Below, piece after piece: positions 1 through 64,000 of a stretch of 64,000 nucleotides of DNA. The notes under the pieces are model-generated. The model did not search any database, was not told where the DNA came from, and saw nothing but the letters and a program-made list of their open reading frames with translations. The position numbers and the translations under genes were made by a program. The stretch comes from Ilex aquifolium (taxonomy: Eukaryota > Streptophyta > Magnoliopsida > Aquifoliales > Aquifoliaceae): the NCBI GenBank assembly GCA_951799425.1, contig OX637405.1, positions 24,841,635-24,905,634 of the forward strand, written 5' to 3'. The stretch's first letter is position 1; each line of letters opens with the position of its first letter.

Positions 1-2
1 TC

Positions 3-2105
3 CTTAAAGGAAATAAAATTTCTATGCAGAATCTCTTAAAGTTCGTAGCAAGATATGAAGCATCTTCTGGGCAAAAAGTAAACAAAGACAAGAGTTCTCT
101 TTATTGCTCTTCTAAAATCTCTGCTCCTAGGAGGCATAGGTTGTCTCGAGTTGCGAATATTCCCTTAAGAGCTTGTCCCCTTTTCTATTTAGGGTGTCCT
201 ATCATTAAATGGAGGGTGAAGTTGAGATATTTTGAGTAGTTGGTGGGGAAGTTTCAAGCTAGATTGGAAGGATGGTACTCAAAGCTTCTATCGAACATGG
301 GTAGAATTGTACTCATTCAATCTGTTTTGACCTCGATACCAGTCCATTTGTTAGCTTCTCTAAATCTGCCAAAAGGAATCATAGCCAGGCTAAACTCAAT
401 TATGGCTTCTTTTCTTTGGTCGGCAAAATCAGGTGTTAAGAAACGTCATTGGTGTTCTTGGGATAGGATAACTAAGCCAAAAGAAGAAGGGGGTCTGGGT
501 ATTAGAAAGTTTGAGGATGTGCAAAAGTCTTTCAGAATGAAGCAGGTTAGGCAACTATTACAAGGTACCTCTTTATGGTCTTCACTTTTTGTTGCCAAAT
601 ATCTTAAACAATAGCATCTTCTAAGGAATCAAGGAAGTAGTCACTCTAGAGTATTTACATCTCTAGCACCTTTTTTCGAAATCATTACTTCTAACTCTCA
701 GAAGCTAGTTGGAAATGGAAATTCTATTGATTTTTGGTGTGACAACTGGACTGGTATGGGGCCTTTGATTTTGAGGAACTCTGTCACTCCATTATTTTAT
801 CCTAAACTTTCTGAATTATTCGTTAATGGTTCCTGGTTTCTTGATGATGTTAGACAACACTTGGATGATCAGCTTGCTCAAGAGGTTTATGACACTCAGA
901 TAGTTTTCTCTGCTGAGGATGATGTGTTAATCTGGAAGCACACTACTCTTGGTAATTTTAGTATTAAAACTGCCTGGGATCTTGTCAGGCAACATGACCA
1001 GTTAAATCCCCAGGCTGCATTGATTTGGAAACAAGCTGCCCCCCTCCCCCCCCCCCCCCCCCCAAGTGCTCAGTTGATGTGCTGGAAATTAATGAGGGGA
1101 ATTCTTCCCATGGACTCAACTTTCCAAAAAGGTGGAGTCTCAATGGCCATTAGGTGTGTTATGTGCTGCAATACATTAGAAACTCCCACTCATCTTTTCA
1201 TTGATTGTAGATATGTTAGTTCCTTATGGAATAAAATTTCAGCGGTTTTGGGCTTTCAACTTGTTGTTCATGAGGAGCCTATGCCAAGAATGATGAGGCT
1301 AGCTAGAATCTATAAGAAGGACTCCCTAAGTCATGCTTTACTAAGAAGCATCTCCTTGCTGGTTTATTGGATTATATGGAAAGAAAGATGTAGAAGGCTG
1401 TTTGAAGATCAAAGGCAACCTCCCTATTCGCTCTTTATGATTGTTATGCATATTTGGAGACTGCAAGCATATTGTGTCAGACCTAAGGTTTTGGATTCTC
1501 AAACAGAGAAGGAGATGCTTGCTGCTCTTAATGTTTACTCTTTTTTCCAGATTTCTATTCAAGTTAAATGGATAAGTTGGTCTTTGCCTCCTGAGGGATC
1601 GATTAAATTGAACATTGATGGTTCCTCTAAGGGGAATCCAGGATTGTCTGGAGGAGGAGCTGTCCTAAGGAATCACTGGGGTCAGTTTATTCTTGCTGGT
1701 TCATACTTTTATGGAGTTTGTACGAATATGGAGGCTGAACTGAGGGCGCTATTGGACGGGTTACGATTGGTGTTGCAATTTGGGTTAGAGGTATATCCTC
1801 TTGTTATTGAATCTGATTCTCAGATTCTTGTGGACCAGGTAAACTCTGGTATTCTAAATCGGTGGAAGTTCAGGTCTCTTTCTCACTTAATTTTCTCTCT
1901 TCTCCCAAAGTTCAAATACAAGTTAGTCCACACATACAGGGAAGGTAATGCAATAGCTGACTATTTGGCTAATATTGAAGGGCAAGGTGTTTCTTCGACT
2001 TATTCTTCTTCAGAAGATCTCCCCTTTTCTGCTAGACTTTTGTTATTGCATGATGCTCAACAACTCAAGACTCCCAGGAAAAAAACCTATGTCACTAGAC
2101 AATAG
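3..2105 (+). pseudogene. LINE ORF2: RT C-terminus, zf-RVT, RNase H
   Basis: A single reading frame continues from the left edge to a stop at 2103-2105, broken by two in-frame TAG codons (237-239 and 612-614) and no frameshift. Bases 3-560 match the thumb and connection part of plant LINE reverse transcriptases (YLGCPII, WYSKLLSNMGR, GGLGIRKFEDV). The zf-RVT region spans about 1080-1240 (CVMCC, then THLFIDC). The RNase H domain spans about 1575-1990 and keeps its acidic residues: D in NIDGSSKGNPG, E in MEAELRAL, D in ESDSQ and D in AIADYLAN. A poly-C tract around 1039-1063 inserts extra prolines without shifting the frame. The enzyme would make cDNA of its own RNA at a nicked target; this copy cannot make the full protein unless the stops are read through. 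Confidence 0.88.
1039..1063 (+). repeat. in-frame poly-C tract inside LINE ORF2
   Basis: Six C, one T, then eighteen C. It encodes a short proline run between the RNase H-distal linker and the zf-RVT region. The sister LINE at 57.1 kb has only two prolines (VPPSARL) at the matching place, so the tract looks like a local expansion that kept the frame. A homopolymer length error from sequencing is possible. Confidence 0.85.
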
Positions 2106-2164
2106 CTCTCCTTTTCAATTGAATTGGAGGACTCACATATTAAGAAGGCAACAAAGTTTACATT

Positions 2165-2210
2165 CCCCCCCCCCCCCCCCCCCCAAAAAAAATAAATAAA
2201 TAAATAAATT
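2165..2210 (+). repeat. poly-C run and (TAAA)n tail of LINE
   Basis: Twenty C (2165-2184) are followed by eight A and then AAAT/TAAA repeats to about 2210. The A-rich repeat is the expected 3' terminus of a plant L1-type LINE; the C run before it is unusual. Confidence 0.7.
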
Positions 2211-3109
2211 GCATGTTAATTTAGTGTTTTTTTAATAAAATTGAATGTTAATTTATTGTTAACTTAATGAATTGAATATTATTTTTGTGTTAATTTGATA
2301 AACTGAATGCTAAATTATTGTTAATTTGATGAATTGATATTAATGTTAAATTAATGTTAACTAGCAGAATTGTAATGTTAATTTTATAAATTGAATGTTA
2401 ACTGAATGAATATGAATGTTAATTTATTGTTAATTTGAAGAATTGAATGACAATTAGATGAAATTGAATATTAATTTAATAAATTAAATATTTATTGGCT
2501 CAATTTGGATGTCAATTTAATGAATTGAATGTTAATTGAAAGAATAAGCATATTAATTTGGTGTTGATTTGATGAATTTAATAATTATTAGATGAAATAA
2601 ATATTAATTTGACGAATTGAATGTTAATTAGATGAAACTGAAAGTTAATTTGATTGTGAATTTATTGTTAACTTGATGAATTGAACTATTTTGTGTTAAT
2701 TTGATGAACTAGATATTATTTTATTGTTAATTTGGTGAATTGAATGTTACTTGGATGAGATTTTTTTTTTTTAAGTTAAACCCGTGTAGGGCAAAATAGT
2801 TGGATGAGATTGGATTTAATGTAATGAATTGAATATTAATTTGGAGAAATTGCATGTTACATTTGTGTTGATTTGATGAACTGAATGTTTATTCGATGAA
2901 TTGAATTTAATTGGATGAATTTGAATATAAATTGGATGAATTGAATGTTAATTTGATAAATTAAATATTAATTAGATGAAATTGAATGTTAATTTGGATA
3001 TCAATTTGATGAATTTAATGCTAAATAAATAAATTTGAATGTTAATTTGTAGAATTGAATGTTAATTATGTGAAATTGGTTGTTAATTTTGTGTTATTAA
3101 CTAATTTAT
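2211..3109. repeat. degenerate AT-rich array, B-type unit
   Basis: Loose tandem repetition of a roughly 20-21 bp unit of the form TTGAATGTTAATTTGATGAA. The same unit, in the same orientation, forms the right half of the array B in the giant foldback element (23.55-28.1 kb). Copies here are much more diverged, with indels and an insertion of a short T-rich stretch near 2761-2800. No coding potential. It probably belongs to an older relative of the foldback element whose right end is at 14,019. Confidence 0.75.
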
Positions 3110-3415
3110 TAAATTAGGATCGGTCGCGACTACTTATGGCCGATCCTAATTTTTTGGGACGAAACTCATAAAATTGATTTTTAGAGGATAGAAGTGTGAT
3201 TAACCCAATTGTTAAATTAGGATCGGTCGCGAATACTTATGGTCTGTCTAATTTTTTTGGATGAAACTCACAAAATTGATACTTACAGCTTAAAAGTGTT
3301 ATTAACCAATTTGTTAAATTAGGATCGGTCACAACTACTTATGGTCGGTCCTAATTTGTTCTGTTGCAATTTTGGGTTTTGTGTTTCAATAGGACGTTAA
3401 GAATGATTAAGTACC
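3110..3415. repeat. about 102 bp tandem repeat with hairpin core
   Basis: Three units start at about 3110, 3213 and 3315. The first unit contains a good inverted repeat, AATTAGGATCGG...CCGATCCTAATT, around the core GGTCGCGACTACTTATGG; the other units keep the left arm and a decayed right arm. Between cores lies a shared stretch with GAAACTCA and AAAATTGAT. The array resumes right of the inserted LTR element at about 12,899-12,990. Function unknown; the hairpin could fold as DNA or RNA. Confidence 0.75.
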
Positions 3416-3420
3416 AAATT

Positions 3421-5630
3421 TGTGACACCCCAAAATCCGGGGGTCCGTTGATTACCCATCAACCTGTGGAATACCCGTAAATACCGAGTAATTCGATATC
3501 TCACCATTATGCCCCATTTTCCGGGGTCCTTAATTTTAACGAAATTCGGGCAGAGTCTCTTTTGTACGGGGACCTCTACCCAAAACACCACCTGTGTAGT
3601 ATGCATTAACATGACCAATCTGAGGCCCAATATAACACAATGACCACACAGGGTCCATTTATAAGTAAAACTTGACCGCACCGGGTCCATTTATCAATAC
3701 TTATATCAAAACATGCAAGATTAGTTTAACAATAACCCATATAAGTTATATTACATTTATTCATGAAAACTTTACAAGCCAAAACCATGTTAATCAAAAG
3801 GTTTACAAAATCATGCACTAAGACCACAGGTCGGCCTCCTTCACCCTTGATGCTCTACATGGGAGCCATCCGCCAGTGCAAACCCCACACCTGAAATTGT
3901 TTCCCGTATAGGGTGAGCCTCGCTCAGTAGAAAATTCCCTACAGAGGTTATTCCCCACCTAGATGCACATGGAATGCTCATATGCAATACTCAATTATCC
4001 ACAACAATTATAATCATGTTTATGCAACTCAGATATGAAATTTCTTATGACATGTCATGCAACGAGGTGAGACTCATTCATGCACTCAATCCGAGCCCTT
4101 TCCGGCTCCCCAACACACGCAAGTGCCAATGTGTGAATCCGTCATTTATGTTACACATCAATGACATTTTACAAAACTAGGGTCTTTCTTGGGGTGGGCA
4201 TTCATGGACTTACACCAACGGCACCCAACCGACACGGAATTTCAGGACTTCAACCCACGGTTCCGCGTATACTGACACACTTTATGGCCTTTTACACCAA
4301 AGGAGTGCGAATCCTATCAACGAGTCTTTCACCCGAGAGATATTCTAGCCCTTCTTGCTAACCCCGACCCAATTTATCTTTCATGCAATTATGCAACTCA
4401 ACGGGGATCTTCGATCCCTTCCTTCCGAGTCCCTTGTCAAATACCTAGAGTGGCATTTGATTAACCATGCACACACACACACACACACACTCACACCCAT
4501 GACTTACACCCATGAATGTGATGTCATGACCATGCCCAATATGCAATTGATGTCATATAAGCAATACAAACCATATATCAACATATTCCATGAAATTTTA
4601 TATCACATGCATATAAATTTCATAATTCATCATGCTCAACATATCAACAACATATTCAAATATGTTATTCCAATGGCATCAAACAACCATTTAAATCAAG
4701 CAAGACATTTTATCAAACACCTTCAAGGCACAATTTATAAATCACATAGCATGCCTCAAATTTCCCTAAGTTACAAGAACAATCACATGTAACTTCATTA
4801 TATCGAAATCAAGCTAGAAGCTAGCCTAAGCCATTTCTATGCTCACTCTTCCACTTCCATAACCATAGACATATATATATACATACATAACCAAAGCATC
4901 TCCAAGACACATTCTAGACTAGGAATCAACCCAAGTAGGAAACTCCTACCTCAATAGGAGTGTAGAAAACTCCTATAACACCAAAACAACTCAAGAACTC
5001 TTGATTTCCCAATCTTCACTTTTAAATCTTCGGTGAAATCTCTTGTTTTTGGTACGTACGCGTAGCCCTCGTCGAGGAGATGAACTTTGTCTCTTGGATC
5101 GACGGATTCCGACCGACGGAACTCTCGGAATCGGAGCGGGAAGGTTGAAGAAAATCACTTTTCTCTTCCTCTCTTTGGGCGGCTGAAAAAGGTTGAAGTT
5201 CAGCTGATATTTTGTGTCAAAAAGTTGATTTAAGAGGGTATTTATAGGAAAAAATGTGTGGTCCACATTGCACCGCATATTTTTGATTTTCGGGTCCGTT
5301 TTTCGTCCCGAAACGATTCATTATACCTCGGATTAAGTTCAAATTTTATTTGAACTTTAACTTAATTTTAAGGAAATTTTATAAAATCCATTATTGGGGA
5401 CCTTTAAAATGTCATTCGCCACGCAGTCGTCTCGAACGATGTGCAAAAATCTGACTATCTCAGAATTCGACGAAATTTGACAGGGTGACTAGATTTCGCG
5501 ATACGAATCCAACGGCGAACTCCGTTTTCTCATCCGAGGTCTAGAGTATGATTATTTAAAATAAGCATTAGGATGGTAAATGACCATTTTGCCCTTATTC
5601 ACAAAAATTTAAATTTACCCGGGTTTCACA
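3421..5630 (-). repeat. 3' LTR of the Tekay element
   Basis: 2210 bp, aligned over nearly its whole length with the copy at 10706-12849. It contains a (CA)n microsatellite near 4467-4491. Confidence 0.92.
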
Positions 5631-5645
5631 TTCTTCCCCCTTTAA
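5631..5645 (-). other. polypurine tract of the Tekay element
   Basis: On the minus strand the purine run AAAGGGGGAAGAA lies directly upstream of the 3' LTR start, the usual plus-strand priming site. Confidence 0.85.
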
Positions 5646-5724
5646 AAGAATTTTGTCCCCGAAATTCACACACACACATACATGCAAGCCCATGCATATG
5701 CTGCAGTCATGTAATAGTAAATGA

Positions 5725-8700
5725 CTATAAAAATGTACCTCTATCCTCAAATAAGAAAGGATAATTGGCACGTACGGTGTCCTCGCGCTCCCATGTCGCC
5801 TCTTCCACTCCCCGGTGCTGCCACAACACTTTCACTAGTCTTACGGTCTTGCCTCGCAAAACCTGATCTCGACTATCCATGATACGCACCGGTCCCTCCT
5901 CGAAGGTCCCATCTGCATCAACAGTCAACTCACCCCAATCCACCACATGTGTCGGATCTGGAGTATACTTTCGGAGCATAGAGACATGGAATACCGCATG
6001 AATACCCGATAAATTTGGCGGTAACGCCAACCGATAAGCAACTGTACCCACCCTCTCGAGTATCTCAAAGGGCCCGATATACCTCGGTGACAGCTTTCCT
6101 CGCTTGCCGAATTTGACCACTCCTCTCGTAGGCATCACCTTCAAGAAGATAGGATCTCCCACCTCAAACTCTAGAGGTCGCCGCCGTCTATCGGCGTAGC
6201 TCTTCTGCAGGCTCTGAGCTGTGAGAAGACGCTTCCGTATCAAACTCACCTTCTCCGAGGTGTCTTTTACCAATTCCGGACCCCTAGAAGACCTCTCTCC
6301 TACCTCCGTCAAACAGACCGGAGAACGACATGGCCTCCCGTACAATGCCTTATAGGGTGCCATCTGTATACTTGTCTGATAACTATTGTTATAGGCGAAC
6401 TCCACCAAGGGAAAATGATCTTCCCAGCTACCCTTGAGATCTAGGACGCATGCCCGCAGCATGTCCTCTAAGGTCTGGATAGTCCTCTCAGACTGACCGT
6501 CCGTCTGGGGATGAAAATCAGTGTTCATCATCAGTTGTGTCCCCATGGCTCGTTGAAAACTCTCCCAAAAATGAGCCGTAAACCAGGGATCCCGATCCGA
6601 TACTATAGATACGGGTACTCCATGCAACCGGACAATCTCACGTATATATAACTTGCAGAATTCCTCTAGTGTGAAGGTCATCCGCACCGCCAAAAAGTGT
6701 GCCGACTTAGTAAGCCGGTCCACTACCACCCATACCGTGTCATGTCCCCGCGATGTCCGTGGCAAGTGGGTCACAAAATTCATCGTGACATGCTCCCACT
6801 TCCACTCAGCTACCTCCAAGGGCTGGAGCAAACCTGCTAGTCTCTGGTGTTCAGCCTTAACCTGCTGACACGTGAGACATCGACTGACAAAGTCGCCAAC
6901 TTGCTTCTTCATCTCATTCCAATGATATTGGCGACGAAGATCATGATACATCTCCGTGCCCCCTAGATGAACCGCAAAACGGGAGCAATGAAACTCCCTA
7001 AGGATCTCCTCTCTCAGATCCGCAGACTGGGGAACCACAATCCGTCCCCTGAACCGAAGACTACCATCTGTATGAATGGCCCAGCCTTCATCACCCGTAC
7101 CTAATCGTACTCGGTCCCTGATGGACACTAACTCAGTATCTTGTCCCTCGGACTCAATAACCCTGCTCAGTAGGGAAGGTATAGCCACCAAACTCCCCAA
7201 AGTACCCTGAATATAATCAGCGTAATGTAGCCCGAACTGTCCCACAGTCTCGAGCATCTGCCACTCTCGGGAAGCCACACTAGCCACAACTCCCCGTGAC
7301 TTTCGGCTGAGTGCATCAGCCACCATATTTGCCTTATCGGGATGGTAATGCAAAGTAAAATCGTAGTCCTCGAGGTACTACATCCACCTGCGTTGCCTCA
7401 TGTTGAGGTCCCGCTGTGTAAAAATGTACTTCAGACTCTTGTGGTCCGAAAACACTTCAAACTGCTCGCCATACAGGTAGTGATGCCAAGCCTTCAAGGC
7501 AAAGACAATGGCCTCCAATTCCATATCATGTGTGTGGTAATTCTGCTCGTGGTTCTTTAACTGCCGAGAACCATAAGCCACCACCCTCCCGGACTACATC
7601 AAGACACATCCCAGTCCGTCCTTCGAGGTATCACAATAAACTGTGTACCTCTGTCCCCTTTCCGGGACTATCAAGATAGGAGCTGAAGTAAGCCTTCCCT
7701 TTAACTCCTGGAATGCCTTCTCGCAAGAATCATTCCACTCGAACTTGACCTCTTTTCGAGTCAACCTAGTCATAGATGCAGCCAGCCGAGAGAAATCCTC
7801 AATAAACCGCCGGTAATACCCTGCCAATCCCAAGAAACTGCGTATCTCGAAGACTGACTTCGGTCTCTCCCAATTCATAACTGCCTCGACCTTCTCCGGG
7901 TCCACAGATACACCCGAAGCTGACACTACATGCCCCAAGAATTTCACTTCAGTAAGCCAAAATTCACACTTACTAAATTTGGCATACAACTGATGGTCTC
8001 TCAAGGCCTGGAGAACAATCCTCAAGTGACCCTCATGCTCCTCCTCAGACTTGGAGTAGATCAAAATGTCGTCAACAAAAACCACGACGAAGTGATCAAG
8101 GTAGGGTTGGAACATCCTATGCATGAGATCCATGAATGCTGCCGGGGCGTTTGTCAATCCGAATGGCATCACTGTGAACTCGAAATGCCCATACCGCGTT
8201 CTGAACGCCGTCTTAGGGATATCTTCTTCCCTCACCCTCAACTGATAGTAACCGGTGCGGAGATCTATCTTGGAGTAGACCCGCGCTCCTCTCAGCTGAT
8301 CAAACAAGTCATCAATCCTCGGCAAAGGGTACCTATTCTTGATAGTAACCCTATTCAACTACCGATAATCTATACATAGTCTAAGGGTTTTGTCCTTCTT
8401 CTTTGCAAATAACACCGGAGCGCCCCAATGTGAGGTACTCGGTCTAATGAACCCCCTGTCCAATAATTCCTGCAATTGGACCTTGAGTTCTTGCAACTCA
8501 GCAGACGCCATCCTATGTGGAGTCATAGAAATGGGCGATGTACCGGGATGCAACTCTATAGTGAAGTCCACATCCCTATGTGGAGGTAATCTCGGTAGTT
8601 CATCCGGAAAAACATCCTCATAATCACACACAGCCCGAGGTAGACCCAACTCCTACCTCGCCTCGTCCTCTAGGGTAAGGCTTGCTAGCCAACCCATCAA

Positions 8701-8950
8701 CTGCCCATGCCATCTAGAGTCGTACACGGCTTGGGGTAAAACATCGTGCTTATCTCCCTGAAACATGAAACAAACCCCATCCGGTGTGTAAGCAGTGACC
8801 CGCTTCCGATCACAATCAATGACGACTCGGTGTGCTGCCAACCAATCCATCCCAAGGATTACATCGAACTCCGACATGTCCATGACCCGAAGGTCCACGG
8901 TGAGTAGAACTCCGACATGTCCATAACTCACACCCCCGACATATCTGATC
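5725..8950 (-). pseudogene. Tekay pol region (protease end, RT, RNase H, integrase, chromodomain)
   Basis: Fossil pol region. Recognisable parts on the minus strand, in order: protease C-terminal part with ILGMDWL near 8.9 kb; reverse transcriptase about 8.6-7.8 kb with [12 protein letters not shown] and the catalytic FVDDILIYS; RNase H about 7.7-7.3 kb; integrase about 7.0-6.1 kb with the zinc-binding CLTCQQVK and the core SDRD and HPQTDGQSER; then GPFEILERVG and a chromodomain-like tail ending near 5.73 kb (EEATWERED). The combination is typical of Tekay/Del chromoviruses, whose chromodomain is thought to guide integration to heterochromatin. The copy is broken. Confidence 0.9.
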
Positions 8951-8959
8951 AACCCTCAC

Positions 8960-10346
8960 CCTAGCATTTAGGGGAGAACTCACGTGCAATGGCTCTTCTA
9001 AGGTCTCAACCTCTAAGCCCAAGTCTTTCACACAAGATGCAGCAATAAATGAATGCGATGCACCATAATCAAACAATACTCTAGCCCATAAGCGGGAAAG
9101 TAGAAATGTACCCTGTATCACCGACGGGTCTGCCGACTCAGTCTGTGGTATCATGGCGTAGACACGCCCTTGAGTCCCTGAAGTCCCGGCTTGTGAGCCC
9201 TGACCTCGTCCCCGACCCATGCCTTGGCCCATCTGGCCAGCTTGCGGTGTCCCTGCACGTGAAGTGGTAGGACCTTGTGCAGCACCCTGGTACTGATACT
9301 GACTCCCCCGACCCATGGTAGGGTAGTAAGGAGTATACTGGGTCTGTGGTTGCCCCACCGAAGTCTGGGACTGTGACAATCCGTAGCTTTGGGATCCTTG
9401 CCGCTGAGGACAATCCCGCTTCATGTGACCCCGTTGGCGGCAATGGAAACATGTTTTCTGCCCTGCCTGATATGTAGTCCCCGGGTTTCCCCCGCCTTGG
9501 GAGGATCGACTGTGGCCTTGGCCTTGATGGCTACGGCCTTGTCCTTGTTGCCCTTGCGGAGGAAAAGTCATCTGCCTCTTTCCAGAACTAGAAGAAGAGG
9601 ATTGGCCCTCCTTCTTCTTGTCCTTCACACCCGCCTCCCGGATGTTTCTTGCATCATCTAATTCTCTCTCAATGGCCATGGCTGTCTGGACCATCAAGTC
9701 GAAGTCTTGTAGGAGAAGACTCACAATCTTACCCCGGATGGATAAGTTCAGCCCATCCTCAAACTTTCTGACTTTGGTCGTATCTGTGGCCACGTAGTCA
9801 TCGGCGAAACGTGCTAATTCGGTGAATTTAGCAACGTACTCCATCACCGTCATGGTGCCTTGCCTCAAATCTAGGAATTCCCGGGCCTTTGCATGTCTTG
9901 CTGCGGCCGGAAAGTACTTTCCCATAAAGAGTTCCTTGAACTCAATCCAAGTCATAGCCTCCAAATCCTTGGAGTCTTTCACCCAATCCCACACACCAGG
10001 GATTCCCCCTCCAGCTGAAATGTAGCTAGAGTTATCTTGGTGGCGTCGGAGGTGATCTCCATAGCCCTCAAATATCCACTTGCCGGAACCAATGGTTAGC
10101 TACCATAAGGTCCGCTCCTCCCATGAAGATCGGAGGTTGATGTGCCTTGAACTTCTGGAGATGACTAGAGCCTCCTTGGCCCTCACCTGCACCCGTCTGT
10201 GTGAGTGTGGTAACCACTGTACCAAGAGCCTCTATGAAGGCTTGTTGATCAATAGTAGGTGGTGGTGGGTTGGTCCGCCCACCGCCTCGGCCTCGCCCTC
10301 GCCCTCGGCCGCGTCCTCTTCCTCTTCCTCTTCCTCTATTTTCCAT
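8960..10346 (-). pseudogene. Tekay gag region and start of protease
   Basis: Fossil gag. The front is Arg-Gly rich (GRGRGRGRG). The middle carries the capsid-like FMGKYFPAAAR and the later nucleocapsid has the CCHC knuckle CFHCRQRGHMKRDC around 9.4 kb, followed by a Gln/Gly-rich linker and the aspartic protease start (ASHSFIAASC) near 9.05 kb. It is continuous with the pol region to its left. Confidence 0.88.
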
Positions 10347-10690
10347 CTACACACACATCAGATAGCAATAGACTAACAATTTAGTATCCCAAAGTTAGGG
10401 ATCAAACACAAACGTTGAGAATTCTCTCATTGTCCCCCCTAGTAGAACATATGTCACATACTAGTAGACGTTTAACCCTTGAACTATCCCGTTCATCCCT
10501 TTTTCCGAACCCAAGGTTATGTTTTCTAACCCTAGTGTTCCTCCTTTCCATATACACTCTACCATGTATATATTTCACACAACAAGTAACACATAACATG
10601 TAGCAAGTAGAGCACATAACATGAAATGCGTATGGAATGCAATGGTCTAGACCCATGCCCCTCAAGCCTTAGATAAATCGTATAACCTAG

Positions 10691-10702
10691 GCTCTGATAC
10701 CA
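10691..10702 (-). other. primer-binding site, initiator tRNA-Met
   Basis: The minus strand reads TGGTATCAGAGC three bases inside the 5' LTR. This is the standard plant initiator tRNA-Met primer site. Confidence 0.93.
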
Positions 10703-10705
10703 AGC

Positions 10706-12849
10706 TGTGACACCCCAAAATCCAGGGGTCCGTTGATTACCCATCAACCTGCGGAATACCCATAGATACCGAGTAATTCGATATCTCACCGTTATGCCCC
10801 ATTTTCCGGGGTCCTTAATTTTAACGAAATTCGGGCAGAGTCTCCTTTGTACGGGGACCTCTACCTAAAACACCACCTGTGTAGTATGCATTAACATGAC
10901 CCATCCGAGGCCCAATATAACATAATGACCACACAGGGTCCATTTATAAGTAAAACTTGACCGCATCGGGTCCATTTATCAATACTTATATCAAAACATG
11001 CGAGATTAGTTTAACAATAACCCATATAAGTTCTATTACATTTATTCATGAAAACTTTACAAGTCAAAACCATGTTAATCAAAAGGTTTACAAAATCATG
11101 CACTAAGACCACAGGTCGGCCTCCTTCACCCTTGATGCTCTACATGGGAGCTTACAGAGGTTATTCCCCACCTAGATGTACATGGAATGCTCATATGCAA
11201 TACTCAATTATCTACAACAATTCTAATCATGTTTATGCAACTCAGATATGGAATTTCTTATGACATGTCATGCAACGAGGTGAGACTCATTCATGCACTC
11301 AATCCGAGCCCTTCCCGGCTCCCCAACACACGCAAGTGTCAATGTGTGAATCCGTCATTTATGTTACACATCAATGACATTTTACAAAACTAGGGTCTTT
11401 CTTGGGGTGGGCATTCAGGGACTTACACCAACGGCACCCAACCGACACGGAATTTCAGGACTTCAACCCACGGTTCCGCGTATACTGACACACTTTATGG
11501 CCTTTTACACCAACGGAGTGCGAATCCTATCAACGAGTCTTTCACCCGAGGGATATTCTAGCCCTTCTTGCTAACCCCGACCCAATTTATCTTTCATGCA
11601 ATTATGCGACTCAACGGGGATCTTCGATCCCTTCCTTCCGAGTCCCTTGTCAAATACCTAGAGTGGCATTTGATTAACCATGCACACACACACACACACA
11701 CACTCACACCCATGACTTACACCCATGAATGTGATGTCATGACCATGCCCAATATGCAATTGATGCCATATGAGCAATACAAACCATATATCAACATATT
11801 CCATGAAACTTTATATCACATGCATATAAATTTCATAATTCATCATGCTCAACATATCAACAACATATTCAAACATGTTATTCTAATGGCATCAAACAAC
11901 CATTTAAATCAAGCAAGGCATTTTATCAAACACCTTCAAGGCACAATTTATAAATCACATAGCATGCCTCAAATTTCCCTAAGTTACAAGAACAATCACA
12001 TGTAACTTCAATATATCGAAATCAAGCTAGAAGCTAGCCTAAGTCATTTCTATGCTCACTCTTCCACTTCCATAACCATAGACATATATATATACATACA
12101 TAACCAAAGCATCTCCTAGACACATTCTAGACTAGGAATCAACCCAAGTAGGAAACCCCTACCTCAATAGGAGTGTAGAAAACTCCTATAACACCAAAAC
12201 AACTCAAGAACTCTTGATTTCCCAATCTTCACTTTTAAATCTTCGGTGAAATCTCTTGTTTTTGGTACGTACGCGTAGCCCTCGTCGAGGAAATGAACTT
12301 TGTCTCTTGGATCGACGGATTCCGACCGACGGAACTCTCGGAATCGGAGCGGGAAGGTTGAAGAAAATCACTTTTTTTCTTCCTCTCTTTGGGCGGCTGA
12401 ACAAGGCTGAAGATCAGCTGATATTTTGTGTCAAAAAGTTGATTTAAGAGGGTATTTATAGGCAAAAATGTGTGGTTCACATTGCACCGTATATTTTCGA
12501 CTTTCGGGTCCGTTTTTCGTCCCGAAACGATTCATTATACCTCGGATTAAGTTCAAATTAATTTTATTTGAACTTTAACTTAATTTTAAGGAAATTTTAT
12601 AAAATCCATTATTGGGGACCTTTAAACTGTCATTCGCTACGCAGTCGTCTCGAATGACGTGTAAAAATCTGACTATTTCGGAATTCGACGAAATTTGACA
12701 GGGTGACTAGATTTCGCGATACGAATCCAACGGCGAACTCCGTTTCCTCATCCGAGGTCTAGAGTATGATTATTTAAAATAAGCATTAGGATGGTAAATG
12801 ACCATTTTGCCCTTATTCACAAAAAATTCAAATTTACCCGGGTTTCACA
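10706..12849 (-). repeat. 5' LTR of the Tekay element
   Basis: 2144 bp, starting TGTGACACC on the plus strand and ending GGTTTCACA. It is about 66 bp shorter than its partner at 3421-5630 because of small indels; otherwise the two align throughout. Confidence 0.92.
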
Positions 12850-13000
12850 AAATCGGATTAAAATTGTAGGTGAAAAAATGACAAAATTGAATATTTTTTG
12901 GATGAAACTCACAAAATTGATACTTAGAGCATAAAAGTGTTATTATCCTATTTGTTAAATTTGGATCGGTCGCCACTACTAATGGTATGTCAGGGCCTAA
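12850..13000. repeat. continuation of the 102 bp hairpin array
   Basis: Right of the Tekay insertion the flanking array resumes with GAAACTCACAAAATTGATAC and one more TTGGATCGGTCGC core at about 12,961. This shows the LTR element split a pre-existing array. Confidence 0.75.
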
Positions 13001-13089
13001 GATCAGGCCGAAAGACGTAGTCGATGGACAACAAGTGAATATTTCTATACTACCCCTTGTTGGTCCATAGGGGCGGAGGAGGCTAGGTT

Positions 13090-13867
13090 AGTAGAAAGAT
13101 GGTTATCGGTTCAAGGACGTAAGGTTTTTTCGGTTGATTACAACTTTTTTGGGTTGGATTATAACTATATGGGTAGAGTTACAACTTATTTGGGTATGTT
13201 ATGACTTTTGGGGTGGGGTTACAACTATTTTGGGTGGAGGTTACAACGTTTCTAGGTATGTTATAACTTTTGGGGTGGGGTTCTAATTTTTTTGAGTTGG
13301 GTTACAACTTTTGTGGTGGGGTTCCAGCTTTTTTGGTATGAGTTATAATTTTTTTGGATTGAGTTATAACTTTTGGGGTGGGGTTTCAATTTTTCTGGAT
13401 TGGTTTACAACTTTTGGGATGGGGTTACAACTTTTGGAGTAGGGTTACAACTTTTCTGGATTGAGTTACAACTTTTCTTGATTGAGTTATAACTTTTTTG
13501 GATTGAGTTCTAACCTTTTTGGATGAGTTATTACTTTTTTTGGGTGGGGTTAACACTTTTTGGTATAGGGTTACAATTTTTTTGGCTTGGGTTACAATTT
13601 TTTGGGGATTGAGTTCCAACCCTTTGGGGGTGGAGTTATTACTTTTTTGGGTGGGGTTAACACTTTTTTTGGGAGGGGTTGCAACTTTTGAGGGTTATAT
13701 TATAAGCTTTCTAGATTGGGTTACAATATTTAGGGGTGGGTTTATAACTTTTTGGGGGTAAAGTTATAACTTTTGGGGTATATTACAACTTTGAGGATGA
13801 ATTTACCACATTTTGAGGTTATGTTACCACCTCTTTGGTATGAGGTTATTTGATTTTGTAGTCAAAC
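13090..13867. repeat. A-type 21 bp array, diverged
   Basis: About 35 units of roughly 21-23 bp with the pattern GGGTTACAACTTTTTTGG. The unit matches array A of the giant foldback element (GGTTAAGATTACAACTTTTTT, 18.0-19.2 kb) in the same orientation, but with more G and greater divergence. Open stretches on both strands are by-products of the 21 bp period. Confidence 0.8.
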
Positions 13868-13969
13868 CCAACTCCTTCTTTGATTACTACTTCATCAGGT
13901 AACTGGTATCTCAGTGAAGTGATTAATGGTTAGAAAACCACAAATATTAAATCAAGGGGGTCAATTACT

Positions 13970-14019
13970 TTGGCGGTACAGTACTAAAAAATATATTTCG
14001 GTACTGTAGAAGGACGCCC
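13970..14019. repeat. right terminal repeat of a second foldback-family element
   Basis: The stretch CGGTACAGTACT ... TTCGGTACTGTAG ... GACGCCC matches the last 46 bp of the giant element (CGGTACCGTACC ... ATCGGTACTGTAG ... CGAACCC) with near-identical spacing. The element would end at 14,019 with a possible 9 bp target duplication ATGTGATAC at 14,020-14,028. No matching left end is visible in the window, so it lies to the left or is lost. Confidence 0.65.
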
Positions 14020-14238
14020 ATGTGATACATGCTAGTTGACATGTGCTGTTGCAAATCACTTGGGATGTGCATCTTATGATGGTGTAGGCATGGTCAATTT
14101 TATATAACAGGAATGGAGCAAAGACTGAAACAATAATTGTACTTTCCAAAATAACTAGTGGATTTCTCATCTTCGTATCTGTATCAGTTCGCTGCAGCTG
14201 AAAAGTTGCCTGTATTACATTCTTCCAGTGAGGTACAT

Positions 14239-15324
14239 AGGTGGTATGTCCTTCCTTTAGGTTTTTTCAAAATCAATTTTGATGGAACAAGTTTCAATTC
14301 AAAGGAAGCTGCTAAAATAGGGGGTTATTGAAAGGGATTGCAATAGGAGTTTTGTAGTGGGCCTTACCCAGCTTGGCAAAATTCACTGCTACTATATTTT
14401 CTATACAGATGGGTTTCCAAAATAGAGTGTTGAGGTTAGGCCTCTCAAAATTCGATACGAGACAATTAATCGATACGAATCGACACGAATTAAACGATTT
14501 TGGGTGAGATCTTAACGAGTTTGGGTGATAAACGGGTTGACCCGTCAAACACGTTTAATAAACGGGTCGTGTTCGGTTGAGATCTGTCAATCCGTTTATC
14601 TGGTTAAATAAATTTAATATAATAATAAATTAATAATTATAATAATAATAATAATAATAATAATGAATGAGTAAAGAAAAAACAGTAAAGAAAACATTTA
14701 AAAAAAAAAAGTAAGGAAATCAGTTCAAAAAAATTAGAAAACAAAAGCTTTGAGCATTTGAGACATTAAATGACATTTTCTTTGAATCCCACATCGACAC
14801 ATGGGAGTGGAGAGGGGGCTTTAGTTGCCTAAAAAAGAGGTAGTGAGCCTCCTCCTTTCGGCTATGGCTTATCATGGGTTGTCGGCGGTTGGCTGAAACT
14901 CCTTCATTTGAGGAAAATATAGTTAGAAGCAAAAAAAATGGAGTGTAAAAATTTGTTAAAATAATAATTTTTTTGTTATTTTTAAATTGGTTAAACGAGT
15001 CGTGTCGTGTTATCCATTTATTAAATGGTTCGTATTCGTGCTGAAAATTTTTACCCGTTTATTAAACGTGTCGTATATAAGTTTGTATGTTTTTTACCCA
15101 TCATTCGTTTAACTCGTCACCAACACGTAACCGTTTAATTCGACACAATTGATATCCTTAATTGAGGTGACTCTAAAGGGGTTATTGATGCCGTTGATAA
15201 GGGACAGATGCATCTCTCTGACATGGGACACTTTATTGATCTAATTCAAAGCTTGGCAGATCAAGCTCATCAATTTTCTTTATCATGGGTCAGTAAATCA
15301 GGTAATAGTGCACAAATTTGTTAA
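14239..15324 (+). pseudogene. RNase H-like (RVT_3) pseudogene split by a hAT-like insertion
   Basis: Two halves of one RNase H fold flank an insertion. The first half (14,239-14,425) begins WYVLPLGFFKINFDGTS, with the first catalytic aspartate, and after a one-base shift continues GVIERDCNRSFVVGL. The second half (15,166-15,324) reads GDSKGVIDAVDKG and ends SLSWVSKSGNSAQIC before a TAA; its DS supplies a later catalytic aspartate. The glutamate block between them is eroded. This type of domain occurs in plant LINE tails and in free-standing RNase H-like genes; which source applies is not clear. It is broken by a frameshift and by the 724 bp insertion. Confidence 0.65.
14437..15160. mobile_element. 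hAT-like non-autonomous element
   Basis: 724 bp flanked by GTTGAGGT (14,429-14,436) and ATTGAGGT (15,161-15,168), an 8 bp target duplication with one mismatch, as in hAT elements. The ends start TAGGCCTCTCAA and, on the other strand, TAAGGATATCAA, a short imperfect terminal inverted repeat. Subterminal regions are rich in ACGGGT/ACCCGT and CGTGTCGTGT motifs in both orientations, and a TAA microsatellite sits near 14,620-14,665. No transposase. It carries ATCCCACATCG at 14,786-14,796, identical to the plant snRNA-gene upstream element, possibly by chance. Confidence 0.6.
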
Positions 15325-15846
15325 CTAAACCTGCAAAATATTGTAAAGAACATGTTCTTTGGAGAGAGGGATTGTCGGAGTTCATGTTAACCTCTACATC
15401 AATGTCTTACCAAAACAAAAAATAGTGAATGATTGAATTTCTCGTACTTGGTAAAATATGAATTAAGAAAATTGAAATTTGCTCGACAATCAGTTGATAT
15501 TGACCTCAATTTTGACCAATAGTTTATGTATTGGGCTCAAATTTTCATAAACTCTTTAACGTGGGCCTCCAAGACTTGAGCCCACTTGAATAGGAATGGT
15601 ATACTAGGACCCACCCAAATTACTAGTGACCTAGATATCAAATAAATTAATGATTTCTTCAACATTCTTAGAAATTGATTTCAAATTACCATTTTAGTTC
15701 CCAACCAATTTTTTGAAATTCCAAAATGATGAAGTACCAAAGCCTTAAATAATACAACATTATTTTTTTGTCTTGGACCTCCTCTCCCCCCAACTCGAAA
15801 ATAAATAAACTCTATTGGGTTCACCACTTGACCATCCAAATAAAAT
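15325..15846. other. no feature seen
   Basis: AT-rich sequence without a recognisable gene, repeat boundary or RNA. Confidence 0.5.
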
Positions 15847-16083
15847 CAAACCTATTTGACTAAATATTTTTGGACCAACCTGTCTTTGTAGATCGAATCA
15901 GAAGACTTCAAACATTACTGCATTGCGTTCCCAGGTTTGACTACCTAATGTACATATTTTGCTGCAAACCTATTTGACTAAATATTTTGGCACTAATCTG
16001 TCTTTCTAGATCGAATCGAAAGACTTCAAGTATTAATGCATCGCGTTCCCAGGTTTGACTGCCTAATGTACATATTTTGCGGC
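15847..16083. repeat. 118 bp tandem duplication
   Basis: Two adjacent copies start CAAACCTATTTGACTAAATA at 15,847 and 15,965 and end with CATATTTTGC. They differ at about fifteen positions. No coding signal. Confidence 0.85.
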
Positions 16084-17479
16084 TAGTTATGCGCAATTGG
16101 AGCTTGTACTATAATCACGAGTTTAAATATTACGTATTTGGTGAAAGGAATCATATAATAAACACAATCGAATTTTAAAAATAAATATTGATTCCCCATT
16201 CCAGGATCTATTCATGTTTAATACAAACTGAAAAACCTTAGATCTATAATGAATATTAAGGGTTATCTCTTGAAGCGTACTTTTAACAATCTTCAAGTTT
16301 TCTCAAAAACTTTAAATCTTCAAATCTGAGTTTGATTTTTACCCCAAGCCTCGAAATTGTTTGACTTCTATCAGTATCCACTCGAATTGATAAACTTGAA
16401 GGATCTACCTCAACTTTTGATAAACTAGAAGAGAGAGAGAATGAAGGTGGATTTTCTTGTGCTAGCAAGAGAGAGTTGTTATCTCATCTATCCACCTCGT
16501 GTATGAAGGTATTTATAGAGTCTTAGAAGACTCTATTCCTAGTTTAGATCTAGTTGTAATTATTTTATAATTATATATAACCCATTTATTAACCATTAAT
16601 TGTAATAAAGTCCATAATTAACTCTTAATTAGTTTTTTCACCTTAATTAACTCTTAATTGATTTTCACTTTCCTTTATCTTTTAGTTTCCAACCAATTCT
16701 ATTGTGTGACTCTATAAGTTCAAGCATACCCGGTTGTAGGCATTCGATACTAACTACAAGTAACATCTCAACTTTGAACTCTTTCTAATCTAGCTTGAAT
16801 TAAAACTTTTCTAATTCTTCCTTTATGAAGAACAATTAATATATTTATATTAATTTCATTCTTCGGGCTTTTACTAATCATGGTGACACCTAGTAGCATA
16901 TCATGGTCTGCCTCTGGATAACACGAAGTAGGTAAAAAAACTCATTCAGTCCACAATTATCATGTAATTCAATCATTCTATTACATAATGCCCCAATTGA
17001 ATTACTAGGGTATTAAATTACTGTCAAACCCCTTACTCAATCTTATGTGTTTGATCTTAGGACTATGACTCCCAATGATCAATTAAAAACTCTTTTTCTA
17101 ATTGTCATTCAGCATTGACCAAGAACTCCTTGAGTCATATCCTAGAAGATCACATATGACATTCTTCCTTTTTTTACTAAAGGTGATAGATTCCATGTTA
17201 TACATTCATAAGTCTTCATGCATGTTTAACTATGTCCAACAATACATATCCAAATTACATAATTAATATATGAATATGTTTGTATAGTTAAATCATAGAA
17301 GTTCATGCACAAGACAACCATAGTATCTCAAGTATAAGGATCAGTTGCATAACCATAACTTTAGGATTTAACATTGACAAGTATATAACACTCCATATGA
17401 AAAATTATGCATTAGTCAATGATCACGTTTAGTGTACTTGTTCTCTAACAAAGACCCACACACCTCCTTTAGTGTCTTT
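16084..17479. other. noncoding flank, possibly retroelement-derived
   Basis: No gene recognised. The stretch is continuous, across the giant foldback insertion, with 30,515-30,770, so the two formed one locus before the insertion. The style of the sequence recalls noncoding parts of LTR elements, but no LTR ends were found. Confidence 0.4.
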
Positions 17480-17488
17480 ATACTAGTG
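17480..17488. repeat. 9 bp target site duplication, left
   Basis: ATACTAGTG, repeated exactly at 30,506-30,514. Confidence 0.85.
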
Positions 17489-17549
17489 GGACTTGGCTTC
17501 GGTACCGAAAAGATAAAAATCGGTACGATACCGAAAAATTAAAAGAACT
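17489..17549 (+). repeat. left terminal inverted repeat
   Basis: Begins GGACTTGGCTTCGGTACCGA and continues with TCGGTACGATACCG and an A-rich stretch to AAAAGAAC. About 14 of the first 20 bases match the right end, and the inner part matches better. Confidence 0.8.
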
Positions 17550-17799
17550 GAATGCTCGCCACGTGTACACTTCAAAATTCATAAAAACTTATAACCGGTT
17601 TCACCGGTTTCGATATATACTTTAAAAAATTTAAAATGATGATTATTCATTATATTTAAACATGAAATAAAAATATAAGAAAAAATGTACAAGTTAATGA
17701 CTGAACATGAACATAAACTCCTATACACTTTAAAAATAAGTGATAATAGAAATTAAAATAATAATTATTTATTATATTTAAACATGAAATAAAAATATA

Positions 17800-17985
17800 A
17801 CAAAATCAAAATCATCATCATCATTTATTAAAATTAAGATTGAGATTATAGTACAAAAAAAAAAAAACTGAAACGACGAAGAAGAAGATGGAGTTGCAAA
17901 ATTATTTTTGTTCCTATGAATAGATTTTAAATCATCATCATTTATTAAAACTAAGGTTGAGATCATACTAAACTTATATTTAAAA
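17800..17985. repeat. subterminal block D, left, outer copies
   Basis: One full and one partial copy of a repeat containing ATCATCATTTATTAAAA, an A run, GAAGAAGATGGAGTTGCA and AAATTATTTTTGTTCC. Three inverted copies lie at 29.94-30.36 kb. Confidence 0.8.
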
Positions 17986-18039
17986 AAAATAAATACATTT
18001 TTTGGTTATTTGCTTAAATTACACTGGTACCATTAACAG

Positions 18040-19180
18040 TAAAATTGGTTAAGATTATCACTTTTTTGGTTAATAGTACCACTTTTATGGCTGAAATTAC
18101 CACTTTTTTGGATAACATTACCACTGGTTAAAAGTACCTCTGTTTTGGTTAAGATTACCACTTTTTTGGTTAAGAATATAACTTTTTTGGTTAAGATTAC
18201 AACTTTTTTGGTTAAGGGTACCACTTTTTTGTTTAAAATTAACACTGTTTCGATAAGAGTACCACTTTTTTGGTTAACATTACCACTGTTTTGGTTAAGA
18301 GTACCACTTTTTTGGTAAAGATTATAACTTTTTTGGTTAACAATACTACTGTTTTGATTAAGAGTACCACTGTTTTGGTTAAGATTATCACTTGTTTGGT
18401 TAAGATTACAACTTTTTTGGTTAAGAGTACCACTTTTTTGGTTAACAATACCACTGTTTTGATTAAAAGTACCACTTTTTGGGTTAATATTACCATTTGT
18501 TTGGTTAAGAGTACCATTTTTTTGGTTAATTTTACCACTGTTTTGGTTAAGAGTACCACTTTTTTTGTTAACAATACCATTTTTTTTGTTATGATTATAA
18601 CTTTTTTGGTTAAGATTACAACTTTTTTGATTAAAGGTACCACTTTTTTGGTTAATTACCACTGTTTTTTCTAAGAGTACCATTTTTTTTGTTAACATTA
18701 CCACTGTTTTGATTAAGAGTACAACTGTTTTGGTTAAGATTACCACTCTTTTGGTTAAGATTACAACTTTTTTGGTTAACATTATCACTATTTTGGTCAA
18801 GAGTACCACTGTTTGGTTAATATTACCACTGTTTTGGTTAAGAGTACCACTGTTTTGGTTAAGATTACCACTATTTTGGTTAAGATTACCACTCTTTTGG
18901 TTAAGATTACAACTTTTGTGGTTAACATTACCACTGTTTTGATTAAGAGTACCACTGTTTTGGTTAAGATTACCCATTTTTTGGTTAAGATTACAACTTT
19001 TTTGGTTAAGAATAACACTGTTTTGGTTAAGATTACCACTTTTTTGGTTAAGATTACAACTTTTCTGGTTAACATTACCACTGTTTTGGTTAACATTACA
19101 ACTTTTTTGGTTAAGAGTACCACTTTTTTGGTTAACAATACCACTGTTTTGATTAAAAGTACTGTTTTGATTAAAATATA
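18040..19180. repeat. array A, left arm (21 bp unit)
   Basis: About 54 copies of GGTTAAGATTACCACTTTTTT with few indels. Each unit is seven codons long and carries one T tract of about six bases. Inverted partners fill 28.46-29.93 kb. Regular periodicity leaves several frames open on both strands (peptides such as VKITTFL repeated), which are not genes. Confidence 0.9.
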
Positions 19181-19620
19181 ATAATTTTAACTTAACCCAA
19201 AATATAACGTAAAATAGTGGTGAACTTAGATAACCTAATCTAACATCCTAATATTTTTAACTTAAATTTAATGTCAATCAACAACCCCAAATATTATAAA
19301 TTTTTTAGTATATTTTTATTTAGTTTTAAATAAGATAAATAATCATCATTTATTAAAAATAAGATTGAGTGGTAGTCTTTTCATAAAAAAAAAAAAAACT
19401 GGGAAGATGAATCAGAAAGATTAAAATATGGAGTTGCAGAATTATTTTTATCTTATGAGATTATAAAATCATCATAATCATTTATTAAAACTAAGATTGA
19501 GATTATAGTAAATTCATAAAAAAAAAACTCACACGACAAAAAAGAAGGAATAAAGAAGAAGATGGAGTTGCAAAATTAAAACGAAGGTTAAGATTATAGT
19601 AAACTTATATTTAAAAAAAA
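19181..19620. repeat. inner D copies and spacer, left arm
   Basis: Contains ATTTTAACTTAACCCAAAAT, repeated at about 20,055, and two further D copies with GATGGAGTTGCA near 19,429 and 19,562. Confidence 0.7.
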
Positions 19621-19775
19621 TAAATACACTTTTTTTTTTGTTAAGATTATCATTTTTTTGATTAAAATTACAAGTAAAACTTTTTTGGTTAACAGTAACA
19701 TTTTTTTGATTAAGATTATCACTTATTTAGATAAGAGTACCACTTTTTTTATTAAAATTACCACTTTTTTGGAGC
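19621..19775. repeat. short A-type array
   Basis: A few degenerate 21 bp A units with long T tracts, after the inner D copies. Confidence 0.7.
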
Positions 19776-20160
19776 GCTCATAGCGATCCACTTAAGGATC
19801 AAGTTTGCAAACCAATCTGGATTGGATCCCTACTATTCTTGGAGCGCTCAAACCAGCGATCAAGCTTGTCCAATAAATTTAACTTATACCCCTAAATTAT
19901 TACATTTTTTAAATTTTTTCATCATATTTTTCATATTATACCATCAACTATATAATTAGTTTCATATTACCCCAAATGTTTTTACCTATTTTAATTTAAC
20001 ACTGGTCTACCAAAAATTATAACTTTGTTATAATTTATTTAGCGTGAAAAATATAATAATTTTAACTTAACCCAAAATATAAACCCCAAAAAAAGTAATT
20101 TTACCCAAAAAATTGTGGCAGTATGTAACATTGTAATAGCCAAAAAAAATGTGCTAAACT
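19776..20160. repeat. C-like stretch and spacer, left arm
   Basis: GGAGCGCTCA occurs twice (about 19,772 and 19,841) with GATCAAG and GGATTGGATCC motifs, resembling the GATC-rich block C on the right arm but not a clean array. It is followed by AT-rich spacer repeating part of 19.18-19.21 kb. Confidence 0.55.
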
Positions 20161-23100
20161 TTAACATATAATTTTATACAATTAAAATTTAATTTATCAA
20201 ATTAACATTCAATTCATCAAATTAACACCAAATTAACAATAAATTTCATCAAATTAACATTCAATTTTTTCTAATAAGCATTTAATTTACTAAATTAACA
20301 TTCAAATTCAACTAGTTAACATTAAATTAATCAAATAAACTTTCATTTCATCCAATTAATACTCAATTCATCAAATTAACATTCTAATTATCAAATTAAC
20401 TTTCGAATTTATCAAATTGACATTCAATTTCATCAAACTAACATCTAATTTATCAAATCAACACCAATTTAACATGTAATTTCACCCAATTCAAATTAAC
20501 ATTCAATTCGTCAAATTAATATTCAATTCATCAAATTAACAATCAATTTCATCTAATTAACATTCAATTTTTTCTAATAACCATTTAATTCACCAAATTA
20601 ACATTCAAATTCAACTAGTTAACATTAAATTAATCAACTAAACTTTCAATTTCATTCTATTAATACTCAAATTAACATTCAAATTATGAAATTAACATTC
20701 CAATTTATCAAATTGACATTCAATTTCATCAAATAAACAGCAAATTAACATTCAATTCATCAAATTAACACCAAATTGACAATAAATTTAATTTCATTAA
20801 CATTCAATAATTTCAAATAACCATTTAATTCGTTAAATTAACATTCAAATTTAACTAGTTAATATTAAAAAAATCAAATAAACTTTCGATTTCATTCAAT
20901 TAGCACTCAATTCATCAAATTAACATTCAGATTTGTCAAATTGACATTAAATTATATCAAATTAACAAGTAATTTCATCCAATTAAAATTTAATTTATCA
21001 AATTAAAATTAAATTAACATTCAATTCATCAAATTAACACTAAATTGACACTCAATTTCATGAAATTAACATTCAATTTTTTCCAATAAGCATTTAATTC
21101 ACTAAATTAACATTCAAATTCAACTAGTTAACATTAAATTAATCAAATAAACTTTCAATTTCATTCTATTAACACTCAATTCATCAAATTGACATTCAAA
21201 TTATCAAATTAACATTCCAATTTAGCAAATTGACATTCAATTTCATCAAATAAATACCAAAATTAATATGTAATTTCATCCAATTAAAATTTAATTTATC
21301 AAATTAACACCAAATTAACATTCAATTAATCAAATTAACACCAAATTAACAATCAATTTCATTTAATTAACATTCAATTTTTTCTAATAAGCTTTTTAAT
21401 TCACCAAATTATCATTCAAACTCAATTAGTTAACATTAAATTAATGAAATAAACTTTGAATTTCATTCAATTAGCACTCAATTCATCAAATTAACATTAA
21501 GATTTGTCAAATTGACATTAAATTTCATCAAATTAACATTCAATTTCATCCAATTAAAATGTAATTTATCAAATAAAAACTAAATTAACAGTCAATTCAT
21601 CAAATTAACACTAAATTAACACTCAATTTCATCTATTTAACATTCAATTTTTTTTAATAAGCATTTAATTCACTAAATTAACATTCAAATTCAACTAGTT
21701 AACATTAAATTAATCAAATAAACTTTCAATTTCATTCTATTAACACTCAATTCATCAAATTAACTTTGAAATTATCAAATTAACATTCCAATTTACATGT
21801 AATTTTATTCAATTAAAATTTAATTTATCAAATTAACACCAAATTAACATTCAATTTATCAAATTAACACCAAATTGACAATAAATATCATTTCTTTAAC
21901 ATTCTATATTTTCTAATAAGCATTTAATTCGTTAAATTAACATTCAAATTTAACTAGTTAACATTAAATTAATCAAATAAAGTTTCAATTTCATTCCATT
22001 AGCACTCAATTCATCAAATTAACATTCAGATTTGTCAAATTGACATTAGATTTCATCAAATTAACATATAATTTCACCCAATTAAAATTTAATTCATCAA
22101 CTTAAAACTAAATTAACATTCAATTCATCAAATTAACACTAAATTAATACTCAATTTCATCTAATTAACATTCAATTTTTTATAATAAGCATTTAATTCG
22201 CTGAATTAACATTCAAATTCAACTAGTTAACATTAAATTAATCAAATAAACTTTGAATTTCATTCAATTACCACTCAATTCATTAAATTAGCATTCAGAT
22301 TTATCAAATCGACATTAAATTTCATCAAATTAACATTCAATTTCATCCAATTAAAATTTAATTTATCAAATTAAAACTAAATTAATATTCAATTACTCAA
22401 ATTAACACTAAATTAACACTGAATTTCCTCTAATTAACATCCAATTTTTTCTAATAAACATTTAATTCACTGAATTAACATTCAAATTCAACTAGTTAAC
22501 ATTAAATTAATCAAATAAACTTTCAATTTCATACTATGAACACTTAATTCATCAAATTAACATTAAATTTATCAAATTAACATTCCAATTAACATCTAAT
22601 TTCATTCAATTAAAATTTAATTTATCAAATTAACACCAAATTAACATTCAATTCATCAAATTAACATCAAATTGACAATAAATTTCATTTCATTAACATT
22701 CAATATTTTATAATAAGCATTTAATTCGTTAAATTAAAATTCAAATTTAACTAGTTAACCTTAAATTAATCAAATAATCTTTCAATTTCATTCAATTAGC
22801 ACTCAATTCATCAAATTAACATTCAGATTTGTCAAATTGACATTAAATTTCATCAAATTAACATTCAATTTATGAAATGGACTTTCAATTTCATCAAAGT
22901 AACATGTAATTTCATCAAAATCGACTTTCAATTTCATTAAATTTACATTCGATTTATCAAATTGACATTCAATTTCATCAAATTAACATGTAATTTCATC
23001 AAATCGACTTTCAATTTCATTAAATTAACATTCGATTTATCAAATTGACATTCAATTTCATCAAATTAACATTCAATTTATCAAATTGACATTCAATTTC

Positions 23101-23530
23101 ATCAAATTAAAATGTAATTTCATCAAATCGACTTTCAATTTCATTAAATTAACATTCGATTTATCAAATTGACATTCAATTTAATCAAATGAAAATTCAA
23201 TTTATCCAATGAAAATTCAATTTCATCAAATTAACATGTAATTTCATGAAATCGACTTTCAATTTCATGAAATTAACATTCGATTTATCAAATTGACATT
23301 CAATTTCATCAAATTAACATTCAATTTATGAAATTGACATTCAATTTCATCAAATTAACATGTAATTTCATCAAATCGACTTTCAATTTCATTAAAATAA
23401 CATTCGATTTATCAAATTGACATTCAATTTCATCAAATTAACATTCAATTTGTTAAATTGACATTCAATTTCATCAAATTAACATGTAATTTCATCAAAT
23501 CGACTTTCAATTTCATTAAATTAACATTCG
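20161..23530. repeat. array B, left arm
   Basis: Units of 20-21 bp of the form ATCAAATTAACATTCAATTTC. From 20.16 to about 22.86 kb they are grouped into a higher-order unit of about 240-300 bp marked by TTTTCTAATAAGCATTTAAT and AACTAGTTAACATTAAATTA, about ten times. From about 22.87 kb to the axis the grouping changes to about 124 bp, marked by AAATCGACTTTCAATTTC. Confidence 0.9.
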
Positions 23531-23640
23531 ATTTGATGAAATTGAATGTTAATTTGATGAAATTACATGTTAATTTAATGAAATTGAAAGTCGATTTGAT
23601 GAAATTACATGTTAATTTGATGAAATTGAATGTCAATTTA
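23454..23640. repeat. symmetry axis of the foldback
   Basis: The plus strand from 23,454 and the minus strand from 23,640 read the same for about 73 bases before diverging, leaving a loop of about 40 bp centred near 23,547. This is where the B units change orientation. Confidence 0.85.
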
Positions 23641-26600
23641 AGAAATTGAATGTTAATTTGATGAAATTGAATGTCAATTCGATAAATCGAATGTTAATTT
23701 AATGAAATTGAAAGTCGATTTGATGAAATTACATGTTAATTTGATGAAATTGAATGTCAATTTGATAAATTGAATGTTAATTTGATGAAATTGAATGTCA
23801 ATTTGATAAATCGAATGTTAATTTAATGAAATTGAAAGTCAATTTGATGAAATTACATGTTAATTTGATGAAATTGAATGTCAATTTAATAAATTGAATG
23901 TTAATTTGATGAAATTGAATGTCAATTTGATAAATCGAATGTTAATTTAATGAAATTGAAAGTCGATTTGATGAAATTACATGTTAATTTGATGAAATTG
24001 ATTATTCATTTGATAAATTGAATGTTAATTCGATGAAATTGAATGTGATTTTGATAAACCGAATGTTAATTTAATGAAATTGAAAGTCGATTTGATGAAA
24101 TTACATGTTAATTTGATGAAATTGAATGTCAATTTAACAAATTGAATGTTAATTTGATGAAATTTAATGTCAATTTTATAAATCGAATGTTAATTTAATG
24201 AAATTGAAAGTCGATTTGATGAAATTACATGTTAATTTGATGAAATTGAATGTCAATTTAATAAATTGAATGTTAATTTGATGAAATTGAATGTCAATTT
24301 GATAAATCGAATGTTAATATAATGAAATTGAAAGTCGATTTGATGAAATTACATGTTAATTTGATGAAATTGATTATTCATTTGATAAATTGAATGTTAA
24401 TTCGATGAAATTGAATGTGATTTTGATAAACCGAATGTTAATTTAATGAAATTGAAAGTCGATTTGATGAAATTACATGTTAATTTGATGAAATTGAATG
24501 TCAATTTAATAAATTGAATGTTAATTTGATGAAATTGAATGTCAATTTGATAAATCGAATGTTAATTTAATGAAATTGAAAGTCGATTTGATGAAATTAC
24601 ATGTTAATTTGATGAAATTGAATGTTAATTTGATGAAATTGAATGTCAATTTAAGAAATTGAATGTTAATTTGATGAAATTGAATGTCAATTCGATAAAT
24701 CGAATGTTAATTTAAAGAAATTGAAAGTGGATTTGATGAAATTACATGTTAATTTGATGAAATTGAATGTCAATTTGATAAATTGAATGTTAATTTGATG
24801 AAATTTAATGTCAATTTGGTAAATCGAATGTTAATTTAATGAAATTGAAAGTCGATTTGATGAAATTACATGTTAATTTGATGAAATTGAATGTCAATTT
24901 AACAAATTGAATGTTAATTTGATGAAATTGAATGTCAATTTTATAAATCGAATGTTAATTTAATGAAATTGAAAGTCGATTTTATGAAATTACATGTTAA
25001 TTTGATGAAATTGAATGTCAATTTAATAAATTGAATGTTAATTTGATGAAATTGAATGTCAATTTGATAAATCGAATGTTAATTTAATTAAATTGAAAGT
25101 CGATTTGATGAAATTACATGTTAATTTGATGAAATTGATTATTCATTTGATAAATTGAATGTTAATTCGATGAAATTGAATGTGATTTTGATAAACCGAA
25201 TGTTAATTTAATGAAATTGAAAGTCGATTTGATGAAATTACATGTTAATTTGATGAAATTGAATGTCCATTTAATAAATTGAATGTTAATTTGATGAAAT
25301 TGAATGTCAATTTGATAAATCGAATGTTAATTTAATGAAATTGAAAGTCGATTTGATGAAATTACATGTTAATTTGATGAAATTGAATGTTAATTTGATG
25401 AAATTGAATGTCAATTTAAGAAATTGAATGTTAATTTGATGAAATTGAATGTCAATTCGATAAATCGAATGTTAATTTAAAGAAATTGAAAGTGGATTTG
25501 ATGAAATTACATGTTAATTTGATGAAATTGAATGTCAATTTGATAAATTGAATGTTAATTTGATGAAATTTAATGTCAATTTGGTAAATCGAATGTTAAT
25601 TTAATGAAATTGAAAGTCGATTTGATGAAATTACATGTTAATTTGATGAAATTGAATGTCAATTTAACAAATTGAATGTTAATTTGATGAAATTGAATGT
25701 CAATTTTATAAATCGAATGTTAATTTAATGAAATTGAAAGTCGATTTTATGAAATTACATGTTAATTTGATGAAATTGAATGTCAATTTAATAAATTGAA
25801 TGTTAATTTGATGAAATTGAATGTCAATTTGATAAATCGAATGTTAATTTAATTAAATTGAAAGTCGATTTGATGAAATTACATGTTAATTTGATGAAAT
25901 TGATTATTCATTTGATAAATTGAATGTTAATTCGATGAAATTGAATGTGATTTTGATAAACCGAATGTTAATTTAATGAAATTGAAAGTCGATTTGATGA
26001 AATTACATGTTAATTTGATGAAATTGAATGTCAATTTAATAAATTGAATGTTAATTTGATGAAATTGAATGTCAATTTGATAAGTCGAATGTTAATTTAA
26101 TGAAATTGAAAGTCGATTTGATGAAATTACATGTTAATTTGATGAAATTGAATGTTAATTTGATGAAATTGAATGTCAATTTAAGAAATTGAATGTTAAT
26201 TTGATGAAATTGAATGTCAATTCGATAAATCGAATGTTAATTTAATGAAATTGAAAGTCGATTTGATGAAATTACATGTTAATTTGATGAAATTGAATGT
26301 TAATTTGATAAATTGAATGTTAATTTGATAAAATTGAATGTCAATTGGATAAATCGAATGTTAATTTAATGAAATTGAAAATCGATTTGATGAAATTACA
26401 TGTTAATTTGATGAAATTGAATGTCCATTTAATAAATTGAATGTTAATTTGATGAAATTGAATGTCAATTCGATAAATTGAATATTAATTTAATGAAAAT
26501 TGAAAGTCGATTTGATGAAATTACATGTTAATTTGATGAAATTGAATGTCAATTTGATAAATTGAATGTTAATTTGATGAAATTGAATGTCAATTTGATA

Positions 26601-28107
26601 AATTGAATGTTAATTTAATGAAATTGAAAGTCGATTTGATGAAATTACATGTTAATTTGATGAAATTGAATGTCAATTTAACAAATTGAATGTTAATTTG
26701 ATGAATTTGAATGTCAATTTTATAAATCGATTGTTAATTTAATGAAATTTAAAGTCGATTTGAGGAAATTGCATGTTAATTTGATGAAATTGATTGTTAA
26801 TTTGATAAAATTGAATTTCAATTTGATAAATCGATTGTTAATTTAATGAAATTGAAAGTCAATTTGATAAATCGAATGTTAATTTAATGAAATTGAAAGT
26901 CGATTTGATGAAATTACATGTTAATTTGATGAAATTGAATGTTAATTTGATGAAATTGAATGTCAATTTAATCAATGAAATGTTAATTTGATGAAATTGA
27001 ATGTCAATTTGATAAATCGAATGTAAATTTAATGAACTTGAAAGTCGATTTGATGAAATTACATGTTACTTTGATGAAATTGAAAGTCCATTTCATAAAT
27101 TGAATGTTAATTTGATGAAATTGAATGTCAATTTGGTAAATCGAATGTTAATTTAATGAAATTGAAAGTCGATTTGATGAAATTACATGTTAATTTGATG
27201 AAATTGAATGTCAATTTGATAAATTTGATTGTTAATTTGATAATTTGTATGTTAATTTGATGAAATTGAGTGTTAATTGAATGAAATTGAAAGTCTATTT
27301 GATTAATTTAATGTTAACTAGTTGAATTTGAATGTTAATTTGGTGAATTAAATGCTTATCAGAAAAAATTAAATGTTAATTAGATGAAATTAATTGTTAA
27401 TTTGGTGTTAATTTGTTAAATTAAATTTTAATTGGTTGAAATTACATGTTAATTTTTTGTTGGTTTGATAAATTATATGTTAATTTAATGAAATTGAATG
27501 TCAATTTGATAAATCTGAATGTCAATTTGATAATTTCAATGATAATTTGACGAATTGAGTATTAATTGAATGAAATTGAAAGTTTATTTGATTAATTTAA
27601 TGTTAAGTAGTTGAATTTGAATGTTAATTTAGTTAATTAAATGCTTATTAGAAAAAACTGAATGTTAATTAGATGATAATTAATTATTAATTTGGTGTTG
27701 ATTTGATATATTAAATTTTAATTGGTTAAAATTATATGTTAATTTGGAGTTGATTTGATGAAATTACATGTTAATTTGATGAAACTGAATGTCAATTTGA
27801 TAAATATGAATGTTAATTTGATAGTTTAAATGTTAATTTGATGAATTGTGTGTTAATTGAATGAAATTTAAAGCTTATTTGATTAATTTAATGTTAACTA
27901 GTTAATTTTGAATGTTAATTTAGTGAATTAAATGCTTATTAGAAAAAATTGAATGTTAATTAGATGAAATTAAGTGTTATTTTTGTGTTAATTTGACGAA
28001 TTGAGTATTAATTTGGTTTTAATTTGATAAATTAAATTTTATTTGGATGAAATTACATGTTAATTTGGTGTTGATTTGATGAAATTACATGTTAATTTGA
28101 TTAAATT
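23531..28107. repeat. array B, right arm, with 124 bp and 765 bp higher-order repeats
   Basis: The inverted B unit (TTGATGAAATTGAATGTTAA) is organised in 124 bp blocks of six units: ACATGTTAATTTGATGAAAT recurs at about 23,605, 23,728, 23,852, 23,976, 24,100, 24,224 and 24,348. Several blocks form a 765 bp repeat, marked by ATTATTCATTTGATAAATTG at 24,373, 25,138 and 25,903, with near-identical copies. From about 27.24 kb the array turns into three inverted copies of the 270-300 bp block seen in the left arm. Confidence 0.9.
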
Positions 28108-28455
28108 GAATTGCTCCCAATCTTGATCGATCCAGTCTTAATTGCTAGTCTTGATCGCAAGAGTGGACTTGATCCCAATCTTGATCGATCCACTCTAGAT
28201 TGCTAGTCTTGATTGCAAGAGTGCACTTGATCCCAATCTTGATCGATCCAGTCTAGATTGCTAGTCTTGATCGCAAGAGTGCACTTGATCCCAATCTTGA
28301 TCGCTACTTGATCGCTACTCTTGATCGCAAACTGCACTTTATACCACTCTTGATCGCCACTATTGATCGCTACTCGATCCCGATCGCTACTCAGCTCTTG
28401 ATCGATCGAATCGTGATTCGATCGCAATTCTTGATCGCTAAAAGCAATTGATCGA
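28108..28455. repeat. block C: 58 bp GATC-rich tandem repeat
   Basis: Units with CCCAATCTTGATCGATCC and CTAGTCTTGATCGCAAGAGT begin at about 28,115, 28,174, 28,232 and 28,290 (58-59 bp spacing), then degenerate into TTGATCGCTACT repeats. It lies between arrays B and A on the right arm only in this clean form. Confidence 0.85.
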
Positions 28456-29930
28456 TCAAAAAAAGTGGTAATATTCACCAAAAAAGTGGTAATATTAACC
28501 AAAAAAGTAGTAATTTCAACTTAAACAGTGGTAATCTTAACCAAAAAAGTGGTACTCTTAACCAAAACAGTGGTAATGTTAACCATTAAACTGGTAATAT
28601 TATCCAAATCAGTGGTACTCTTAACCAAAATAGTGGTAATGTTAACCAAAAAAGTGGTACTATTAACCAAAACGGTGGTAATGTTAGCAAAAAAAGTGGT
28701 AATCTTAATCATTTGAATTGTAATTTTAACCAAACAAGTGGTACTCTTAACCAAAAAAGTGTAACCTTAACCAAAAAAAGTTGTAATCTTAACCAAAGAA
28801 ATGGTAATTTTAACCAAAAAAGTAGTAATTTCAACTTAAACAGTGGTAATGTTAACAAAAAAAGTGGTACTCTTAACCAAAACAGTGGTAATGTTAACCA
28901 TTAAACTGGTAATATTATCCAAATCAGTGGTACTCTTAACCAAAATAGTGGTAATGTTAACCAAAAAAGTGGTACTATTAACCAAAACAGTGGTAATGTT
29001 AGTAAAAAAAGTGGTAATCTTAATCATTTGAATTGTAATTTTAACCAAACAAGTGGTACTCTTAACCAAAAAAGTGTAACCTTAACCAAAAAAAGTTGTA
29101 ATCTTAACCAAAGAAATGGTAATGTTAACAAAAAAAGTAGTAATGTCAACTTAAACAGTGGTAATGTTAACCAAAAAAGTGGTACTCTTAACCAAAACAG
29201 TGGTAATATTAACCATTAAACTGGTAATATTATCCAAATCAGTGGTACTCTTAACCAAAATAGTGGTAATGTTAACAAAAAAAGTGGTACTATTAACCAA
29301 AACAATGGTAATTTTAGCAAAAAAAAAGTGGTAATCTTGACAAAAAAAATGGTAATATTTAACCAAAATAGTAGTACTCTTAATCAAAATAGTGGTAATG
29401 TTAACAAAAAAGTGGTATTCTTAACCAAAAAAGTTGTAATCTTAAACAAAAAGTGAAATTTTAACCAAAAAAGTGGTAATCTTAACTTAAACAGTGATAA
29501 TGTTAACCAAAAAAGTGGTACTGTTAACTAAAATAGTGGTAATGTTAACCAAAAAAGTGGTACTCTAAATCAAAACAGTGGTAATATTAACCAAAAAAGT
29601 GGTACTCTTAACAAAAAAGTTGTAATCTTAACATAAAAAGTGGTAATGTTAACCCAAAAAGTGTTAATCTTAACTTAAACAGTGGTAATGTTAACCATAA
29701 AAGTGGTATTCTTAACCAAAATAGTGGTAATGTTAACAAAAAAAATGGTATCTTAATCAAAATAGTGGTAATATTAACCAAAAATGTGATACTCTTAACC
29801 AAAAAAGTTGTAATATTAACCAAAAAAATGGTACTCTTAACCAAAACAGTAGTAATGTTACCAAAAAAGGTCGTAATAATGTTAACAAAAAAAGTGGTAC
29901 CCTGGTAATTTTAACCAACAAAAGTAGTAC
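28456..29930. repeat. array A, right arm, with 315 bp higher-order repeat
   Basis: Inverted A unit (AACCAAAAAAGTGGTAATCTT) repeated about 70 times. A 315 bp block (15 units) starting near 28,521 repeats at 28,836 and 29,151 with few differences, so the right arm has had its own recent amplification. Confidence 0.9.
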
Positions 29931-29934
29931 TCTT

Positions 29935-30365
29935 ACTATAATCTCAACATTAGTTTTAATAAATGATGATGATTTTATAATCTCTTGAATGGTTCATGCG
30001 GATAAAAATAATTCTGCAACTCCATCTTCTTCTTTCTCCTTCTTCTTCGTCTGAGTTTTTTTTTTTTTTTTAATAAATTTACTATAATATTAATCTTTGT
30101 TTTAATAAATGATGATTTTATAATCTCTTGAACGATTTATAGGATAAAAACAATTATGCAACGATATTTCTCCTTCTTCTTCCCTATCTGAATTTTTTTT
30201 TTTTTTTGATATTTTTTTTTTTTTTTTTATGAAAAGACTATGGCTTAATCTTAGTTTTAATAAATGACGATACTTTTATAATCTGTTGAAGCATTTACAG
30301 GATAAAAACAATTCTGCAACTCCATCTTCTTCTTCGGCTGTGTTTTTTTTTTTTTTTTATGAAAG
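29935..30365. repeat. subterminal block D, right (three inverted copies)
   Basis: Three copies of about 140-150 bp with TTTTAATAAATGATGAT, TGCAACTCCATCTTCTTCTT and a T run, inverted relative to the left D blocks. Confidence 0.85.
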
Positions 30366-30445
30366 CGTAAGGCTCAGTGGAGTGGGTAGCCGGTAAAAAG
30401 TGTTAGATTTGATCAACGGTCAAAATTCTTCGTTATATATCAACC

Positions 30446-30505
30446 GTTCATTTTATTTTTTCGGTACCGTACCGAAAAGTGAATATCGGTACTGTAGTCG
30501 AACCC
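30446..30505 (-). repeat. right terminal inverted repeat
   Basis: On the minus strand it starts GGGTTCGACTACAGTACCGA and contains TCGGTACGGTACCG and AAAATGAAC, matching the left end. Confidence 0.8.
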
Positions 30506-30514
30506 ATACTAGTG
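30506..30514. repeat. 9 bp target site duplication, right
   Basis: ATACTAGTG, identical to 17,480-17,488. Confidence 0.85.
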
Positions 30515-30770
30515 ACTTGGACGAGTCACCTCATATCAATTATGAGTAAACATAGTGTATGTTAGTCTATTCGAATTACATAGTGCTCACATAATAATCC
30601 TATGAGTAGGAACATTTAAGAGTTAAGTACTAAGAAGTATAGGTCTCCTTTTCTCAACTCTTTGAGAAACCATCTTCTTAACTTATGCTCTATGGACTAT
30701 ATCATGTATATTAAAATGAAAAGTCGAAACAAGATAAATAAACTTGCCCTTTTATTTAATTAAGTAATGA

Positions 30771-31440
30771 ATGTTGCCAGTACAATCCCAAAACATCATC
30801 TATATGATTAGTCTTAGAGCATATTTAGAAAGGCCTAAAACCAATGTTTGTATCCCCAAGCATCATTTTCAATGGACTGTGCTTTCATTTGGCCTCGGGA
30901 CTACTCCTTCTTTAATCCAAAAGGCAATAATCAAACTTTGTGATTCTATTCTCACTCATGCTCTTTTCTTTCTTGATGATACCTTGTTGTTCTCTCCTAA
31001 TATTTTTGCCCATGAGAGGCTGATGCCTCAAATTCATGACCTTGTTTAAAAATATGGGATTATGCTTTTACAAAAAAAAATGATCATCAGTCAATAATCC
31101 ATTGATTTTCTTGACATGGCCATTTATGATGGTCATTATTCTCTTCAATCTTAAGTGGCCTCCAAATACTTTTTCCTTAATACTTTTTCTGAGTACTATT
31201 CTCTTAATAATTTTTCCCGATGTTTTGAAATATGCCAAAATGATCTAGTTGTTTCAGGGCATCGTAAATGACATGGCTGATTTCATTTTGAACTTAGCCC
31301 AGTATGCTATTACTCTTTTATTTGCTATGCTAAAAAAAATTCCTTCCCCTTCCCCTTCCCCTTAGCCTGAATCTCAAACTTACCTTGTGTTTCAGCTTAA
31401 ACAATTACAATCTAAAAGCTACTTTGTGGCGATCAAATCT
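30771..31440 (+). other. caulimovirid fossil, reverse transcriptase part
   Basis: Remnant of an endogenous pararetrovirus (Caulimoviridae). The translated plus strand resembles the reverse transcriptase, with HHFQWTVLSFGLGTTPS and the catalytic-site region LDDTLLFSP, followed by weaker similarity toward RNase H. It is clearly broken with many interruptions and looks old. The genus cannot be set from this fragment. It lies next to the 3' flank of the giant foldback insertion. Confidence 0.7.
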
Positions 31441-32014
31441 CATTTATTGACTTTTGTGACTTTCTAGAGCCATCCACTAGTGATTTTGTTGCAGTGTTAT
31501 CAAAATCGAACCGAACCGGACCAATTGGTTGACCCAAACCCTAAACCTGTCTAGTTCTACAATTAGATCGTTTATGTAGTGGAACCATCTTAGAACTGAT
31601 AAATCGGCCGATTTGAATTAAAACCATTCAAACTGGGCATGTGGCCTAAAACTTGGTGGTTTGAATATATTCCTATAAAAATCAAAATATGGGGCAATTT
31701 TTCCCTAAAGGTTCAATATTTTCTCTTTTCTCGATCTCCAACCGTTGTAGTTGGTTTCTTCTCAGCCTCGGGTGATCTCGGTCGATCTCTCTCCAGGTTT
31801 CTCTCTCTCTCCCCCTCTCTCTTCTTACTGTGTGGGAACAGAACATGCGCAAATGACTGCTGAGTGATGAGGGAATTTCTCACTCTCTCTATCTTAGGTT
31901 ATCTGGCAGTCAGGAGTCGATTCTCTCTCTCTGTCTTCACTCTTCCATCTTCCATGTCCTTGAACAAGTCCAAGCACCGAAGCAGGCAACAACTAGACCA
32001 CCCAGATTAGGTCA

Positions 32015-32063
<49 letters not shown>

Positions 32064-34104
32064 GGGAGTTACGAGTGAACCTCTTTCCCGTAATTTTCTA
32101 TCACAATTACAAAGTAAAAAAGCATCCTCAGATGCCTAATTTCCAAAATCCAACTTTGAGTTCAAATTAGAGAAGACCTGGCATGAGACAGATTTTGGAA
32201 CAAAGAAGCTTGGTGGGGCAAGGAAAATTTGTCATCAGTGAGAAAATGATTGAGCAATTGATAGTTGACAATCAAACTCATTTTTCCCTGAACTATTCAG
32301 TTCTTTTGTTGACATAGAATGCTTCACAAGCCCATGGAGAAGTAGTTTGTTGGATTGACATCTTCAATTTTTTTTAAGGCAAGCTAGGTTCTCTTAGGTT
32401 CTTGCAGTAACTCTATGCGCCAGTTCATCCACTTAATGAGTGTCTTTCTCTGTCTGTAGAGAAGCAAATGGATTAGAAGCTGCCACGAGGTCCCTAAGGA
32501 CAAGGGGACAAGTGAATCATCGTCTTTGGGAGAAAACAACCCTCTACCATCTATTAAGGACTAAAAGATTTGGTTAAGAATTTTGTATGACTTTTTGTAT
32601 ATGAAGTTTCAATGTTTTGAGCCTTGAGAGTGGTAAAGGCTTCAACCAAATACAAATTTCGAATATGAGTCTAAGGAAGGGAATGACTGCAATATTAAAG
32701 ACCTTCAAGTGTCTATCGAAGGTTGCTACAACTTTAATAATGTATCACCCAAGTGTAGGTTGTTGCGAAGTAATATAATACTCAGAAGTTTGAGGTTGAA
32801 CCATATGGAATTGTGAAAACTCAGAACACAAAGCAAAATAAAAGAACAACTCTTTTAAAGTTGTTGTAGGAATTTGTTTGTTCAAAAGAACAAAATTTGT
32901 TTGTTTTAAAATCAGAAATTTGAAATACTAAAGTATTGGAGATACCCTTTCAATTCCACATGGTAACTATTAATGATTCAATTTTCGAACTCAATTGAGG
33001 AGTGATTCTAATCGAAATATTTAACGGGGATAATATTCAAAACAACAAATGTATAGTCAATGGATTATCTGAATAAACATAAAAATTTTATTATAGATTA
33101 GAAGCATTCACTGTGCTCGGAGTCTACGATAAATTAAACTTTCTAACAGGTAAACCCTATTTTATTGCAAATAATAAATCAACTATTTTATGAAATATTC
33201 CGATTAATTAATTCAGGAATGAAATAACTAGTTATTTGACTCGAAGAAAATCTCAAGCATTCGATGTACATGGCATATCAAATCAAGAATTACTAAAAGG
33301 AAAAAATTAAATCAAAAGAATAAATCATTCATAAAAAATATTGGATCAAGAATAAATATCTTGCTCCATTGAAAGTATCTCCCCTAACATTAGTTGAGCT
33401 TTTACCAATCCATAAGAAAAATACACAAAAAACTAGAAAAGAAAAGGCAGGGAAAAAAATGCTCTCTCAACAAGTAAGAGCCTTTATTTATAATAAATTC
33501 TAGGTATAGGTAGGAGTTCTAGGGTTGATTTGCGAGAAATCCCATTCCAAAAAGAAGTCATTTTAGGTCAAATCCCGTGCATCACAACTTGGGGGCTTGG
33601 GTACCATATCTGCCCAGATTTTGAGCTCCATTTTTCATATTTAGAAGTCGATTCATAAATTTTTTATGAAATACACTTTTGTAACTCTTGAAGTCTTATT
33701 TTCAGCCGTAAAATCAGGTTAATTGGACATTAGCGTAAAAAATTATGACCAAAATACTGAAGACGTGTCAAAACCTTATCTTCTAGAATAATTTTCTAAT
33801 CCAACTCTAAATGAGTTTTCTACTAACTTGGACTCTCATAAGGATTAAATTATTGCATTATCTTTAAATCTTCATATCTTAATCTTTACTCTTCAATCCT
33901 TATCAACTGTGATTCTTCCTCTAGTGTTTGCTTCACTTATCTTATCATTTATTACTTTAAAATCAATCAAATTGCCTGTAAAATAAATCAAACAACTAGA
34001 AAAAGTATCAAATTATAAAATCAAGAAATCTAACACATTTAATCACAAATAATATGTAGTTAACCAAATATTAAATATAATAAAATAACACTTTTGATGG
34101 TTAA
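31441..34104. other. no gene seen; CT microsatellite
   Basis: AT-rich noncoding sequence. A CT microsatellite lies at about 32,014-32,062, with smaller CT-rich patches near 31,797-31,830 and 31,920. The stretch at 31,500-31,570 (TATCAAAATCGAACCGAACC) resembles the end of a small repeat family, but no second end was found. Confidence 0.45.
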
Positions 34105-35720
34105 TCAAAGGTACGCTAAGTTATGCAAGAGGTTAAATCTAATAAGAAGATATTTTCCTGGAAGGGAAGAGCCAAGAACCCTATGTTTGAGAGTTAGGTT
34201 AGGTAAAAGACAGATCAGAATTGGTTTACTGATTTTGTCAATGACAAACTTTTCCCCATTTGTAGCCTGAAAATTTTGATAGAAGGGTTCCCAATATGAA
34301 CTAGTAAGTAGGGATGCATTAATGGTAGAAGTAAAGGCTCCAGTATTAAAGAAAGCAATGATAGAAAGAGGACGATTATAGTAGTCAAGAAAAATTTGGA
34401 CTCGAGTTAAAGGGTAAGGCTGATTCATCAGGATAGGCTCAACAGAGGGTTGAGCCATAAAAAGATCTTCACAATAAGTGGTTTCACTATCAGAATACGC
34501 AACGGTAAAGATTGACTTAAGAAAATGGTCATCGTCAAGACAAAAGAGGGATTCAATATCAGATTCTCCAAGGGTAGAATCTATGGACATCAGTTGGTGA
34601 AGAAACTTATCTTTGTCACCTGTAGGGGACAATTTTTTTTGGCAAAATGTCCCTTTTCTTTGCAAAGATAATAACGATAAGTGGTTTTGCCTTGGAATAT
34701 TGTTTTTCGAAGAAATCTCGACTTCTTGCAAAAAGGGGTGTGAGCACCCTTTGGAAGCTACGTGTATTAAAGTGATTTCTTTTTGCGCTTTCATTCACAT
34801 TTGGAATCAGAAGGACATTTAAACTTTAGGTCGTTGCTGGTGCAGGTAGATCCAAGTTTCTTTCTAGTTTGCTCAATTCTTATGAGAAACTTTCACTGAT
34901 TGCAAAATTTTTCAAGAGCAATAACTGAATAATGAAAAAGTTCACCAAGAGAGGTAGTATGCAAGGTGATTCCTTTTTTAATGTCAAGAATCTTGGAGAT
35001 TTCATTACCAATGAGATTATAATAGAGTTGAAAAAAGGCTTGCTTTAGATTGACATAATTCGTGCCATTGAGAATATAATATCGTTTGGACATGCGGTCA
35101 TAATGTTTCTCTAAATTTTTTCTCTGAAAAGAATATCATTTCATTTGTAACTATTATTCACGAGTTTGGATGGCATAGTGGCTAGGAGTACCCAAAAATT
35201 CACTATACAGGAAATTCATGAATTCTTGAACGGAAGTACTTGACACAATTGAAGTTGGCGATATTCTTGTAGAGAAATCCACCAATCCTGAAGACGCCCT
35301 TGAAGGCGAGCCACAAAGCGTTCAATAACTAGCTATAATGTCATGGTTGGATGTTGAAGTTCAGTTGTGAACCAAGAAACATTTCAAAGAACTGCTATCG
35401 CCATTTAGAAGGAGGAACATCATAAAGGTAAAATACTTCTTGATATCAGATGGAATAGATAGATGTGGGAGATCAACCTCAGTGGGTGAATTTGGGGGGT
35501 GACCAACTACGAGTTCATCAGGGTTAATCATGAGAATAGAATCAATAGAGGCAGATTTTCCAAAATGATTAAGAGAGTCATCAGAGTTAGAGGATTCATT
35601 AAAGTAAGACTAGGAGCAAATACGAAGCAAGGAAGAGCTTGAGGGAGCCATAGTTTTCAGTAAAGAGCCATTAGGATTTGGTATGTAAATAGGGAGAACA
35701 TCTGCAGAAGGAGGTCGATA
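34105..35720 (-). other. caulimovirid fossil, capsid and protease part
   Basis: Second endogenous pararetrovirus remnant, on the minus strand. At 35.1-34.9 kb a capsid-like segment (MSKRYYILNGTNYVNLKQAF) is followed by a region that in relatives carries the zinc knuckle, and at 34.4-34.1 kb by an aspartic-protease-like segment (IIAFFNTGAFTSTINASLL, then VLGSSLPGKYLLI). It is broken, with many interruptions, and in opposite orientation to the reverse transcriptase piece at 30.8 kb, so the locus is rearranged or holds two copies. Confidence 0.65.
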
Positions 35721-35836
35721 AGAAGCTCTGACATGATGGTCAAGTGGTAGTGGCGTGGTTGTTAGAAGAGGTCAAAGAGATGATTTTTTGTTCTTGGAAA
35801 AATATACTGAAGAAGATGGTCCAAAAGGTGTTTGTG

Positions 35837-36665
35837 TGTGACGCCCCTAAAATTGGGTGTCCTTTATTAACCCGTTGATTATCCATCAACCCACAAAAAT
35901 ACCCATGATTGCCGCATAACATAGCACCATGTCAAAACATCCCCTTTATCGGGATCACAACCACTCAAAGTTTGAGCAGAGTCTCCTCTGTACCGGGCTC
36001 TCCCAAACGTACAACCTGTATACCATTCAACCACATGACCCATCTGAGGTCCAATATATCACAATTTATACTTCATTATTGTCTATTTACATCATTTGAA
36101 TAAAAAGACTTAAAGCCCGAAAGCATGACAAAACATTCTTAAAAATTGAGATTTTTGGAAACCTACTGGTAGGTTCGTCATCGTTCTACCAGTAGGTTTG
36201 CCTACTGGAAAAGTTCTACTAGTAGAAGTATTCGACGTTCTACCAGTAGGTTTTGCCAGTTTTTCTACGATTCATTCCATTTTCAATTTCAATCCATTCC
36301 AAACTTATACAGCCTCATACCAAATTCATATAACATCAATTTTAAGCAAAATACAGTTAATATGAGTTCACATTACAATCTTTTCCAATATTATATGTCC
36401 AAAATTAAATAACATATTAGTTTTACAAAATATGAATCAAAAGCCACATCTCAGCTTTTCTTCAACCATGAGGGTCAGATTGAGAGCCGTCCGCCGTCCG
36501 CCGTCCGCCGTCGCATATCCCGCACCTGAAATGTTGTCCCCATAAGGGCGAGCCACGCTCAATAGGGTATCTCCTAAAGAGGCTACTCTCCAACCTAGAT
36601 GCATATGAAATGTTCGCATGCACAATTCAACAAGCAACATACATTTCAATCAAGAATATGAAATT
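35837..36665 (-). mobile_element. diverged Tekay-like LTR, partial or solo
   Basis: Begins TGTGACGCCCCTAAAAT and follows the order of the Tekay LTR at 3421: TTGATTATCCATCAACCC, then GGGCAGAGTCTC-like GAGCAGAGTCTCCTCTGTAC, then ATAAGGGCGAGCCACGCTCA and the CCTAGATGCATATG block. Divergence is far above that between the two LTRs of the complete element, so it is an older relative. No internal coding region adjoins it and the far end was not located; the strand is given by analogy. Confidence 0.65.
36165..36258. repeat. cluster of CTACCAGTAGG palindromic motifs
   Basis: AAACCTACTGGTAGG, TTCTACCAGTAGGTTT, CCTACTGG, TTCTACTAGTAGAA and again TTCTACCAGTAGGTTT occur within about 95 bp, inside the diverged LTR. 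The pieces are mutually inverted and could pair. Confidence 0.7.
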
Positions 36666-37072
36666 CAATGATAGGAATTTCTATCCTTCTCCTTTTCTTT
36701 TGTACACTGTAAGTCACCACCCCACACCACTTGAATCTCTATCCCACATATTACAACACTCCGACGACTCTCTCCCCCTTCTTTTTGTTCCCTAAAATAG
36801 CTCATAGCACACACACACATCACACACACATACACTCTCTTCTTCTAAACTCCTCACAGTAAACACATAGCACCGCGACCACGATACCCTGTCACTCTTT
36901 GCCTTCACCCCCTTCATTTAATCAACACACACCAGCTGTTTGATTGTTTGTTTCATAAAAAATACACGATATTACTTAGCTATATTTGTCCAATATATCC
37001 AGTATATGGCTATTTTGTAGTTTGATGAATTTCAGTGATTGTTAATGGGGGGATCAAATTGTGTTGTGTTTA
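36666..37072. other. no feature seen
   Basis: AT-rich sequence with short CA-rich patches near 36,810-36,835; no gene recognised. Confidence 0.4.
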
Positions 37073-38132
37073 ATGGAGCAAAAAAAGGACATCAAATGTG
37101 GGGAATGCATGGGGAACACTTCCCAGGCAGCGTTTTCAGGTACTAAGTTTTTAGTGTCCAGTTCTCCTTTCATTTTTCTCTCTATTTGATTACACAAGTT
37201 TTCCAATAAAAGCTCAATACGGTCATCCAATCAATATCTGTGAAGGAATCTATATATACATTTTTGTTGAGTTTCATAAGAGATGGCTGGTGATTTTTTT
37301 TGTGGATGGTAATCAATGGCGTGTGGTAATTATTTGGTGAAAACTATGTGAAAATTGATCCCATTTTATGAAGTTTGTAAATACTCTTGAGTGAGTGAGT
37401 GTATGTGAGAGAGAGAGAGAGAGGTTGTCTACTCATGGGTATGCAACATGACTATTTTTAGTCTTTTTTTCTTGTCATTTCATATGCAAGGGAAGTTTTA
37501 AAAATTGCTTACTTTCTTTTATCTCTCTTCATCTTTAAAATTGTTTTGTTGTGTTTTACTTCTAAAAGCCCTAGAAATCACTCTTCCAAATTGCATTTTT
37601 TCGTTTGCAAGTGCAGTTGTGTGTGGATTATGATTATAATTATAATAGTGATTGGGGTCATATAATTAATAATTGGTTAATTTTTTAATTCTCTGTGTTG
37701 TTGTGAATGTAGATGAATAGAGGATCAAAAATTTGGTTGACAATGCATTTGGAGCTACTTTGAGCTGCAAAATGGCATGGATGAGGTTGTCTGCTTATTA
37801 GTATTAAACATGACACTATTTAGTCTTTCTTTCTTCCGCCATGTCATAAGCAAGGGAAGTTCTAAAAATTGCTTACTTTTTTCATTTCTCTTCTTTTGAA
37901 TTTTTTTTTTTTTTTTTTGCTTCAATTCTTCAAAAGCCCTAAAAATCACTCTTTAAATCATCTTTTTTCATTTTCAAGTGAAATTGTACATTGATTATGA
38001 CTATAATAGCGAATGAGGTCATGTAATTGGCTAATTTTTTTTATTCTTTGTGTTGTTGTGAATGTAGATGAATACAGGGTCGAAAATTTGGTTGACAATG
38101 CATTTGAAGGTACTTTGAGAGACAAATAGCTA
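37073..38132 (+). other. possible small spliced gene with duplicated terminal exon
   Basis: An ATG-starting 67 bp segment (37,073-37,139, MEQKKDIKCGECMGNTSQ) ends at a good donor (TTCAG/GTACTAAG). Two near-duplicate blocks follow, each with a pyrimidine-rich stretch and the acceptor TTGTGAATGTAG at 37,712 and about 38,068. Joined to the second, the frame would read DEYRVENLVDNAFEGTLRDK and stop, a 43-residue product; the first copy meets a stop after two codons. I do not recognise the peptide. The splice reading is inference; the duplication is visible. Confidence 0.3.
37425..38128. repeat. about 350 bp tandem duplication
   Basis: Blocks at about 37,425-37,770 and 37,785-38,128 share, in order, AACATGAC, GCAAGGGAAGTT, AAAATTGCTTACTTT, AAAGCCCTA, GTTGTTGTGAATGTAGATGA and AATTTGGTTGACAATGCATT. 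Identity is roughly 80%. Confidence 0.85.
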
Positions 38133-41100
38133 GGGATGCTTTGGTTTCAAAAGGAGAGGAAATTGGATTTCTAGCTCTTGGGATAATTTTTCATTGTGGG
38201 AGCACTTGGTATAGTAAGATTGGAAAGTGATTCACAACTACAATTTTTCTCAGTCACGTGCTATATCCTTTCAGCTCATTTATTGGTATTTTTTTTCTAT
38301 ATATTAATGCTCGAATTATATGGGAGTAGTCTAATTTTGATCTCGAGTTTGAATCGAATTTCACTCATTACATTATGCTACTTCTTTTTAGAGCCGGTTA
38401 AATCAATTGTTGTCCATTACAAAATAATGACTACATTTATGTTAGATTCCTATTTATGTATTGATTAGTAAGGGATACTATGTTATGTGGGATTGCCGCA
38501 ATAATAAAGGAAATAAATTAAAGAGTTTGAAATGAATTAGCATTAAAAAGAATTAGCTAATTTAATAACAACTCATAGTCAACTTACTTTCCTTGCTGAC
38601 TTAACGGGAAATTAGATAAGCCATCATGGTGTTTGTAGTTTTGGGATACATGATAATTGGTATTTCTTTTGGCCATTGGTCTCAATCTTTGGTATTTTTA
38701 TTCAATAATAACTAAAATCGTTGTTAGAGAAAGATATTTAGGTCTAAGTGAATGTATTTTTATTCTAAAATTAGTGTCTACGTTGACAATTCGTAGAATT
38801 ATTATTTTTACTCTTTGACAAAGTCGTCGAATCAGCTATTACATAACAAAGGCATAGGATGATGAGTTTCTTATTTATTTTAACTCACTCTCTATATGCC
38901 CAAAACCAATCCGAACCTCACTCATAAATTCAAGCCCCCTGCGACTAATCTTAGCCGTTGACTACAATGAATGACTCAATGTGCACTACTAATATCTTGG
39001 TTTTTCTTTTTTCTTAATCATTTTGGTTTTATTCCTCCCTCTGTTCAACGGTCTTAATTTGTTAATGCTACCCAAGGCTGCAGCTTTCTCTCTGCCTCGC
39101 CAAGAGTGTCCCACACCTTTGCTACCCGTAAAATCTCTTCTGTAAATAGACTTTGTTGTAAGGCTGAATTTTTTTTCATATTGTTACCTAAAGAGAAACC
39201 ACACTCCATGTTATATAGGACACTCATACATGGGTCTAACAAAACTAATTTTCAAGAAATTAACATAACTTACTGTTTGTTCCTAATTTTCAAGAAAGAC
39301 AAGTTGTTGTATAGCTTGCTTTTGCGTTTTGATTTGAAGTTATTCCTAATGAGTTTTGTGTTTGAGGTGGTGGTTTTGAGAGAAATGGGTAGTGATGGTG
39401 TTGATCCTTCTTCTGCTTACTTTCTCAGTCGTGTTTTACTAGTCACCTTCATATGTGTATGTATAAGATTTTGGAGCACTACTCAGATGTACTTATTTAT
39501 ATTTATTGTTATTGTGTTGTCAATAAATACCCAATTTCTCTCTATAGTCGTGTGCACATATTTAAAGAGTTATTCATGTTTAATAATCATATCTATTGTG
39601 GAATTTTTCCAATAAATTTTATTTTAATCTAATTTTTTTAATGGGAACTTTGCATGTTTGATTTATATTTTTTTAGCGATATTTTTGATTTTACACAGTA
39701 CTTTTAGGTACGGGTATTCTTAATTATTCTTATTTGTTGAAGTTTTGTTTTTAATCCAGCTTATAAGTTGTAAGTGAAATGTTTTCGTATGTTTGAATTA
39801 TTATGTTACAGTAGTTGGTAAATATTGGTATTACAGGCATGAGTAGCATTATTGATTTAAGTTTTGTCTCTTTAAATAAAAGGTCGATTGTATAAATTGT
39901 TGATATTGTTCAAGGGTCATATTTTTAGAATGAAATATGTTAAAATTGATTGGTTAATTTTCTCAGTTTTTTTATTGGTATTTTTTATGTTGTACGGTGC
40001 ATTTTCTGTTATGGACAATTGCTTTGCAAATTTTTTTCGAGTAACATAGTGCCTTCTGGCACTGACAATTACTAGTATATATACATATATTACAACATTG
40101 TATATTAGAATAGCATGGTTCAAAGAGTTAAAAAGAACAATGAATGGCATGGTTCAAAGATTTAGAACTAACTATGAAGTAGCATAGATACTTGATTCCT
40201 ACAACTAAAGGCGAGAGCCTCACATCAAAGCATGTACCTGAATCAATAGTTATACCCACTTATCTAATAATGCAACATACATAGAGAATGATGACAAGAA
40301 AGGTCATACCACGTAATTGTGAGTACAATGGTGATTAGTGGAGAAGCGAATATAGTCTTCATCGTCTGCTTCGAACGATGGTTGCTTTGATCATCATGGT
40401 TGTACTTGTCGTTGAGATGAATGTTAGATTGCATGTCTTTGTCGATATTAGCTTGACAAGTCACATAGTTGGTTCATTGCCAAGGAAGCAGTTTAGGTTG
40501 GGAAGGGTATGGTTTTGATTCCATTTTGTTAATGTGACTTTCTTTGTGTCAATTCGATTCTCTTCTTTGGATCTCTTTGTCGGTGTCTCACTAAAGAAAA
40601 CTAACAAACGACGACATTGAAGATGCGAGACAAGGAAAAGTCTTGTAGCTGAAATAAATAAGATGTTTGGAATGCCATTAGACTTCTGACAACATGGTAA
40701 GTGTCTTACCATCTGTTATTGATCTGGCCTACATATTTGGATAGTGAAACTGTTGTGACAATCCAATTGATGGTAGTAAGTACAACTACATATGAAACAT
40801 CACTGATTTGGTCAGTTTTTATAATATTGTGTAAAGTAAAACATTACAAAATAAAAGTAGGATAAAAAATAGAAAACAAGAAGAAACTCAACAAATGGTG
40901 GAAGGTGAACTATATAATGTTGCCCTGAAGGGTTCACACATAATACAATTTATTCAAGAAATAGAACAAAATCTCAACGTATACACTTTAAAACCATCAA
41001 ATTGAACACTGAACCAAAAAGAAAAGACCAGGAAATCGGAAAAACAAGATCACAATATACTGGAGTCAAGGATAAGTAAGAGTCAAGTTATGGTAGGGAG

Positions 41101-41356
41101 CTGGGAGTGCACTGAATTGGGCAGAAATCTAAGGGGCCTACTGCATAAATCAGAGCCTCATAATTCTTTCAATATAATCTGTCTTCATAACAAAGCAAGG
41201 ATCATTGATTCCATTGGACTCTTCTAATCCAGAATTATGCCCGGCTTGCAGCACTATGAAAGCATTGAATTCAAGTTATCTCTAAACTGAAAATTGCTTC
41301 ACAGTCAATTGCTACTCCTAGTCATTAATGAGACTCTTAAATTATGCACATACTTT
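38133..41356. other. no gene supported
   Basis: AT-rich sequence. An open stretch of 169 codons at 39,106-39,615 has no recognisable domain and is dominated by hydrophobic residues encoded by T-rich DNA, so it is not called. Confidence 0.4.
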
Positions 41357-42010
41357 TCATTGCTGATCTGCTCTGTTTTCCTCATCCTGATGTGTTTCTG
41401 GTTGTTCACCTGAGGAACACTCCTGGGTGGCCACGTTTCCGTTACTTTTCCATGTATTTCTTATCTTTGTTGTCCTCATCATTGGAAACTTTCTCAGTAG
41501 ACTTCTTAATGCACAAAGAAATTGGATGAATCTAGAATGCTTTTTAAAAAGATCTTGTAGATATCCCTCCTTAAGTTTCTTCACTTGATCTTTTTACCTT
41601 CTTTTTTTTGAAGGCATTGAGTGATATGAGTAGCCCTATCAAGGGTCTTGTAAGATCTGTTGGTGACAATGAAGGTACAGTAGCCCTAGAATCCCAGGCA
41701 TAATATCAATCAACTTGTTGGCAACATAGTAGAAACCTATATCAGCAACATTAGTCAGAGCTTCCATGGGGCCAAATCTCGCAATGACACTAAGATTGTT
41801 CACCTGATCTTCAAAAGAAAACCATAATGAGCAATTGACTATAATAGACTTATGTATTGTGACACTGTGATGAACACCACTGACAGTTGTTTTAGACAAG
41901 ATTACTCACCAGCCTTAACCTTCTTAATTCAAGGGTCAATAAAGAGCTCAGGTTGGTCATTAACCTTGCTCCTGTCAATCAACCTCTCAAAGAGAATTTC
42001 TTCTAAAGTT
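41357..42010 (-). pseudogene. exon-like segments of an unidentified host gene
   Basis: On the minus strand several coding-looking pieces occur in order. About 42,003-41,912: EILFERLIDRSKVNDQPELF, preceded by an acceptor (CAACTTTAG) and followed by a perfect donor (GCTG/GTGAGT) but containing a TGA. About 41,804-41,670: QVNNLSVIARFGPMEALTN and YYVANKLIDIMPGILG. About 41,600-41,360: KKLKEGYLQDLFKK and, after a frameshift, NGNVATQECSSGEQ up to a stop. The parts look like a decayed intron-containing gene. I do not recognise the family. Confidence 0.3.
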
Positions 42011-44159
42011 GATAATTTGATTAGGAGGACGACGGTTAATCAAAAAATGTCAATGCTCTTCTTTTTCAAAATTTTTTTTTTTCTGTCAGCAAAAACTATG
42101 TTGTTCTCAAAACATCAGACATAAATACGATTAACCTTAGAAGAAGAAATCTAGACAATAAGGGTATTTTACAGCGCTATCAAACCTCACCTAAATCAAC
42201 CCTCCAACATATCAGAGGGTGAAATATATGTGAACCTTGCGTGGCTATTAAATAAAAGGAACTGTGCTAATAGTTACTGCCTCTTTAGATTGCATCATGG
42301 ACTTGAAGTACACAAGTTCACAGATCAAAAATCCAACCAAACAAAGAATTTAAGCCCCCAAAGCAAGCATCTTCCATTTTGTATTTGTACACACTGACAA
42401 AAGGAAGGATCCAATCATAATCCAAAGTAAAACTAAATGGCAGCTTCTTTCTTTTGCTTTTAATAGGCAAAAGGCAAGAATTACGCATCTAATGTGGAAC
42501 ACAAAGAAAAATACATAGGATAGATGCAAATGAATTCTAAAGAACGCAAGGAAAGATAGCAAATTACAGACTTTGGAAATTCCTCACAAGATGATGAACA
42601 TACAACCATTACTCTTGACAATTAGTACATATGAATTTTAGCTTTCACTTTTGGAAGTGCTTGTAAAAAGTTCATCTAAAATATGACCTTGAACATATAA
42701 AATTCAATACGCTTGAACCAATTGTCTATAACATTTCTATATATCGAACCAATAATCTGACATTAAAACACCAGATTCAAAACACAATCAGCAAGAATAA
42801 CAGAAATCCAATACTTATCTATGTATGATCACGAATCTCCAAAATTCCAAATGTTATTATCACGACAAGAAAAAAAATGAATAGATCATCAAGTAATTGA
42901 TTGACATACCAAGGTCCTAAACTTGGGAACTTATATTGTTCTATTGAACTGTTTCCACATTAAACCCAATTGCTGCATCACAAGAAATGCACATGAATCA
43001 ATCCACAAAATTACAAGAAATTCAAAATGCAACAATAATGAGTACACCCTACTTCAAAACTGTGGTAAATTTAGGGCAATAACTTCTAATTATGTTAAGC
43101 CTTATACACGAATCTGGATGAAAACTTCTGATACCAACTTTAGTTTTCTGTTTCCATTCCCTTTTGCAATTTTTCCCCACCAGCGAAATGGAAAATATAT
43201 AAAAATAGACCAGAGAAAGAGTACCAACTTGGAATAGTGGAGACAACTTCTCCCATCTGAAGCCGGTCTGAGCAAACCCAAATCAGGACATTAGAATGAA
43301 AAATTACAATCTTTAATGTTCCACACCGAAACCGAAAAACAAAGAAATCCAAATAAGAAACTCATAGAGAATAGTGGTTTTTCTGGCATTCTACAACAAT
43401 CTTGTAAACACAAGTGGAACCTGCAACAATCTTGTAAACACAAGTGGAGCCTGCAACAATATCCACCACTTTCTCAAATCCATGTTCACCCATCCCATCA
43501 CCATGTTCCACAGTCACACTATCCTTTTAATATAGGGAATATCTTTCACACAATAGTGTCACTAAATTGAATGTCCATGCCCTTGGCTCAGGTTGTAAAA
43601 GGATGAGGTTCAGAGGACTTAAGTCCTCCCGAGCAATTCTTGCCTATATGGGATATAATAAACGAAGTGTCACAATCACAAAATGTTTGGTTAAAGCAAC
43701 TAATGAAAAGAAAATATGGCCAAAATTTAGCCATTCCTTGGAAATTTCAAAATTTAATGATGTCAGTCACCATAAGCAAACCAGCCAAGCCTCAATGGCA
43801 CTGAGAAAACATGTAAGCAATAAATCCACAAGCATTGGATTTAACTTGGAGCTGTATTTATTTATTTATTTTGGTGGAACCTCGACGGTGCGAGGGAGAT
43901 TTATTGAGTAAAAATTAAATTATACCTAGCCAGGGGAACGTATGTACCTTACCTCTCGATGCAATCTAATTACACAGAACAAAAGGAGAGCAAAATGCAT
44001 GATTAATACATAATAAGTGAAATAAAATAAACCCTAATCATGCTGCTCCTAAAATAATATGGTCAGCTGAAAAGTGCAACTTTAGTATGGGCTGCAATAA
44101 TGCAATAGCTGCGAGAGTTAGCTGAAAAAGTAGCTGAGCATATGACAACATCTAAAATA
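42011..44159. other. no gene supported
   Basis: Noncoding-looking sequence. A 30 bp unit (CAACAATCTTGTAAACACAA...) is duplicated at 43,394 and 43,424. If the pieces at 41.4-42.0 kb are a gene, upstream exons could lie here, but none was recognised. Confidence 0.4.
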
Positions 44160-44457
44160 CTCCATCCGTTCCTAAATATCTGTCGTTTAAGGTTTTTGCA
44201 CAGGGATTAAGGAAGCTATTAAATAACTCTAATATGAGTAAAAAATAATTGCACAAGACTAAAATACCCTTATTCAATACGTATTGGGAAGAAAAAGAAT
44301 ATGAAAGGCACTTAGCCTACACCTAATCTAATACATTGAAGAGTTAAGGGTAAATTTGGAAGAAAAAATATTAATTGTGTTTTTGTTTCATTAAACGACA
44401 GATATTATGGAACAAAAAAAATTGAGTAAAACGACAGATATTTAGGAACGGAGGGAG
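44160..44457. mobile_element. Stowaway-type MITE (Tc1/mariner)
   Basis: 298 bp with inverted ends CTCCATCCGTTCCTAAATAT and, on the other strand, CTCCCTCCGTTCCTAAATAT, flanked by TA on both sides (44,158-44,159 and 44,458-44,459). The CTCCNTCCGTTCC end and TA target are diagnostic of Stowaway. It has no coding capacity and would need a mariner-like transposase in trans. The ends are only slightly diverged. Confidence 0.95.
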
Positions 44458-44762
44458 TAGCTAATGGCCTGAGCTAAGAGAGGTGACTGAGCTGTGGGGG
44501 TCCAGCCGAGAGGAGGAATGGTCTGATAAGCCTTGAGCTGTGAACTGTAGTTGATAAGGACAGACGAAAAGGCATCAGATAAGGTAGCCTCCTTATAGAT
44601 AAGTCAGTTGAAAAGATTGACTTCGAAAGATGCACCGAATGAAATGAAACCCTACTCTTCTGATAAGTCAAATGACTCCTCATCTGATATGAGGAGACAA
44701 AAAGACTAACACGTTTAGTCTTCAGAGAGGAATTTTCCTTTTGATCCAGACTAGTTGATGCA

Positions 44763-44779
44763 CACGTGCGTTGCACGTG
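44763..44779 (-). terminator. Helitron 3' hairpin
   Basis: Perfect 7 bp stem with 3-base loop, eight bases before the terminal CTAG. It acts as the rolling-circle termination signal in this class, not as a transcription terminator. Confidence 0.85.
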
Positions 44780-46415
44780 AATTATTTTGAACGATAAATG
44801 AAATTACACTCTACAATTCCAACCTAAGGGACACTTTCAAATATCCAACTTCTCTAATAATGTTTTACATTGCTTGCATTCTCTTACCAAAGAAATATAA
44901 TACCAAAAAACACCCATTAATAAATTTGAATGACTTGAAGTCTCAACGTAAAATAATGAATAGCAATTTGAATGACTTGAAGTCTCAACTTAAAATAACG
45001 AATAGCTTTGGACCTATCAAAAAAAGAATGAATTTGATGGCATAATCGAATCACATACTCACATTTAGCATAAAAATACAAAGTCCTTGTTGGTAGCCTG
45101 ATGGAACAAGATAATATTGTAATACACTCAATTGTTTAATACTGATAACACTGATCTATGCTTGAGGACCATCAACTTCCATTACTTTGACATAAAAGTG
45201 TGTTCCCTAGCTAGAAACAATGTTACCAACATAGAATCTGTCTAAAATAGAAAAATATCACAAGCCCAACAAAAGGTAAATTGTTAGCCCCCCAACAACA
45301 TAACAATAGTACGTTGTTTTGCTTGATGTGTGAGTCCCAATAGCATAACAATTCAATACTTACTCAGTTATCACCCTTGGCTAGGACCTAAAATGAAATA
45401 AAAGGTAAATTGTTTTTGAACCGAAAATATGTGTACGTAATTACATTCATAATTAAAGAAATTAGAAACATAACAAAAGGCCTTTTGGATACATACGATG
45501 ATTTCGGATCTACTCATTCAGCAGATCCTATGGGGTGTGCCACTAATCAAAATTACACAACTTTAGTCAAACTGCAAAAAAAAAAAAAAAAAGGACCAGT
45601 CATTGCACATGTAATGAAGGGACATCATCTATCTGTAATCACAATCACAACGGTTATTGATCCTGAGTTAACATACAATTGTTGTCATACAAGGTTTCGC
45701 ACACTTGTTTTGATGTCAGCAATATTTTTTCAGAAATTTAATACCTCAAGAACTTGCCTAGGACATAACTGCATAATCAGTTGAACAAACCAATGATACG
45801 CTTGAATGTGAAGGAATTAAATAATATACTCGGAACACAAGTTAATTTATTTTGTGAAATACAAGTTAATTCATTTTGTTTGAACTATTAATAGTTAATA
45901 TCTCCATTTCTCCAAAAATACAGAATAAAGAATCAACCTAACTAATAATTGTGTAATTTTCAAAAATTATGGATTTCGTGAAATTGAGAAAAAACACTCT
46001 AAGCATCGGTAGAAATCTTTTCCTATGGAAGTACTAAGCATTTATATGTAGATCAATAGAAGGACTGTATAATAGCTCGACAATGATCGTTTCATATCAC
46101 AGACAACTAATATAGACATTTTTACAAGTTATCATTTATCAAAGATAAAATAAAAATGGGTATATACCAACAAAAGACAAAAAAAAAACCTGTTGACTAC
46201 ACCTCCAAATTTTACAAGCACTTAATATGGTTATAGACTCCAGACCACAAACCCAAACAAATTATCCAGAGAAAATTCTATTTTGTATATAAAGTTTTTG
46301 CCAATAGATAAAATAGAGAGAATATGTGGATTTCATCTCTTAAAGTCTCAAGGCGAAAAAAAAAATTGATGTGAACTATGTACAAAGTACAGAAGTCAAG
46401 GGATTTAAACATTAC

Positions 46416-46468
46416 TGGTCCACTTTTCCTCTGGCCTTGTTAATAATCAGCTCATACAAACTGTGTTG
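46416..46468 (-). pseudogene. XCT: XCT/XAP5 (FAM50) fragment, third captured exon
   Basis: After the acceptor AATTTCAG the minus strand reads QHSLYELIINKARGK, matching the conserved QHSFYELIINKARGKSGP of plant XAP5 CIRCADIAN TIMEKEEPER. A small deletion disturbs the frame just before GGACCA, which is followed by a donor-like GTAATG. The remaining C-terminal exons were not found. Confidence 0.75.
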
Positions 46469-46579
46469 CTGAAATTCCATTAACCACAACAAAAAAAAAA
46501 ACATAAACTTGCAAGTTACCGCACATCAACCATTAAGGATTAAAAATGTAAATGAAGAGGGACTATAAGATTATCTTAC

Positions 46580-46722
46580 ATGAGGAATGATAAGATTTTC
46601 TTCACATAAAGCAAATTCTCCATTGAAGTTGTCCGGATCTCACGAAACGCAGGTGCAAGTTGCTGCTGGACAGCCCGAACAAACTCTCATATGGAATCGT
46701 TTTTACTAACCTGAGATACTAA
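46580..46722 (-). pseudogene. XCT: XCT/XAP5 fragment, second captured exon
   Basis: The minus strand reads EFVRAVQQQLAPAFREIRTT and SMENLLYVK, matching the XCT segment EFLRAVQQQLAPEFREIRTT and the following VENLLYVKEDLIIPH. It carries a TGA where the family has glycine before EF, and a one-base deletion after YVK. It ends at CCTCAT/GTAAGA, the expected donor. XCT is a nuclear protein of the FAM50/XAP5 family linked to light and clock signalling and small-RNA production in Arabidopsis. Presence of introns shows capture at DNA level. Confidence 0.82.
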
Positions 46723-46844
46723 ACCTGCAGAATTGCGAAGACAAAAAGGTTAGAAAGAATAAATAAAAAAATACTACAAACACAAAGAAGAGAGAGAGAC
46801 TAACAAGACACCACAAATATGACCATTTTCCTTGGATCACTAAC

Positions 46845-46901
46845 CTATGGCCATCCCAGTAGCTGTAAGTGATTTCAAGAGGCTCATCCGAAAACTTATA
46901 G
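46845..46901 (-). pseudogene. XCT: XCT/XAP5 fragment, first captured exon
   Basis: The minus strand reads YKFSDEPLEITYSYWDGHR, matching the signature EPLEITYSYWDGTGHRR of the FAM50/XAP5 family; two residues (TG) are missing before HR. It ends at ATAG/GTTAGTG, a donor-like site. Confidence 0.82.
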
Positions 46902-47522
46902 CAACATAAAATTAGAACCTAAGTAAACATCACCAATTAAACACTTTTTAATTAAACACTCCGTCCAAGAAGTATCATTGGGACTGCAGGGAACAAGAAT
47001 TTTGAAGTCAGTGGAACCAACAAGAAACCACAATTACTCACAAAGCACGCCGCATATATATATATATGTCCTCGTTTAGTGCAGTCCCAACTTTCTAAAG
47101 GTTCTGTTTAAGACAAACAATCATCATCATTAACAAAGCCAAGTTTAATTAGAATGGTCCACAAAAGTTGGAAACTTCATAAGGTATTATGACATTTGCT
47201 CTTAAGAACAAGGCAAAAAAAAAAATTATTGTGAATTGCTAAAAAGAGTTGCGCCTAAGTTGATAACAGATAGAAAAACAACCAGAAAAATATGTCATCA
47301 TCGTTTTAACAGAACAGAAGGTAAAAATCCAAATAAATTGCATCGGCAAGTTTACGTCATAGTTGGAGATGAAGTAGAGATCAATTAAACAAAAACAAAT
47401 GTGGAAACAGTTGGAAATAAAGTAGAGATCAATAAAACAAAAACAAATGCTTTTCACAGTTGATACTTGACAGTAAACACGATGTATCTATATAAGAAAC
47501 CCTAAAAAGAAATAATTGTTAC

Positions 47523-47633
47523 CTGTGATTTGTCTTGCCTTGTGGAGCTAGCCTTAAGAGAAACAACGCAACCCTCTGACGGAGATATGTAATCATTTGG
47601 GTCCCCGAGTCTCAACATGGCCGAGAATTTTTG
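47523..47633 (-). pseudogene. NAR1: NAR1 (cytosolic Fe-S assembly) first-exon fragment
   Basis: The minus strand reads KFSAMLRLGDPNDYISPS and EGCVVSLKASSTRQDKSQ, then a good donor CAG/GTAACA. This matches the N-terminus of plant NAR1/NARFL (EKFSPTLRLGDLNDFIAPSQ and ACVISLK), the hydrogenase-like protein of the cytosolic iron-sulfur assembly pathway. The normal start codon is not seen, and the following exons with the Fe-S cysteines are absent, so this is a captured promoter-proximal piece rather than a gene. Confidence 0.7.
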
Positions 47634-48223
47634 CGTTTATGTGTAAAGGATAAATACAATAGTTGATTCCGACAGGGTCGATTTTGATAGTGAAATGTTG
47701 AAATTGTTGGGTATTAACAACTATGGAGATTTTTGAAATCGATGAGAGAATATCGTAGTCGTAATAAGGTTATTCAGGATGATAGGAGGCAGTGGAGAAC
47801 TGAAGGGCTCAGATGGAGAAGGTGAACAGCGGGTTGTTAATGGATGATTTGTCAGTTCACAGGGGAAAGGGAGAGAGTGAGTAACTGATGGAAATGGATG
47901 GTTTCCGTCGAGGTGCTGGGCAATTTTGAAGAGAGAGAGAGAGACTGACGGTTGGGAAAAGGAGAGAGACAGAGAGGCAAAAAGACGGGTGAGAATCGTG
48001 AAGACATAGGGGAAAGAGAGAGAGACACGACTGGAAAGGGAGAGAATGAGAAAGAGGTAATTAGGGTTTGGCAGCCATTTAATATGATGGATATGAAGGA
48101 CATAGTGACATTTTTGGAGGGTAAAGATGAAAAAAAATGTTTTTCATGTATCCTATTTTTTAAAGTAGTATAGATAGATAGAGTTCTGAATGTTCTAGTC
48201 CCTGTGTTTCCTTGAGAGAGAAA

Positions 48224-48675
48224 TGTAAGAAATTTTAATGATTCGTATATGAAATTTAGAACACCTAAAATTACAAGATACATATTCTAAATTCAAGATT
48301 TAGAACATACCTGTATGAGCCATGATATTCGATCTACTGGTTTCCTTCGCGGAAGGGTAAGGTCTTTCTCTCCTTCTTCAAAGCAATAGGCGGCTCTCAA
48401 TGGGACAAACCAATTTAGGGTTATGAAGTGGAGAGGGGACCTAGCCTGTATTTATAATGAAATCTAATGGGCTCTCCCATTACGGGCCACAATTAGATTA
48501 AGGCCTACACTTAACCGCCTCAACCACATCAATTAAAAGATGTACATAAGCCCATCAAAATAGATCACTTAATAATATTGGGCTCATCTCATTGGACCAT
48601 AAATTCAGCCCGTTTTTTACAAACTAAAAATTAACTATCAATTAATGGAAGTCCAATATAGGAAAAATTCCAACA
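48224..48675 (-). repeat. 3' LTR of the copia element
   Basis: 452 bp, plus-strand ends TGTAAGAAAT and TTCCAACA; paired with 54,636-55,087. On the minus strand it is preceded by the purine tract AAGTGGGAGAA (48,676-48,686). Confidence 0.93.
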
Positions 48676-49379
48676 TTCTCCCACTTGGACAATATTAATT
48701 GTAGTCATTTAAAAATAAATAAAATAAAATATATTTTTGAAAAATGACTCTCGGGCTAATTAAACAAAACTCAATGTGGCCACAAAAAAAAAAATAATAT
48801 GGTCCTAAGACAACATCTCAAACACGACCCGGTCCAATAAAACTACTATTTTCGAACCATGGCAGTCTTTACATCCTTTATTGACATAGGATCAATCCAT
48901 GATTACAAAAAATAATAATTCTATTGACATGGATCAAGATGTGGTAGTGTAGCAAGAAAATAACATCTCAATATTTGATCTGATAAACATGTTATTTTCA
49001 TTGTCAGTCCTCCAAATGATTTCTCTTTAACAAAATGTTTCAACAATAAGCTAGAGAAATCCGTTAGCTTCAACAATAAGCTAGTATGTCTCCAAACTTA
49101 AAATCACAAGATTTTCTCAAATGGTGTAATCAGAGACATGCTCAATTGACAAAACAGTCATACTTAAGACATACACCAAGTCTTAAGATTTTGTGTAAAA
49201 TGACGTGTCATAAATGTGCACACATATAACATAGCAATAACATCATGCTAACAATAAAGATAATCATCCAAATATTTACTATTCATCAAATAGATATATC
49301 TCAACCATAATGAGTATCAAATATCACATATAGAATTAAATCAATACTTAAGTTCTTAACACATAAATAAACTCCCATT

Positions 49380-52300
49380 AACCAAGTACATCAAAAGACC
49401 CCAAAATGACCATGTTTTCAACATGTTTCTTAACAATTACAGGTCTCAGTCCCTTGGTTAAAGGATCAGCAAACATTGATTCTGTATCAATATGTTCAAT
49501 CACTATGTCACATTTCTTTACAAGATCCCTAACAGAAAGATATTTAATTTCCATATATTTAGACCTACTAGAATGTTTGTTGTTCTGTGAGAAGAACACA
49601 GCTGCACTATTATCACAATAAATTGTTAGTGGTCTAGAGATGGAATCAACATAAGTCCTGAAATAAAATTCCTTAGCCATATAGCTTGTGTTACAACTCC
49701 ATAACAAGCTGCAAATTCAGCTTGCATAGTGGAAGGAGTTATGAGAGTTTGTTTAACACTCTTCCATACTATTGCTCCTCTAGCTCACATGAAAATATAT
49801 ATCCTGAAGTGAATTTTAAATCATCTTGACACCCAACAAAATCTGAATCTGAGTAACTAATCATCTCAAGACTATCAACTCTCCTATAAACAAGCATGTA
49901 ATTTTTTTTTTTTCGCAAGTATCTCATAACTTTCTTAGCTAAGAACCAATGATCTAATATTGGTTTAGAAAAATATCTGTCAAGAACACTAACTGCAAAA
50001 ACAATGTCAGGCCTAGTACAAACTTGTGCACACATTAAACTACCAACAACACTCACATAAGATATATTCTTCATAGACTTCTCCTCAAGATCATTCTTGG
50101 GGCATTGACTTAAACTAAATTTATCACATTTCACAACAGGTACATCCCCAAACTTATAATTATGCATATTAAATCTTTCAAGCACACGATCTATATATGC
50201 CCTTTGAGAAAGTCTCACCAATCCAACGACTCCTATCCCGATGAATCTTAATGCCTAACACAAAAAAAAATATTTCCCCAAGATCTTTTATGTCAAATAT
50301 TTTGCATAATAATCTTATAAAGTAAGTCCAAATCATTACAAGAAAGTAAAATATCATCAGTATAAAGAACAAAAAATAAATAAATGAATAAATTTGCTCC
50401 CACTGACCTTAAGATATATGCATTTTATCTTTCATGACATCTACCCACATATCAGACTCAGGACAAGTAATAGTATTATGGTATGTTACAGGATCAACAA
50501 TATCACCAATATCATAATCACTTTCCCCAAGGTATACATAATACTCAACAGAAATAACAGGTCTCATTGGTCTTGTAGACCTTCTCAAGGAAATTTCAAT
50601 AGTAGACTCTAAAGGTTGAGGAGCCTCAATAGGAACAGAATGGTCAATTGGAGGAACTAGAGGATCAACAACTGGAGTAGGAAAATTAACAGCAAGAGCA
50701 GATATAATATTCTCTTGCACAACAGGTAAAGAAATAGAAACAAATTTATTTTGCTCATGCTCACTAATAGGCTATGAGCAACCAACATCAGCAATATCAA
50801 GCTCCAAAAATTTTGCTATTAAGTACTCAACAATTTTAGTATCACATGTAGGACAATAGAACTGGTATTCTTTCGAATGTTCTGGATAACCTATGAAGAA
50901 ATAAAAATAATTCTAGGATCAGTCTTTTTCTCAAAAGGGTTATAAATTTTGACCTCAGTAGGACAACCCTAGACTCAAAAATAGTTAAGGCTTAGTTTTC
51001 TATTGGTCCATAATTCAAAAATATTTATGGAACAGATTTGCTAGGAACTCTATTAAGAATGTATGAAGCCGTTTTAATGGTTTCTCCCCAAAGATAATCA
51101 GGCAAATTACACCTACTCATAATGCTCATCATCATGTCTTTAAGGGTGCGATTACTCATTTCAGCCACACCATTCTGCTCGAGACTACTAGACATGGTAT
51201 ATTGGGCAACAATCCCACAATCTTGCAAGTACTTGACAAACGGTCTCTAATCCTGCTCAGACACGTCATATTTGTCATAATATTCACCACCACGGTCAGA
51301 CCTAACAATTTTGATGACTTTCCCTAATTGTTTATCTACCTCAGTTTTTTTTTTTTGAAAATTTTAAAATTTTCAAGGGCATTAGATTTTTTTTTATTAA
51401 TTAAATAAATATATCCATAACGAGAGAAATCATCAATAAATGTAATAAAATATTTATTACCACACAGGGTACGTGAGTAAGGTCCACTGATGTCAGTATG
51501 AATGATTTCTAAAAGATCTAGACTACGAGTTGCACTTTTCTTCTTAGTCTTGGTCAATTTTCCCCTAATGCAATCAACACAAGTTTCAAGGTCTCCAAAA
51601 TCAAGGGGAGGAAGAATGTCATTTTTTATTAATCTTTCGACTCTTTCTCTAGAAATGTGACTCAAACGTTTATGCCACAGCTGTGAAGATTTTTCTTTAA
51701 CGAGAGGTCTCTTAGATACAACATTCACAATATTTGAAAGATCATATTCATTATTGGTAGTCAAGCATATACTATAGAGACCATCTGATAAAACACAATG
51801 ACCAACAATTTTGGAATTTAAAGAGAATTGAGTTTTACCATTACTAAAATTAAAACAATATCCAATTTTATCAAGCAAAGAAACTGAAATCAAATTCCGC
51901 CTAAATGACGGTACATAAAAATATTTTCTAAAACAAGTTGAAAATCAGTGTCTAAATTCAACCTAACTGTTCCTATGAACTCAACATGGACATCATTATT
52001 ATCTCCTACTTTAAGCTTGGCTTCTCCTTCACTTGGCCTCCGTTTGCTTGTGAATCCCTTCTTCTTTATTCTTCTTTTCTAACCAAAACTTGAATCGAGT
52101 GCACTCACTTTTCTTATGACCTATTTTCTTGCAAAAATAACACTTGACATCTTTTCGAATGGCAGTCTTAGGACCTCCCACATTCTGACCAGTACCATGC
52201 CTTTTGAAATCCTGAACATTATTTGGAGCATTATGACTAGGTTTTCTACCTTTTGAAACTAGATTTAGGCTGAGAAACAAACAAGACAGTTTCACTCTTT

Positions 52301-52890
52301 TCTTTTCTAAGTTTTTCTTCCTCAGAATCACACTTGGAGATAAGGTCATTAATTGTCCAGGACTCATTTTGGGTGTTGTAGGCAGTTTTGATTTGACTAA
52401 ACTCAGGAGACAAAGAGTTAAGAGCATGATGAACAATGAAATCATCAGGAATAACAATTTTGAAGGCATTGAGCTTGGTTTGAACATGGACCATTCTAAG
52501 GATATATTCCCTAATACCACCTACATTGTCATATTTCATACTCGTTAATTCATTCATTAGGCCCCCAACTTCAGTCTTATTGGATACCTTGTATCTCTCT
52601 CCTACAGCAGTGAAGAATTCTTTGGCATTCTTGGTTTCAGGCAAGCCACTCATTAGGTGTTCAGAGATAGACCTTTTCATGGCAATCACACTCAGCCTAT
52701 TAGATTTCTCCCACTTTGCATAAAGCTCTTTTTCATCAGGGGAACTCTCACTACTAGGTTTAGTAGGTTCATTTTCTTTCAAGGCAAAGTCTATATCAGC
52801 AATTCCCAGGGCAAACTCAATATCTTGCTTCCATCTCTTATAATTATAACCAGTCAAGACTTCAATATTGACATTATTACTATTCACAGC
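49380..52890 (-). pseudogene. copia gag-pol region
   Basis: Fossil coding region. Gag starts near 52.89 kb (NIEVLTGYNYKRWKQDIEF) and contains CYFCKKIGHKKSEC near 52.12 kb. Integrase parts include LWHKRLSHIS, the CVDCIRGK zinc site and FIDDFSRYG near 51.4-51.7 kb, then NGVAEMSNRTLKDM. The reverse transcriptase tail (SQRAYIDRVLERF, VGSLMCAQVCTRPDI) and RNase H (YCDNSAAVFF, ADPLTKGL) occupy 50.4-49.4 kb. The order integrase before reverse transcriptase is the copia hallmark. The copy is broken and cannot be active alone. Confidence 0.9.
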
Positions 52891-52949
52891 AAAAGAGACT
52901 GTTCAAGGCAACGAGAATATAAACAGTTAGCTAAATTGGGCAGTAAAAA

Positions 52950-54618
52950 ATAAAATATGCTTTGAACATAATAAGTCATATTTTATTAAGAGAATCCAAA
53001 TACATCAATACAAACTCCCCTTTGGACAGAGAATGCAATATGCTATAGGTCTTCTCTTTCATGAAACTAACCAATGAGAATGCTCAAGTTTTGAAAAATT
53101 TATCCCCTTTGGGCAGATAAACCTTCTAGACTATTGCACCTCTACCACAATGTTTCATGACATCTCCAAATTATAATACACAATAACCCCCTTTGGGCAG
53201 GTAATTATATATCATAATTTAGAGACCATCCTGTAACAAAAGTATGAGAAAAACCTATAAATTTTAATGAATAGACCACTTTGGTGGCAACCATCCATCT
53301 CAACCTATAGAATTTTTTTTTTCAAACCAGGATATTTTTATGACATCTTTAAATTACAATATAGAATAACCCCATTTGGGCAGGTAATTATATATTATAA
53401 TTTAAAGACCATCCCGTAACAATAGCATGAGAAAACCTATAAATTTTAATGAATGGACCACTTTGGTGGTAACCATTCATCTTAACTCATAGAATTTCCC
53501 AAACCGGGATATTATAACAAATTGTCCATAATTAAGTATCATGTGATCAATCAATATGAGGTACTAATCAATATGTATCTCTTTAGATCACCCATCATCA
53601 ATCGTTGCATTCAGGTCTCAATTCTATTTTTTTACTTTTAAAATTAAGTAATTTAAAATTCAAATCTACCAACATTAATAAATAATATGTAGATCATAAA
53701 CAAAAAAAAATTTCCTCGTATAAATCACTAAGGACTAAAAATAAAATTGTACAAACACCCTCTATAAATTATAACAATTTAATCAAAGTTACATGATAAT
53801 AAAATAAAATAATTCATTGCTATCAGTAATTTGTATGGATATCGTCAACAAAACTCCTAAATAACTAATAATTATTTAATAAGTTGACCCAATATATGAC
53901 ATAATCAAATAAAATAGCAACCCTACCATTTAATATAACACAACAATTGAACAAAGCAACTGTATACAATTTGCAGAGGAGAATAAAGAATAAAAAAAAA
54001 GGTAACGACTTTTCAAACTTCAAAAGTAAAACATGTGTACTGCCAATTTTTTTTTTTTTATCAAACATGTGTACTGCCATTGAAGTATCAAGAAAATCAC
54101 ATAGAATCGGCGATAGTTTCTAGATGTCTTTGCTTCTTCAATGGCCATATTGACGGCGACTGTATGAATAGTTCGGTGCCGCCAACGTTTTAAAATAAAA
54201 CAGTTTTGAAGTCTTCAAATTATAAAGGGGCTATCCGATGGGGTTGTGTGTGTGTGTATAAGTCTTCACCAGGTTGCCTCTTTTTAAGAGGTAATTTGGT
54301 GTTGACTCTCGTTTCACTATCAAAAAAAAGAAAAATTGAGCGGTGTGCGAGTGGTGTGCGTGTGTGGCCCCCGGGCCCCGGTCGTGGGTCCCGGTCCTCC
54401 AAAACCAATGGGTGCGTCAATGTTCACCGGGCGGGACTGGGGCTATCCCACATCGGATAGCCTTGGGGTTGTGTGTGTGTGTATAAGTCTTCACCAGGTT
54501 GCCTCTTTTTAAGAGGTGATTTGGTGTTGACTCTCGTTTCACTATCAAAAAAAAAAAAAAAAAAAATTATATAAATAAAAATATAAATAAATTTTATTGG
54601 GTTTTAAATTCATATACG
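52950..54618 (-). other. copia 5' leader with internal repeats
   Basis: About 1.7 kb between primer site and Gag. It contains a tandem duplication of about 180 bp (53,158-53,335 and 53,338-53,510) marked by TTTGGGCAGGTAATTATATA and GACCACTTTGGTGG, plus the repeated hairpin block at 54,226-54,570. Confidence 0.75.
54226..54570 (+). repeat. duplicated hairpin unit with snRNA-like promoter motif and A tail
   Basis: Two copies of a unit with GTGTATAAGTCTTCACCAGG, the stem CCTCTTTTTAAGAGG, TTGGTGTTGACTCTCG and an A tail lie at about 54,226-54,325 and 54,441-54,570. The second copy also has ATCCCACATCG (54,445-54,455) 26 bp before TATAAG. ATCCCACATCG fits the plant snRNA upstream element RTCCCACATCG, and about 25 bp to TATA is Pol III-like spacing. 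Between copies lies a GC-rich patch (CCCCCGGGCCCCGG). It could be a SINE-like retroposon or part of a small LTR element; many plant LTRs share the CCCACATCG motif. Confidence 0.45.
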
Positions 54619-54633
54619 ATGGCTCTGATACCA
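54619..54633 (-). other. primer-binding site of the copia element
   Basis: Minus strand TGGTATCAGAGCCAT, two bases inside the 5' LTR; complementary to initiator tRNA-Met. Confidence 0.93.
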
Positions 54634-54635
54634 AA

Positions 54636-55087
54636 TGTAAGAAATTTTAATGATTCGTATATGAAATTTAGAACACCTAAAATTACAAGGTACAGATTCT
54701 AAATTCAAGATTTAGAACATACATGTATGAGCCATGATATTCAATCTACAGGTTTCCTTCGCGGAAGGGCAATGTCTTCCTCTACTTCTTTAAAGCAATA
54801 GGCGGCTCTCAATGGGACAAGCCAATTTAGGGTTATAAAGTGGAGAGGGGACCTAGCCTGTATTTATAATGAAATCTAATGGGCTCTCCCATTACGGGCC
54901 ACAATTAGATTAAGGCCTACACTTAACCGCCTCAACCACGTCAATTAAAAGATGTACATAAACCCATCAAAATAGATCACTTAATAATATTGGGCTCATC
55001 TCATTGGACCATAAATTCAGCCCGTTTTTTACAAACTAAAAATTAACTATCAATTAATGAAAGTCCAATATAGGAAAAATTCCAACA
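54636..55087 (-). repeat. 5' LTR of the copia element
   Basis: 452 bp, same length as 48,224-48,675, differing by about 15 substitutions. Confidence 0.93.
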
Positions 55088-58000
55088 AGAAATACCATCG
55101 ACAGCCATATGATCTGAACAAATCCAGAGCCACTAGCAGCAGAAGAGTCCTTGAACCTGCAGAATGAGAGAGCATGAAAGAAAATCCATGAAGTAGAAGA
55201 AAGTCCCAAATCCTTCAGAGCTCTCTTTGCGATGCAGGTGCAGAAAGATGTTCTGAACAAATGGTATTGCAAAAATGGTGGCCTCTAAAATGCAGATGCT
55301 ATGACAGTTATGAGCCCATCCATATCGAAGAGAGACCTCTGTGAAGATCTCTGAATAAAAAAAAGAGCACGTGAAAACGTCAGAGCCATTTATGAGAGAA
55401 ACCAGCAAAACCAGAAGAGTATAATGAACAGAGAAATCCAGAATCTCTAAAGAAATCCCTTCTAGCTTCCAGTTTGACAGAAGATGAATATCCAGCGACT
55501 GGAGCCATGAGAGACCCTGTTGAAGAAATCCAATACTGAAGAGTACCAAGAAAGAAAATCCTCCTCCAAAGCATGTAGTTCCAGATGCATCCTTAGTCTT
55601 CCGATTACTAAGAGTCCTAGGAGAGGTAGTCAGGAAGATATCTATCGAAGCCCAGCAGAGAGAAGGCAGGGGAGAAGAAGGTCTGAGTTCCAACCATCCA
55701 GTACAAAAAATCCAAAAGCCACAATAATCCTTCCCCCAGATTTCAAGGATCAAGAAGCAGTCAGAGTAGAAAAGGCTATAATGATTGATAAGAGAAGACA
55801 AACAGGTGCCTCCCCTAATCTTCTTAACTCGTAATTCTATACATCTGGCAAGAATGGCCCTCTGAACATGTATTAACATATGGACTGTATAAACGGACTG
55901 TTTTGTGTGGCTTGGTGTTTGAATGGATTTGTTTTATTGTAAAGTTTGATCTGCATATCTACATGCTGCATCATAAAGCCTAGCACCAGAGCATCTAGTA
56001 TAGGGGTTAAATTTAGAAGCCCAAGACATATTCCCAATTAACCTTCATCTTCTAGACAAGATTCTTGATCTCAAATTTCTAATTTGCATAGCATCCTGCC
56101 TTATAAGTAGATTTATTTGCAAGGGGATATTTTCTATAGAGTCATATGTGATGGAATGTCTATCTAGTACTCCTTTATTCGCAAGAGCATCTGCAACTCT
56201 GTTCCCTTCACAAAATGTATGTTGGACTTGGAATTTGAACTATCTTAGCATAGTAAATATTTGAGCCAATAAAGTCCAGAACTTCCATGAAGTCTGAACT
56301 CTCTGAGTCACCATATCTACCAACAACTTTGAATCAGTCTCAATAATCAACTCATACTCGTGAAACCCAAAATCCCTTAAGAGATTTAAACCGCTCAGTA
56401 GGGCCTGGATTTTTGCCTCCATATTCGTGCAGATGCCATAATAATAAGACCCACCAAGAAGCAACTGACCCTTAGAATTATGCAAAACTGCTCCACCTCC
56501 TGATTCCCCAGGGTTACCCTTAGAGGCTCCATCTATGTTGAGCTTAAGCAGACCTTCGACTGGAAATTTCCAAACTATCCATCAAGAGGTCATTCTAACC
56601 TCTTTAAACTGAAACACATTTAAGGAATGTAGCAACTCCTTCTCCTGTGCTGAATCCATAGCCTTTGGCCTAACAGTGTAAACCTGTAGCCCCATAACGT
56701 GCATAACCCGCCTAACCAAAGTGTAAAGATGCAACCTTTCTTCATCAAAGAGTCTTTTACATCGTTCCTGCCATAACTGCCAATACACCAACAACGTTAT
56801 TCCCCTTTTTAAAGCATGACTAACTGAAGAGTGCTTAAACTCTCTTACAAACCTCATAAACCTTGTAATATGATCTTCATTAGCAATCAATCTAAGTCCC
56901 AATTGCTTTGAAATTAAGTCCCACACTGCCCTTGCATATTTACAGTTTACAAACATATGACCTGCTGTTTCACAGTCAGACTGACACAGAACACATCTAC
57001 TGGCCAAATATACCCCTCGTTGCTGAAATGTTTCATCCATTGCTAGTGCATAATGTAAAATTTTCCATCCTATAAGTCTTGCACTGGGGGGAACATGTTG
57101 TTTCCAAATAGTTGTTGCATAGACATTGAATTGACCCTCCATCCTTACAATATGCCATGCTGATTTCATAGAGAAATGACCTAAAGAGGTAGGCTTCCAA
57201 ATAAGCTTATCTCTTTCTGAATTCTGATCCAAATGACAAGATAACACCTCCTACAATAAGTCATCATCAAGAACTTGCTGAATATCTCCTAATTCCCATT
57301 GTTTATCCACCTACACCTGGGAGAGCTTTGGGAACACTGTAGGTTTTACTATATTTCTAAGGACTAGAGAGCCACCACCAGACCAATTATCACACCAAAT
57401 ATCTATAGTCGAACCAGTACCAACCAGCATTTGGGTATTCTCCATAACTAACTCAAACCATGGAGCCAATTTCCTGTAGCTTTTAAACTTTCCTCCTGCT
57501 GAGCTAGCAAGAAGGTGCTGGATTATCAAAAATTTACTTGCAAATACTTTAGACCATAAAGAATTATTATTTAACAAATTCCATACCTGTTTCATACGAA
57601 AAGCACTCTAAACTTCTTCAAAATTCCTCAGGCCAAGACCACCTTCATCTTTAGGCATGGTTATAACCTTCCAAGATACCCAATGTCTTTTCCTACCCTC
57701 TAACTTGCCAGACCACATAAAGGATGCCATATAGGAGTTTAACTTAGAGATTATCCCTTTTGGGAGATTTAAAGAAGCCATCAGATGGATTGGAATAGAA
57801 TTCAAGACTGATTGGATTAATACCAACCTCCCCATAGCTGACAGCATTTTTGAATACCACCCTTCTAGCTTCAACTGAAATTTCCTAAGCAATTCTTCAT
57901 AGTAAATTAATTTAACTCTACCTCTTATAATGGGACACCCCAGATAAGTAAAAGGACACACCTTCAGGGGTATATGGGCAGTCTGAGATAATATATTTCT

Positions 58001-58700
58001 CCTTGACAGCGGAATGTTCTTTGAGCAATACAGGGAACTTTCGTGCTTATTAACCAGCTGTCCTGATGCACCTTCATACCTCTTCACAAACCTCAATAGA
58101 TTTATCATAGATTTCTTATTTCCTTTCAGGAAGATAAGTGTATCATCTGCAAATAGCAGATGTGTAATTGGAATAGATCCCCTTCTTGCATGAAAATATT
58201 TCACCAATCCCTTTTGGTAGATATCTTTCAAACCCCTACTCAAAATCTCCTCTGCAAGAATGAAAAGACTAGGTGACAAAGGATGACCCTGTCTAAGTCC
58301 CCTTGATTTTGGAAAGAAACCATGCCGAACGCCATTAATCACTAAGGAGACATTTTGATTATGAAGGCAATTAGAGATAATTCCAAGGAAAGAATTAGAG
58401 AACCCAAACTTGCTCAGAGTAAGCTGCAAAAAATCCCATTCTAACCTATCAAAGGCCTTTATCATATCCAGTTTCATTATAACATTCTCAGCTTCTACTT
58501 TCCTGTCCAACTCATTCACCATCATCTGTGCAAGTGCAATGCTATCCCCAATACTCCTTCCCTTCACAAATCCTTGCAGTTCTTCTGTGATTAGCTTAGG
58601 AAGTAGAGCACCTAGTTTGTTGTTAGGATTTTTGTAAAAATTTTATATAAAAAATTACATAGACTAATTGGTCTGAATTCAGCAAAAGTGGGCAAGGATA
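55088..58700 (-). mobile_element. L1-type LINE, 5'-truncated
   Basis: Second plant L1-type LINE, on the minus strand. It begins within the reverse transcriptase near 58.70 kb and runs through RNase H to about 56.05 kb, then about 950 bp of 3' untranslated sequence. The copia element entered this tail, and a short remainder (about 48,179-48,223) appears to continue on its far side up to the Helitron start. The 5' truncation is usual for LINE retroposition. No poly-A tail or target duplication could be identified. Confidence 0.85.
56045..58700 (-). pseudogene. LINE ORF2: reverse transcriptase, zf-RVT, RNase H
   Basis: Reverse transcriptase with MIKAFDRLEWDFL near 58.45 kb, RQGHPLSPSLF near 58.28 kb and the catalytic LLFADDTLIF near 58.15 kb; zf-RVT near 57.06-56.93 kb (RCVLCQSD, GHMFVNC); RNase H 56.56-56.10 kb (NIDGASKGNPG, MEAKIQALL, ETDSKLL, VADALAN). 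One frame runs from 58,567 to the final TGA at 56,045-56,047 but has five stops: 57,605-57,607, 57,311-57,313, 57,248-57,250, 56,582-56,584 and 56,240-56,242. A frameshift lies upstream near 58.62 kb. It aligns throughout with the LINE at 1-2105. Confidence 0.9.
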
Positions 58701-58722
58701 TACAACATAGATAAGGAAAACC

Positions 58723-60056
58723 TCAAAAAAAAAAAAAAAAAACAGTTAAAAGACCACACCTTTGCTTCCCATGTAAATTTTCAAGCTCAGCAATAAATCT
58801 GGCAAAGCAACGAACTCCATTACCACACATCTACAAAAACAAAGAATAAATTGAGAATTTATTTTTTAAAAAAAACCAAGTTTACATTCACAATGCCAAA
58901 AAAATCAAAAAAAGAATATATCACACATTGAGACCAACTGGACAAAGAAAAGCAACCTAACATACACAATTTTTACACCTTCAAGAAAATAGTGCCAAGC
59001 ATCACCAACCAAACATACTGAAACAGCCATGTATACTATTACACTTACGAAATAGGAATGTTAATCATTATTGCTCTTTAGTAAACAATCAGAACAATTT
59101 CGCGCTCAAAGTCAAACGAGCACTCTTGAAATTCTACTCTACCTCACCATGCATGTTTTCCTTTCCTTTTTTTTTTTTTTTCATTTTTCATTCAATAACA
59201 TTAGATAGAAAATATATCGTTCCTATTTTTCATCTCTACTAAACAAAAAGAAGGAAAAATAACTTTATTTGCTTCAAGGATGGAAAAAAAATGAATGTAT
59301 GCGATTCGAATATAGGAATTTAGGAGACTCAATTGAAATAAAGTCTTACATACGTGATTGTATAAATGATTTTGAAGTTTCACAAGCTTACCCTGATGTA
59401 TGAAGAGGTTAAGGCTGATCAGGCCCTATTGGATTTGATTCCTGGAGTCTCTTTCAATGAATTTCGAACCGATTTGCCAATAAAGACCTCAATTTAACTA
59501 AAAAAATTCAAACCATAATAATGAAATTAGAAAAAAAAAAAAAACCCATTCAAGATCAAAACATCTGACAAAAAATTAGTTTGAAGCCTATGCCACATTT
59601 TTGCTGCTTCTTCGATGAAGCCTGGGATCGCACCAGTTTCACTATAAGCATAGGAGAATGACTTAGGGAGCATGAACTTGCTAGTTCCTGAAGATAGAGG
59701 GTTGAACACGTAACAGATCAAGAGAAGCCCGAAAATTGTACAGCCACAAAGAGCATTAGAAAAAAATAGGATAGTTCTCAAAAGTTGAAAGAACTGACGG
59801 TTTATTGAAGAGATTTGAATATGCAAGGAGGGGGGAGAGAGAGAGAGAAACAGGAAGGCAAAGAGAAGGCCAATGGTGCAGTAACGGCCTACGGGCAATA
59901 TGTTAGGGCTGTATGTATTAATTATGATTATTTAGATTTAATAGCAAATTTATTTATATGTACCAAAATGTCCTAATGATATTTCTGAGGGGTAAAACTG
60001 AAAAATAAATGCTTTACACATTTCTGTACTATTATAGGTAGTAAGATAAGATAAGA
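58723..60056 (-). mobile_element. second Helitron, 5' part with DapF exon
   Basis: On the minus strand the element begins TCTTATCTTATCTTACTACC after an A (60,056/60,057). The next 90 bases parallel the 5' end of the Helitron at 48.18 kb, including TTTACCC followed by CTC/CTCC and an AAATRTCA block. No hairpin plus CTRR end was found before the LINE at 58.70 kb, so the LINE interrupts or truncates it; an A run of about 18 bases lies at the junction (58,724-58,742). It carries one captured exon of diaminopimelate epimerase and an unidentified coding-looking stretch near 59.6-59.7 kb (AIPGFIEEAAKMWHRLQT). Confidence 0.65.
58760..58830 (-). pseudogene. DapF: diaminopimelate epimerase (DapF) exon fragment
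   Basis: A 71 bp segment with acceptor GTAG before it and donor-like GTGTGG after it encodes [19 protein letters not shown], followed by HGKQR. MCGNG contains the catalytic cysteine of DAP epimerase, and [11 protein letters not shown] is typical of the plastid plant enzyme of lysine synthesis. The exon is intact, but flanking exons are absent, so it is a captured fragment. Orientation agrees with the Helitron. Confidence 0.85.
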
Positions 60057-61724
60057 TATTATGCTTGTAATTATTGGGTACAACATTGCATGAGATTATA
60101 TACATGTGGTACAACATTGCATGAGCATATATACATGTATATAACTAAATCACATTAGTTAGAGGGACCTTATGCAGTTTGTGACCATTTAAAAAAAAAA
60201 AGGAAAGAAAACATTCAACACTACTGGCATTTAGATTCCAACTTTTGACCAGGTTGGCACCTAAATCATCTATATGTTCATTTATATATTTAGCATTTTA
60301 TTTTCATGTATATCTAATATGTGATTGGTCATTGGTAATATTTGTCATTGACTGTACAATGACATCTTGAGTTAACGTTATTGAGTCGTTCCTGTGAGAA
60401 GCTTCTCATAGTTATGGATTTTAATCCCGAGACAAATACATGTTCCTAGTAAACCATGAAGTTCACTTTATTTGTGCTTGACTGGGGCTAGTCGTTTGAG
60501 TTATCGTTCCACTCTATTGCGATATCATTCCGCGATGGAGTGATTGCAATTTGATCTGTACTAGTGTCCTCTGAGTAGTTAGCTGAAACCACGTTTAAGG
60601 TGAACCTATTTTCTTCTCTTTCGGAACCAAGTTCATAATGGTTGTTATATGCCTGTCCTTTCTACCTGATCTTCCTTTAGTTCCAGAACCTTAAATAACT
60701 CAGAGTTGATCAACAAAATAACCTCAGTGCTTTGAGACCTTAGGTGGGGTGCTTTTCTGGATCGTAGAAACACCAAGAGGGTATTAAAGGCAGCATCTTT
60801 TCCTGATCATTGGTCCATTGGATCTACTGTTGTATTGCTGATTTCTGTCATGCATGGTCGCCCATGTAGTTTTCGTTTTACTTCTTATTCTTGCAACCTC
60901 CGTTGGCTAATAGGCAATGCTACTTGGGTTACGCCATATGCTTGTAACTCTCGTCAACCTCGTCGCTTAAAGTATCTACCTTAGCCCATAAATATCCCCA
61001 ATCTTCCTGGTTCCCTTTTCACATTGCTTTTGCGTGGGTATTTGATTGTGTACGGATTTGTTGGAATATATGGAGCAAACAAAATGTGTGTAATGTGCTT
61101 GAAAAAGGGCAGCCACTCAGTTGACCCGGTCTTGCCTTCATCACATCAATGAAAGCATGACAACTATCCACAAATCGTTTGGATGGACATGTTCCCTTCA
61201 TTTTATCAGGTGCAGCAGATCATCTATCATGTCATCTATCTGTGATCTGAGTTGCAGCTGATGATGTCTTCCCCGGAACTCCATTCCTTCATGCTGGCTG
61301 GCATGTTTGCTGCTGCTATTGGAGTTAGCACCTGTAACAAGCTTCTAGAGTAGTGTAGATATTCCAAATCTATTCATCACGTCCAATTTGTCGAAAATGC
61401 GTGCGTCGAGCTTCAGCCTGAAGACCATATACAAGTGAAGAAGAAAAAGAGGGATATGTAATTTTACGTTAACTTGTTGAAATTCCATTGCTGACAATGT
61501 TGTGTTTCCCAGAAATTTACATTGAAGTATGTCTTCAGTTATGTTGTCCAATGCATAAGTTGGTGAAATTTTATCTGGGACTGTTGTGTATGCTATAAAC
61601 CTGTGGCAATGCCTGTTCTGTAAATTTGTCTTCTATCTTATCTGATGGACGGGAATTCTTCACCCCGACGTGTACTTTACATAGAGCCACCTTATGTGGT
61701 TACCTATTGGTACTTTTCGAAACA
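60057..61724. other. no gene supported
   Basis: Mixed-composition sequence with short open stretches on both strands, none with a domain I recognise. Confidence 0.4.
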
Positions 61725-61735
61725 CCTTTAAGCTT

Positions 61736-61959
61736 GGGGAATGCTATGGTACCAAAAAACAAATTTGATATTGTACCACCAGTTACTATTTTTATCGGTA
61801 AGGTTACAACTTTAAAATAAAAATTACAACTCTTCAAGAGATGTCATAATTGATCACAGAATCGATCAAATTCTTTGAAGTTGTAATTTATACTTCAAAT
61901 AAAATTATAAATTTACGTTAAAAAGTCATAATTTCCGGTATTGTGGTATTGTGGAGCTT
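61736..61959. mobile_element. 224 bp MITE related to the foldback family
   Basis: Flanked by exact 11-mers CCTTTAAGCTT (61,725-61,735 and 61,960-61,970), of which 9-11 bases are target duplication. The left end GGGGAATGCTATGGTACCAA with TATTGTACCACC following aligns with the left end of the giant foldback (GGACTTGGCTTCGGTACCGA, then CGGTACGATACCG). The right end on the minus strand starts GGAAGCTCCACAATACCAC and then AATACCGG. The interior has GGTTACAACTTT, like one A unit. No coding capacity. Confidence 0.55.
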
Positions 61960-61970
61960 CCTTTAAGCTT

Positions 61971-63577
61971 AAAGCAAATTACAAAGTAAAAGAGCTTGAT
62001 TGTAGATGTACTTCTCTCTCTAAAAGTCACGTGAGAGGTAGGATATTAGTGCTAGTATTTTATAACAACCAAATTCTGTCTTTTAATGAAAATGCACAGA
62101 ATTTCCCATTCTTACTTTTAATCACTTCTTTATTTTTTTTTTCTCTTTGGATTGTTCAAATGTTTTCATTGATCAAACAATCTGAATACATAAGATAATT
62201 CAAGACATGTCTAATAAACCTTTCTTTCGGCGACAATGGGTTCATTAACTCAAATTATTGTATTGTCGAATGTGTTTGACAAAGAGCTAGTAGGTGTAAG
62301 CCCTGCTGGAGTGAGTTGGATGATAAACCAATCTATTCGATAGATTCATTAAATAAATAGGTCAATTCAAATTTAACTAAAGATAAGATGAATACAAATA
62401 AATATAGCATAGAGAGAGAGAGGATAAGAAAAAAAAAATTGAAAACCATAGATAAAATTCCATTCATCGCATGGGTAAGGCTGCTTGTGCAGAATACATA
62501 TGACACAATCACTTAAAGTATTCAAAGTTTGATTCACTAGTAATTACTACCCTCACTTAGGAAGTCATTGGCTAGCGTAACACTCGCACTCACTTATTCT
62601 ATCCGCAATATCATCATTATTAAAATCGAAAACAATTCCTTCTTCTTCAGTTAACAAGGACTGAAGTTAGCCAATTGAACTCTCCTCCATAGTGACAGGA
62701 GTCCGTTTAAGGGCCTACACGAGAGAAAACGTAAAAACGTAAAAAAAAAAAAAAAAGAGATGAACTAATACCCAATCTTGCCCCCATCAATGTAAACAAA
62801 CATTGATACTTGATTTTCAATAAAATAAAATTCTTGAGTATTCAATTTTGGCTTCTAAATTCAAGGATGAACTTTAGTTGGTTGAGTTAATTAGTGTTCC
62901 AATATTCAGTTTGGACTAAAATAACGAAGGTCCGACGAATATTGAGCTGAGAATCTGTTTATATTTGCAGGAGAAATGATGCATGACTTTATTGTATTGA
63001 TTTGGGGGGTGCGTTGGGTTTGGGTTTCAATTGGTAAGTCAAGGAAGGAGATCGAGAAACAAATTACAAAAAAGAAAAGGGAATGTTGATGGGACCAAAG
63101 AGAGAGACAAATTTTTGGTAGATAGTAGCTTAAAACATAGATCTTACGTTCCAAAAAAAGCCTACTGCTTGCGATGGGTTATATTTGTAGTTGAAAAGAA
63201 TGATTTCTCCCTCTCTCAAAGTATGAAGAAACACACTTTTTGATGTCCAGCTCTCACACACACCCCCGCTGACGCATTCAACTCCAACAAACTCTTTGTG
63301 ATGCTTTCTACTTCATAAGAGTGTCATGTAAACTTTCTAGCACAATGTTTGGACTTATGTATATATGCCTTCTTGCCCAATCTCTCTTGGCATGTTTTTC
63401 TCTATATATGAAAATTCAAGTAAACTATGACTGTATCCTAATGGAGCAACACTAACTCAAGCTAAAAATAAGTACATTGTTTGTTTCATTAAATGTTTAG
63501 AAAAATTGAATAGAAGCTATGTGGGCATTGAAGCATTTTTATGAGTAAAACACCATATGGACTAAGGCCTCAACAGA
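61971..63577. other. no gene supported
   Basis: AT-rich sequence with short purine-rich patches (GAGAGAGAG near 62,411); nothing recognised. Confidence 0.4.
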
Positions 63578-63668
63578 AAAGCAATACATCAATTTGGACA
63601 GTTCTCTCATGAGTCTCATCAACAATAATAACTGAATACCTATAGAGATGTGGGTCCAACAATGCTTC
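63578..63668 (-). pseudogene. DEAH-box RNA helicase exon fragment
   Basis: After the acceptor-like TTACAAG the minus strand reads EALLDPHLYRYSVIIVDETH, then ERTVQIDVLL. This is helicase motif II of DEAH-box proteins (family REALLDP...YSVIIVDEAHERT...TDVLLG), here DETH instead of DEAH, and it runs out of similarity after VLL. No neighbouring exon was seen within several hundred bases on either side. Most likely an isolated, decayed or captured exon; a real exon of a gene extending beyond the window cannot be excluded. Confidence 0.65.
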
Positions 63669-64000
63669 CTTGTAAGCATATTCAGCCTTCAGTATACAAT
63701 AAACAAAAATAATACTACTGGTCCATGAGAAGATTTCAAAATGTATACAGGCAGATAACTCATTCACGATAAACTAAAAACCTCATCTATGATTGACACC
63801 AAAAACCTGTCATTATGATAATAAGCAGCCAAACATCTCTACGACGGTAAAACTAACCCCATTTATAATTAAAACAAAAAATCCTTCACTATCATAGTAG
63901 CACCCAGATTTTATAAGATCGAGACTGCTAGACTTTATCTCTAGTAGGGAAAGAAAATATTTATATGAGACTCAGTTTGTGGTCTTGATCAGTCTTGTTA
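63669..64000. other. no feature seen
   Basis: No helicase exon or other gene recognised up to the window edge. Confidence 0.4.

Follow-up and report, generated by a model that had tools for sequence, protein, structure and literature searches.

What is the 13-kb tract of inverted tandem arrays in the holly (Ilex aquifolium) window analysed here, a stretch of 64,000 nucleotides: a single transposon insertion, or arrays that arose in place? The evidence of its borders, of the order and polarity of its repeats and of an apparent relative nearby suggests that positions 17489–30505 (13,017 bp) are likely to represent one giant, non-autonomous DNA transposon of foldback type that inserted as a unit and was putatively moved by a MULE-type transposase.

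Results

Sequence search and comparison of boundary 9-mers identified a perfect 9-bp target-site duplication (TSD), ATACTAGTG, flanking both ends of the element (17480–17488 and 30506–30514). ATACTAGTG occurs only at these two positions in the 64 kb, where it has no reverse-complement copy, and it is the sole 9-mer common to both boundary regions (starts 17461–17500 and 30486–30530). The chance of such a match is approximately 1e-5 for one fixed boundary pair and 5e-4 with 49 placements. Among 5000 random pairs of windows as large as those searched, 76 had some 9-mer in common, and the weight of the evidence thus rests on the exact abutment of ATACTAGTG to both terminal inverted repeats (TIRs). 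The left TIR (17489–17549, + strand), which begins GGACTTGG, and the right TIR (30444–30505, − strand), which ends with GAACCC on the + strand, are imperfect, with 43 of 63 aligned columns identical; this low identity (68%) counts against the foldback-transposon reading. The TIR core (17520–17548 against 30446–30475) matches at 27 of 30 positions, with a score of 43 compared to a maximum of 30 among 3000 random pairs. The element ends read GG..CCC. ACTTGG is present after the right TSD and again 2 bp in from the left end, an agreement that we treat as a coincidence and that blurs the exact end of the element. An earlier note made from the letters alone had claimed a perfect 9-bp duplication and TIRs of approximately 60 bp at these borders, and both were recovered.

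From either end inwards, the blocks follow the order TIR, subterminal module, A array, C block (GATC-rich; weak in the left arm), B-outer and B-inner up to an axis, beyond which the order is reversed. Strand polarity was scanned with an A profile derived from the left arm and a B profile derived from the right arm, the opposite arm in each case serving as an independent test. The B profile gave 142 matches on the + strand in bins 23500 to 28499 and none in the left arm, and on the − strand 72 matches at 20000–23499, one in bin 23500 and none further right within the element. The A profile gave 57 + matches at 18000–19999 and 65 − matches at 28000–29999, together with a single stray − match in bin 20000. 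The control region (30.6–64 kb) yielded one A match and no B match, and TRF reported no A- or B-type units at 14.1–17.4 kb or right of 30.5 kb. All 14 left B-outer segments (approximately 200 bp each) had their best inverted match in 27172–28115, and all three left B-inner segments had theirs in 23758–26424; in the reverse comparison, 19 of 23 right B segments matched left B-inner and four matched left B-outer. The left B-outer segment 21089–21284 matched 27172–27356, a stretch that in reverse matched left B-inner, and the border between B-inner and B-outer is thus approximate. The mirror-image order, the axis near 23.55 kb and the tandem fraction above three quarters described in the earlier note are borne out by these matches, by the longest palindrome (axis at 23544–23550) and by TRF rows covering 83–87% of the element, respectively, the order proving richer than had been described. 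Inverted matches between the arms, whose absence the earlier note had named as one finding against its reading, are present, and the reading is not refuted on this count.

The left subterminal module (17817–17993, +) has inverted matches in the right arm at 30039–30116 (79%), 29803–30024 (71%, extending into the right A array) and 30216–30350 (75%). Further inwards lie the left A array (18045–19156, +; TRF and profile scan), with 53 copies of a 21-bp unit, and a short second A array (19634–19771, +; TRF). Between the two, pairwise matches placed a second copy of the subterminal module (19333–19578, +), which resembles the left subterminal region directly (77% over 196 columns) and the right subterminal region in inverted orientation (72% over 275 columns). 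A weak counterpart of C, chosen by eye at its mirror position, is a GATC-rich stretch (19773–19865) with four GATC in 93 bp, a count reached by no other 93-bp window outside both C regions (10-bp steps); its alignment to C scored 27 inverted and 24 direct, and five of 1000 shuffles reached this. The left B-outer array (20161–22916, −; TRF, lag analysis and segment matches) has a spacing of approximately 10.3 bp, units of 21, 31 and 41 bp, and lags of 269 and 797 bp, and the left B-inner array (22917–23543, −), with a 124-bp higher-order unit, forms the left arm of the central palindrome.

Beyond the 7-nt spacer at the axis, the right B-inner array (23551–27350, +; outer border approximate, 27.17–27.35 kb) contains 124-, 248- and 765-bp higher-order units; it opens with the 627-bp right arm of the palindrome, and its repeat copies at lag 765 are 94% identical. 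All four segments of the right B-outer array (27351–28111, +) match left B-outer best, three in 20180–20585 and one in 21214–21375. There follow block C (28109–28458, +; TRF), with 58-bp GATC-rich repeats and 24 GATC in 350 bp, the right A array (28459–29899, −; TRF and profile), with 69 copies of the 21-bp unit and a 315-bp higher-order lag, and the right subterminal module (29933–30339, −; TRF), with tandem copies of approximately 143–158 bp. The left and right lengths are 1.1 and 1.4 kb for A, approximately 2.8 and 0.8 kb for B-outer, and approximately 0.6 and 3.8 kb for B-inner. Identity between the A arms is 76–86%.

The palindrome arms at the axis are 627 bp long and 94% complementary, and alternative axes also pair well in these periodic arrays, for example with 149 nt between 617-nt arms. 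The predicted fold of 601 nt across the axis is −394.5 kcal/mol, whereas 20 shuffled sequences average −124.7. AATT phasing in B is most coherent at 10.34–10.36 bp, and at 10.18 bp in the B array of the older relative described below. Under a simple wedge model of our own choice with dinucleotide shuffles (n = 20), predicted curvature exceeded all 20 shuffles in six of six arrays, with no difference in two of two flank controls, and exceeded all 20 phase-broken versions in four of four arrays. Of 200 permuted 21-mers for each array type, repeated 20 times, 22 (A) and 42 (B) bent at least as strongly, suggesting that AT-rich units with a length close to two helical turns are enough to produce the curvature. 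Curvature as a sign of selection was thus rejected.

In line with the earlier note, which had seen no gene in the element, Pfam revealed no transposase in 20 open reading frames scanned as continuous frames, which cover 19 of the 24 frames of at least 120 aa in the window and include two of the 31 stop-free frames of at least 60 aa in the element. The left A array holds a stop-free frame of 404 aa (18033–19247, −), since 21 is a multiple of 3. Five Pfam families were listed for this frame, RNase_Y_N scoring 33.6 bits, just over the cut-off of 32, with no single stretch passing alone. The matches were judged to be of low complexity and the longest frames of the right A array are approximately 104 aa, and a coding reading of the A array was therefore rejected. 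Rfam gave no families at the gathering threshold across the window. Scans of viral contigs gave no loci for the B unit, the A unit or the right TIR; the one viral locus matching the TIR core (L001) was without tandem repeats and was rejected, and five loci from a scan of bacterial and archaeal contigs were taken as chance.

The 64 kb also contain parts of one apparent older relative. Its B array (2203–3089, +; TRF) has eight + and no − profile matches, and its A-like array (13125–13860, +; TRF) has four + and no − matches; the A-like unit is identical to A at 16 of 21 positions, which three of 20000 shuffled units equal. A gypsy-type LTR retrotransposon (3421–12849, −), recognised by its LTR ends and by Pfam gag, protease, reverse transcriptase and integrase, sits between these arrays and splits the relative. 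A right-type TIR (13956–14019, −) agrees with the right TIR of the main element at 44 of 65 aligned columns, and a candidate TSD, ATGTGATAC, lies at 14020–14028; a partner of ATGTGATAC is absent from the window's left part, and the left end of the relative falls outside the window. The A-like array runs in the other direction from the main element's right arm, suggesting either that the older copy has been rearranged or that its link to the main element is looser.

Discussion

The TSD, the TIRs, the mirrored blocks and the apparent relative in the window support well the identification of a foldback-type non-autonomous transposon. The earlier note had proposed a giant foldback mobilised by a MULE; its first part is well supported, and its second is plausible, though indirect, from the 9-bp TSD and the GG..CCC ends, the searched frames having yielded no transposase. 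Like Foldback elements, the present one has two arms whose tandem repeats are inverted relative to each other, together with a 9-bp duplication, and 9 bp is also within the MULE range of 8–11 bp quoted from PMC6446971. In the barley MULE Hvu_Abermu, as described in PMC9168764, the ends are GGG..CCC and 267 of 278 copies have 9-bp TSDs. The middle domain between the arms that is typical of Foldback is lacking, only 7 nt separating the palindrome arms, and the element is thus not assigned to the Drosophila FB family. It is built like Drosophila FB and probably moves like a MULE, and we file it neither as an FB member nor as a proven MULE.

There is a substantial possibility that the original insertion was a smaller element, of foldback or MITE-like form, and that its arrays expanded to 13 kb in place later. 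The higher-order lags are unlike between the arms (269/797 bp in the left outer and 124/765 bp in the right inner array), and the identity of the lag-765 copies (94%) is above that of the A arms (76–86%), suggesting that at least B-inner grew late. However, the apparent older relative already carries A-like and B arrays, and the arrays thus probably predate the insertion of the main element.

Merlin, hAT and P-type elements make duplications of similar length, and it is conceivable, though unlikely, that one of these superfamilies and not a MULE moved the element. The lack of a transposase in the frames searched would fit this, as would Galileo, an element of the P superfamily described as foldback-like, and the fly foldbacks, termed P element-related in the text drawn from PMC7642927, so that structure alone cannot settle the superfamily. 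However, the exact 9-bp TSD together with the GG..CCC ends agrees with the reported cereal MULE (PMC9168764). Retention of the arrays because an anti-silencing protein binds them, by analogy with VANDAL repeats and VANC, would likewise be doubtful. In Arabidopsis VANDAL elements, VANC is reported to target short motifs within rapidly changing, noncoding tandem repeats (PMC5735166, PMC10398659), but VANDALs are described as having degenerate TIRs, unlike the mirrored arms here. Furthermore, the element contains no match to YAGTATTAY, the VANC21 motif.

Palindromes and long arrays of similar sequence are difficult to assemble, and the array lengths or the palindromic centre could be partly an artefact of assembly; this is distinctly improbable, as B-inner segments of the two arms are 2–11% divergent and the TIR, A and B-outer diverge more between the arms. 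An origin of the arrays in place, with 9-mers and TIRs that match only by chance, is very improbable indeed, despite the 9-mers shared by random window pairs, because ATACTAGTG lies exactly against the ends of both TIRs, their core exceeds all 3000 random pairs, and the window contains an older end of the same type.

The foldback transposon favoured here has counterparts in several known systems. Drosophila FB, as outlined in PMC7642927, shares end sequences, spacers, mirrored tandem-repeat blocks whose number differs from side to side, and a duplication of 9 bp. It differs in having blocks of five 27–31-bp repeats around a middle region, ten FB4 copies measuring 627–2266 bp (excerpts of PMC2955051) against 13 kb here, whereas the present element has A, B and C repeat types and only 7 nt between its palindrome arms. 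The Meloidogyne Mutator/Foldback element Tm1 is similar in its composite TIRs, variable short tandem-repeat numbers and mostly 9-bp TSDs, but has one 13–15-bp repeat motif and a transposase encoded by some members (from portions of PMC3169594). Tetris of Drosophila virilis is also a non-autonomous foldback, whose TIRs comprise a flanking domain, tandem repeats that also form longer arrays, and an inner domain, but its repeats are approximately 220 bp, its TIRs reach 1,735 bp and it has a middle domain (from portions of PMC4079207). In plants, the Arabidopsis foldback FARE has long palindromic repeats and is now placed among MULEs, according to a citing paper (PMC4486113, in part). Tomato and Arabidopsis MULEs carry additional TIR copies in tandem; these are whole extra TIRs, in main tomato families of approximately 1.3–1.4 kb (PMC3310237, in part), unlike the minisatellite arms of approximately 6 kb here. 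The earlier note's view that the element is far outside the usual form thus holds for size and number of repeat types, but not for the plan, known from Drosophila FB (PMC7642927); what is new is the size together with several separately amplified arrays.

We propose the following scenario. A MULE-type transposase encoded elsewhere may recognise the ends of approximately 60 bp and move the element in trans. The blocks may expand and contract separately in each arm via slippage or unequal exchange, which would keep their order and alter their lengths. Any transcript of the centre would fold into a near-perfect hairpin that could feed siRNA, and the arms would be an unusually long potential hairpin source. 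More broadly, and tentatively, there may be a family of giant foldbacks, consisting nearly wholly of mirrored minisatellite arms, that moves as units of approximately 13 kb and keeps block order while the arms are amplified separately; its arrays, in place of any gene or unique core, would be both cargo and target of selection (for transposase, anti-silencing or chromatin proteins) and could seed satellite DNA. If the element does move as a 13-kb unit, the foldback form would be scalable to a mobile minisatellite, and a direct route would lead from transposon ends to dispersed satellite-like arrays. As the window holds two apparent members of the family, the way in which such arrays originate and turn over would be testable within one genome.

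Borders and ends of the element

The main element occupies 13,017 bp (17489-30505) between two copies of the 9-bp sequence ATACTAGTG, at 17480 and 30506, which has no further occurrence in the 64 kb and is the sole 9-mer common to both of the boundary regions searched. The terminal inverted repeats (TIRs) of about 60 bp described in the earlier note were recovered, as the alignment of both ends gave 43 identities in 63 columns, and their inner core matched in 27 of 30 columns, with a score of 43 compared with a maximum of 30 among 3000 random pairs. TRF rows spanned 87% of the element, a share that fell to 83% once the subterminal rows (29933-30339) were excluded, bearing out the earlier estimate that more than three quarters of the body is tandem repeat. 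The duplication, the ends and the arrays stopping at those ends are consistent with one insertion event.

Mirrored anatomy of the arms

A mirror-image order of D, A and B repeat blocks round an axis near 23.55 kb had also been claimed, and this agreed with the inverted matches between the arms and with a strand switch at 23544-23550, where the A and B units change strand in unit scans. From end to axis, each arm comprises the TIR, a subterminal module of approximately 150 bp, the A array (21-bp unit), block C (weak on the left), and the outer and inner types of the AATT-spaced B array, which lies on either side of the axis. The left arm carries an extra subterminal-plus-A module (19333-19771). 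All 14 left B-outer segments had their best inverted match within 27172-28115, and all three left B-inner segments within 23758-26424; in the reverse comparison, the right B segments best matched left B-inner in 19 and left B-outer in four of 23 cases. The border between right outer and inner B is approximate because 27172-27356 was claimed by both types. In the left arm, the outermost three B segments, covering 20161-20686, pair with their partners in unbroken order from 28063 down to 27253, and among the four outermost right ones, one steps back in order and one pairs further in.

Right block C consists of GATC-rich 58-bp repeats, and its left counterpart, a weak GATC-rich stretch chosen by eye, is only suggestive. 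Away from the two C regions, no window equalled this stretch in GATC density. Its alignment score was equalled by five of 1000 shuffles, with no clear orientation (27 inverted, 24 direct).

Growth and composition of the arrays

AATT words recur approximately every 10.3 bp in the B arrays, with unit lengths of 21, 31 and 41 bp (TRF). Left B-outer showed lags of 269 and 797 bp, and right B-inner lags of 124, 248 and 765 bp, with 94% identity at the last, while the A arrays of the two arms were 76-86% identical. By ungapped count from the axis, the central palindrome maintained 92-98% identity per 100 bp over 600 bp, followed by 22-48%, and the 601 nt spanning it gave an RNA fold of -394.5 kcal/mol, whereas 20 shuffled versions averaged -124.7. 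The arms thus keep one block order and were amplified independently, B-inner most recently.

CpG counts were 1 versus 23 expected in the A array at 18045-19156, 2 versus 27 in that at 28459-29899, and 2 versus 18 in an A-like array at 13125-13860; the right B array (23551-28109) had an excess, 64 versus 29. A 404-aa stop-free frame in the left A array (18033-19247, minus strand), with 7-residue repeats, was interpreted as a by-product of the 21-bp period.

An apparent older relative and the retroelements

A second, older relative of the element is apparent in the sequence, its left end falling outside the window. Its right-type end (13956-14019) aligns to the right TIR of the main element with 44 identities in 65 columns (local score 40; maximum for random pairs 30). 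The unit of its A-like array (13125-13860) equals A at 16 of 21 positions, an identity reached by three of 20000 shuffled units; however, this array and the main element's right arm have opposite orientations, which counts against a simple reading of the relative. Its B array (2203-3089) is followed by 102-bp repeats (3091-3357, TRF), with a further stretch of these, placed by eye, at approximately 12.9-13.0 kb.

Between the arrays of the relative lies a gypsy-type LTR retrotransposon (approximately 3421-12849, minus strand; LTRs approximately 2.1-2.2 kb). The 5-mers on its two flanks, assigned by eye (AAATT and AAATC), have a single mismatch. A LINE-type stretch at 756-2203 (Pfam zf-RVT and RNase H) has an A-rich tail ending right at the B array of the relative, into which it was therefore probably inserted. 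Another LINE-type stretch (reverse transcriptase and zf-RVT, Pfam) is located at 56582-58567. Copia-type gag, zinc-knuckle and pre-integrase fragments (Pfam) occupy 51336-52887 on the minus strand, and direct repeats sharing 16-mers, at 48000-49000 and 54500-55500, may be a pair of LTRs. Judged by its retroelement types, the DNA is probably of plant origin.

Mobilisation and known systems

A Pfam scan of 19 of the 24 ORFs of at least 120 aa, and of one more frame inside the main element, found no transposase, from which we infer that the element would have been mobilised in trans. In PMC7642927, fly foldbacks are termed P element-related, and Drosophila Foldback resembles the main element in its mirrored repeat blocks, unequal repeat numbers and 9-bp duplication but differs in possessing a middle region. 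Tm1 and Tetris are close to it in design, and the tandem-TIR MULEs of plants have a far simpler organisation. Our literature search, which did not cover the original FARE, SoFT and Tnr8 descriptions, returned no plant element of comparable size and make-up, and absence from print is not claimed. The observation is real and informative, being of a kind already known and of an unusual form.
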